Of a stretch of 64,000 bases of DNA, positions 1-64,000 are shown piece by piece (the first letter of the stretch is position 1; each line of letters begins with the position of its first letter). This DNA is from Apostichopus japonicus (taxonomy: Eukaryota > Echinodermata > Holothuroidea > Aspidochirotida > Stichopodidae), in NCBI RefSeq assembly GCF_037975245.1, contig NC_092575.1, forward strand, positions 325,001 to 389,000. The letters are read 5' to 3'. The notes below the pieces were generated by a model. The model was given only the letters and a program-made list of their open reading frames with translations, was not told where the DNA came from and did no database searches. A program made the translations under genes and the position numbers.

Positions 1-1168
1 TGCATTTGGTGCTGGCTTTTCAGGTAAGGATTCATATTAAATGACAGTTAAACAAGGTAACATGTGACTAATGAAGAGTCAATGTAGTCAAACAAGCCAG
101 GATCATGTCAATGGGCAGGGGAGGGGAGGGGGATAAGGTGTGGATCATTCCTCTTCCCTCCTCTTACAATGACAATTCAGTCTTGTGCTCTGCAGTTCTC
201 TTCATATGTGTTTGTATTCAGGTACACTGTGAACCATTTCTAGGATCAAACCACATAGTAGCTGGTATGTTTATGATACATTTAAAGCATCTTGTAATGT
301 AATTTTCAGATGCTTTGGACACCATGTTGAGGGTGATCATGAAAGGGAAAAGTACATGCATCCAAAAACATGGAAAATTCAAGGATACTTTATATAAAGG
401 AGTGACTTGTATTACGCGAAAATAAATGAAGCTAACTTCTTCCTGACTTCAAAAGAGTCCAACAAGAATGCATACTAGGCGTCCACCAAGAATGCAAAGC
501 AAGGCGTCCACCAAGAATGCAAACTAGGCGTCCACCAAGAATGAAAAACTGGGCGTCCACCAAGAATGCAAAACAAGGCGTCCACCAAGAATGCAAAACC
601 AGGTGTCCACCAAGAGTGCAAAACAAGGTGTCCACCAAGAATGCAAAACCAGGGGTCCACCAAGAATGCAAGACCAGGGGTCCACCAGAATGCAAAACAA
701 GGCGTCCACCAAGAATGCAAAACAAAGCATCCACCAAGAATGCAAACTAGGCATCCACCAAAATCCAAATCCAGGGGAACAAAGCTTGAGAATCCTGTTT
801 TGCACACAAGTGTATAGACTTCTGAATGGTAGATTCTGAACAAAGGCGGCAGCTAGAGACCTTAGAGAGGGTGATTGGGGAGGCAGCTAGAGACCTTAGA
901 GAGGGTGATTGGGGATGCAGTGCAACAATGTTACCAGTTCTTAGGCTAGATCGGAGATATATAGGGATTGGGATGTGAGGTGTGATGTAAGTTTTCATCA
1001 TTCACAACATAACATATTTTCATCCTTTCTTCAGGTCATGGATTTAAGATGGCTCCCGTGGTTGGACGGATATTAGGTGAACTTGTCTTTGGGGATAAAT
1101 TGTCGTATGACATCACATCTCTGAGTGCCAAGAGGTTTGCCAAGTATTCTGATTCCTCCAAACTTTGA
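1..1168 (+). CDS. PIPOX: Peroxisomal sarcosine/pipecolate oxidase paralog A, last two exons
   Basis: FAD-dependent amine oxidase of the monomeric sarcosine oxidase family, expected to oxidise sarcosine or L-pipecolate in peroxisomes and release hydrogen peroxide. Seen: exon 1-23 encodes AFGAGFSG up to a gtaagg donor; exon 1035-1168 follows a pyrimidine-rich cttcag acceptor. The joined codon gives G-HGFKMAPVVGRILGEL, the FAD-contacting C-terminal motif of the family. The protein ends in SSKL then TGA at 1166-1168, a canonical PTS1 peroxisomal signal. The same intron phase (after the first base of Gly) is used in the complete copy at 16967-23810 on the other strand, so the two are paralogs. The rest of the gene lies to the left of the window. 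The intron (24-1034) carries a 25-bp array. No clear AATAAA was found just after the stop. Family is certain; substrate is inferred. Confidence 0.9.
463..790. repeat. 25-bp tandem array in the PIPOX-A intron
   Basis: About 12 copies of a unit like GTCCACCAAGAATGCAAAAC plus five bases; for example GTCCACC recurs at 481 and 506. Because 25 is not a multiple of three, overlapping open frames appear on both strands, but none resembles a protein family. A separate 34-bp duplication (GGCAGCTAGAGACC...) follows at about 847-914. The array ends about 245 bp before the acceptor at 1034. Confidence 0.9.
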
Positions 1169-1568
1169 AATCCATCAGACAGATTGAAGACGGCCTGAAG
1201 CTCTGCATGATGGGTTGTGGCTGATCTTGTATATCTCCATGGTGATTAAATGAAATATTTAGTACTACAGCAGTACTACTCTATAAATGGTTGATTGCGT
1301 GATAAGCCTTAATAGGACACTGAAACGTAAAGTAAAGACGATTGTGAGAAACAGTTTACATATGAAAAGAAAAATTGGCTTGCATAGGATCAGAGGAGTC
1401 ATGCGATGCACAAAGATAGAAACTAACAGATAGAAACAATGAAGGTTTACAATGTACTACAGTTTGGGCTGAGTAAATGTAGGGCAGCTTTCAGCAGTTG
1501 AAACTGTCTACAATTATCTGCTGTTTTTCAAATATCAAAACCTGCAGAAATACTGGCAAATGTAAACG
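1169..1568. other. Intergenic / probable PIPOX-A 3' UTR, nothing recognised
   Basis: AT-rich sequence following the PIPOX-A stop. No further exon, RNA gene or repeat was recognised. Confidence 0.5.
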
Positions 1569-2835
1569 ACACAATCTATTAGTTAATCAATATTGTCCTA
1601 CGGTTGGGTATTATCTATTAGTTATTCAACATTGTCCTACGGTTGGGTTTGTCTATTAGTTATTCAACATTGTCCTATGTGTGGGTTTGTCTATTAGTTA
1701 TTCAACATTGTCCTACGGTTGGGTTTATCTATTAGTTATTCAACGTTGTACTACTGTATGTGTGGGTTTGTCTATTAGTTATTCAACATTGTCGTATGGT
1801 TGGGTATTATCTATTAGTTATTCAACATTGTACTACGGTTGGGTATTATCTATTAGTTATTCAACATTGTCCTATGTGTGGGTTTGTCTATTAGTTATTC
1901 AACATTGTCCTACGGTTGGGTTTATCTATTAGTTATTCAACGTTGTACTACTGTATGTGTGGGTTTGTCTATTAGTTATTCAACATTGTCGTATGGTTGG
2001 GTATTATCTATTAGTTATTCAACATTGTACTACGGTTGGGTATTATCTATTAGTTATTCAACGTTGTCCTACGGTTGGGTATCATCTATTAGTTATTCAA
2101 CGTTGTACTACGGTTGGGTATTATCTATTAGTTATTCAACGTTGTCCTATGGTTGGGTATTATCTATTAGTTATTCAACGTTGTACTACGGTTGGGTATT
2201 ATCTATTAGTTATTCAACGTTGTCCTACGGTTGGGTATTATCTATTAGTTATTCAATATTGTCCTATGGTTGGGTATTATCTATTAGTTATTCAACGTTG
2301 TCCTACGGTTGGGTATTATCTATTAGTTATTCAATATTGTCCTATGTTGGGTATTATCTATCAGTTATTCAACGTTGTCCTACGGTTGGGTATTATCTAT
2401 AAGTTATTCAATATTGTCCTAGGTTGGGTATTATCTATTAGTTATTCAATATTGTCCTATGGTTGGGTATTATCTATCAGTTATTCAACGTTGTCCTACG
2501 GTTGGGTATTATCTATAAGTTATTCAATATTGTCCTACGGTTGGGTATTATCTATTAGTTATTCAACGTTGTACTACGGTTGGGTATTATCTATTAGTTA
2601 TCCAACATTGTCCTACGGTTGGGTATTATCTATTAGTTATTCAACATTGTCCTACGGTTGGGTATTATCTATTAGTTATTCAATATTGTCCTATGGTTGG
2701 GTATTATCTATTAGTTATTCAACGTTGTCCTACGGTTGGGTATTATCTATTAGTTATTCAATATTGTCCTATGGTTGGGTATTATCTATTAGTTATTCAA
2801 CGTTGTCCTACGGTTGGGTATTATCTATTAGATAT
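1569..2835. repeat. 39-bp tandem array
   Basis: Roughly 32 copies of a 39-bp unit centred on GGTTGGGTATTATCTATTAG. As 39 is divisible by three, long frames stay open (13-residue period, LSISYSTLSYGWV), but they carry no protein signature. A block of about 197 bp is duplicated (units from about 1681 recur from about 1878). Towards the right end two unit types alternate (CAATATTGTCCTATGG and CAACGTTGTCCTACGG), giving a 78-bp dimer, which indicates recent amplification of pairs. Confidence 0.92.
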
Positions 2836-3479
2836 TACTGGTATGCTGCATCTTCTCTGTATTACAATATACTACCAGCATCATCATAATAAAATGACAT
2901 TAACATAAGAGCCAGCTCACTATACTAAAGAGTTGGATAATTTGTTAGAGACTATCTGCTATGATTTATTATAAATTACATTTCAATTTTTTCATACCTC
3001 GATCATTTTAAATGTCTACCAATCAGTATTGCTATTTGCCTTTTACATCTGTTTGTTTCAAATCATATTCTATTGTTACAATTGAAGCGATCATTATTCA
3101 TTCAAAGTGCCTTTAACGAAGTTAGGAAATATTCTAAATACACTTATCATGTACTTTTTATAATCAATTAAATGTTAACATATTGCTTGCTATAATTATA
3201 ATAAAATGAACTTTTATTGCAATGAATAAAAGGTATTTTCTTTATTTTATTAACCATTAAAATACTTGAAATAGGTTTATGAATAATGCAGAAAAGTGCA
3301 GTGTGTCATGAAAACTCAAACCATGGATATTACTTTCGTTAAAAGTCCTCTGAAGACCGAAGAAAGAGATCTCTATCCCTTATGAAAGGTAGAAGAAGGC
3401 TAAGAATTAGGGATTATCCAAAAAATAGGGACCCTAATATTAAGACCAAACATTAAAACAGTTAAAAAGTAATTAATTC
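2836..3479. other. Intergenic AT-rich sequence
   Basis: Very AT-rich stretch between the 39-bp array and a LINE remnant. No gene or repeat was recognised. Confidence 0.5.
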
Positions 3480-4330
3480 TCTCGTCACTCATCAGAAAAA
3501 TCTCAAACTTGAAAAGACCTGCAGAGAGAACACCAGTGAAATCAACCCAAAACACTTTTGGAAAATAGGTCAATAATTTTTTAAGCCAAAGATCTACCCA
3601 ATTCTTGGCAATAAAACCAATTGTCTGCTTGATAAAACTGAGCGAAGTTCAGGGTCGGTCTGATCTATTGGTAAATACTTTACAAAATATATATTATTAT
3701 TATTCTTATAATAATTTTGATGATGGCTTTAAAAGTAACTTATTGGTATATTCCAACCCTTAGCATCCACATTCAGATGTCCGATCCTTTCATAATCAGT
3801 GCTGGCACTACGCAAGGGTCTGCCTTAAGCCCTCTTTTGAATAGCCTGTACGTTCCTGACATTCCAAGTTACCTACAATACGCTTCAAAGATCAAAACAC
3901 CCACCTTAGACACTTCCCTGACAATTTCGCTGTTTTGGCATTCTGGTAAGTTAATTAAAACCAGTTTTGACTACAAAGGTTTATAATTTTTTTGGAAGAA
4001 TATTGCGATAAATGGGGAAATTAAAATGACCTCTCTTCAATCGAAACTGGTGAATTTTATCGTTTTACTGTTTTCCAGAATAAAGGAATACTGAGTACCA
4101 ATTTGAAAATTTCGACTCTGAAGATCCTGCTAGGATCAAAAAGTCAGGCCCTCTAACTTTTACATCAGTATCAAATTAAACATCTTAAGGACATGTCCTT
4201 CCCTCATCTGAAGCTGCCTTCCTTGGATATACCAAGATAAAAGAAAATCACCTTCAACAACATTCCAAACTTATAGGCTAAACTCCTTAATAAACAAGAG
4301 TATACCATGTTAATATGTATAATACTTCGA
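3480..4330 (+). pseudogene. Degenerate non-LTR retrotransposon (reverse transcriptase) fragment
   Basis: The frame at 3717-3986 contains GTTQGSALSPLLNSLYVPDIP-like sequence around 3803-3870, which matches the reverse transcriptase core of LINE elements (consensus G-TPQGS-LSPLL--LY--DIP). Upstream, around 3535-3570, NPKHFWK-like residues appear in another frame, as seen in LINE open reading frames. The catalytic Asp-Asp box is not visible and frames are broken, so this is a dead copy. The outer limits are approximate. Confidence 0.5.
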
Positions 4331-4577
4331 TGAAACATCCATATGTATGGTAACATTAGCTTATACTAAGCAATTAAACCAAAGTAAAATAAAACTAATA
4401 TAATCCAGTCAACTAATCCTCACGCATCAAAGGGCAGGCATCAAAAAGGCACCAAAGGGCTCTCTAACAAAAATATTTCTATACCTACAACTCAGTGGCA
4501 GAGATTTCTTGTCAGAAGTGGGGGGGGGTTGCAGGCCATTGATGAAATAAAAAGTCATAACTGCTGGCTCACTATCA

Positions 4578-4828
4578 AGTGGAGCGCCACCATAAGTTGG
4601 CGCGAAGTGAACAAGAATTTTTTGGCAAATATTGCCTCCAGATTGCAGTAAATGGCACTGCCCAGGCCTTGAAAAGCTGCATTTAACCAGGGACGTATGC
4701 AGGATTTTCTAACCCGGGGGGTGCGTATTACTTTATAAGCGGAGCGCCACCATTGGTTGGCGCGCAGCGTACAAGCAAATTTCTGGTTTTGGTACCCCCA
4801 GATCACCGGAAATGGCACTTCTCGGGCT
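4578..4828. repeat. Two copies of a ~91-bp interspersed repeat with GAGCGC...GGCGCG core
   Basis: Copies at 4578-4669 and 4738-4828 share the order GGAGCGCCACCAT, TTGGCGCG, then AAATGGCACT about 65 bases later. A third copy lies at 5351-5440 with GAGCGCGACCAT and CGCGCGTAGCG. Divergence between copies points to an old transposable-element family rather than a local tandem duplication. The family is not identified. Confidence 0.6.
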
Positions 4829-5288
4829 TGAAACTGACCAACCATATGTACACTTTTACCTGAGAACCAAGTTTTTTCCAAATACTTTTTTTCTCATCTA
4901 TAACCTTTTTGAAGATTGTCACCAGTCACACATCATGTTCGACTTCATCACATATCCTGTGGATCATTGCTTTTGTAGGTGATTCTTCATCACGGCCCAC
5001 AATATCCGTCAGCCCCACTGTTCAGAATTTGAAAATTCACAATTCTCGTGAATAAATTCACTTCAAAACATACCCATAATGTTGCACAAAATATCATCTA
5101 TGGACAACCGATATAGAAAAACCTCCTTCAAACCCTAACAGACGGGTCAAAATTGCACGAGTATGATGAAGAATGTTGGTTAGGGAATTTTCGAAAATTC
5201 AGACGGCTACTAAAAAATTTCGTTGAAGGAAATAAAAATATACCAGATATTTCCGAAACCGAACACTACACACATCGACAGTTTTGAG

Positions 5289-5853
5289 CATGGGCGCAGA
5301 TCAGTCTTGGATAATGGTGGGGACGCGTGTCTGTTTTATGACACTATCTAAGTGGAGCGCGACCATGGGTTCGCGCGTAGCGTACGATTTTTTTGGGCAA
5401 ATATACCTCCCAGATCGCCGGAAATAACACTTCCCAGACCTAACGATGCTCCTAAACCTCCTTAAGTTTTAGATCTCATGGCTTAGAAATTTAGTTTGGA
5501 GAAATACATGGGCGTCTGCAGAAAGAAAATCAGGGGACAAATAATCCAAGTAGACTTTTGTATATACGATGGGTCTGGGGTCCTCTCCCAGAAAACAAAT
5601 ATAGACTGCCGCAAATGCGATTTCCGTCCTATATTTAACAACTGTGGAAAAAATACAATAAAATGAGAACTGCTGCATGTCATTTGCACAATGCTGGATC
5701 AAACTGCGCCAAAGTTCAATACAGGGGAACTTGAATGCAGCTATTGGTCAAGACAAATTGGTGGGGGGGGGGGGACACGGTATATCATGTCCCCACTACT
5801 GAAAAAGTTGGTGGGGACGCGTCCCGCTGTCCTCACCAGGATCTGCGCCCATG
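5289..5853. mobile_element. Inverted-repeat-bounded element, MITE-like (~565 bp)
   Basis: CATGGGCGCAGATC at 5289-5302 is matched exactly by its reverse complement at 5840-5853. Next to both ends lies GGTGGGGACGCGT (5316-5328 and 5810-5822), whose core is near-palindromic. The interior holds a copy of the dispersed GAGCGC repeat and a run of 11 or more G residues near 5762-5774. There is no transposase. It may be a non-autonomous DNA element or a composite of repeats; a target-site duplication was not established. Confidence 0.4.
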
Positions 5854-7246
5854 GTTTGGAGGCTGTTTATCGTGGAACGCCATTTTCATGCTCACTGATA
5901 TGATGTGATATCTGCTGTTTGCTTTACAAATTCGAATAATTTTGTCACTGTTCCTCTTTCTCTTCCCGTTTTCTTGCCGTATTTTCTACTCCATCCTTTT
6001 CTCCTTTTCTCTCTTTCTTCTTTTTCTTTTCCTTCCTTCACCTCGTTGAAGTTGGCAAGTGTATACAGTTCCAAAGCTATTCAACAGCAACAAAACGTTA
6101 TTTTGTGTATGTCTGTTGTGGGGTGAAGTTAGCGCTATGAGCTACAAGTTCCAATGCGCAAGGTGGGGGAAAGGGGCTAGAAATAATGTGTGGGTCAATT
6201 CTAACTCGGTTTTCGGTCGTTAATTGTTGATGTAGCCTACCAGGTAAAAGGTTGAAATGACTTTAACAATTTCAAATTAAATAATTTGATTTATTATGCC
6301 ATTTGGAGCACATAACATAGGCTATAACAGAACATAACTGGCAAAAACTAGGGGGGGTTGATTGTGTGGGCCAACCCCCCCTCTTCAAAAAGTGGGGGGT
6401 TAAAACCCCCAACCCCCCCCCCCCCCTGTTTCTCCACCACTGCTACAAATTCGACCCCCTTTATGATCAACTTATAAAGTTCAAAACAAAAAATGTAAAC
6501 AAACATCCTCTGGTATCTGGTCACTAATCTCTAAAATTTATATTCAAATGTTTATTCACGCGCATGACTTTGCTAGATGGGAGGCGGCCTCAAATTAAAA
6601 CATCTGTTGACTCGCTTGACTTTGCTAGCTAGGAGGAGGCCTCGGCTCTGGGAGGAGGCCCCTAGCTTAGGAAGCTAGATGGCTAGAGTTAAAGCAGTCG
6701 GCAGGTGACAGTATGGCCATTGATGTGGATTATAGTTTAGAAGGGTATCCCACAGGGGTTGGGAAGGGGAGGGGGGTGGGGGTTGGTGGAAGCTGAAATT
6801 AAACTATTCTTTTATACTTGTCTCCTCTTGCCAATTGCTTCCATTCCATCTGTTGAAAGAGTACTATTTTTTATTCTTACTTTTAGATCTACTTTAGCTT
6901 GTTTTTGTTTTGAATTTTTCCCATCCCATATGAGCTCAAACTGGGAATATTTACACCTACACAACCACAGAATGATAGTAAACAAACAGAATAGTAGTCA
7001 AATCATCATTTACTCAGTTAATTCAATACAATATTTTACTCCATATGAATAAAATAAAAAAAGATCACATTGCAACAAGCCATTAATGAATAAAGTATAA
7101 CACCACCGTTCAGTCGTGTAATAAAGACAACGTACATTGAGTATTTTACACACTTCTCTTTCTTTTAACAAGAGAAGTATTTTTGTGGATGAACAGTGAG
7201 TGACTGACACCTTACAAAAAGAATACCAATAAATATATACATATAT
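5854..7246. other. Intergenic; pyrimidine-rich and C/G-run tracts
   Basis: Contains a pyrimidine-rich stretch (about 5950-6045), a cluster of G and C runs at about 6350-6430 including a C run of about 15, and GGGAGGCGGCC/GGAGGAGGCC repeats near 6580-6660. No exon with both splice sites or family similarity was recognised. Confidence 0.5.
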
Positions 7247-8272
7247 GTCCATGTAACTTGTGATAGTGTGTGTTAACCCACTCACAGTCCATGTAACTTG
7301 TGATACAGTGTGTGTTAACCCACCCACAGTCCATGTAACTTGTGATACAGTGTGTGTTAACCCACCCACAGTCCATGTAACTTGTGATACAGTGTGTTAA
7401 CCCACCCACAGTCCATGTAACTTGTGATACAGTGTGTGTTAACCCACCCACAGTCCATGTAACTTGTGATACAGTGTGTGTTACCCACATCACAGTCTAT
7501 GTAACTTGTGATACAGTGTGTGTTAACCCACCCACAGTCCATGTAACTTGTGACACAGTGTGTGTTAACCCACCCACAGTCCATGTAACTTGTGATACAG
7601 TGTGTGTTAACCCACCCACAGTCCATGTAACTTGTGATACAGTGTGTTAACCCACCCACAGTCCATGTAACTTGTGATACAGTGTGTGTTAACCCACCCA
7701 CAGTCCATGTAACTTGTGATACAGTGTGTTAACCCACCCACAGTCCATGTAACTTGTGATACAGTGTGTTAACCCACCCACAGTCCATGTAACTTGTGAT
7801 ACAGTGTGTGTTAACCCACCCACAGTCCATGTAACTTGTGATACAGTGTGTGTTAACCCACCCACAGTCCATGTAACTTGTGATACAGTGTGTTAACCCA
7901 CCCACAGTCCATGTAACTTGTGATACAGTGTGTGTTAACCCACCCACAGTCCATGTAACTTGTGATACAGTGTGTGTTAACCCACCCACAGTCCATGTAA
8001 CTTGTGATACAGTGTGTTAACCCACCCACAGTCCATGTAACTTGTGATACAGTGTGTTAACCCACCCACAGTCCATGTAACTTGTGATACAGTGTGTGTT
8101 AACCCACCCACAGTCCATGTAACTTGTGATACAGTGTGTGTTAACCCACCCACAGTCCATGTAACTTGTGATACAGTGTGTGTTAACCCACCCACAGTCC
8201 ATGTAACTTGTGATACAGTGTGTGTTAACCCACACCACAGTCCATGTAACTTGTGATACAGTGTGTGTTAAA
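7247..8272. repeat. 42/40-bp tandem array
   Basis: About 25 copies of a unit built on ACCCACCCACAGTCCATGTA followed by ACTTGTGATACAGTGTGTGTTA. Units come in two lengths that differ by a single GT dinucleotide (GTGTGTG or GTGTG before TTAAC), i.e. 42 or 40 bp. Otherwise the units are nearly identical, with single variants near 7485-7500 and 8231-8237. Open frames over it are by-products of the repeat. Confidence 0.95.
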
Positions 8273-9461
8273 AGACTGACAGCAAACAAACGACCATCAC
8301 CTACTTCTTAAAATACCAGACAATTATACCTGATAAAGTTTGGTTTGTTCCATTTGAGTTATCTTAAAAGTCTTAGCACAGTACTTTTCGGTCACTAACA
8401 CTTCCTCTGTGGAATTTTATCCCCATCATGTGTAATCAAGTTAACAATAACAGTATGTTCTGCTTAGACCTTAATTTGTTTCTATTCAGAGTTGTACTTT
8501 TGTAAGAAATTGCCCTACTTTACTTATAACTTGTGACCATAGATGAAACAACAGTACAAAACACAAGAAGAACAGACTGAATATGTTAACATCCAATCAA
8601 AAGCAAGGATGAAATGAAGTGTTATATATAATAGATACTTCTTGTATAACAATTTACAATTTATACAAACATAGCTTTCGCGGTCACATCTTTCATTGAC
8701 AAGAACAGCCCTTAGTGGATCAACCATCGTGGGGAAGTAGTTTCTGATATCAGAAGTCTCAAGCGTAACAAGCCAAAGTTATGTACATTAATATACCAAT
8801 CAAGAAGACAATAGCTCAGCTACACAACAACAACATAAACCGTTAGATATATTCTGATAATGACTTCTCTTAGCTACCTGGTACAGGTAACTCTTTAACA
8901 GATGAAGAACATATATATATTATCCTTCCCATTCTATTTGCACATGATGAATGATGATCAACAATAGCAGCACCGTCCACATCAACCCTAAGTTAAAGAG
9001 GACTGCCCTGTTTGTTTCATTATTAAATTAAAGCAATAATGAAACATTGTTTCCAAGAGACTGAAGCTACGTATTAATCACCCATCTCACAAGAAGCCTG
9101 ATATAGGTGACTGCATGTCATCAACTTTATCCCAATCTAATATGTTTAAAAATGTTAAAATAAAAATATGTTTCATAACATACAGAAACTATTAATACTA
9201 AGTATTATTACAGATGTCAAGTGTGGTATAGTCTGCTATAAATAAATCTTTCCTCGCTATGTGAATGCTCTTTTTCTTTTTCTTAGGAATACAGATGACA
9301 AGGTGCTAAATGCACTCTTTTCTATGAGTAGTTGAAGGGTTTCCCATTCCCAGAGTTTTCCACTCAAATACTTCTAAAATATGTCCATTTGACTCAACTG
9401 TGAGATTTTAAAATGTTCTGTTAGCCCCAACAGCAAATAAACTAAATGCTACTGTTCACAC
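8273..9461. other. Intergenic, nothing recognised
   Basis: Unique AT-rich sequence between two arrays. No coding exon or RNA gene was recognised on either strand. Confidence 0.45.
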
Positions 9462-10530
9462 AACAGTAGCTATGGCATAAAATTCACCAAGTACACATGT
9501 AACATAGAATGCATACTGTAGCTATGGCGTGTAGAACTCACCCAGTACACATGTAGGATAAAATGCATACAGTAGCTATGACACGTATAATTCACCCAGT
9601 ACACATGTAGGATAGAATGCATACTGTAGCTATGGCGTGTAGAATTCACCCAGTATACATGTAGGATAGAATGCATACTGTAGCTATGACATGTATAATT
9701 CTACCAGTAAGCATGTAGAATAGAATGCATACTGTAGCTATTGCATGTAGAATTCACCCAGTACACATGTAGGATAGAATGCATACTGTAGCTATTGCAT
9801 GTAGAATTCACCCAGTATACATGTAGGATAGAATGCATGCTGTAGCTATTGCATGTAGAATTCACCCAGTACACATGTAGGATAGAATGCATACTGTAGC
9901 TACAGTATGACATGTATAATTCTACCAGTACGCATGTAAGATAGAATGCATACTGTAGCTATGGCATAAAATTCACCCAGTACACATGTACAGTAGGATA
10001 GAATGCATACTGTATGACATGTATAATTCTACCAGTACGCATGTAAGATAGAATGCATACTGTAGCTATTGCATGTAGAATTCACCCAGTACACATGTAG
10101 GATAGAATGCATACTGTAGCTATGGCACGTAGAATTCACCCAGTACACATGTACAGTAGGATAGAATGCATACTGTAGCTACAGTATGACATGTATAATT
10201 CTACCAGTACGCATGTAAGATAGAATGCATATGCATTCTATCTATACTGTAGCTATGGCATAAAATTCACCCAGTACACATGTACAGAAGGATATAATGC
10301 ATACTGTATGACATGTATAATTCTACCAGTACACATGTAGGATAGAATGCATACTGTAGCTATTGGATGTAGAATTCACCCAGTACACATGTAGGATATA
10401 CAGTAATGCATACTGTAGCTATGACACGTATAATTCACCCAGTACACATGTAGAATAGAATGCATACTGTAGCTACAGTATGGCGTGTAGAATTCACCCA
10501 GTACACATGTAGGATAGAATGCATATTGTC
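9462..10530. repeat. ~54-bp tandem array with internal palindrome
   Basis: About 20 copies of a unit containing GAATTCACCCAGTACACATG and AGGATAGAATGCATACTGTA. Copies differ by small insertions (an extra ACAGTA or TACAGTA) and by two flavours of the middle part (AATTCACCCAG or AATTCTACCAG). A perfect 26-bp palindrome sits at 10218-10243. The array ends about 560 bp beyond the KIAA2013 stop and may be in or near its 3' UTR. Confidence 0.92.
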
Positions 10531-11094
10531 AAGGCAGTCATGAATTTCTTTAGGCAGGTTTTGCTTATATTTTGCTTATGGCAAATTAAATTTCAGATTT
10601 CCTCCCTGCATGAGTTTGTTACTAATAGTAAAAGTGTTTTAAAACTGAATGAAATTTTCATTTCTTTGCCAATTAATGTTCATGTATCCTGAGAAACTAA
10701 CACTGCAATCTTATCATTTAGTAATACCCAACTTGCTAGGTCAAAAGACTTGAAAAATTGCCACAAATTGGCAAGAAACACAAATTTCAGAAATACAGAT
10801 TTTAAGATAACCCCTCAGAGATGAAGAAATTAATTCATGATTTCCTGAAATGTAACAATATCATCAAACAGAACAATGGCAATCAGTTCTTCAGAGAAAA
10901 AACAGTTAAGCAGCACACTTCTTCCAATCATTCTATGGTCTTTTCTTCTGTTAAATCAGCCTCAAGTATGGTAACAAAATATCATAGGTTGGGAATATTA
11001 CATACATTACATACATTATATTACATAAATTACATTCCCTTGAATTTGCTCCAACAAATGTTCCCTCCACATCTGAGTCAATTGTCTGAGATAT
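10531..11094. other. Probable 3' flank/UTR of the KIAA2013 homologue
   Basis: AT-rich sequence between the 54-bp array and the stop codon of the minus-strand gene. No separate gene was seen and no clear polyadenylation hexamer was identified. Confidence 0.4.
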
Positions 11095-13002
11095 TTATGC
11101 TTTACTTTGCTCCTTACTACTCTTCCAAGATATGATACGGCTTGCCCCAGGCCGATCGCTGCAATACTCATTGTAAATCAGTTTGATCAAAAACATATGA
11201 AAGAGTATGATCATGCTAAAGATGGCAATCCAGAAAAAGACAGGAATGTGGAATGGTTCTCCCTTCCCAGACTCTGACTTTGGAGGTATCTCATCTAACC
11301 GCTTACTTTTGTTGATGTGGATGATTTTACGTAAACTTATGAGGTGTTCTTTGCTATGTGAAATGTATAAGAAGGGAGTTGATGGTTCAGTCCATCTTAA
11401 TTCAAAGGTCTGATGTTGAGGCTGCAGCTCCTTGGGGTCTGAAGCACAGCCTGCTTCACATGCATACAGCTTGAGTGGTTCCTTCTTTTGAGCGTGAGAA
11501 CTAACCACACGTACTTGTATAGTCTGCTTGTTCAACCTCGGATCAATTTCAATGTCTACAAAAGTTGTGTTAATTAAGAGATTGTGAAAATGATATTGCC
11601 CCTCAAAGTAAGAGGGATCTGCATGAAAAGATAGTTCCTTGTCAGCAAATTGACCTCCTAAGAAACTAAGCATGACAGCTTGATTAATACCTTGTGTTCC
11701 TGCACGGAGGAGTCCTGAACATCCATGCTTGTACAAGACATGCATCCAATGAGAGAGCAAATCATTCAGATCTGCCTCTTTTTGTAATCCTTTCCATAAA
11801 TCCACTTCATGAATCGTTGGTTGGCCGTTGAAGCAAGATGTTGGTCGTTGTAGTTCTTGCAGCATCTCCTTCTTCATCTGTTTTGTAGTAGATGGGAGCA
11901 CAAAGTATGCAGGTACTGATGACAGTAGGTAGTAGATAGTAATCATCCCAAGCTCTGTATTTAATACCATTTTATCTTCTTCATCATCATCATCTTCCTC
12001 TGAGTTGACGGCCACAGTAGGCTCCACCATCAGATGACTATTCCAAATATTCTCTGACCAAATGTTCAGATGGTCCATTTCAACTTCACTCATGTCCATC
12101 CCTAGAAAACTGAAAAGTTCTTCTTCCACGGTATCAACCAGCTCTGAGAGAATGTCAGTTTCTGAGTGGGCATCTAAGAATGGTTCAGAGTATTTAATAA
12201 TTGACTGAGTTTTAATTTGATGGATGGATTCTGGCGGTACTTCAGAAAGCTTGCTGATGGATGTTGCAGCCACCACTAATGCAATATGATGTTGATGTGC
12301 TTTGTCTTGTGGGTATGGTGCAGGGAATCGTCCCGATGATAACGAATACTGGTATTCCTTGCCATTAATTTTGAATGACTCAGTGCTTGTTCCAGAGCCC
12401 TTCCAATAGTAAGGTCCATTCCTGCTCATTTCAAGGATGATTGGCACTGGTGATTTATTTTCTAAAGTGACAATCTCATAAAACACAGATGGTCTTGTTC
12501 TGTGAATAAATGATGTTACATTTAGCCACACACATGTGTTCATCACAAAGTAACATTGTATTCGCTCCACTTTTCCCTTCCTATAATTTACCACGTACAA
12601 AGTCTTATCATTGTATTTTTGTACACTGACACGAAGCATTGGTCGGTATGGAGCCATTACCGTTTTTGTTATCTCATACTTGAGCCTGATGTTATGAGGA
12701 GATAAATGGTTAACCACAAACCCAAGTTTACCATTCCCAATAAATGGCAGGACCTTCTGGTCTGTCTCTTCCTTTCCTGGGTACAAAATGGTTGCTTCTG
12801 ATGGTATAATGGATTTTTGTATTTCCTCTACTTTAAGGGTCATGCAGTCTGTAGTCATTTTGGACGTTTTGCTTCTCTGTATTAGCCAAGGAGCTATATA
12901 GCCAAAGAATATTAGAACGGTCAGGAAGGCTATACTGATTCTCCGCCACTTGCCAGTTGGTATGGAGGCCACAGAGGCCCTAAGTCTGTTGTAAGCCCAC
13001 AT
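11095..13002 (-). CDS. KIAA2013: KIAA2013 homologue, two-transmembrane-segment protein, single exon
   Basis: A 635-residue uninterrupted frame; human KIAA2013 is about the same length (634). Recognition rests on conserved blocks recalled from the human protein: HGCSGLLRAGTQGINQAV at 426-443 followed by MLSFLGGQF, KLYACEAGC at 511-519, and FHMFLIKLIYNEYC at 601-614. Hydrophobic segments at about 22-40 and 585-607 suggest membrane anchors near both ends with a large lumenal or extracellular region between. Candidate N-glycosylation sites are NVT at 161, NTT at 478 and NKS at 564. The family has no established biochemical function. An acidic tract SEEDDDDEEDK (334-344) is encoded by near-repetitive codons. 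The first ATG is used; an in-frame TAG lies 24 bases upstream. The coding region has no intron. Confidence 0.93.
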   Translation of the reverse strand: MWAYNRLRASVASIPTGKWRRISIAFLTVLIFFGYIAPWLIQRSKTSKMTTDCMTLKVEEIQKSIIPSEATILYPGKEETDQKVLPFIGNGKLGFVVNHLSPHNIRLKYEITKTVMAPYRPMLRVSVQKYNDKTLYVVNYRKGKVERIQCYFVMNTCVWLNVTSFIHRTRPSVFYEIVTLENKSPVPIILEMSRNGPYYWKGSGTSTESFKINGKEYQYSLSSGRFPAPYPQDKAHQHHIALVVAATSISKLSEVPPESIHQIKTQSIIKYSEPFLDAHSETDILSELVDTVEEELFSFLGMDMSEVEMDHLNIWSENIWNSHLMVEPTVAVNSEEDDDDEEDKMVLNTELGMITIYYLLSSVPAYFVLPSTTKQMKKEMLQELQRPTSCFNGQPTIHEVDLWKGLQKEADLNDLLSHWMHVLYKHGCSGLLRAGTQGINQAVMLSFLGGQFADKELSFHADPSYFEGQYHFHNLLINTTFVDIEIDPRLNKQTIQVRVVSSHAQKKEPLKLYACEAGCASDPKELQPQHQTFELRWTEPSTPFLYISHSKEHLISLRKIIHINKSKRLDEIPPKSESGKGEPFHIPVFFWIAIFSMIILFHMFLIKLIYNEYCSDRPGASRIISWKSSKEQSKA

Positions 13003-14655
13003 CAGTAGAGTAAGCTGATGAGTCTACCTAATGTAGTGAAGCAGAAATATAATAACGCTGTCAAAGTCAAATACAAGTTGCACATGTTTTAGCTAAGACA
13101 TGCTTCAAGGCCTTCCTGAAATGATGTCAGAAATCTTTGCTATCACCAGTACAAATTGCAAATGGAAAGCTCAGTGTTTCTTCGATACTCTTGAAGGCAT
13201 CAACAATCACACAAAGACTGTTGAAAATAATACAAACTACTTAAATGAACTTTTTGCTTTCAAGATTGAATTATTAACAATGGAAAACAATATTCACTAA
13301 GAAGATTTTCAAATCAACCACTGTAAAAAGATTGTCCAGTAATTTGCTTTTGCTCCATAAACAAGACAACACATTTTATTTCACATTTCAGTAGGTAGCA
13401 ACTCATTAAATGCATCTAACATTATGAGATCTAATGAGTGTGAAACCAAGATAGCTGCTCCCATCCTTGGTGACCCTTTCCTCAACATCGCGTCTTAATT
13501 ATTAAACAATGCAGGTAAAGTGCTTTAGTAGACATGTAAGACAGCTGAAAATCTTAGCCGTACCCAGTGTGGATAGGCTCACTATTATAAAGAAACTACA
13601 GTAGCTATCCGACTTAAAGCCACACAATAGTTTATCAACCATTCATACATACAATACAAAAGCTTGCACAGCAATGGGATCATGATGAAATTAAGCAAGG
13701 ATGTCTAAAATCTCATCTAAATATTGGTACTGTAAGGCTGGTATTAACCTACATGTAGTTTTACCTGATACTCCTGAATTAGTAGACTGTAATCAACAGT
13801 CTACAGTGCATTTATTACAGAATAATGCATGAACTGGGGTACAACGCAAGCTAATGAAGGAATAGCGTTATACTTACATGTAAGTGCAATAACCTGCAAT
13901 AATGCAACGTAGTCCATTGATCACCCGTTCATGGTTACACCATTCAATTTGCAAAATTGTAAACCCTACAGCTACTGTAGTGTAACTTAATTTAGTAGCT
14001 AGTATAACTCTATTCTAGAGGAAACTACTGTAGACTGTTTGTGAAAACATTTAATAAATCAAATTTTAAGTGAAAATATACCCTTTCAGGCTCTAAGTGC
14101 AGACTGCGATACAGGATTTACCACTTATCTGAAGCTATATAGTGCATAGTAAACTGCTTTGCAGTTGGTTAGGGGAAAGAAAGAAAGATCTTCGAAGTCG
14201 CAAAACTGGTACTTCGTTGCAGAACAATGGGGTGAGGTATTAATTGCTGACGTTATACACAGGAAAGAATGACGTGTTTAATACAAACGAATGTGGGATC
14301 ATATTAAGTTTAATAGTATTTCATTAAAAATCTATAAGTAGAACGTGAAATGTATGCTTACCTGGAATGTTCTCTGACTTAACGTGTGAACTCAAACCAG
14401 TAACAAGAACGTTTTCACTTCTTTAGTGTTCAGTCGGAAACAAAATATGTGAATGTAACCATTGTGGGGACCTTTGAAATGCTAGATTGTAAGCTAACAT
14501 GTCGTAACAGTGTGGTACTTGTGGAGAAGTATTCTCAAGTGCTAAACCAACGGTGTTTCACTATCAATATACATATTCTATGCTGCGAAACAAATGGGGT
14601 TTACCCCAGCCTAGTATCATTGTACCAGATGTCAATTCGATAAAAGACTTCGTGG
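13003..14655. other. 5' flank of KIAA2013 homologue and intergenic sequence
   Basis: Holds the upstream region of the minus-strand gene. A non-coding 5' exon could exist here but cannot be placed with confidence. No other gene was recognised. Confidence 0.4.
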
Positions 14656-15480
14656 TTTGGAACTGATTTTAGCAAAATCTGTTTTAGCCCAGCAAGTTAT
14701 ATTTATTCAACAAAATCAAAACAGACCTGAAAATGTTGCATGGTCTACCAACGTACTTGTCCTAAAAATTGTAGCCAATATACGGTTATGGACTTACTGC
14801 TAACCTAAGTGTATTACTGCGATTCCCGCCACTCATTAATATGCATGTCTGCACCAATAATAAGAGCTGACAGTCATGGTGCGAACTATTGACCGTTTAA
14901 ATAAACTTACTGTTGCTAGCTGAATTAAGCCAAAATCTCATTTGGCCCAACCCCTGATGAATATTTATTCAGACAAATCAAATGACTGTGAAAATGATGA
15001 CGAGACTGGCCTATAACGATGCATCTATCCAAATATGAATTCAAGGCGTGGTACCAATTTTTGTAGAAATTGCACTTTTTTTACTGCATGTCCCACCCAC
15101 TCATTAATATGCATGTTCTGCACCGAAAATAAGAGACAATAATTGGATTATAGGTACTTTCATGGCGCCAACTATTGACTGAAATAAATTTATGGTTCTT
15201 GAGATTTTGTGTTTCAATATAGGGACCATAGGTGGATCCTGAGTTATCATTTTACTATGTATCAAAACAATTTGACTTACAGTTCTTGAGATTTCATGTT
15301 TTCAAGCTGATTTTAGCCAAATCAATTTAGCCCCATCCTTAATGAATAGTTATTCAGCCACTAGCAAACCAAAGTGACACTAAATATGTTGACATGATCA
15401 ATGAACTGATTTGCACAGAACCGCCCAAATATGAAATCAACACAAGGAACCTGTATGGAGAAATGTCATTTTGGAATTAT
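14656..15480. repeat. Diverged ~270-370-bp repeat, about three copies
   Basis: The same ordered motifs recur: TTTTAGC(C)AAATC, TTAGCCC / TTGGCCC, GAAT-TTATTCA, then CACTCATTAATATGCATG with TCTGCACC and AATAAGAG. The last set is clear at 14829-14876 and 15092-15133. A partial third copy starts near 15300. Divergence suggests an old interspersed or tandem element. No coding potential was seen. Confidence 0.55.
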
Positions 15481-16103
15481 CCAAAATGTTGGACAAACAC
15501 TGCTGAAATACTCAGATGAAAGAACTTCCCAACCTCACACAGCTCACATATGCTATATTTATCAATTAAGTCCATTTTCCAACCTGGAGATTTTTCTTTC
15601 CTTAGTACATAATGAGAACCACTGACAAAATCTTGGTAAATTGAAAAGTGTTTCATTAATAATTTCATATAAATTAATGTCAAGAAATAAGTTTCATGAC
15701 AGAAATAGTGAATAAAATTTCATACAATAATGGGTCAATGATAAATGTATTTAGTCCTTTTATTGCAATTCATATGAACCATTATTATCAAATGAAATTA
15801 AAAGTTATTTATAAATAGCCTCTTCATTATTGTGCTAATTTTTTCATATAATTTATACAGTTATTTGTAATGCGCACTTGTTTATGGAAGAACAATGCAT
15901 TGGTCCATATAACATCGGAAAAAAAAGAAATTAATGAAGAATTAGTCCTACGGCCTAAAGAAAAATCAGGTTTTAAGGAAATGAAATATAGTCAATTTGT
16001 AGAATTTATGTTTACACAAGGCAAACTTATTTGTACATAGAAAAACTTTTATATTTAATATGAATAATATATATATATAATAATATTTTTTTTTAAATCT
16101 TAA
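15481..16103. other. Intergenic AT-rich sequence
   Basis: Very AT-rich, with a short TA-rich tract near 16065-16095. No gene was recognised. Confidence 0.4.
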
Positions 16104-16400
16104 GTAACTTGCTAAACCATGATACTGATTGTTCTCAGGAATCAATATATTATAAATATTAAAGAACACTAGTATTGTATTCCCTACATATAGGCTAGAA
16201 CTTACAATGTTGGTCACCCATGTTCCAAAGTACTGTTCTTAACTGCAGCTCTTAACTGCCTTATGAACTTCACTTGCTAAACCATGATACTGATTGTTCT
16301 CAGGAATCAATATTACTATAAAAATGAAAGAACACTAGTATTGTATTCCCTACATATAGGCTACAACTTACATTGTTGGTCACCCATGTTCCAAATTCAA
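16104..16400. repeat. ~162-bp tandem duplication
   Basis: ACTTGCTAAACCATGATACT begins one copy near 16107 and the other near 16269. Both continue through GAACACTAGTATTGTATTCC to CACCCATGTTCCAAA. The copies differ by a few substitutions and short indels. Confidence 0.85.
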
Positions 16401-16698
16401 CAAGTTCTTAACTGCCTACTGAACTTATCTCCCCCTCATTCGAGACATTAAATGCCTCAGTGTTTCAGAACAATATGTTACTAGGTCTGCCAGCTGCCCT
16501 ATCACTAGCAGTTTCCATTATGGAAGACTGTATGAGGAACAAGGAGTTCTGTGTGTATAGCTCGTACATGAAAGGAATTACACCAATATCATACAGAGAA
16601 ACACTGTTTATGTGAGTCTGATAATCTTTACTTCATACATTAACAGGGAAGTAAAACTAGAGATAAAGAAGCAGATTCAATAATACACAGGATATAAC

Positions 16699-16886
16699 AC
16701 ACTGTTTTAACCTAACAACATCCAGACCATGAACATTGTTTGCATCTATAGAAAGATATTCTTAGATCTCCAATCTCTATTGAAACTAACACACACTGTT
16801 TTAACCTAACAACATCCAGACCATGAACATTGTTTGCATCTATAGAAAGATATTCTTAGATCTCCATGCAATCTCTATTGAAACTA
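16699..16886. repeat. ~93-bp tandem duplication
   Basis: CACACTGTTTTAACCTAACA begins two adjacent copies. Both run through ATAGAAAGATATTCTTAGAT to TCTCTATTGAAACTAA. The second has an extra TGCA. It lies just beyond the PIPOX-B stop, so it is possibly 3' UTR. Confidence 0.85.
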
Positions 16887-16966
16887 AAGAAATGTTTCAT
16901 GTAATGATTGGGCATTTATCCAAACTGATACAATCACACACTGCTTTACTTATTGATCTGGGTCAC

Positions 16967-19900
16967 TCACAAACTAGCTTTTGAAACCACACTCTTGCCA
17001 AATCTGCTAATTCTAAGGGCAGATATATCATAAGATGGTTCCTGACCAGTTGCCAACTCAGAGAGAATCTTTCCCACTACTGGAGCAAGTTTGAAGCCAT
17101 GTCCTGAAAAAAAGAAAAAACTTCTATTAAATGCTACTAATTTGATTGCCACTGTACAGTGTAAGAGAACCCACACTCTGGATATAACAAGCAATTTATT
17201 TTAAAGTTTCTGTGCTTCACCCCATTTAAATTGGTTGTTAAGGTGATGCACGCTGATGTTATTTTTCCATTACATACACATATTTTGTCACAGACTGAAA
17301 TCTAATTTTATCAACAACAAAAATTTAATAAGAAAATAATTAAATGACACATTATTACCTATCCTACTCACTAGTAATCCTAAGTACCAGCGATGGCTTC
17401 ACTTGATTGTTTTGGATGATGGCATAGTCATGCGGGTATGTAAATGAAGTCACTTACAAACAATGGACTTCTAGTGCTGTGTGCAAAATGGTAATAATGC
17501 AACTTATGCAAGTCAGTGCTAGAATAGTGACCATTAAGCAGCCAAAAGCTTTCAATGATTAGTAGTCTCTTGTTATTCTGGAAACATAACTATGAACCAT
17601 ACCCAAAGTAGCATAGTCATGGAACGTAAATATCAATTGGAATGTTTCTAAACTGGTTTAGTAAGGACATCATCTACAAGAGGGAGAGCAAGTTAGAAAG
17701 GCTAATTATCATTGGTTTAGCTACAGTAGGTCTGATGGTTTGGATATGAATCTTAACTATTAAATATGTTATATAATAAGCATACACACCAGAAAAGCCG
17801 CATCCAATGACAATGTTCGGATGTGAAGGATGGTGGTCAAGGACCAGTTCCCAATCTGGGGTCACCTATGAATAAACATTACACTCATGAATATCCAGTG
17901 GTACTTTACTAAAGATCAACTATTCTTATTCTGATAAACACATCAATTAGACAGGCACTGTTTACATTTAAATGTTACTGTTTATTACATTCACTGTCTT
18001 CTACTTAGATATATTAAAAGAAAACAACAGCTGCAACATTGGCAATGTTGCAGCTCAATTGACTTTTGCAGAGAAACTTGCAACACCTATCGTGGGTCAC
18101 ACACCATGATTGAAAATCATTCCATATTATCTGTTTTTACAAGGAACAGAGAGAACACAATTTAAAATACTGTTCCTCTTTACAACATTGTCCATTAATA
18201 AATTCAATAAGCCTTTAGGAACTCCCAAAGTATTCTGTTTGAAAGAGGAACATTTTCAAAATTGTTTGGATTAGCTTTGACCTCAAATGATCTTTGGCCT
18301 CATTTCATACTTTATTCCACACATGACATGATCAAAATTGCCCAATTTTCAGCAAGAAAAATAAAGGTGAACTGTTATGACTAGACAAATGCATCCAATG
18401 CTTCGGAATAAACTCCAGATGTATATCAATTGAGTGACAGATCTAGAGAAACATTCCATTTAGCACTTGTTCAAAGCAGGCAAATGCAGTTGAAGCCCAT
18501 TTTTATGAGCATATTTTGACAATAAATATCCATATGGACACATTAAATAAACTCCTCTTGAATGACAACAAGTTAAAAGAGAGATAGTCCTAGTTTAGCT
18601 CAATGATGATAGAAGAAGGAGTTACCATACACTAAGGGATTACATGGGAGGGTTCTTACCTGCCCAAGCAACTAAACCAGACAACCAGGTCTGTTAAAGA
18701 TTGAGCACAGTGAAGTTCTGTCCGAGAGAAATAGCTGAGTAGTATAATCAACTTCATGTTGTCAATGGCTCAAGATGACATAAGACCAACCTTCTTGCAC
18801 TATAAAATGTCCCATATCTTCACAAAACCGTTCGTTTAAACCAGTGTGAACAAGTTTGAATTCTTCCTTTTGCCCATAACAACAGCATATGACATTTAAC
18901 CTCTTCATTACTGTGCACTATCTTGCAAACCAAGCCAACTGATATATAGAACCAACTTCAGTCAAAATTAGATTAATGCCTAACAAAGATGGTCAGTTTG
19001 AAAAATATTTCAGGTTTTGGCCAATTATGACCAAGAAGGATATTTGAACCCTTTATCCTTATACAACATTTGTACCTCTCACCTACCAACTACTGCCATC
19101 AACTTCCATCTTGATCAAAGGAAATCCCAAGGAGAAGGAGAAACATTTACAAGGATTCCATGGTTTGACCTACCTTGACCCCAAACACCTTAAACCTATG
19201 TATGTGTGAACATTTAAGAAGTCCCTGACAAAGCTTAGCAACAACTTGCATGAGTATCATAAGGATTGAGATTGCTCATTGTAAGAACACATGATATAAG
19301 TAACATTGTTCACTATAAACACTCACAGTATACATGCAGGATTCTGTTATGACTGGCTTATTGCCATCAATTCCTGGAAGGTAGTTGTTGATAAACCTTT
19401 GAATTAATTTAACTTCTCTATCATCAGTTGTAGCATGTTCATCTCTCCTATCTGGATCACAATCAATTCCACTGTGGTAGGCAATCTGATGGATATGTGA
19501 TGACAGAAATCTGTTATAGTTAGGATACAGCAGACTGGACAAATGGCAATATGTGGTAACACCTTATCATCAAAGTTAGGCTTAGTTATAAAAATATATA
19601 CTATACAAAGTGAATTTCCATTTACAAAAGAAAACATATATATCCTTCACAAACAAGACCATTTCTAATTTGTTACTTCTGTTAAACATATTCATACTAT
19701 GCCAATGATGACTACAGTATGCTAATACCACATACCTTGACAAGACCAGGATATTCATGCATATATAGGCAATAGTTACACATTTCTTATTTGTTACTTC
19801 TGTTCAACATATTCAGGAGCTATACTATGCTAATGATGACTACAGTATGCTAATACCACATACCTTGACAAGACCAGGATATTGATGCATATGCAACAGT

Positions 19901-22900
19901 TACACATTTCTTATTTGTTACCTTTGTTACACATATTCAGGAGCTATACTATAATGATGGCTGTATAATAATACCGCATACCTTGACGAGACCAGGATAT
20001 TCATGCATAGGCAATAGATACACATGCTTCTCTCCAGTTGAGTCATCAATTACACAAGGCATCTTGTCAAAATCACCAAACTTCTCCCTCCAGTAGCAAA
20101 CATTTATCCTCCATACCTGCTCAAAAATATCACAAGGCAAAGAACATAGAAGCAAAACTTTATGCGATTAGTTTAATACTTAGATACTTCTTGTAATGTT
20201 TCTTCTTATTAACACTTATACACACACACTCACCAATGTGATTAACACTGAAACCAAACAGCAAAATAAAGTTAATGTAATTGTAATATCACTAGATCCT
20301 AGCAGATAATACAGACTTGAAAAGTATACTCCATGATTCCATGTCACATGACTCCAGGATGATGAATGACTGTTACAATTACTCTATCATTTATATTATT
20401 CCCATTAATAACATACTTTACATGTGGTAATTGCAGCACATACTGTATATTGTACCACTCACCTAGCTATGTCTCATGCCCAAACCAAATTCCCCAAACA
20501 TGTGAACATGGATGTGAAAGAGTGATATATAATGACCATTCTTAAAGGTGACCATTCAATATTCTACGAATCATCCAGTAGACATATGTGTGTATATGTG
20601 AATATTGATCATTCTTATAGGTGACCATTCAATATTCTACCAATCATCCACTAGACATATGTGTGTATGTGAATATTGATCATTCTTATAGGTGACCATT
20701 CAATATTCTACCAATCATCCACTAGATATACATGTGTGTTTATGTGAATATTAGTCATTCTTATAGGTGACCATTCAATATTCTACCAATCATCCATAAG
20801 GTATATGTGTGTTTCTGTGAATATTAGCCATTCTTATAGGTGACCATTCAATATTCTACCAATCATCCATAAGACATCTATGTGTATGTATGTGAATAGT
20901 TTGTTCAGATTTGATCCATTCTCCTAGGAGAGTATTACTGCTCCCATTCAGACTGGTCAGTTAGGACAATCTCTCTCTAATGCTCACCTGTAATGGTATA
21001 TTCAGTCCGAGTGGTTTAAGGAGTTTAGAGGCCCAGGCTCCAGGTGTTATGACAACACTGTTTGCTCTGTGCACAGCTTTGTTTGTGTAAACAACCACAT
21101 ATCTTCCAGGGATAATATTTAGCACCTTCTCTTCATCTTTTAGAATCCCACCTTGCTTCTCAAACTGAACCTGATTGTAAAATGAACAGGACGTAAGAAG
21201 TCCACATCGAAACGGACTTGTCGGTGATAAGGTCTCTTATCATCCTGATATAACCTCTGCATCATACACTATGGCAGCAAATTGCACTGCCATTGGTTGC
21301 CACTGTCTTGTGAATATGTCATGAAGAGTATTATAATGTTGATGAATCAGGGCATGCCTTCTGGGCTGGCACCTTTGAAGACCATCACCATAAGTTCATA
21401 TTTTAACTGGCAAAAAGTGCCAAATACAGTTACATGGACATGACACACCCATTGAACAATGTTCCCTTTACAATAATGTTATTTACTTTCTCTTTAGGAC
21501 AGGTTTTATCTCATTGAGTTCAGCCACATTTAACAAACTTGAACCTCACCCAGATTTTTGTACTACACTGTTGCACAGTTTGTCACTACCTTCACTTTTA
21601 TATGAATTCATTCTTATGTGGAACCACATGCAACATAGAAAAATTGTAATTAACACCAAAGTAAGCATTTTTTGAAACGGTTATGATCTTTAATTTAAGT
21701 ACATACCTGAAACCCACGAAGTGCCTTGTCAGCCCTCAATGTCCCTGCTGAGTGATCTAAAACAGCTCTGAAATCTTTAGATAATTTCATTCCTGGGTAG
21801 TTTTGTCTAAGTTCTTCATGAGTCAGCTCTTTAAATGGTTTACCACATTTTAGTAACTCCCTCTTCCGGTTATCAAGAAGATCATAGGGTGGTTTCTGGA
21901 TAACAAGTAACTTAGTATTCCTGCAGAAAAACAAAATATTTAATATCCTGAAATACTTTATAATTAATTCCTGGTAGTTTTGGGGGGTTAAGGTTGGAGT
22001 AGCTATCTAAACAATTTCACATAAGGTCATAGAAACTAAAACTTTTTGACTTGCATAGACCTATTACACTGTATTCATAAGAAAATACAGTTTTACAACA
22101 ACTTAAGGAAAAGTGTCGATCTGACATTTGACCTTTTAACTGGTGAGCTGAACAAAAGTGAAGTCACTATACAGGTGAAGGATTTGTGTTTAATTAAAAT
22201 GTTCTAATGGTCCTTATGGAGCATAGCATTAGTTCATGAAAGGCAATTCACATCCTCAACTACAGATAGCACAATCTTTTACTGTTCAACTAGAAACTTG
22301 ACAGCATAGAGGACTAAACCTACTTGAACAAGGTGGTCTCTGTTTCCTTTTCTAATTGTGACCAAAGAGGAAATGCCTCCTCCATCATTTTCATGTAATG
22401 CTCTTGGCTGTAGGAGAACCTAGTGATGCGAGATTGACCATGAGAACTGCCTCTGGAATGTGGTAGACCAAACTAAAACAGAGCACAAAAAAACACAAAT
22501 AAGGAACCTGCAAAAGATTATTTAAATAATAATTATGGGTGTCTTAAGCACAATTCATATTGAAGCTCATTCTGTTCGTTTACTTACTATACTGTTAGAC
22601 TATTATTTCACTGAGTATTGATATCAAAATTAATCAAGGAAAAACTTTGTGACTACTTTGATCATTCAAATGACAGGCTAACAGCTCTATTAGACTCCAA
22701 ATGATACAATACTAGAAGCAAACTGCTCAGTCGGTAAATATTTCTCATGTGCATTCCAAGGTTCAACATCACTGAATTTAATCTTTGTTTCCATCTACTG
22801 TATTTTATACTCAATACATCATTTTGCAGATAACAGGTTTTAATTTTCTGCAGCATCATGCACCCAGATGATATGAAAATTTTCCAGTAGCCATTATGTC

Positions 22901-23810
22901 AAACTTTACAACGTCATGACAAAACACAGAACTTCAAGTTGATAATAGATGCACTTATAACGAATGCATTAGTCTCCAGTACAGAATTGCTATGCAAAAC
23001 TTTCTACAGTATATGTCCCATTCCAATATCAATCTGCATAACTACCTATATATGGAGAAGTTATCATATTTTTAATTAAGTAACTTTGATTTCCCAAAGT
23101 TAATTAACAGCCATTATAATTAGCATTAGATATGCTATTCTTAATTATAAGTCTGACATTTAAAAGGGAAATATCACATCCAAACTAATTAAACCATAAT
23201 GCAGAGAAATAAAACCATAATGCTGAAAATTCATTAGTCCCAGCCTTCAAATTCATAGCTACATATTGTAATTTGTTACTAAGGTATAAAATATGTGATT
23301 CATTTTAATTCAAACTAACTTTTATAAAGACAATATTTGCTTTAATATGCCACATCAAACCACCATAGCAGCTTATACGGCCTGGAATAGTTAGCACTTA
23401 CATTGTTTAATTCTGATGAAGTAACTCACCTGTAATTTGTTATTTTCAAACTTACTTTCAGAAATGATCTAATTAAGAAAAGAAACTAAAACTGGCCAAA
23501 TACTCAGGCTATCCACTGTACCAAAGGAATTTCTTTCAGGTAAAATTATGCAAAGATGTGGACATTGTATGACTGAAATTATTACAACGCACCCAGGCAA
23601 AAAAATTTAATATGTTGGTCCTGTACAGTGTATGTCATCACAGAATAATTTTGTGGTTTTACTATAAGTAAGCCGATACAAGGCATACTTTACCTGTTCC
23701 AATAAAAGTGTTTTCTTCTTCTTCTTAGAGAGGTGATATGCTGTGGCAGAGCCTTCTATTCCAGCACCAATAACTATGCAATCATACTGGATTCCAACCA
23801 TGCTCGTCAT
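16967..23810 (-). CDS. PIPOX: Peroxisomal sarcosine/pipecolate oxidase paralog B, complete, 8 exons
   Basis: Exons, 5' to 3' on the minus strand: 23694-23810, 22324-22472, 21707-21920, 20988-21170, 19982-20116, 19327-19485, 17790-17865, 16967-17103. All introns are GT-AG and phases agree, giving 389 aa (human about 390). Seen: dinucleotide-binding GAGIEG at residues 15-20; FAD-contacting [11 protein letters not shown] at 44-54; [10 protein letters not shown] in exon 5; ESCMYT with Cys316, the position of the covalent flavin attachment known for this family; [17 protein letters not shown] near the end. Family role: oxidises sarcosine or L-pipecolate and makes hydrogen peroxide in peroxisomes. 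The C-terminus is KASL, not a canonical SKL-type signal, unlike paralog A (SSKL). The end of exon 5 and its donor site are triplicated into the intron (19660-20024). Confidence 0.95.
17866..19326 (-). other. PIPOX-B intron between exons 6 and 7
   Basis: About 1.46 kb of AT-rich intron. No additional exon, repeat array or RNA gene was recognised. Confidence 0.6.
19660..20024 (-). repeat. ~120-bp triplication spanning PIPOX-B exon 5 end and its splice donor
   Basis: Exon 5 ends at 19982 with CTCGTCAAG followed by donor GTATGC. Two further copies of this junction follow in the intron, with exon/intron edges at 19863/19864 and 19735/19736. Each keeps CTTGTCAAG followed by GTATGTGG. About 43 exon bases are included, so the copies still read MHEYPGLVK or MHQYPGLVK. 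Spacing between junctions is 118 and 128 bp. Confidence 0.88.
20533..20898. repeat. ~68-bp tandem array in PIPOX-B intron
   Basis: Five copies of CATTCTTATAGGTGACCATT plus CAATATTCTACCAATCATCC with a variable ATGTGTGTATGTGAATA part. The array ends about 90 bp from the exon 4 donor at 20987. Confidence 0.88.
22473..23693 (-). other. PIPOX-B first intron
   Basis: AT-rich intron of about 1.2 kb between exon 1 and exon 2. Nothing further was recognised. Confidence 0.6.
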
Positions 23811-24335
23811 GATGAACTAGATCTAAAAACATAAATAAATTACTAAGAATGATTTACCCAACACACTGGCATATATATGAAATGATGAGACTTTAATGCT
23901 GACATTATCTAGTTATGCAGCTGAAATAGCAACCACCTGACTATGTGACAAATGATGACAGTATAAGATAAATATAACCACACATGACTTTTTTCAGTAA
24001 TGATCTACCCAATGGAAAATAAGAAATTAGTACTCCCAATCCTAATACTTCATTAAATCGAGCTTTATGAGAAATATTAGATGTTCAGTATAGATTGGTT
24101 TGTCAAGTTTGTTTCAGGTAAAAAACTTGAACAAGTTCCAACCCATGTAATGAACAAGTAATGTTCAAGTAATGAACTAGTAATGTTAAAGTAATGAACC
24201 TGTGTACAAGTTGAAAATTTTCTATTATTGATTTGTGCATGTGATTTAGGCCGATATATTGATTTGCCAACAGTTAGAACTTTAAATCTTAGGCTCCATT
24301 TTAAAATTATAAATTTATGTCAAACTGCAGTACTT
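23811..24335. other. Sequence upstream of the PIPOX-B start codon
   Basis: Expected 5' UTR or promoter side of the minus-strand gene. Contains short GTAATGAAC repeats near 24146-24198. No defined promoter element could be supported. Confidence 0.35.
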
Positions 24336-25308
24336 TTAAAGGAATTGTCTGGTGGAAGATTTTGATACATTGCCCTTGTAGTTTCTCTTTCTAACCATGC
24401 AAAAAATGTCCCCAAATCTGGTTTTCAAATTCACCATTTTCTCACCAAAAGTACCGTTTGTTCGAACGCATCAATTAGGTGATTGACGTAGCGCAGGCAA
24501 ATAGGCAAAACAGGCGACTTGAAGTTAGCACTCCCATTTCCGCAGCAAATACACTCTCACGTGTAAGCGCACAGGTGCTTGCCTATAATTGCGTAGATAT
24601 CGCGAAGGTATACAGCCTACCATGCCCAGTTGGTATACTTATATAGCGGTGCACATAATATACTCTCACACTCAAACGACAGTTCATAAACTGTTCTTCG
24701 ATTGCTGAATAATATTCACGGATCAACTTTTCGGTAAAAGGAAACTTGGAAAGTATTAAGAACACCAAAAGATGAAACTTGGCGGAATCGATGTCAGAGC
24801 AGAATGTAGTACCGAGAAGCTTAGGCTTCGCAGAACTGTCCGATTGTAAATGTTAGAGTAGCCTACATGCGAACATTATTCGCGTTGGAGCTGGATAGCG
24901 CGATGTATAAACAACGAAGAGTCTGCATGCTGTTCAAACTTGTGTTACACAAAGACAACAAAACCTCCGATCTACTACATATATGGTGGCTCAAGGAGTT
25001 TTTGAAAACATATCTAATTTATAAGAAATTTCACCGAAAATGAAGGATGAAATTAATCTGTATACAAACGCGGTTTTTGTTGTGATTACTGTAGGTACTG
25101 TACAGAGTGTGGGTTATGTCGCAATCTGCAGCATAGATGACGTCACGTTCTGTACTGTTTTAATCATATTGGAAATGTCCATCCTTAACGATTAAAAAAT
25201 TGTTTCTCTGTCAAACGCAACATTAGCGTTCTCATACTTTGACAACATTGGAAAATTATTTATCATTTTTTAACGTAACTTCTTTGGGCCACCAGACAAT
25301 CCTTTTAA
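24336..25308. mobile_element. TTAA-flanked inverted-repeat element, non-autonomous (~970 bp)
   Basis: TTAA at 24336-24339 is followed by AGGAATTGTCTGGTGG. At the other end CCACCAGACAATCCTT runs into TTAA at 25305-25308. The ends are thus about 16-bp inverted repeats with a one-base offset (AGGAATTGTCTGGTGG against AAGGATTGTCTGGTGG). TTAA target duplications are typical of piggyBac-type elements. No transposase is present, so it would be a MITE. It sits about 530 bp upstream of the PIPOX-B start codon and is less AT-rich than its surroundings, with ACGTCA and CGCG motifs inside. Confidence 0.6.
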
Positions 25309-27150
25309 TTGTTGTTAATTTGGAATGACCATCACAAAATCAGTTTGAAGATTTGCAAGAGTGCAATCATCTGCAATAATAACAATTTAAATATGCAGAT
25401 CATGCATCTATGCAGTCACGTACCTCAACAATATGCTATGACAAAGGTTACTCATTAAGGAAGAAACACTTCCCTTTTTGAGTCAGAAAAAGAAGCCATA
25501 TGTAAAGAAACAAACTGAGTTAACCCCAAACAGCAGAAACTGTTCATTCAAACACTCACTGCACAAACAGGAATAGAGCACAAACACAGGATGCACAACT
25601 TCCCAAGACATAAATAGATGGGCACACTGTGTGGACCTATACTGTAGGTCAGTAGGTGGATGTCCCAGTTCTGGCAGTAGCAGAACAATATACTAGTGTC
25701 AGTAGTGAGACTGATGTTACTGTTGGGCATTTCTTTACAAGGCCTAGGCTAGAACTTGACTAACTTATGTATTTTGTGTGCATGCCTCACCATATATTAT
25801 GAATAGACTAAGTTGGGCCTAAGGCCTACATCATGAATCATTATACTTCACAGCATACGTCCAGCTCCAGCTCCAGGTTATCAGGTGATTCAGGTAGAAT
25901 GTTGACAACATTACGAAGACCTAGTTCGGAACTAGATATACGGCTCTGGCCTAGTTCTGTACATCCCGCCACCAATGCCTAAGACACTTTGAATTGATGA
26001 GCCCAGCTTCTTGTTTCCATAAACAAAAAATTTGCCTTGTTACATTACCTTTTCTGTCTTGCTTGTACTTGTTGGCCTACTCACGAGTCACTGTAAATTG
26101 TTGGTACCATTCATAGAAATTGAAGTCACTGATTGGAACCCAGTTTGCTTCAAATGGCAACGAACGTGGCTTGTACTAGTAGTACTGTGCAACCAAGTCA
26201 GCTGGAAAACTTTCCGGTGTCGCAGAAAATATTGTCCCCCTGTGCACAGCAGTTATGACTGTGACCAGGAAATGTCTGAGCGGACTAAAATATCCTACGA
26301 CTTAGCAAAATAGCGTTCTTACTGATATGGTTAAAAAGGCCTACAAGTTCTACAACTCTATTTTCGAACAATTTAAAACTCAATTTGAAAATGTATAAAA
26401 AATTGTTCACTTTTTCAAAAGTCGTGAGTTTTAAAAGAACAAAATAGCTTCAATGATCGTAGAACAAGTAACTATATATGATCTACAGACATTGTAAATG
26501 TACCTGGTCTAGAATGTTTCACAATATGAAGACAAGCTAACTAACTCTTGTTTTGTTATCTAATAAATTATAACTCTTACTCAATGTTTGTAGCGCTCGG
26601 TTGACGTTTATATCCTCTAGTAGGATTTTTGCCGAATTAACCCATTCAGATTCAGATAGTACACAGGCCCCCAGAACTGTGTTAAATTTATGTGCAACAA
26701 TAATCCGCTCTTCAACAACGTTAATTTATACATAATAATGGTACAATCCAAATAAGATTATAATTTAAAGAGCCCGGCCTATTGACGACTCACAATAGTT
26801 TTTACCATGTCATCAAATTCATGCAGAATAAACCATGGGGATTGGGATATTCACAACTATTAAATTTTTCAAGTTACGACTGTGGTATAGGCTATATGAA
26901 GTTTTATTTTCTCACAAACTATAGAGTGTCTATTAATATAGTACACCGTGTGTATTATCTAAGTACAAACCATCAAACTGACCGTAATAATCAATGCATA
27001 TCACAAAACCTTTCAAATTTCATTACGATCTACATGTAGAATCAAACAACACAATTAACCTTCAATACAATTTCTACAAAGAATGTCTATTGAAATAGGA
27101 ACAAAATCATAATTATTTTAATTGCACATAATTTTAATCATGCTTTTGCA
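25309..27150. other. Intergenic, nothing recognised
   Basis: Region between two mobile-element remnants. The small frame at 26032-26313 has no family similarity that I recognise. Confidence 0.4.
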
Positions 27151-27520
27151 AGAACAAATGTTTTAAAAATGAATTTTTTTAACCAATTTCCTAGGATTTG
27201 GAATGAACTTACCCCTGAGACCAGGAATTTGCTCTTGTGTGGTTCTTACCAGTCATTTGTGTGCAATATTAAGGAACATTTCTTAGCTTTATCACATGTG
27301 TAATTTGTCATTTTTAATTCTTATATTTCTTATGGTTTATTTGTGAATATTATATATTTATTTTAGTTCCAAGTCTCTTATTGTAAGGGTGTACAGGCCT
27401 CCGGGCTACAGGAATTTGCTTTCCTTTTGTACATCCTGATCCGCTTTGTGTTTTCATACTTTGTTGTTTGTATACTGCTTTTTGATTGGATCAAATATAT
27501 AATGAAATGAAATTAATTAA
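27151..27520 (+). pseudogene. 3' end of a LINE (C-terminus of ORF2 plus 3' UTR)
   Basis: Frame 27151-27303 reads RTNVLKMNFFNQFPRIWNEL and then TPETRN..., stopping with TAA at 27301-27303. The pattern basic-residue / FFNQFPRIWN-LTPE-R matches the C-terminal tail common to CR1/L2-like and related LINE second ORFs (R----WN-LP--IR). The following 200 bases, ending in an AT-rich stretch near 27500, fit a LINE 3' UTR. The frame is closed by a TGA at 27091, so only a 5'-truncated copy is present. Confidence 0.6.
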
Positions 27521-29138
27521 TATATAGGGGGCTAGTCGTTGTACTACTTCTACCAGATTAGTTTTTAATGCGCTCCTGTGAGTTGCATGATGCGGATCTT
27601 AGGCAACATATATTCTAGTGATTCCACTCTTCGAATAATATCGAACTTTTACCCGAAATCACTGTACAGAATGTGTCTCTCCCGTAAGAAGACCTTCGAT
27701 CACCAGTGGACGCTTCACTTTTATCATTAGGCTACTGGCCATTCAACGGCGATGCAATTACCCGAAAGTTTGCTAATTAAACCTGATATGGTTTCCAACC
27801 GGCAGTGTCATATATTACTTTCACAAATAATTTGCCACTAATCCGCTAACATATTACGTAATACCGTTCTCACTTTAGGCTTGACAACAGCGGAGTTTTG
27901 TCGGCCGTGACATATCAGCCTCATTTGAATACAGTGAAGTTGCATGCTGAGGGTCATAGAGTCAAAGATGAGTGTTCTGTTTTTACCTCCATGGGCAGAC
28001 AGACTATACGTAACAAAGGTATAAGTCGAGTTTGTTTTCGTTAGAAAGTGTTGAAGTTTATATTGGTTACAAAGATGAAGACAACATTTATCGCTTTATA
28101 GCAATTTCAGTTTCTACTACTGAGTTTTGGTACAGCCATTTGAAATAGTTCTAGGTCAAGTTCATTTAGGAGACACCAAAATCCCCAAAAATATTTGATA
28201 ATCATTTATCATTATCAAATTTCTTACAGATGGATAATAAAATTGATTAGTTGCTGTTCCTAGGCTGTTTAAGACATCGAAGTACTCTTGTAAATCCATG
28301 TTCTTTACATGATGGTAATTTGCCTTTTTCTAATTTGTAGCCTTCTGTGTATGCAGACATGCGGTGAATAAAACCCGTTGAACTTAACTATTGTTTCACT
28401 TCTTATTTTAATGTGGAGGTAATATTTCAAGGCTATGAGGAACCCGTGTACAAATACTTCATTTTTACATACAACTGTAATTTGTGTAAAGGCATTGAGT
28501 CAGTCTATGTGAGGTACTTGGTCACCACAAAAGCGCTTAAGTTGTCAGCTGTCATATGTATTGCGCAATTACTGCTACTTGCTACTACTAGGGGAATCTT
28601 TGTCTTGCACACATCAAGGTCAGTCAGTACACGTTGAGACTGACAATAGCTCACTCTTTGTTTTATTACCGTTGATGGCAGCAATCAATGACAACATGTC
28701 TTCCAGAAAATGAGGTTGTTAACATCGTTAACGGATTCTACTTCGATCTGATAGACAGGTATCTTCCAAAATTGTAAGTGGAATTTGGTTGGAAGCACGG
28801 TGATACATCGGTATACTCGTAAAATTCGTTGATTTAGGCAAATTACAAGTCTGTTGAAACGACTTTTTACAACGGTCATAGTTTTATCGTTACTTGAGAC
28901 AGAAGTATACCTGATCAACAGAATTAATTAACCGCAGTTTTGTTACTAACTCCAAAAAAGCTACAGTATATTGTGGCCCAATAGCTTGGGATAGCTCTCA
29001 TGAAAGAGTGAGTTTCCTATCGGGAAGAAACTTAATTGTTCACGTGTAGAAATTTGTCTGGAATACATGTACGCTACCATGCAGCAGTCAACGTCTTGAC
29101 AAGCATACTCGAAGAAATTGCAAATTTATGCAGACAGT
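27521..29138. other. Intergenic and probable 5' region of the Rab-like gene
   Basis: Separates the divergent PIPOX-B (-) and Rab-like (+) genes. No exon with recognisable similarity was found; promoter elements cannot be assigned. Confidence 0.4.
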
Positions 29139-32100
29139 ATGGCGGATATTGCTGTGAAAAGATCACCAAAAAACTCAGCGCAATTGAACTGGAGCTTATG
29201 TCTCATAATGCTCGGGGACAGTGGTACTGGTAAAACAAGTCTGGTTGAAACATTTATCGGCAGGAAAGGAGAAGCAAACAAATACGTGCCTCTCGAGAAA
29301 GAACTGGAAAGGAAAGGTCACCGTGTGACATTGGAGATAAGGGATACTGCAGGTAAATGTGAATGGTTGAATAGGTGTTGGCCTATGTCTAAATACAGTG
29401 TCGCCTGAGCTAATCTTGCACTGACGTAGCAGAAACATAATTAATCCAGGTAGCTGTACGATCCAATTGGGATGTTTTTTTCTTATACACTGACTGATTT
29501 CTCCTGTTTCTATTGACTAAAGGTTTAGAACTGTTAGGTTTAGTTCTAACTGGTTTAGAACTGTTAATATTGGCAGCAGCCTATGATTGCTCTAAGGCAA
29601 TATGACGAAAGAAAAACTACTGTATAAAGTATGAAAAACATAGTTTATCTAATTCATATGGATAGAATGTTAAAACGTTAATTGTTTAGGTCCCATCAAG
29701 CGATGTTTCTTTCGGATTCATTGTATAGACCCTTTAATAATGATAAGAACAGTTAGGAAATGGTTTATATGGACTAGGCCTACATTGAATACTGTAACAG
29801 TAATGTAGGCTACATGTTTATCTACATGAACAGAATAACAGAGCAACAGAAGTGAGTCTTTTTTTTTGGGGGGGGGGGGTGTCTGGCTTTTGGGTAGGAC
29901 AGCCTAGGTTTGGGGTACGGGTTTGGGTAGGGTTGGAGTTGGAGTAGGGGTTTCAGTTTGGGGTAGTGGAGGGCATTGGGGTAGGGAAGAGTTTGGGGTA
30001 AAGGGGAGGGATAATTTGGGGTTGGGGGTGCATATTGCATATTTCAAAGTTGGTTGACTTAAATTTCTGTCTTGTATTAATGAAATGGCTGAGTTGTGTT
30101 TGTATGTGTAGTTGCTATATATAGGCTGCTTAACATAAATTTCAAGCTTCTAGCAAGCAGAGACAATCAGCTTTACATGTTATTGTATTTAAAGCATACT
30201 GTACATGTCACAATGGGAACCATTTCCAACAAATCCAGGGGGCCATCAGAAAAATGACTTTATATAAGTCTTTGTCCTGGGCAGCCATTATTATTATCAT
30301 AAGAGCTGCACATTATCAAATATTATATACCTGCTAATATGCCATACAATAGAAAATATTATCGGATTGAATTTTTAACTTTTGGAAAGGCCATCAACCG
30401 GCTGCTTTATAGATGTCGATGTGAACGGTCATAACTGATCATCTAGAAGCAATTACCAGAGTCCTGCATACAGTATATATCCATTGTCATTTATAAGAGT
30501 TTGTCAGGACTTAATATTCATAGATTTATTCCTGCATTACCATAATTTTTTTACCCAAAGCTAGCGTAAAGATCTCAAATTACATGTCAGATTTCATTTG
30601 CTATTTGATGCAAGAAAGCCACAGATATCAATTTGTATTTTCATAAAGCATATTGAACAGAAAAAACTATAATGTTTTCATGTTTAATCACAATACCTGG
30701 ACCCGTAAGTGTTTGCGTGAAATCTAGAGCGACTTGATATCTCAAGTTTGTATGTTGCTGGTTGTTGCTTTACATTGTGATGATCCCATGCAATCATATA
30801 CCATCATAATTTATTTTATGAGGGCACGTGAGCACAGCTATATACACTCTCTATTGTGTTTATTATAAATGTCATCTGACAGGTTGGTTGTGCATATAAA
30901 TAATAAAATAATTTTTGGTTTCAGTTAAACATTATTTTAATTGCTGAACTTATAAAGAAAGATTTGCCCTTTTGGACTGTCTGCATGTCTATTGTTCAGA
31001 TTAAAATACAAATCCATTGAACTCTGAGCTCTGCAGATATTTTATTGTGCAAAATTTTCAAAGAGGAGGGTTTCATATACTGTCTTATGCAGACAATGCC
31101 CTAGGCATTTAGTATGCAGCTATATTCAATAGATGATATACTGTACAGTGTGATTTCTGAGTGAGCTTTTCTAACTAGCATATTTCTTCCAAAACATTTT
31201 AAATACTGTAGTTTAGTTTATGGTCGAACTAATTAAGATGGGCATGATTATTATACGTTAACATTGTACATGAAAAATATAGTTTTCAATCGGTTAAGCT
31301 ACCTACAATCTGTAGCTGTATGACTTTACTTTGTGTTACATGAATAGATCTAAGCAATGATTTAATGAGAGCGTATTGTTTTCTCCTCATTACCACAGGT
31401 ATGGAGAGATACAGAAGTCTAACCAAATCTCACTATAAAGGAGCTCATGGTGCTCTACTGGTATTTGATGTTACCAACCAAGATTCCTTCAACCACATAC
31501 AGCACTGGTATGAGTTTAACTTTCAATCAGACTAAAAATCAAATAAACAAATTAGCTAATATGAAAGAAGAACAGCCTTGCTATTAATTAGATTAATATC
31601 TTTAGCTTAATTGCCTAAGTGCTAAGTTATGATGGAGCTCACATCATGATGCTGCGATTGTTTGTCCGTCTGTCTGTCTGTCACAAACAGATCATCTTTG
31701 GGTCTGTCTGTCAAACTGTTGGAGACATTCTTTTGCAACATGACTGATGGGAGGGAAATAAGTCCCAACCTGGTCGAGTTTTGGCACATATGTACTGTTC
31801 AGTATTTACTAAAGACAAGTGCTCAGCTTTGAAGGAAATATGGAAGGATATATAGTCAAAATCTGAAATTCAGGACTCTTGGTGCTTGTTATTGCTTCAG
31901 CCATGTTTGATGACAGCAAGGTGAATTAAAAACAAGGGATCATGTTAAAGAGGTCAAATATCACTTGAGATCTTGAAAGGTCAAGATTGCAGTTTTTAAA
32001 AGATGGTGTTGATTGGGTTACTATAACTTTCCATAGGTCATGATTAGTGTTGGGGATACTCATCTGTTTGTGATGGGTGTCAGAAGGTACAGTGAACTTG

Positions 32101-35100
32101 AAGAGGAGGACAATGGGGGGGGGGGGGGAACCTAATGGTTACAAGGTTAAAAGATGGTTTTGATTGGGTTACTATGATAACTTTCCATAGGTCATGATTA
32201 GTGTTGGGGATACTCATCTGTTTGTGATGTGTGTCAGAAGGTACAGTGAACTTGAAGAGGAGGACAAGGGTGGTTACAATGGTAAAAATGAAAACACTGT
32301 ACTCCTAGAACTGTTATTCTCAACTTGTCATAATTCACTTTTACCCATATATGTTGTGACTCTTTCTCTCTCTCCTGTAATAAAAGTTAATTGTCTTCCA
32401 ATCTCAGAAATTTTGTGACGTTATAAAGATCAAATAAAATTTTCTTGTGGATTTGTTTACAGCTGCCATGAGTTTGACAAATTAGTAGAAAATAGAAAAT
32501 ACCAAACACAACACAATGTAGTGTAGTTTGTTTTCATTACTTGCTATATATAGTAGTAATTTACTTGGGACTGAGTAAGACTGTTGCTACAGTAGCTATA
32601 AAGATGCTGTGATTCTCAGTGGATTATTCAATTGATACGTATATGGGTGCAATAGCAGCATCAAGGACTGACCAAGACTATATACTTCTTGTAGATTTCA
32701 ACACACACAAATATAATGATGCCGTAAGGATTCATGCTTTGAGTGAGAGGGATGTATATGACAGCGTCAGTGCCTTCTCCGTAGCAATTAAAATCTGACT
32801 CATCCTGATCGTCCATGGCAACCACAGTAATAAGACAGACAGATAAATGACAAGAGCTCTGTTTGCTTAATGTTAGTTGCTGATCTCATTGAATTTAGTT
32901 CTCTCAGTACCTTCTTTGTTGTGTGAATCCTGGAACCTGCTTATTATGATGACTTGAAAACTACAGAACACATACCATTCATCATGTAGTGCAAGGACAA
33001 TGATATCTGGACGGCACAAAGGGACCTTGAACTATGTTCGCAGATTTAAAGTGATTTTATAAAGTTCATTGTCTTCTTTAGTTCATTAAACTGAGATATC
33101 TTGGGATGCATTTCTGACTTCCTCTATGATTCCATTAATTAAGTTAATAACACAAGGTTTGTTTATTGATTTTGTGGTTGCTGCTGCTTGTATAGTGTTA
33201 GTACTGTACACAGTCCAACTTCTCATTTATTTTGAAATTGAAACTGCTTTGAAGTTCATTGTTTGTCTTTGATTGACAACCTTGAGTAAACAAGTAGTTG
33301 TAATTTTAGACACTGTGTTTACTTTTGTCACAGGACAATGCTTAAGCTTTGTCAAAACCTTGGCAGGAACAGCACAACTGTATCCCCATGGCTGGCTAAA
33401 GTCCATTCAGTGTATTGTTGTTCATCTGTTTCACAATTTAGGGACTTCACTAGTATAGTTGTTAAGTTGTGTGTTATAAATTTGAAATGGCTGATGAAGA
33501 TGCTACTTCATTGCTTTCACATTTTCTCCTTGTCATTTCAGACAAAATTGATTGTTGTAAATATTTTCATACCAAGTACAGTCTTGACTGCGCCTGTAGT
33601 ACCATCAAAATGACCTTGCTACCCTGTTTGTGGAGGATAGATTTGTCTTGGTTTAATTGCGAAAGCCCATTCAGAAATATACATCCCCTCCCCCTCCCCT
33701 CCCCAACCCAAATTATGGTAAACAACTGACTCTGACTGCTGCATTATGGGTACTCAATGCCTGTGACTGCTACAATGAGGTACTCAATGCCTGTGACTGC
33801 TACAATGAGGTACCCAATGCCTGTGACTGCTACAATGAGGTACTCACTGCCTGAGACTGCTACAATGAGGTACTGACTGCCTGAGACTGCTGCAGTATGT
33901 GGTACTCAATGCCTGTGACTGCTGCATTATGGGTACTCAATGCCTGTGGCTGCTACAATGAGGTACTCAATGCCTGTGACTGCTACAATGAGGTACTCAA
34001 TGCCTGTGACTGCTGCAATGAGGTACTCACTGCCTGAGACTGCTGCAGTATATGGTACTCAATGCCTGTGACTGACCTGCAACAAGTGGTACTCAATGCC
34101 TGTGACTGCTGCAATATGAGGTACTCAATGCCTGTGACTGCTGCAATGTGTGGTACTCAATGCCAGTGACTGCTGCAATATGAGGTACTCAATGCCTGTG
34201 ACTGCTGCAATGTGGTACTCAATGCCTGTGACTGCTGCAATATATGTGGTACTCAATGCCAGTGACTGCTGCAATATGAGGTACTCAGTGCCTGTGACTG
34301 CTGCAATGTGGTACTCAATGCCAGTGACTGCTGCAATATTTTGTATTCAATGTCTGTGACTGCTACAATGAGGTACTCAATGCCTGTGACTGCTGCAGTA
34401 TATGGTACTCAATGCCTGTGACTGACCTGCAACATGTGGTACTCAATGCCTGTGACTGCTGCAATATGAGGTACTCAATGCCTGTGACTGCTGCAATGTG
34501 GTACTCAATGCCTGTGACTGCTGCAATATGAGGTACTCAATGCCTGTGACTGCTGCAATGTGGTACTCAATGCCAGTGACTGGGTATGTGAAACTCACTG
34601 CCTCTAACAGCAGAATGATGTGGTACTCAACTGCCTTTGACTATAGGTGGTACTCACTGCCCTTGACTTCTGCATTATGTGGTACTTTGCATATCTTGGG
34701 TAGATGTGTGTGTAGCTAATCACACTAACACTAGAGTCATTAATTTTGTTGACTGGTTTAATCCATGACTTTGTTGCAGCAGGTCAAAATTGTTCACTGT
34801 GTAGTAGGCTACAATGATTTTCAGTAGGCCTACAATGTTCTGCTCGCCTTGATATTTTGAACTGGCCATGTTTATGTAATCGTGGCATACAGTGTTTGGC
34901 TAAATAGTTTGATTTCTGCAGATCTCTGAATAGGTATTGTTCACACAAAACACCAAATAGAAGTGTAACCTTATGGGTCAGCTGCAGTACTGTAGGTAGG
35001 TTGTTTCTATAATAGAATTCAGGATGACACATTTTAACATTTACAGCTCAAATATATGTGAACACAGTGGCTGTGTTCACATAGAATAACATGCAAGTCA

Positions 35101-38100
35101 CCAGACAATGATTTCATTGTCTTAGCTACATTGTTGCATATCTTTGATTCCCAGAATAATGTCTGTAGATATAGCCTACATACTACTGTACTGTATGCCA
35201 ATCAGTACACAGAGCAGGGTCATACAGTCACTGAGGCATTCTGGTTCTGCAAATAAACTTTCTTCATATACATTGCAATCTGCATACTACTGTATTCCAA
35301 TCAGTAACCAGATCAGGTCCATAGTAACTGTGGCATTCCGGTTCTGCGATTGAATGTCTTCAGCATGTGCAGTTTAAAACATACATTATTCAGAAGCTGA
35401 TTCGTGCAGTATAGATGAATAATTCATGTTCTTTCTTCACTGTACTAAAAAACACAAATTGCCATCTGGTTAAGGTTATTGCACTATGATGGTGTAAGTG
35501 TATATAGTTTCATCATTATGTCTGATCTTGGACACAATAGAATTGTTCAAAGTACAGCAAGATATTGATCTTAATGGTTGTGTAATAAATAGATTTAATA
35601 TGCAACTCCACCTCTGATTGTATTACATTCAGTTAAGAAATAAACATCCTGGATTATTACCAAATATTGGGATAGTTGACAAATAAAGCTCAGTAATTGA
35701 GACACTGAACTGAAGTGAACTTAACTTGCAATTTAAAGAAATTAATCAATCCTGCTAAACATGCTAGCTTCATACTGTACAAGTGTACAGTACCTCAGGA
35801 TGTGTTTATGATACTGTATTTCCAAAGAAAAATACTGTATATAGTTTATATAAAAGATATCAGTATTCAGTGGCAATACATTGCTTGTTTGTCAGTAAAT
35901 TTGAGGCAAGTAAGCCACATTTATATAGGTTCCATTGAGTATTGCTGTGCCAATACTTATTTTAATGGGTTTCATTGAGTATTGCTGATGACAGTACTTA
36001 TTTTAATGGGTCCATTTACTGGTAAGCAGCTTCTCCATGTCTTCCAGCCTAGATTGAGCAATCTAGATTGTGATATCCTTTATTGTGATATGTTGTGATA
36101 TCGTTTACCTTCCATTTCAAATGGCAATGTGCAGCATACACTACAGTACCTGTCTACCCAACAACTACTGTAATTTTAAATTACCTTCAGGCTTTAGTAA
36201 CTTTATTGCAGCCAATTTAATTAAAATACTGAAGTTCACTCTCTTAAATTTACTCTCATTGATGATGCATTAAGTCACTCTGTACATGTATATAGAGTGT
36301 GTGTATTTTGGTAGCAGGCCTGGTACAGCTGCCACCTACAGACAGATTTCACACATGTCACCCCATGTGCTTTATCAGCCAGGTTATTTAGTTCATGCTT
36401 ATGACACAATTACTTACTGCACTATGTGCACAACTACATAAAACTGTTTGCTAAAGATGTTAAGCTTATCTTTAGGGGAGGTTTGTCCTCTTCTTGTTTG
36501 CCTACCAGGGTTTAAACCTTAGACTGCTCTGCATGAGCATACTCACATAGTAAGTATACTATACTCATACAACCTTAGACTGCTCTGCATGAGCATACTC
36601 ACATAGTAAGTATACTATACTCATACAACCTTAGACTGCTCTGCATGAGCATACTCACATAGAATGTATAGTATACTCATACAACCTTAGACTGCTCTGC
36701 ATGAGCATACTCACATAGTAAGTATACTATACTCATACAACCTTAGACTGCTCTGCATGAGCATACTCACATAGAATGTATAGTATACTCATACAACCTT
36801 AGACTGCTCTGCATGAGCATACTCACATAGTAAGTATACTATACTCATACAACCTTAGACTGCTCTGCATGAGCATACTCACATAGAATGTATAGTATAC
36901 TCATACAACCTTAGACTGCTCTGCATGAGGATACTCACATAGAATGTATAGTATACTCATACAACCTTAGACTGCTCTGCATGAGCATCACATGGTATAC
37001 TCATACAACCTTAGACTGCTCTGCATGAGCATACTCACATAGTAAGTATACTATACTCATACAACCTTAGACTGCTCTGCATGAGCATACTCACATAGAA
37101 TGTATAGTATACTCATACAACCTTAGACTGCTCTGCATGAGCATACTCACATAGTAAGTATACTATACTCATACAACCTTAGACTGCTCTGCATGAGCAT
37201 ACTCACATAGAATGTATAGTATACTCATACAACCTTAGACTGCTCTGCATGAGCATACTCACATAGTAAGTATACTATACTCATACAACCTTAGACTGCT
37301 CTGCATGAGCATACTCACATAGAATGTATAGTATACTCATACAACCTTAGACTGCTCTGCATGAGGATACTCACATAGAATGTATAGTATACTCATACAA
37401 CCTTAGACTGCTCTGCATGAGCATCACATGGTATACTCATACAACCTTAGACTGCTCTGCATGAGCATACTCACATAGTAAGTATACTATACTCATACAA
37501 CCTTAGACTGCTCTGCATGAGCATACTCACATAGAATGTATAGTATACTCATACAACCTTAGACTGCTCTGCATGAGCATACTCACATAGAATGTATAGT
37601 ATACTCATACAACCTTAGACTGCTCTGCATGAGCATCACATGGTATACTCATACAACCTTAGACTGCTCTGCATGAGCATACTCACATGGTATGTATACT
37701 ATACTCATACAACCTTAGACTGCTCTGCATGAGTATACTCACATGGTATGTATACTATACTCATACAACCTTAGACTGAGCTCTGCATGAGCATACTCAC
37801 ACGCGCCTGTATATGAATAGTATACTCATACAACTTTAGACTACATGAGCATACTCACATGGTACAGTATGTATACTATACTCATACAACCTTCTGACTA
37901 CTCTGCATGCGCATCACATGTATAGTCTACATCATACAACCTCATGAGATTCTAAAACCCCTTGTGTAATTACTACATCAGCTATCAGAAGCCACATTAA
38001 ACAAAGTTCCAAGGACAATATATATTGCAGTACTGTGCTTTCCATGGAAACCTGGAGCTCCTATGGTATCAACTCTAACATGCCAACGAATTCAGGCTTT

Positions 38101-38995
38101 CCTTGTACACTGTGTGTGATCATGAATATTTGTGTTAATCATTGTGCTCTCATCTCTATTGAAATGTAAATTTATACAAAATTGTACAATCTTTGCTGAA
38201 ATAGAAACTCTAAATATTGTATACCCAGACATGTAGCTTGAAACCCCTGTGTGACACCTGTATACATGTGATTTGTCTCTAAGCACTACAAAGTATGCTT
38301 TAAACCCCTCTGTGATACCTGATATGTCTCTAAGCACTGCAAAATAACCCTCTGTGACACCTGTATGTGATATATGTCTCTACGCACTGCAAAATAACCC
38401 TCTGTGACACCTGTATGTGATATGTCTCTAAGCACTGCAAAATAACCCTCTGTGACACCTGTATGTGATATGTCTCTAAGCACTGCAAAATATATGCTTT
38501 AAACCCCTTTGTCTTTTAATCATTTTGTTACATACAGTACAATATTGCCAAGGATGTTTTTGCATACATGTACAATATCATTGCTTTAATTCTTGCTGTT
38601 CTTATATTTATAGGTATGAAGACCTGAAGACTTATTCATCTCAAGATCAGATAATGAAATCTTTATTGCTTGGAACAAGGTGTCATAAACAGAATGAAAG
38701 AGCCGTCTCAGAAAAGAGTGCCCAAATGTTTGCTGATAATTACGACATGGACTATGTAGAAGTGAGTGTTGAAGAAGGTGTTAATGTTGAGGAGTGTTTT
38801 AACAGAGTAATTGACAGTATTCTAGAACACTGGGAACAGAGGCATCTCTACAGATTTGAGTCTCGCTCTCAATCGCAGGAATCAGGAGCAAAGTTGTACC
38901 TTCAGAACTGTTCAAACTGTTGTGGTTATATTCGACAGGGCTCTGAAACAAGCTCGGAGAAAGCTGTTGAAGCAGGCTCAGGGATCAAGGTGTGA
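29139..38995 (+). CDS. Atypical Rab-like GTPase-fold protein, 3 exons, degenerate G motifs
   Basis: Exons 29139-29352, 31399-31507 and 38614-38995; GT-AG introns and matching phases give 234 aa. The start chosen is the ATG at 29139, which has A at -3 and G at +4; another in-frame ATG at 29118 has a weak context. Seen: P-loop GDSGTGKTS at residues 26-34; DTAG at 69-72; Rab-like HYKGAHGALLVFDVTNQDSF at about 83-102. Missing or altered: no switch-I Thr in the shortened segment between P-loop and DTAG; Met73 where Rab and Ras proteins have catalytic Gln; TRCH (129-132) in place of NKxD; SVE (159-161) in place of SAK. The C-terminus (GSGIKV) has no prenylation cysteines, although CSNCC occurs upstream. 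The closest resemblance from memory is the Rab39/Rab42 group, low confidence. It may bind nucleotide poorly or not hydrolyse it (inference). Confidence 0.85.
29353..31398 (+). other. Intron 1 of the Rab-like gene
   Basis: Starts gtaaat and ends accacag. Contains a G-rich tract at about 29865-30030. The remainder is AT-rich with no recognised exon. Confidence 0.7.
29859..30030 (+). repeat. G-rich low-complexity tract
   Basis: Starts with a run of T followed by about 13 G, then many GGGG and GGGTAGGG-like blocks (TTTGGGGTA repeated irregularly). The G runs lie on the coding strand of intron 1, so RNA or DNA quadruplexes are conceivable. The proline-rich frame on the opposite strand is an artefact of composition. 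Confidence 0.75.
31998..32276. repeat. ~151-bp tandem duplication
   Basis: AAAAGATGGT starts copies at 31998 and 32149. Both include TTTCCATAGGTCATGATTAG and GTACAGTGAACTTGAAGAGG. The first copy ends in a G run of about 16 (32115-32129), absent from the second. Confidence 0.85.
33731..34690. repeat. ~30-bp tandem array
   Basis: About 30 copies of ACTCAATGCCTGTGACTGCT followed by ACAATGAGGT or GCAATATGAGGT/GCAATGTGGT. Unit length varies between 27 and 34 bp. Longer blocks recur: the stretch with GACCTGCAACA(A/T)GTGGT appears at about 34073 and 34430 with the same neighbours, indicating block duplication. Confidence 0.92.
36515..37940. repeat. 56-bp tandem array with higher-order structure
   Basis: About 25 copies of CTCATACAACCTTAGACTGC then TCTGCATGAGCATACTCACA. 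Two unit ends alternate: TAGTAAGTATACTATA and TAGAATGTATAGTATA. A rare variant (GCATGAGGATAC) is followed by a shortened unit (GAGCATCACATGG); this pair recurs with a spacing of about 436 bp (near 36927 and 37363). Units decay towards 37700-37940. Confidence 0.93.
38205..38500. repeat. 48-bp tandem array before the last Rab-like exon
   Basis: About five copies of CCCTCTGTGACACCTGTATG followed by TGATATGTCTCTAAGCACTG, some diverged. It ends about 113 bp before the acceptor at 38613. Confidence 0.88.
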
Positions 38996-39359
38996 ATGAG
39001 GATTGGAAAGGTCAACGAGTGAACTGGATTTAATATGATAAAACACTGTATCTGTTGTGTGGTGAATGCAGTTTGTTATCAAATGCAAACAAATTTTACT
39101 TTTGTGTATGGTAGTGATCATGTAGTCTTACTACACTTACCCAGTACAGTGTTTGTATATGACTGCTCTATATAGTGCAGCCCTACAGTAAGTATAATTT
39201 ACACTGTTCTAATATCTGACATTGATGAGTCATGATGTTAAGTGTTGATTATATTATCAGAATGTATCAGCCTCACATCTCTCCCTTATGGGCTAGAGAT
39301 GTATGTATTTACTGTGTGTTGCAACATGATCAAACGTTCCATAAGAAAGAATTTTTATG
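38996..39359 (+). other. Probable 3' UTR of the Rab-like gene
   Basis: Unique sequence from the stop codon to the 37-bp array. No near polyadenylation hexamer was seen; the first clear AATAAA downstream is at 42051-42056, beyond the array. Confidence 0.4.
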
Positions 39360-41190
39360 TAGGTTATTACAACCATCCCCATAACGTATCCTACTGATGG
39401 TTATTACAACCATCCTCATAACATACCCTGCTGTACGTTATTACAACCATCCTCATAACGTATCCTACTCTAGGTTATTACAACCATCCCCATAACGTAT
39501 CCTACTGTACGTTATTACAACCATCCTAATAATGTTTCCTACTGTAGGTTATTACAACCATCCTCATAACATACCCCACTGTATGTTATTACAACCATCC
39601 TCATAACATATCCTACTGTAGGTTATCACAACCATCCTAATAATGTTTCCTACTGTAGGTTATTACAACCATCCTCATAACATACCCCACTGTACGTTAT
39701 TACAACCATCCTCATAACATACCCCACTGTACATTATTACAACCATCCTCATAACATATCCTACTGTAGGTTATTACAACCATCCTCATAACATATCACT
39801 GTAGGTTATTACAACCATCCTCATGATGTATCCTACTGTAGGTTATTACAACCATCCTCATAACATACCCTACTGTACGTTATTACAACCATCCTAATAA
39901 TGTTTCCTACTGTAGGTTATTACAACCATCCTCATAACATACCCCACTGTACATTATTACAACCATCCTCATAACATATCCTACTGTAGGTTATTACAAC
40001 CATCCTCATGATGTATCCTACTGTAGGTTATTACAACCATCCTCATGACATATCCTACTGTAGGTTATTACAACCATCCTCATAACATACCCTACTGTAC
40101 GTTATTACAACCATCCTCATAATGTTTCCTACTGTAGGTTATTACAACCATCCTCATAACATACCCTACTGTACGTTATTACAACCATCCTCATAACATA
40201 TCCTACTGTAGGTTATCACAACCATCCTCATAACATATCACTGTAGGTTATTACAACCATCCCCATAACGTATATATCCTACTGATGGTTATTACAACCA
40301 TCCTCATAACATATCCTACTGTAGGTTATTACAACCATCCTCATAACATATCACTGTAGGTTATTACAACCATCCTCATAACATACCCTACTGTACGTTA
40401 TTACAACCATCCTCATAACATATCACTGTAGGTTATTACAACCATCCCCATAACGTATATATCCTACTGATGGTTATTACAACCATCCTCATAACATATC
40501 CTACTGTAGGTTATTACAACCATCCTCATAACATATCACTGTAGGTTATTACAACCATCCTCATAACATACCCTACTGTACGTTATTACAACCATCCTCA
40601 TAATGTTTCCTACTGTAGGTTATTACAACCATCCTCATAACATACCCTACTGTACGTTATTACAACCATCCTCATAACATATCCTACTGTAGGTTATTAC
40701 AACCATCCTCATAACATATCACTGTAGGTTATTACAACCATCCCCATAACGTATATATCCTACTGATGGTTATTACAACCATCCTCATAACATATCCTAC
40801 TGTAGGTTATTACAACCATCCTCATGATGTATCCTACTGTAGGTTATTACAACCATCCTCATAACATATCACTGTAGGTTATTACAACCATCCCCATAAC
40901 GTATATATATCCTACTGATGGTTATTACAACCATCCTCATGATGTATCCTACTGTAGGTTATTACAACCATCCTCATGACATATCCTACTGTAGGTTATT
41001 ACAACCATCCTCATAACATATCACTGTAGGTTATTACAACCATCCCCATAACGTATATATCCTACTGATGGTTATTACAACCATCCTCATAACATATCCT
41101 ACTGTAGTTATTACAACCATCCTCATAACATATCCTACTCTAGGTTATTACAACCATCCCCATAACGTATCCTACTGTAGGTTATTGCAA
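39360..41190. repeat. 37-bp tandem array, ~1.8 kb
   Basis: Roughly 50 copies of TTATTACAACCATCCTCATA followed by ACATATCCTACTGTAGG. Variable positions include CCCCATAACGTA, CTAATAATGTTTCC, CATGATGTATCC and ACATACCC(C/T)AC. A composite block with CGTATATATCCTACTGATGG recurs at least four times between 40258 and 41070, showing amplification of multi-unit blocks. It lies just after the Rab-like stop. Confidence 0.94.
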
Positions 41191-42254
41191 CTCTGGAGGT
41201 AATTAAATGGCACAGTTGTAAGCTGATTGGCTGATGAAAATGATTTTTCTGTTGCAGACAACTTACTGTAACTGCTGGTTATCTAATCAACCCACTGAGC
41301 TGAGCAGTGATACCACTGTGTAACATCCAAGATGGTAGTTAGATGCCACTTGTGACTATTTATAGAACTTGCTGAGCACTATTGATATTGCATGAACTAT
41401 CGGCAGTTCCTTACTAGCAAGCAAGGATAGAAGATTCCTTAACACGATATGTTCTTAGCTCGGGACTAGTTTGCCTTGGGCAGAACTAATAACGTTTATA
41501 CATTCCTTTCAAAATACATTTCATGAAATGCCAAAAGGACTTTGAAACATTGATTTCAAGCCTGTAATCAATTTAAGTGAATATTTAAGTTATTTATGAT
41601 TATTCAGCATGTGTTTAGAACAGTATTATGATCAACTTAAGTTTAAAGATACATAAGAAACTATAATTATCTTTCCCATTTTGTGTGTTGCTTTATTTAT
41701 ATTGTGCAATTGTTTTATTTTCTCTTCTAAAACTAATCCTTCCTAAGACAAGCATTTTTCTTGCCTTTAACTTTTCTTTTATTCTACCTTAAAATCTATT
41801 GTCAATATTCTGCACAGCTGTAATGTCATTCACCAATGTAAGCTTTTACTGTACTCTACATATGTAGCCTACACATTCATCCACAACAAATTTGTCTTTG
41901 TATTTAACTGTAAATGTTAGCAGATTTATCACTTCATGTAAAGTGAAATTCACATGTTATTATTCATCACTGATTTGTACAACTTAAACAAATTGAAGAT
42001 GTATTAGTGAGTTATAGCGAGTATGAGCTTGGCCTGTTCCAGGGAAGTTTAATAAAGATGTATATAAGTGTTGCCAGTAAGCAGTGCAAGATTGATTAAT
42101 GGTTATCTTCTGGGAAGATTACTGACTTAGTGTGAATCCTAGATAGATTCCAGTACTAGTTAGAACCTAGATAGATTCCTAGATAGAACCTAGACAGAAC
42201 CTAGATAGAAACCTAGATAGATTCCAGTACTAGTTGATATTACTACACAACATA
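41191..42254. other. Intergenic; possible distal 3' UTR with AATAAA
   Basis: AATAAA at 42051-42056 could serve the plus-strand Rab-like transcript. A short GATAGATTCCTAGATAGAAC repeat lies at about 42120-42235. No coding exon was recognised. Confidence 0.4.
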
Positions 42255-42261
42255 AAGCTTC

Positions 42262-42880
42262 CTAAACTGTGATCAGCAGTAAGATGCAAAATATATATAC
42301 AATGTATATATTGCTGATAGACTTAACTACTGATACTGTGATCTGCAGTAAGATGCAAAATATATATTGCTGATAGACTTAACTACTGACACTGTGATCT
42401 GCAGTAAGATGCAAAATATATATTGCTGATAGACTTAACTACTGATACTGTGATCTGCAGTAAGATACAAAATATATATTGCTGATAGACTTAACTACTG
42501 ATACTGTGATCTGCAGTAAGATGCAAAATATATATTGCTGATAGACTTAACTACTGATACTGTGATCTGCAGTAAGATGTAAAATATATATTGCTGATAG
42601 ACTAAATTACTGATACTGTTATCTGCAGTTAGATGCAAACTATATATTGCTGATAGAGTACACTACTAATACTGTGATCTGTTTATCTGTAGTAAGATGC
42701 AAAATATATATTGCTGATAGAGTAAACTACTGATACTGTGATCTGCGGTAAGATGCAAAATATATATTGCTGATAGACTAGCTACTTATACTGTGATCTG
42801 CAGTTATATTCAAAATATATATATTGCTGATAGACTTACTATCTACTAATACTGTTATCTGCAGTGAGATGCAACATACT
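42262..42880. repeat. 56-bp tandem array
   Basis: About eleven copies of GATCTGCAGTAAGATGCAAA followed by ATATATATTGCTGATAGACT. Copies are more diverged towards 42600-42880. Confidence 0.9.
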
Positions 42881-43786
42881 GCCAATATAGAGTAACAATT
42901 ACCTACTGTACATCATGATATGCAGAAAGATACACATCAGCTTTAATTACATGTTATGATTTGAAGAAACTAGAAAGAGACTGAAACCAGTGTCATAGTT
43001 AAGCATATATGCTTAAGGGCCAGTGTCATGTTTCTACTACCTTAAGTCTGTGTGGACTTTAGTGTGACGGAACACTATTAAATCTGTTATATCATCGAAA
43101 GGAAATCAAATTTGTCACAGATTTTACTCAGTTTATCTCTTCATATAAACCAATCATTATGGTTTTGTTTTATCCTTTAAACTGTTTAAACTTTTAATAT
43201 TTGTTGTTTTCATTCCAATCCTTAAAGTCTTCCCTTGGTAGATGTAGCCCCTTGAACAGAACATCCACAGAACAAGTATAATTTTTCCATTTTATAATAA
43301 TATTACAATGCACAATGTGTCCGCTGCTTAATGTTGCATCCATCCATGCACGGTATACTTATTGAATATTTGGTAACTTAAAGCATGGTTTGGTTACAGG
43401 AGAAACTGCCTGATATAGTAAATATGTTTGATATTAAAAGTTTATGTTAACAAGATCCATGTGAACATGCAGTAAATGATCAGGAGGGAATACGCAAGAG
43501 TTAGATCTCTGTTGATAATACATGCAACAGGAGGTTGTGGAGAGCCATAAGCTTGAGAGGTAAATGCAACTTATAATGTTTGTCATGTTCAAATATGCAG
43601 TGTATTGAAAACAATAAATTGTTGGTCTTTCAAGTGGATGTGATTATTCTTACTTGTTTTTACTTATTCCATATTTTATTGAATATAACACAAACCTGCC
43701 TCCAACTATCTCAGTACATGAAAATCGTGGTCATGAACAAAATAAACAGTTTCAGGATTCTCAGCAAGACTGATAATTTGATCTAG
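42881..43786. other. Intergenic, nothing recognised
   Basis: AT-rich spacer between two arrays with an AATAAA near 43612. No gene was recognised. Confidence 0.4.
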
Positions 43787-44522
43787 GTTGGAATTACCCA
43801 ATCAGACTCCTATAGGATAGACCTTAGATACTACACACTGCCACTGAACCAAGGACTTAGCCAATCAGACTCCTATAGGATAGACCTTAGATACTACACA
43901 CTGTCACTGAACCAAGGAATTACCCAATCAGACTCCTATAGGATAGACCTTAGATACCACACACTGCCACTGAACCAAGGAATTACCCAATCAGACTCCT
44001 ATAGGATAGACCTTAGATACTACACACTGTCACTGAACCAAGGAATTACCCAATCAGACTCCTATAGGATAGACCTTAGATACTACACACTGCCACTGAA
44101 CCAAGGAATTACCCAATCAGACTCCTATAGGATAGACCTTAGATACTACACACTGCCACTGAACCAAGGAATTACCCAATCAGACTCCTATAGGATAGAC
44201 CTTAGATACTACACACTGTCACTGAACCAAGGAATTACCCAATCAGACTCCTATAGGATAGACCTTAGTTACTACAAGCTGCCACTGAACCAAGGACTTA
44301 GCCAATCAGACTCCTATAGGATAGACCTTAGATACTACACACTGCCACTGAACCAAGGACTTACCCAATCAGACTCCTATAGGATAGACCTTAGATACTA
44401 CACACTGCCACTGAACCAAGGAATTACCCAATCAGACTCCTATAGTATAGACCTTAGATACTACAAGCTGTCACTGAACCAAGGACTAAGCCAATCAGAC
44501 TCCTATAGGATAGACCTTAGCT
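43787..44522. repeat. 63-bp tandem array
   Basis: About twelve highly similar copies of CCAATCAGACTCCTATAGGA then TAGACCTTAGATACTACACA; TACCCAATCA recurs at 43921 and 43984. Variation is limited to a few positions (GCCACTG or GTCACTG, GAATTACC or GACTTAGCC), so amplification looks recent. Confidence 0.94.
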
Positions 44523-45388
44523 ATTCATAATGTGGACACTTAACTGTATACATTGTGTACTTTTCAATTATTCTTACTTAATTGATCCGTTGCTTAGTAA
44601 ACTATCACTCATGACATATTAGCCCCGTACTGTATAATAGGCATACTAGTACAACAATTCCTTTCATAAAGATCATATATATCAGTATATTTCAGATGTA
44701 AAGCCAACAGATACCAGTGGATAGTACTGAGGATTGTTCTATTAAGAATAAAGGGATGAGGCTGTTATTGAGCAGGTGCTACTAAAGTATTCAGAAACTG
44801 AATAGAGACAAAAATACTTGATTGAAGAATAGAACACTTGTATTTGGATTCCAAAGAACTCTTACTTGGACAGTGATACTCAGTACTCAAAATATTGAGT
44901 ACTTGTAAATACTTGATACACTGATAGTACTGTACTACAACACATCGTGACTGCAGAGAAAATGTTGAAACAAGACAAGTAAGATTTGGCAATAAAATAA
45001 AAATATTTTCTTCATTTTATGTACATATGATAGTTCCCATTTTCCTCATCCATGGTCTACTGAAGTCAAATACTTAACCACATTTTTGGTAAAAGAGTCA
45101 TCAATCTGGACTCTGCATTCATTACCTTTCCATCTCACTACTAATGAAACTAATATTGCTTAATAAGTTTTGTGTGAACTAAAGCTTGTGCATTAATTCA
45201 ATTTAGGAAAAATACTTCTAGCACAATGATGCATTATGTAATAAATAGTATTCAAACTCTTAACAATTGAACAAAAAGTTGCATATTAGAACAATAGCAC
45301 GCATACTTTACTAACTTTACTATTCCATTTACTTTAATAACTTAAATACTTCAGGTAAGTCAATGTAAAAACTCAAATCTTATTTAGA
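44523..45388. other. Intergenic between convergent Rab-like and TPC genes
   Basis: AT-rich spacer. No coding exon, repeat array or RNA gene was recognised. Confidence 0.4.
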
Positions 45389-45394
45389 TTTATT
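45389..45394 (-). terminator. Candidate polyadenylation signal (AATAAA) of the TPC gene
   Basis: TTTATT on the plus strand reads AATAAA on the minus strand, about 210 bases beyond the TPC stop codon at 45604. Position fits a 3' UTR end; AT-rich context makes chance occurrence possible. Confidence 0.4.
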
Positions 45395-45457
45395 ATGATA
45401 TATTATAAACAGAATCCTAACCTTAAATATTTGTGCAATTACAATTAAAATTCAATT

Positions 45458-45578
45458 AAAATGTACAACATCTGACATAAACATGTACAATATCTGACAT
45501 TAACATGTACAATACCTGACATGAGCATGTAGAATAACTGACATGAGCATGTACAATACCTGACATGAGCATGTTCAA
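45458..45578. repeat. 22-bp tandem repeat in the TPC 3' UTR
   Basis: Five or six copies of ACATGTACAATACCTGACAT plus two bases; starts at 45481 and 45503 differ by 22. Directly beyond the TPC stop codon. Confidence 0.85.
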
Positions 45579-45603
45579 AGTCACCTTGGCTTGACCCTGA
45601 CTT

Positions 45604-47746
45604 TCACAACACTGTTGGTGGTACATCAGCATCATCTTCTTTGTTGTGATCTCCATTAAGAACAGTTCTTCTCTCCATATTGTATTCATCAGGACCATTC
45701 TCTATTGGTTCACTTTCATTGTTATCTTCTTTCCTGTTTTCTGAAACAACATCGTTATTAATTCCTGTTTCAACATCTTCAGAACTGTTCTCAGACCTAG
45801 CCTCAACCTCAGCTTCAACTTCAAACCTTGTTGCATCTTCACTGATCCCACCATCCTCCATGGATTCTGTTCTCTCATCCTCCTGTTCATTGTTTATCTG
45901 TTGGATGTTTCTCAGATTTGGAGACTGTTCATTCAACTCTGGTATGTGATTTGGATATCCCCCCGTGTTATCCTGGAAGGGTACCCTGGTGAGGAGGGGG
46001 CTGTCCCTAGCAGGGGGAGTTACAGCACACACTGTGGTAAGACTCTGCCTACTCATCTCTCTTACCAAGAAACGACGGAGTTCCTTACGTTCCTGTAAAT
46101 CTGAGTCTCGAATCCACTCCTGCAAACAATGTGAAAATGTTGTTGACTGATTTACTATTTCCAAATAGATTATGATTGCATGTAAGGAACTGTATAACTG
46201 TAAGGATGTAACAACAGAAAATATGTGCCCAGTGAGGTAAGTAGTGGAGTAAGACCTATATTAATACTGTATAACTGTAAGGATGTGTCAACAGAATATA
46301 TGTGCCCAGTGAGGTAAGTAGTGGAGTAAGACCTATATTAATATCATAGGAAAGTGTCATCATCTTCAAAACAGGAACAGACAGCCGTTAGCAATAACCT
46401 AAATCAATAAAAAATAATTACCTTTTATTTCCCCTTGAAACTGAGTTTCATCATCGTTACTTTACCAGTTTTAACCATAGCTAAATGTCTAACAATTCTG
46501 TCCAAAGTATTAAATTTTTTGCAGTTAGACAAAATTAACACCAAATCACAACTTCAGATCCCAGTACCAGGAAAAAGAATTTTAATATTCTGCACAGACC
46601 TAACTGGTGTCATTGAAGTTTGGACAAGGTAGCTGACTGAAGCAAAATAATGTTATGTTACTATTACAATTACAATTATTATTATTAAGAGTTATTAAGA
46701 GTATTAAAGTATTTAGAATATGAAACTTACCTCAACTTCTCTGGCATACATAGTTTTACTTAAGTCTGCCTTTGTCCTTGGTCTTGCACCTTTAAACCGT
46801 AAGCTTTGCTGGAAGGGAATAATATAGAGAAACTGTTAAAACCAAGAATAGTGCTTTTGATATGAAACTATAACACTAATTCAGTCAAAGGAGCAAATCT
46901 ACACAATTCTTTAATAGAAAAGGAAAAATGATCATAATGGAATTAGTTATGTTTGAGCCACATGCAGTCAGTGCTGTCACTGTAATGATAGTGTTCATAT
47001 CTCACAAATACTCAGCAAAATGAAACAAAAATGTTAGCAAACTGCTTATTCACTAAAGAGCCTATGTAAGAGAATGTGTAAAAGTAAGAGGGCCTGCTAG
47101 GATTGAACCGCCAGGCCCTCTTACGTTTACAAATACACACCAAGCCAGAGATTTTCACTCATAGCTTCTTTGATCACTCTAAGTTCATTCTTGTGTGCTG
47201 TGCTGTGCTGGGGATATTACAAAACTTGGCTAGTAGGCCTGTCTCACCTTTTTCACTGGGTAGACTTATGGTTCTCTATGAGACTTTATGGTTGGACCAC
47301 AACTGGGTGGTATTTCAAATTAAGCCAGGTTGAAGGAGAGAAATCATGCGGTTTAAAGAACATGCCTATGATTACTGAGAATTGAGCAATTAATCAGAGT
47401 TTACAAAGTGGAGTGTATAAATAAATGGGAATTGGAGTGTTAGAAATATAAAACCATGCAACTTGGTTACCATGGAAATACACATTGACAGTATTCCAAA
47501 ACTGCAAGATGTCATGCATTTATGTGAAAGGATGTGAGTGTGGATGGCTAAATTAAAAATGTTGTCTTTATAATGTGATATTAAAACCCTAATATCTAAG
47601 AACATCTGTCATATGGTTACTTACAGTTTGACTCAGTCTAAGGTCATTTTTTAATATTGTCAGCTGCAAATCAGATGCTGTTTCCTTGAACATGGATTGC
47701 ATATCTCCATAATATAGGTTTACATTCACTTCAATGGCTGTGTCAG
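45604..47746 (-). CDS. TPCN1: TPC exons for the cytosolic C-terminal tail
   Basis: Exons 47625-47746, 46731-46808 and 45604-46119. LRFKGARPRTKADLSKTMYA then REVEEWIRDSDLQERKELRR aligns with the TPC1 tail ([21 protein letters not shown]). The last exon encodes 171 residues, of which about the final 125 are acidic and low-complexity (rich in E, D, N, S), ending DADVPPTVL before TGA/TAG-type stop at 45604. Human TPC1, as recalled, has a much shorter tail after the same point. Confidence 0.88.
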
Positions 47747-50700
47747 CTGTGAAATAAAATGAAATCAATCTTTTATACTACAAGACATGTAGACTATTGA
47801 CAATCTTAACATCCCTTGAAAAGACAAAACTTTTAATACAATCAAGCATCACCTAAGTACAGCACACATATTTTGTTATCTGTGTTAACAAACTATTAGA
47901 ATAAACCTAACTGGGTCATCCATCCTGACATAAAGTGAGTTGTGTTATTTGTGTTAACAAACCAATTTTGAATGTAGCTAACACTGTCAACTATCATGAT
48001 TAAAAATGAGTTGTGTTATTTGTGTCAACAAACCAATTTAGAATGTAGCTAACACTGTCAACTATTCTGACTAAAAGTGAGTTTTACTTTATAATTCTCT
48101 TTGGCCAGAAACACATAAGACAATGGAAGAGGACATACTGTAAATAAGAGTTACATTGAAGTGAGTTTTCTCTCAATGAATGATTGTTGCTTTAAAGTAG
48201 CTTAGGTTATGTTCTTCTTTGATATATTGTCAATGATAATGAATGATTGTTGCTTTAAAGTAGCTTAGGTTATGTTCTTCTTTGATATTGTCAATGATAA
48301 TGAATTATTGTTGCTTTAAAGTAGCTTAGGTTATGTTCTTCTTTGATATTGTCAATGATAATGAATTATTGTTGCTTTAAAGTAGCTTAGGTTATGTTCT
48401 TCTTTGATATTGTCAATGATAATGAATTATTGTTGCTTTAAAGTAGCTTAGGTTATGTTCTTCTTTGATATTGTCAATGATAATGAATTATTGTTGCTTT
48501 AAAGTAGCTTAGGTTATGTTCTTCTTTGATATATTGTCAATGATAATGAATTATTGTTGCTTTAAAGTAGCTTAGGTTATGTTCTTCTTTGATATTGTCA
48601 TTGATATGAATGATTCCTTGTGTGACTGATAATAAATTGAACTCTCTTTGTAAGCAACACAACCACAAATCAGTTTCTGTACACAATATTACAATCCACA
48701 ACATCAAAATATCAAGCTTTATAAAAATCTGTTTTAAAGTAGCTACATACTCTGAAAACATTCTCATGAGACCAGGTTTATAACCTTGCATATAGCTGTT
48801 CATGGAGGATCCAGGGTTCTATCCTAGCACATACATCACTTTTGAATGATGACAAATTCTATCACACATTCACTAAAGCCATTAATTACTGAGGATATAA
48901 TGACATATACGGCACCTTCAATAATCCGGGCAGCATCACTCTGTGCAAACTGCATTCTAAAGAGGAAGGCTTCCAGAACATATGCAACAGTTACCGTAAC
49001 AACAACCTGAAAAGATGAAAATATAGAATGGTGCAGTCACAAGCTGATAAGCAGAGGGCAGCAGCTTCAAACTTACAGAAGGAAACTCCAGCAGGTTGTA
49101 ACCAAATTTATATTACTCGATGAACATAATGTGAGTTTCTTTCCAGACAAAATGACTGACAAATTTAAAATAAATGAAATTCATCCTAAAACTCACCATA
49201 CTAGAGAGGTAAAAGATGATGAAATAAAGAATACTCCATTCACTGACAGTCATAGCAATTGCATTCTGATGAATAAACAATGAATAGTAGGTTATTTATT
49301 TAGTTTTGTATAAATGAAAGTTTGTTGAGTTTACAGACAATCACAGCAGTACTTACTGTTGCAAGATATACTGACCTGTATATATGTATATGATAGATAT
49401 ACAATGTCTGTTGTGGCACTAAAGTACATGACATACTGACCTGTATATATGTTTGATCGATATACAATGTCTGTTGTTGCACTAAAGTACATGACATACT
49501 GACCTGTATATATGTATATGATAGATATACAATGTCTGTTGTGGCACCAAAGTACATGGCATACTGACCTGTATATATGTTTGATAGATATACAATGTCT
49601 GTTGTGGCACTAAAGTACATGACATACTGACCTGTATATATGTATGATAGATATACAATGTCTGTTGTGGCACCAAAGTACATGACATACTGACCTGTAT
49701 ATATGTATATGATAGATATACAATGTCTGTTGTGGCACCAAAGTACATGGCATACTGACCTGTATATATGTTTTATAGATATACAATGTCTGTTGTGGCA
49801 CCAAAGTACATGACATACTGACCTGTATATATGTATGATAGATATACAATGTCTGTTGTGGCACCAAAGTACATGACATACTGACCTGTATATATGTATA
49901 TGATAGATATACAATGTCTGTTGTGGCACCAAAGTACATGGCATACTGACCTGTATATATGTTTTATAGATATACAATGTCTGTTGTGGCACCAAAGTAC
50001 ATGACATACTGACCTGTATACATGTTTGATAGATATACAATGTCTGTTGTGGCACTAAAGTACATGACATACTGACCTGTATATATGTATATGATAGATA
50101 TACAATGTCTGTTGTGGCACCAAAGTACATGACATACTGACCTGTATATATGTATGATAGATATACAATGTCTGTTGTGGCACCAAAGTACATGACATAC
50201 TGACCTGTATATATGTATATGATAGATATACAATGTCTGTTGTGGCACCAAAGTACATGGCATACTGACCTGTATATATGTTTTATAGATATACAATGTC
50301 TGTTGTGGCACTAAAGTACATGACATACTGACCTGTATACATGTTTGATAGATATACAATGTCTGTTGTGGCACTAAAGTACATGACATACTGACCTGTA
50401 TATATGTATATGATAGATATACAATGTCTGTTGTGGCACCAAAGTACATGACATACTGACCTGTATATATGTATATGATAGATATACAATGTCTGTTGTG
50501 GCACTAAAGTACATGGCATACTGACCTGTATATATGTTTTATAGATATACAATGTCTGTTGTGGCACTAAAGTACAGCCTAATAACGTCTCTGTACTCCT
50601 GCCTGCATGGCTGGATGTGAAAAATTACACCACAGCTACATTATAAACTCTATTGGAGCATCAATTAAAAGATTAAGTAATGGACAGTGAACACAACTTA

Positions 50701-53700
50701 CCATAATAACATGCCAATTATTGCCAACTGTTAGTTCAAACAGAGTTACTGTTGATGAAATACAACATTCAAGTATTTAGAAACAAGCACCCAGATATTG
50801 AAGATAAATAAATTTGTGTAACCATAGCAACCTGACCTAAATATCCTTCTGTGAGTTAATGAATTATCAGATCATGTTTCAATCTCTAATATCATCAATT
50901 CTGCTAACAACAAAATATGGTCTGTTGGTGAAAATATTCAATCAAGAAATATATGACAGAATTAAGTAGAATTTATTTTTTAAGGCTTAATTTACCTTTC
51001 ATGTTTACTGGTTATGTTCTGCTTCTGGTTGTTCCGTACAGTGCACATATACTTATGTCCAGTTTGTGAAGAATACCATTAACTTGTAAATGTAATGTAT
51101 GAATTTGATGCAACATATAGTTTCTGTAACACACAATTACAAAACAAACAAAATATACAAAAAAATCAAATTGAATGACACAAAATACTATTTTGCAGTT
51201 TTCAGCCAAGGGACAAAGACAACCAACGTTTGACGTGTGCAGTGTGTGATACTGATTGTATGATAAACACAACAAATGAGAGACTATAACATTAGGATAT
51301 AACATTAGGACTGCTTTATACTATTCCTACAACACCAATCTTACCGTAAGCATTTAGTATGTGTTCAAAGTTGTTGAGGTAAAAGTACAAGTGATATGAG
51401 GAGCTGTTACTATAAAACTCTTCAAGAGTAGTATTTCTGTCGAAGAAGAAGACAAAAGGAGAGTAAAAATATAAATTGCCAGCTGAATGAAAGTTACACT
51501 CTCTGAATCATGTTTCCATTATGAATCTAGATTCATGTTATGGCAGGTTACTGGGTTGATAATAAAACTGTTCCTCTGCGATTCATAAACATGGCATGGT
51601 TAATATATTTAATATTATGTAATATCTCTAAGAATATTACATGTTTAACAAAAGAACATGTTGAGATGTAGACATAGCTACATGAAATGATGGCGTTGTC
51701 CATTATGTCGTATTCCATTTGTATTTTATACAAACACCCTGCTTTTACAAACTTGCAAGAAATGTAAGCCATTATACCTTCAACATAGTAATTAAACACA
51801 AATACGCTTATAATTTGACAAATGTTTTAATTGTAAAACTCTTTGAGTGGAAGAAAGTGGTATTATTGTCTTGAGATGAAAAAATGTTTTAGTCAGCAAA
51901 AACTTCAAAAGAAATGAATAAGCTAACAAGTCATGCCAATCTACTACTAACAAACTATCTTGCAGACGTAATACAGAAAATCTACTTACTGACAGCAATT
52001 TTCGAGTTTGGCCTCAGAGAAAAGTTCCATTCCCACAATGGCATAGAAGTAGTACATGACTACAATAACAAGACCCATGCTGAAATAAATAGCATTAGAA
52101 TAGCAGATTAGTATGGGCCATGCAGACCCATAAATAATAGCATTACAATAGCAGATCAGTATGGGCCATGCAGACCCTTGCTGAAATAAATAGAACAAGA
52201 ATAGCAGATTAGTATGGGCCATGCAGACCCATAAATAATAGCATTACAATATCAGATTAGTATGGGCCATGCAGACCCATGCTGAAATAAATAGAACAAG
52301 AATAGCAGATTAGTATGGGCCATGCAGACCCATAAATAATAGCATTAGAATAGCAGATTAGTATGGGCCATGCAGACCCATAAATAATAGCATTACAATA
52401 TCAGATCAGTATGGGCCATGCAGACCCATGCTGAAATAAATAGCATTAGAATAGCAGATTAGTATGGGCCATGCAGACCCATAAATAATAGCATTAGAAT
52501 AGCAGATTAGTATGGGCCATGCAGACCCATAAATAATAGCATTAGAATAGCAGATTAGTATGGGCCATGCAGACCCATAAATAATAGCATTACAATAGCA
52601 GATCAGTATGGGCCATGCAGACCCATAAATAATAGCATTAGAGTAACAGATATGTATGGGCCATGCAGACCCATGCTGAAATAAATAGCATTACAATAGC
52701 AGATCAGTATGGGCCATGCAGACCCATAAATAATAGCATTAGAATATCAGATTAGTATGGGCCATGCAGACCCATAAATAATAGCATTACAATAGCAGAT
52801 CAGTATGGGCCATGCAGATCCATAAATAATAGCATTAGAGTAACAGATATGTATGGGCCATGCAGACCCATGCTGAAATAAATAGCATTAGAATAGCAGA
52901 TTAGTATGGGCCATGCAGACCCATAAATAATAGCATTAGAATAGCAGATTAGTATGGGCCATGCAGACCCATAAATAAATAGCATCGGACTAGAAAAATC
53001 ATGATACACCAATGGTAATTGGTAATCAATGGTAATCTTTACAGTGAGAGAATTCTTTTGCATGCTTCTATTTTTCAGCAAGTTTGACCCCCAATTACTA
53101 AGAAGGAAGTCAAGGGTAACAGTGGGCCCTAATTTGTAGTCACATTATTCATTCACAACCACCAAACATGGTTTACTCCTTCACATTAGACAAGAAAGTT
53201 ATGCATTTGATAGACTTTTATTACCGTAATTCAATTGATATTATTAGAATTACCTGAACATTCTGGGCATTAGTACTCTGACTGTGGCAGCAACATCCCT
53301 GTACCTCTTACGGACCTTAAACAGCCTGCAAATTAAAAAACATAAGTAAAACGGTTGAACACGAGTCAGTGACTTGACATGGTTACTGATGAAGCATTAT
53401 CTTAACTAAATTTCCTTCCCTGGTTGTATTTTGTGTTGATATTAAGCAAAACATTATTCACAGGTATCTTCATTCCTCCTACTGGGATCATTGACTTCCC
53501 TGGTTGTACTTTGTGTTGGTACTCAGCAAAACGTTATTCACAGGTATCTTAATTCCACCTACTGGGATCATTGACTTCCCTGGTTGTACTTTGTGTTGGT
53601 ACTAAGCAGAACATTATTCACAGGTATCTTCATTCCTCCTACTGGGATCATTGACTTCCCTGGTTGTACTTTGTGTTGGTACTCAGCAAAACGTTATTCA

Positions 53701-56700
53701 CAGGTATCTTCATTCCTCCTACTGGGATCATTGACTTCCCTGGTTGTACTTTGTGTTGGTACTAAGCAGAACATTATTCACAGGTATCTTAATTCCTCCT
53801 ACTGGGATCATTGACTTCCCTGGTTGTACTTTGTGTTGATATTGAGCAAAACATTATTCACAGGTATCTTCATTCCTCCTACTGGGATCATTGACTTCCC
53901 TGGTTGTACTTTGTGTTGGTACTCAGCAAAACGTTATTCACAGGTATCTTAATTCCACCTACTGGGATCATTGACTTCCCTGGTTGTACTTTGTGTTGAT
54001 ATTGAGCAAAACATTATTCACAGGTATCTTCATTCCTCCTACTGGGATCATTGACTTCCCTGGTTGTACTTTGTGTTGGTACTCAGCAAAACGTTATTCA
54101 CAGGTATCTTAATTCCACCTACTGGGATCATTGACTTCCCTGGTTGTACTTTGTGTTGGTACTAAGCAAAACATTATTCACAGGTATCTTAATTCCTCCT
54201 ACTGGGATCATTGACTTCCCTGGTTGTACTTTGTGTTGGTACTAAGCAAAACATTATTCACAGGTATCTTCATTCCACCTACTGGGATCATTGACTTCCC
54301 TGGTTGTACTTTGTGTTGGTACTGAGCAAAACATTATTCACAGGTATCTTCATTCCTCCTACTGGGATCATTGACTTCCCTGGTTGTACTTTGTGTTGAT
54401 ATTAAGCAAAACATTATTCACAGGTATCTTAATTCCTCCTACTGGGATCATTGACTTCCCTGGTTGTACTTTGTGTTGGTACTCAGCAAAACGTTATTCA
54501 CAGGTATCTTAATTCCACCTACTGGGATCATTGACTTCCCTGGTTGTACTTTGTGTTGGTACTAAGCAAAACATTATTCACAGGTATCTTCATTCCACCT
54601 ACTGGGATCATTGACTTCCCTGGTTGTACTTTGTGTTGGTACTAAGCAAAACATTATTCACAGGTATCTTAATTCCTCCTACTGGGATCATTGACTTCCC
54701 TGGTTGTACTTTGTGTTGGTACTAAGCAAAACATTATTCACAGGTATCTTCATTCCACCTACTGGGATCATTGACTTCCCTGGTTGTACTTTGTGTTGGT
54801 ACTGAGCAAAACATTGTTCACAGGTATCTTAATTCCATCTACTGGGATCATTGACTTCCCTGGTTGTACTTTGTGTTGGTACTGAGCAAAACATTATTCA
54901 CAGGTATCTTAATTCCTCCTACTGGGATCATTGACTTCCCTGGTTGTACTTTGTGTTGGTACTGAGCAAAACATTATTCACAGGTATCTTAATTCCTCTT
55001 ACTGGGATCATTGACTTCCCTGGTTGTACTCTGTGTTGGTACTGAGCAAAACATTATTCACAGGTATCTTAATTCCTCCTACTGGGATCATTGACTTCCC
55101 TGGTTGTACTCTGTGTTGATATTAAGCAAAACGTTATTCACAGGTATCTTCATTCCACCTACTGGGATCATTGACTTCCCTGGTTGTACTTTGTGTTGGT
55201 ACTAAGCAAAACATTATTCACAGGTATCTTCATTCCATCTACTGGGATCATTGACTTCCCTGGTTGTACTTTGTGTTGGTACTAAGCAAAACATTATTCA
55301 CAGGTATCTTAATTCCATCTACTGAGATCATTGACTTCCCTGGTTGTACTTTGTGTTGGTACTTAGCAAAACATTATTCACAGGTATCTTAATTCCTCCT
55401 ACTGGGATCATTGACTTCCCTGGTTGTACTTTGTGTTGGTACTGAGCAAAACATTATTCACAGGTATCTTAATTCCTCTTACTGGGATCATTGACTTCCC
55501 TGGTTGTACTTTGTGTTGGTACTGAGCAAAACATTATTCACAGGTATCTTAATTCCTCTTACTGGGATCATTGACTTCCCTGGTTGTACTTTGTGTTGGT
55601 ACTGAGCAAAACGTTTGTCACAGATATCTTCATTCCTCCTACTGGGATCATTGACTTCCCTGGTTGTACTTTGTGTTGGTACTAAGCAAAACATTATTCA
55701 CAGGTATCTTAATTCCATCTTCTGGGATCATTGACTTCCCTGGTTGTACTTTGTGTTGGTACTGAGCAGAACGTTATTCACAGGTATCTTCATTCCACCT
55801 ACTGGGATCATTGACTTCCCTGGTTGTACTTTGTGTTGGTACTGTGCAGAACGTTATTCACAGGTATCTTCATTCCATTTACTGGGATCATTGACACATT
55901 CATACCGTACATTGAATGTTTCTTTACAAATACAACATTGAAGAAAAATTGAAAACTCTCAGCATAGGTTTGTTGCTTTTCACATTCTAGAGGTTAATAA
56001 CTTACCTTAGTAAACGTAAGGGTCTTAAAATAACCACAAAGTAAAAGTTGGTGTCTACAACTTGGAAGATGATGCCTGAGATGGCGACTACTGTCACAAT
56101 GAAATCAAATCTAGGAAATAAAACAGAGGATTATGGCAGAAGAAAGGCTCTAAGTGAGATAAAGAGAAAATGTAAGGGGGGAAAAAAGGAGAAAAACTAA
56201 GGCACAATAGAGGATACAAGGATATTAATTAAAGCCTAAACTTCATGTGCAGCCCTCACATGGCAGTGCAATTTTCTATAAAGAAACATCCTGATTGTAT
56301 TTGTGTAAATCAGTACATCAGGGCTATAGGTTTGAAGGTATTAATCTGAAGATGTTTAAAAATACAACAATGAGAGGCAACCCAAAATACCAAGAGTAAC
56401 TCTGTGAAGCAGACCATAACATTTACTGTAACATTGTTTGATCTGTACCTATCTAGCAAACAGGATACCATAGATCTAGTCATATATAACACGAAGACTA
56501 CAAATGACAAAAGATTTCAGTTATTTCACAAAAGATATTCATATAAAGGGGTTTAATCTACAGAGGAAGACTTTATATAAATGTGATAAACAACCTCTCT
56601 AAATCTCAACAACATTCTCACACTTAGACATTTCGGGGAAAACTTTGAAGTTTACAATGTACATAAACATGTTCCACTAGATTATGTAAATATGTAATTT

Positions 56701-59700
56701 ACATTTTTCATTTTTGCCAGACAAATGTTGTCCATATTTGGAATAAACCAACCTTATTTACCATAGTAATTGTGAATATCTAAATAAAACTGTAGTATTG
56801 TTCAATTAAATTCTCCATAAAACCGAAGTACTTGGAAAAAGGTACAGCATGTTACTTACACATTCCATGTGTTTCCAAAATATCTTTGACATCCCAATCC
56901 AAGGATCTTCAACAGACACTCTATCCCATAAACTGCACAAAGTAAAACCATGACGAACGCTTGAATTATACTCATACTGAATTAAATTAAGTTAAACATT
57001 TTCAGGAGAAAACAAACTGTTACTCTACTTCACACATCCAATCCTATTTGAAACACTTTGTAATTTACTCCCCAATAGAATCTTTCGTTGACAAATTTCT
57101 GATAACTTTGTAACGACACCAAATCAATTGCTCTTCTCAATTTTGATAGTAATAAAAATAGTTAAAAGTCACAAATACAGGTAAAAAGTTTGACTTCATA
57201 TTAAATTAAAAATTATCTCAGTCACAGAAGCAAAGTATTGAAACATTCCATAAAAACTTGAGTATTGCTGCACAGGAAAACAGAATCAGAATTAAAAGAC
57301 TTACATGTGACAAATGCAATGTCGTACCAATGAACAACCTCTAACGTTTCCATCACTTCTTGAGCACTGCCTGTACCTGCAGATGAAACAGGAATTATTT
57401 CAAGTTACTGACAAAACAGTCAGATAGCTTCATAAAGATTATCTTGTATTTGCGATAATAATTACCACATGCAGCTATGAACAATATTTATACCAATCAT
57501 CGAACAAAAATTAATACCAACATCTGAGGGCTAGGAAATCACTTGGATATGTTTGGAAAAGCTAACATGTAATGTTGCAAACACGAAGCACAAGACAATA
57601 TCATTAATATGAATAAGGTAATAGCAGCCATGGGCACAGTAATAGCATACCCAACACAGTAACACAGCATACCGAACACAAACAGCATACTGAGAAAAAG
57701 TAATAGCATACAAGGCACAGTAACACAGCATACTGAACACAGAAATATATTATACTGAGAAAAGGTAATAGCATACTAGGCACAGTAACACAGCATACTG
57801 AACACAGAAATATATTATACTGAGAAAAGGTAATAGCATACTAGGCACAGTAACACAGCATACTGAACACAGACAGCATACTGAGAAAAGGTAATAGCAT
57901 ACAAGGCACAGTAACACAGCATACTGAACACAAACAGCATACTGAGTAAAAGTAATAGCATACAAGGCACAGTAACACAGCATACTGAACACAGAAATAT
58001 ATTATACTGAGAAAAGGTAATAGCATACAAGGCACAGTAACACAGCATACTGAACACAGAAATATATTATACTGAGAAAAGGTAATAGCATACAAGGCAC
58101 ATTAACACAGCATACTGAACACAGAAATATATTATACTGAGAAAAAGTAATAGCATACAAGGCACAGTAACACAGCATACCGAACACAAACAGCATACTG
58201 AGTAAAAGTAATAGCATACAAGGCACAGTAACACAGCATACTGAACACAGACAGCATACTGAGAAAAGGTAATAGCATACTAGGCACAGTAACACAGCAT
58301 ACTGAACACAGAAATATATTATACTGAGAAAAGGTAATAGCATACAAGGCACAGTAACACAGCATACTGAACACAGAAATATATTATACTGAGAAAAAGT
58401 AATAGCATACAAGGCACAGTAACACAGCATACTGAACACAGAAATATATTATACTGAGAAAAGGTAATAGCATACTAGGCACAGTAACACAGCATACTGA
58501 ACACAGAAATATATTATACTGAGAAAAAGTAATAGCATACAAGGCACAGTAACACAGAATACTGAACACAGAAATATATTATACTGAGAAAAGGTAATAG
58601 CATACTAGGCACAGTAACACAGCATACTGAACACAGAAATATATTATACTGAGAAAAGGTAATAAAATCCTGAGCAAAGGTAATAGCATACTGCAAGCAT
58701 ATACTGAACACATTAACATGTCATACAGGACATCCTGGTGTGACCAAGGTACATCTAACAGTTATCTGCCTGTAAAAAATGATGTGAAAATGAACCTGAG
58801 CGGAGTCCTGAGAAGGCATGGTGTAATGAAATAACAATGTTTAAATGTAAGGTCATGATAAAACAATATATGTCTTCATTCCCAGCTCAGGTAACTTGTT
58901 GACTTTTAGATGAGTAACAGTGAAAGATAACAGCATGAATAGCAATGTTAGCAATGAATGTTTTACACTCACTTTGTAAAATTGTAATGATTTTTCACAT
59001 TCTTTTCCAGATTCAGTAGGTGTATATTTGTTTAAATATTTCCATGTTGTCATCTCTACAGACGTTATTGTCAGATGAGATAATTAAAGTCTTTGTAGAT
59101 ATAATTTTATAATTTGTATAAATATCCAACACTCATGACCTTTATTATATTGATTAAACTAACACAAATCTTTGATGGCGGAGAATCCTTGATAGATCGA
59201 CCCGCCATTATTTACAATTGCTATCAGACTTCACAGAAAACATTGACTTTCTGTGAAGCTGTCTCAAGCCTCCTATCACTATAGGGCTGTGAACTATAAG
59301 AATTAAATGTTATAACAGAAATGATGAATGTTTACTTACCGGAAATTACAATAGTAGAAATGATGAAGACAGACCCATTCAATGCTATCACAGCATCTAA
59401 CAGACAAAGAAAATAAAGAGTATATAACACAACTGCTGATGATATTTGATGCATTTGATATGCACAATATCATTCAAATGAGATTACTAATAAAATCAAC
59501 TTTTAATGTATAGTGAAATAACAAGCAAGATAGGATTAAAAATTCTCTCAGTTGTGCAAAAAAAGCCACCTTTAATAGTCACATAAGAAACTAGTACTGT
59601 GATCTTGGTATATTGCAGTAATGAAAGTAATTAATACAACTTAATAGAAACAAGAACGCGGTTGAGCAAACTGAATAATTTCCAAACCAAGAAGCCAGAT

Positions 59701-62580
59701 TATGGCTTAAAGCTAAATGAAATATTATAAATGTAAATAGAATCTTGTAATCTATCAATGACTACAACTGTGCTTCAAACAATGTATATCGAGTCAATTC
59801 TTACTATTGTTCACTGGTCTGAGAATTGACAGACAAAATAATTCTCCATAATGAAGTTCATGCTTGCCATGAGCCATGGTAACATTGATGGACAAATAAC
59901 TTTTCTGTTCAGACAACACAAAGGATAAGCCCAATTGTCCAAGGACAACAAAAGACTAAACATTCTCACAAGACAACTATGAACAGCAAGGATAGGGTAA
60001 CTACATGCATTGTGAATATTTTAATTATAAGGCTAGGAATTTACTTACAAACAAGTATTTCAAAAGGCTTGAGATTGACCAAGTAGTTGATTAATCTGAA
60101 GGGTTTATCCAGAGGTGGAAACAGGCTTTCAAACCAAAGTTTTTCATCTTGTTTTGCAGTCCACTTGAGGAGGCTAACTTCGTAAATGTTAAAAAACTCA
60201 GAGAGGTTTATAAAACCTGTCCCTGATGAGTTGAGAGTTCTGAAGGCCAAGAGAACATCTCTTTTGGAGTGGTTTGATTTGTAGTACTTCATAAGGCCTA
60301 GAAAGTGAGGGAAGGAGATAAGGCCTGGATGCTGCAAAAGAAAAGTGATTCACTATAAAACTGATCAGGAAATACACCAGATGACTGTATTTATTATATA
60401 GTTTTGACTGTTAGGTTATTATCTTGTATACAATTCACGCAACAGATCTGTCTCACCTAAAGATATTGTCAGGGTCAGAGAATGCTTCCTCCGCAAATAT
60501 TTGTAAGTCTGATTAATGAGAGGAAGGTTTCATCAATCTGCCATGAAGGTGTAACTATTGAATTTGCACACTCCAGACAAGCATAAAGGAGCTAATTATC
60601 AATTAATTAAGAAGAACAATTTAATTTCTTAGTTACTTAAGGATGCTTTTTTAGTAACAGTGCAACTTTGATCTTGCCATTAAATATGTTTGAGCAGAAA
60701 CAAAACATAGTCATGGTAGGTAAATCTCAAGATCTAAGAGATAGTAAAGAGACACATAGGTATATCTCTATATATAAGAGATTGTAAAGAGACACATAGG
60801 TATATCTCTATATATAAGAGATTGTAAAGAGACACATAGGTATATCTCTAGATTGTAAAGAGACACATAGGTATATCTCAATATATAAGAGATTGTAAAG
60901 AGACACATAGGTATATCTCAATATAAGTGACACACATTAAGTGACACTCATAGGTACATCTTAATAAAGAGATAGTTAAGTGACACACATAGGTACATCT
61001 TAATGATGAGATAGTTAAGAGGGGATCTTACCATTCTGCTGCAAAGTCTTCTGAAAGCCATGGAAGCTCCAAGTCTCTTATGTAAGTACAATCTTTTAAA
61101 CTTCTCCTTCTCAACATCAGTGAAAGTGTTGTAGACTACTGCCAGTAACTGTGATGTAATACAATATGAGAAAAGATGAATTCAGGCAAGTATATCTTAG
61201 AGAACTTGAATCGCAATACAGAATAATAATTTGTATAAAATACAGACAACTGTACATCTATTGATACTAGATAATAGGCCAAGGCCTTTCAACTACCCAG
61301 ACCTTTAGGAAAGCAACATTAAAAATGGTGGTAAAATATGCTGTGAAACACAATATAGTGTGCAACACTTCACACAGTTTGTAAGGGAAACTCCATATGG
61401 TGACATTGTTATATACTATGTAACCTGATATTACTGACAACCTGATACTATCATACAAATATACAGCAATTTGTGAGTCCTAGGCAATGCTTAATGTTAT
61501 AACAGTCTACAGAACTCATTATGTATATGTTTCACTGTGTAAGCTGCATACAGAACCTTGCATGGTATGGCCTTACACTGAACACAGGATTGCATTTGGA
61601 GTGACTATCATACAACAATGTCTTATTTAAGTAGGAAATTATCTGAGCATTCTGACATTCATTTTAGCCATTGGTGGGATACAGAAAGCTAACACGTTAT
61701 ATGTACTGAATGGGAACACTACAACAGCAACAAAGCAACAACTACAACATCAGCAACACAACAACAACATCAGCAACACTACAACAACACAACTATAGCA
61801 ACACAACAACTACAACACAACATCGGCAACACTACCACAGCAACAACACAACATCGGCAACACAACAACAACATCAGCAACACTACAACAGCAACATAGC
61901 AACAACACAACATCAGCAAAACAACAACGTCAGCAACACAACAGCAACTATAGCAACACAACAACAACAACACAACATCAGCAACACTACCACAGCAACA
62001 CAGCAACAACACAACTTCAGCAACACAACAATACAACATCAGCAACACTGCCACAGCAACAACACAACATCAGCAACACAACACAACATCAGCAACACTA
62101 CAACAGCAACACCACAACATCAGCAACACAACAACAACACAACATCAGCAACACTACCACAGCAACAACACAACATCAGCAACACAACAACAGCAACATC
62201 AGTAACACTGCCACAGCAGCACAGCAACAACACAACATCAGCAACACAACTATAGCAACACAACAACACAACATCAGCAACACTACCACAGCAACAACAC
62301 AACATCAGCAACATTGCCACAGCAACAACACAACATCAGCAACACAAAAACAGCCACACAACATCAGCAACACTACAACAGCAACACAGCAACAACACAA
62401 CATCAGCAGCAATACCACAACATCAGCGACACAACGAAAGCAACTCAACAACATCAACTGAGAGCAAGGTAGAGACTTACAACATTTGTTAGAAAATAGA
62501 GCTCCAATATGAGAAAGACAATGAAAAATAAAGCCGACCATCTTGAGCTATTGTAGGCAGGCATCATGACATCGGGATAA
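45604..62580 (-). CDS. TPCN1: Two-pore cation channel (TPC), C-terminal 16 exons; 5' part outside window
   Basis: Exons 5' to 3': 62481-62580, 61032-61148, 60049-60331, 59340-59396, 57305-57376, 56860-56932, 56006-56110, 53254-53325, 51990-52079, 51345-51436, 50702-50748, 49197-49265, 48916-49006, 47625-47746, 46731-46808, 45604-46119. All are GT-AG with consistent phases; total 660 aa in window (numbered here from the first full codon). TPCs are two-domain channels of endolysosomal membranes carrying Na+/Ca2+ in response to PI(3,5)P2 or NAADP signalling. Seen: PDVMMPAY after filter I; helix IS6; LLAVVYNTF...KFKRLYLHKR linker; EF-hand-like linker; second voltage-sensor domain with R263, R266, R269; pore II with TVGNNW; IIS6; long acidic tail. 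Conserved blocks match human TPC1 best, but TPC3 is not excluded; the symbol is provisional. At least ten arrays lie in its introns. Confidence 0.93.
46190..46342. repeat. ~77-bp tandem duplication in a TPC intron
   Basis: TGTATAACTGTAAGGATGT begins two adjacent copies, both containing TGTGCCCAGTGAGGTAAGTA and GTGGAGTAAGACCTATATTA. It lies between the last two TPC exons. Confidence 0.85.
47077..47131. repeat. 20-bp inverted repeat (hairpin) in a TPC intron
   Basis: GTAAAAGTAAGAGGGCCTG (47078-47096) pairs with CAGGCCCTCTTACGTTTAC (47112-47130), with one mismatch in 19 and a further T-A pair outside. The loop is 15 bases. The GC-rich stem stands out from the AT-rich intron. Confidence 0.8.
48174..48612. 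repeat. ~61-bp tandem array in a TPC intron
   Basis: About seven nearly identical copies of TTGTTGCTTTAAAGTAGCTT followed by AGGTTATGTTCTTCTTTGAT and ATTGTCAATGATAATGAAT. Some copies have an extra AT (GATATATTG). A separate, weaker repeat containing TGAGTTGTGTTATTTGTGT is found at about 47935-48075. Confidence 0.93.
48916..52079 (-). CDS. TPCN1: TPC exons for IIS5, pore II and IIS6
   Basis: Exon 51990-52079 reads MGLVIVVMYYFYAIVGMELF (IIS5). Exon 51345-51436 holds the lumenal loop with glycosylation sequons NTT (324) and NSS (333), then YFYLNNFEHILNAY. Exon 50702-50748 holds the second filter, TLFELTVGNNWHVIM (residues 355-369), with Gly362 where human TPC1 and TPC2 have Val before the Asn pair. 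Exons 49197-49265 and 48916-49006 give EWSILYFIIFYLSSM and VVVTVTVAYVLEAFLFRM (IIS6). Confidence 0.9.
49364..50575. repeat. 61-65-bp tandem array in a TPC intron
   Basis: About 19 copies of CATACTGACCTGTATATATG, a variable GTATATGATAG / TTTGATAG / TTTTATAG / TATGATAG part, then ATATACAATGTCTGTTGTGG and CACCAAAGTACATGA. The length classes come from the variable part. The array begins about 98 bp from the acceptor of exon 49197-49265. Long frames across it are repeat artefacts. Confidence 0.94.
52080..52980. repeat. 48/53-bp array copying the acceptor of TPC exon 51990-52079
   Basis: About 18 copies of AGTATGGGCCATGCAGACCC followed by ATAAATAATAGCATTAGAAT (48 bp). Longer copies replace the junction with ATGCTGAAATAAATAGCA. 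On the minus strand the longer form reads TTTATTTCAG then CATGGGTCT, identical to the true acceptor and the first nine bases of the adjoining exon. Extra copies of this acceptor lie at about 52181, 52282, 52431, 52675 and 52872. Confidence 0.92.
53254..56932 (-). CDS. TPCN1: TPC exons for voltage-sensor helices IIS2-IIS4
   Basis: Exons 56860-56932 (YGIECLLKILGLG), 56006-56110 (FDFIVTVVAISGIIFQVV, FYFVVILRPLRLL) and 53254-53325 (LFKVRKRYRDVAATVRVLMP). Helix IIS4 reads ILRPLRLLRLFKVRKRYR, with three arginines every third residue (R263, R266, R269). Human TPC1, as recalled, has RPLQLLR here, and voltage-insensitive TPC2 lacks the third arginine. Voltage dependence is therefore plausible for this channel (inference). 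Confidence 0.88.
53410..55893. repeat. 80-bp tandem array, ~31 copies with fixed length
   Basis: Unit: CAGGTATCTTCATTCCTCCT, ACTGGGATCATTGACTTCCC, TGGTTGTACTTTGTGTTGGT, ACTAAGCAAAACATTATTCA. From 53461 to beyond 55861 every unit starts exactly 80 bases after the last, so there are no indels in about 2.4 kb. Variation is limited to a few positions (ACT(A/C/G)AGCA, AAAC(A/G)TT, (A/C)ATTCC(T/A)(C/T)CT). It lies in a TPC intron, starting about 85 bp from the acceptor of exon 53254-53325. Confidence 0.96.
57618..58690. repeat. ~65-bp tandem array in a TPC intron
   Basis: About 18 copies of GGCACAGTAACACAGCATAC followed by TGAACACAGAAATATATTAT and ACTGAGAAAAGGTAATAGCA. A shorter form has ACAAACAGCATACTGAG in place of the AAATATATTAT part. 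It lies between exons 57305-57376 and 59340-59396. Confidence 0.94.
60049..60331 (-). CDS. TPCN1: TPC exon for the EF-hand-like interdomain linker
   Basis: 94 residues (73-166). LMKYYKSNHSKRDVLLAFRT then LNSSGTGFINLSEFFNIYEV aligns with the TPC1 linker ([35 protein letters not shown]). LNSSGTGFINLSEF has EF-hand spacing but lacks several acidic ligands, so it is probably not a high-affinity calcium site. KWTAKQDEKLWFESL leads to the start of helix IIS1 (PFEILVY), which continues in exon 59340-59396. Confidence 0.9.
60720..60945. repeat. 40-bp tandem array in a TPC intron
   Basis: Five copies of GTAAAGAGACACATAGGTAT then ATCTCTATATATAAGAGATT; GACACATAGG recurs at 60751, 60791 and 60831. A related degenerate part (AGTGACACACATAGGTACAT) continues to about 61015, just before the donor side of exon 61032-61148. 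Confidence 0.88.
61032..62580 (-). CDS. TPCN1: TPC exons for end of pore I, helix IS6 and start of linker
   Basis: Exon 62481-62580 begins one base into a codon and reads YPDVMMPAYNSSRWSALFF, then IVFLILELYFLTNV. PDVMMPAY directly follows the ANN selectivity filter in human TPC1, and the rest is helix IS6. Exon 61032-61148 continues LLAVVYNTFTDVEKEKFKRL and YLHKRLGA, matching the cytosolic extension of IS6 seen in TPC1 (LLAVVFDTF, KFKSLLLHKR). The preceding exon, which should hold the filter itself, is not in the window because the 61-bp array runs to its right edge. Confidence 0.9.
61717..62460. repeat. CAA/CAG-rich array in a TPC intron
   Basis: Irregular copies of CAACAACACAACATCAGCAA with CACTACCACAG and CACTACAACAG, all in phase of three over long stretches. 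A 181-codon plus-strand frame (N, T, S, Q only) results, but it lacks any gene context. The array ends about 20 bases from the donor of TPC exon 62481-62580, which is transcribed from the other strand, where it reads GTTGTTG. Confidence 0.92.
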
Positions 62581-64000
62581 CTGTAGGGGGCAAATAGTGA
62601 TATCAAATGGTGAGTTAATAGGCATCATGACATCGGGATAACTGTAGGGGGCAAATAGTGATATCAAATGGTGAGTTAATAGGCATCATGACATCGGGAT
62701 AACTGTAGGGGGCAAATAGTAATATCAAATGGTGAGTTAATAGGCATCATGACATCGGGATAACTGTAGGGGGCAAATAGTCATATCAAATGGTGAGTTA
62801 ATAGGCATCATGACATCGGGATAACTGTAGGGGGCAAATAGTAATATCAAATGGTTAGTTAATATATAGGCATCATGACATCGGGATAACTGTAGGGGGC
62901 AAATAGTAATATCAAATGGTGAGTTAATAGGCATCATGACATCGGGATAACTGTAGGGGGCAAATAGTAATATCAAATGGTGAGTTAATAGGCATCATGA
63001 CATCGGGATAACTGTAGGGGGCAAATAGTGATATCAAATGGTTAGTTAATAGGCATCATGACATCAGGATAACTGTAGGGGGCAAATAGTAATATCAAAT
63101 GGTTAGTTAATATATAGGCATCATGACATCGGGATAACTGTAGGGGGCAAATAGTAATATCAAATGGTGAGTTAATAGGCATCATGACATCGGGATAACT
63201 GTAGGGGGCAAATAGTAATATCAAATGGTGAGTTAATAGGCATCATGACATCGGGATAACTGTAGGGGGCAAATAGTAATATCAAATGGTGAGTTAATAG
63301 GCATCATGACATCGGGATAACTGTAGGGGGCAAATAGTAATATCAAATGGTGAGTTAATAGGCATCATGACATCGGGATAACTGTAGGGGGCAAATAGTC
63401 ATATCAAATGGTGAGTTAATAGGCATCATGACATCGGGATAACTGTAGGGGGCAAATAGTCATATCAAATGGTGAGTTAATAGGCATCATGACATCGGGA
63501 TAACTGTAGGGGGCAAATAGTAATATCAAATGGTGAGTTAATAGGCATCATGACATCGGGATAACTGTAGGGGGCAAATAGTAATATCAAATGGTGAGTT
63601 AATAGGCATCATGACATCGGGATAACTGTAGGGGGCAAATAGTAATATCAAATGGTGAGTTAATAGGCATCATGACATCGGGATAACTGTAGGGGGCAAA
63701 TAGTAATATCAAATGGTGAGTTAATAGGCATCATGACATCGGGATAACTGTAGGGGGCAAATAGTCATATCAAATGGTGAGTTAATAGGCATCATGACAT
63801 CGGGATAACTGTAGGGGGCAAATAGTAATATCAAATGGTTAGTTAATATATAGGCATCATGACATCGGGATAACTGTAGGGGGCAAATAGTAATATCAAA
63901 TGGTGAGTTAATAGGCATCATGACATCGGGATAACTGTAGGGGGCAAATAGTAATATCAAATGGTGAGTTAATAGGCATCATGACATCGGGATAACTGTA
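62581..64000. repeat. 61-bp array copying the acceptor and first 22 bases of TPC exon 62481-62580
   Basis: About 23 copies of GGCATCATGACATCGGGATA, ACTGTAGGGGGCAAATAGTA, ATATCAAATGGTGAGTTAAT (61 bp; a few have an extra TATA), running past the window edge. GGCATCATGA starts recur at 62621 and 62682. On the minus strand each unit reads TTTGCCCCCTACAG then TTATCCCGATGTCATGATGC, i.e. the acceptor plus codons for PDVMM of the true exon, followed by unrelated sequence rather than the rest of the exon. Confidence 0.95.

Follow-up and report, generated by a model that had tools for sequence, protein, structure and literature searches.

How a spliceosome finds the correct start of an exon whose acceptor has been copied many times over is the question raised by a minisatellite next to a predicted TPC1 exon in the DNA analyzed here, a stretch of 64,000 nucleotides referred to as the window. 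This array (array 1; 62559–64000, minus strand) was delimited by TRF with a period of 61, 23.4 copies and 97% matches, and a 61-nt unit repeated more than 20 times at this level of likeness is not a product of chance. The initial annotation had proposed that each unit carries a splice acceptor together with the first 22 coding bases of the exon, and that exon definition is needed for correct splicing.

With regard to the host gene, the similarity of its product identifies the gene adjoining array 1 as a TPC1 orthologue. The part within the window comprises 16 exons (45604–62580, minus strand) whose joined reading frame contains no stop other than the terminal one; the model's largest internal exon measures 283 nt. 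A query joined by hand from the first 11 of the 16 exons matched TPC1 6c96, which we take to be mouse TPC1, over one 367-residue stretch (E = 2.3e-97, 329.9 bits). Among the best 60 of 135 matches, the next were multi-domain voltage-gated calcium/sodium channels (162 bits at most, in several separate stretches), followed by TPC3 6v1q (114.2 bits) and plant TPC1 (around 100 bits), and the Pfam match on this gene was Ion_trans (8.8e-36). The true exon behind array 1 (62481–62580, minus strand; 100 nt, YPDVMM...LTNV) has its acceptor at 62580 and a GTAAGT donor, with a score of 8.1, just after 62481. It encodes YPDVMMPAYNSSRW, whose counterpart in 6c96 is FPDVMMPSYSRNPW, a segment that presumably sits just after the domain-I filter; the earlier reading of the exon start as PDVMM was correct, YPDVMM aligning to FPDVMM of 6c96.

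Each unit of array 1, read on the minus strand, consists of 39 intron bases ending in CCCCCTACAG followed by TTATCCCGATGTCATGATGCCT, the first 22 bases of the TPC1 exon, which confirms the proposed content of the unit. The copy at 62641 matches the true junction at all 61 bases compared, and the sharing of the exon's first 22 bases, the point on which the initial reading could have failed, therefore holds. Within the window, 24 acceptors are present in this region, namely 23 copies and the true one at 62580, and the repeat detected by TRF reaches the last base of the window and continues past its end, in agreement with the earlier estimate of about 23 extra copies in an array going beyond the window. 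From the outermost acceptor at 63995, which the window edge shortens to TACAG, down to 62580, the acceptors follow one another in steps of 61, or of 65 in three cases with a TATA insertion. Their AG is intact in 24 out of 24 (true site included). Once the outermost copy, truncated upstream, is set aside (leaving 22 copies and the true acceptor, 23 in all), variation was confined to one of the 22 exon columns and two of the 39 intron columns, that is, column −32 (C in 19, A in 4), column −19 (T in 16, G in 4, C in 3) and exon column 7 (C in 22, T in 1). Every unit contains CTCAC or CTAAC, with the A at −31, which resembles a branch point under the consensus that we assumed, then a tract and then the acceptor. 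All 23 AGs within the array are those of the copied acceptors, with no other AG, and the tract of each unit is therefore free of AG. It is also true that all copies lie upstream of the true exon, as had been pointed out, but this is uninformative, since any tandem duplication that spans an acceptor leaves just its final copy attached to the rest of the exon.

In order to compare the true site with its copies, acceptors were scored with a T-rich model, built from 22 other acceptors of the window's genes, which may undervalue a C-rich tract such as that of the true site. The latter scored 1.94 and the 22 copies scored ranged from 0.91 to 2.19, so that acceptor strength found no support as a discriminator across these 22 copies. 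The other true acceptors scored between 1.9 and 13.1 (median 7.0; n = 22, leave-one-out), and 174 of the 984 AGs in the gene span scored at least as high as the acceptor at 62580, which, if its tract is not undervalued by the model, would lie at the weak end for the window. Predicted RNA folding gave a mean unpaired probability over the tract and AG of 0.76–0.80 for 23 acceptors, the true one having 0.79. Concealment of the copies by RNA structure found no support either in these predictions, in which three units folded no better than shuffled units (z = +0.66). The copies thus equal the true site by score and local folding and form the ladder of intact-looking acceptors that had been described.

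The remaining distinction is position, given that the last copy alone is close to a donor. No donor-like GT was found in array 1, where the best score was −3.7 compared with 1.8 to 12.9 for 23 donors of the window's genes; as previously claimed, the copies lack the exon's donor and contain nothing usable in its place, and a copy is therefore unable to form an exon alone. For the same reason, we rejected the idea that the copies of array 1 act as cassette micro-exons. Use of an upstream copy would instead lengthen the exon to 161, 222, 283, 344 nt and more, and length alone cannot decide between them and the true site, because the products of the nearest one to three copies (161, 222 and 283 nt) are not longer than the 283-nt TPC1 exon. 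A premature stop arises inside the extended exon for 23 of 23 copied acceptors, at least 67 nt before the exon end. Under the usual 50–55 nt rule for NMD, the extended transcripts would thus be expected NMD targets. The anatomy of array 1, the identity of its sites, the missing donors and the premature stops are all direct observations.

A weak acceptor helped by the donor of its exon fits exon definition, and the dependence of correct splicing on exon definition may fairly be inferred. The donor-proximal acceptor might win by distance, sequences of the exon body might help, or NMD might remove the leakage; we would place most weight on the proximal choice. The last of these options can be extended to an account in which pre-mRNA splicing chooses loosely among acceptors, the upstream copies among them, and it is clean-up by NMD, not exon definition, that keeps the mRNA pool correct, with no regulatory role for the array. 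The equality of copies and true site in score and local accessibility is compatible with it, as are the stops in all extended products and the fact that transcription reaches the copies first. However, heavy waste of this kind would be costly, and RT-PCR of a lancelet array of the same type is said, in the available text of PMC3087553, to suggest regular splicing; we consider this account unlikely.

Our preferred reading, which we hold to be probable, is that array 1 is a mirage, its minisatellite unit lying by chance across the intron/exon border, and that its copies are bystanders while the donor-proximal acceptor is used. What we infer is that the array arose by duplication and slippage, that the proximal site is chosen and that NMD operates. 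A tandem duplication with its ends 39 nt before and 22 nt after the TPC1 acceptor would have been followed by expansion, and slippage or unequal exchange would have kept the units alike. Because the body of the exon remains attached to the last copy, the array would be tolerated. Each copy would make up a complete 3' splice-site module in the pre-mRNA; as none has its own donor, the acceptor nearest the real donor of the exon would most likely be used, through exon definition and donor-proximal choice. Any splicing to an upstream copy would yield a longer exon with a premature stop, whose removal by NMD would be expected.

Array 1 is most simply understood as a by-product of very dense minisatellites. 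After merging, 67 TRF rows gave 34 arrays, with many differing unit lengths and sequences, that cover 19,771 bases, i.e., 31% of the window. Gene spans contain 15 arrays of 100 bp or longer, of which three cross a splice border (arrays 1, 2 and 3). Against the 7.6 crossings given by unrestricted random placement (P(≤3) = 0.003), border crossing is depleted, whereas placements that neither swallow an exon nor lie inside one would give 3.65 (P(≥3) = 0.76), in line with the observed three. This placement test is a crude one, as it rests on three genes with some exon edges set by eye and is confined to gene spans, stretches without a gene model (e.g., 1–9000 and 39358–44520) lying outside it. With about 3.6 crossings expected under exon-sparing placement and three seen, the capture of borders seems to be a matter of chance where tandem repeats make up 31% of the window. 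Most simply, arrays would form at any place, those disrupting exons would be lost, and those spanning a border would persist as often as chance allows. The impression that array 1 is singular was accordingly not borne out: two further border arrays are present, one of them at a donor and together at about the random-placement rate, and lancelet mirages have been published.

The second acceptor-spanning array (array 2; 52071–52985, minus strand) also belongs to TPC1 and, by comparison of TRF with the exon models, overlaps 9 nt of a 90-nt exon (51990–52079, minus strand, from the gene model). Its true acceptor scores 10.8, a value inflated by the inclusion of this acceptor in the model. In its upstream copies, TATTTCAG|CA is kept in 5 of 18 and lost in 13, and a premature stop is found for all five intact copies, at least 166 nt before the exon end. 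A high-scoring acceptor thus accompanies mostly broken copies in array 2 and a low-scoring one accompanies copies that are all intact in array 1, although these are two cases only. The third, donor-spanning array (array 3; 19660–20009, minus strand) consists of 2.9 units of 128 bp, covers 28 exon nt by TRF and copies the donor of a 135-nt exon (19982–20116, minus strand, from the gene model) in a sarcosine-oxidase-like gene (Pfam DAO, 4.9e-33; best solved relatives monomeric sarcosine oxidases, E = 1.6e-34), to which we give the presumptive name PIPOX. GTCAAG|GTATG is intact in both downstream donor copies, and their use would lead to premature stops in both cases (85 and 213 nt before the exon end). 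By the 50–55 nt rule, the extended products of arrays 2 and 3 would be expected NMD targets as well.

Other features of the window were also recorded. Within TPC1 introns, an array at 57635–58664, away from any exon, has units with TTCTCAG and GTTCAG that are acceptor-like on the gene strand, and another at 49368–50576 has 19 copies of CAGGTCAGT on the gene strand, giving a series of AG|GT junctions reminiscent of recursive splice sites, yet the preceding bases form no clear pyrimidine tract. A small 22/44-bp array (45455–45578) starts 26 nt past the TPC1 stop codon and is probably in the 3' UTR. On the plus strand, a 63-bp array at 43790–44520 lies within a 247-codon open frame and a 39-bp array at 1574–2836 within one of 318 codons; both periods are multiples of three, so the openness of the frames may mean little. 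At 11098–13002, a single 635-codon open frame matches Pfam DUF2152 (5.7e-79) and is, we assume, KIAA2013-like. No RNA families at gathering score and no tRNAs were found in the window. A 28-base word taken from array 1 had no exact match among viral and prokaryote contigs, a result of little weight for an animal sequence.

The copied acceptors might also be working decoys that take a share of splicing and give poison-extended transcripts, so that array length tunes TPC1 dosage. In line with this are the intactness of all copied acceptors in an array without other AGs, the premature stop that ends every use of a copy, and the weakness of the true acceptor (score 1.94; median of the 22 others, 7.0). 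Selection might be invoked for the conservation of all acceptors in array 1, given that 5 of 18 copies are intact in array 2, though homogenisation explains it: variation is similar in the exon part (1/22 columns) and the intron part (2/39), and nothing points to selection acting on the copies in addition to homogenisation. Added to the chance rate of border-spanning arrays and to the normal mRNAs reported for lancelet mirages, this leaves the decoy role very doubtful. We regard as still more improbable a rheostat, possibly outside lancelets, in which a ladder of at least 24 identical 3' splice-site modules, each a known distance away from the same donor, would set, through its copy number, the share of TPC1 pre-mRNA diverted to poison-extended transcripts. 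Finally, we find it scarcely credible that assembly error produced array 1 or the bulk of its copies. The units are indeed 97% alike, and one lancelet mirage is said to be aberrantly assembled in a draft genome (PMC3087553) and another, in PGBD5, to differ in copy number between two assemblies (PMC3902484). However, five variants of the intron part and a 4-bp insertion are scattered through the array, and other border arrays with different units occur in the same window; the copy number of array 1 may nevertheless be wrong even if the array is real.

Array 1 is a good natural test of exon definition. Since the copies do not differ from the true site over the splice module, a single variable in acceptor choice is singled out at this locus, namely how far the downstream donor lies and in which order the acceptors are transcribed, and junction counts along the ladder would show the reach and the leakiness of exon definition. 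The chance-level capture of borders further suggests that mirages are not single-gene curiosities but what dense minisatellites would be expected to yield.

Among known systems, recursive splice sites are serial acceptors inside one intron that need AG|GT. Array 1 likewise presents serial acceptors in one intron, but has AG|TT in every copy, and recursive splicing was rejected for all 24 modules. The Rogers model, as cited in the available part of PMC3087553, derives intron gain from tandem duplication across AG|GT. Array 1 shares with it a tandem duplication that includes splice signals, but no new intron is seen, and with AG|TT and no donor a copy alone cannot give rise to an intron or an exon. 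An intron gained by tandem duplication, which would take a spliceable duplicated donor and acceptor, was thus rejected here (best donor score, −3.7). The human internal tandem repeats of PMC2812944, which in the text available alter exon–intron structure or activate cryptic splice sites, are also minisatellites touching exon–intron structure; unlike array 1, for which an unchanged mRNA is expected, they change the transcripts of recent paralogues.

The closest relatives are the mirages of lancelets. As far as the accessible text of PMC3087553 goes, the globin mirages (named after the Adh3 gene) are minisatellite-like tandem copies of intron–exon borders, of acceptor type in BflGb6 (two haplotypes carrying 6 and 3 repeat units) and of donor type in BflGb9; AG/GT signals are kept in many, not all, copies, and a role in intron gain is proposed. 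The corresponding portion of PMC3902484 adds PGBD5 and, by citation, troponin C. Among the papers listed by our literature searches, no mirage outside lancelets appeared, which is weak evidence; if the present host is not a lancelet, the known range of mirages would be extended. Array 1 agrees with these cases in structure, its unit including an intron–exon border (39 intron and 22 exon bases), and in the retention of signals in many copies, which holds for 24/24 acceptors here, 5/18 in array 2 and 2/2 donors in array 3. Other marks of a mirage would be regular splicing of the mRNA and a copy number that varies between haplotypes or among somatic cells. Array 1 differs from the lancelet examples, as far as they are described there, in its gene and in its 24 intact acceptors against the 3 and 6 units of the BflGb6 haplotypes. 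It is therefore a striking example of a known oddity, distinguished by its greater number of perfect acceptors.
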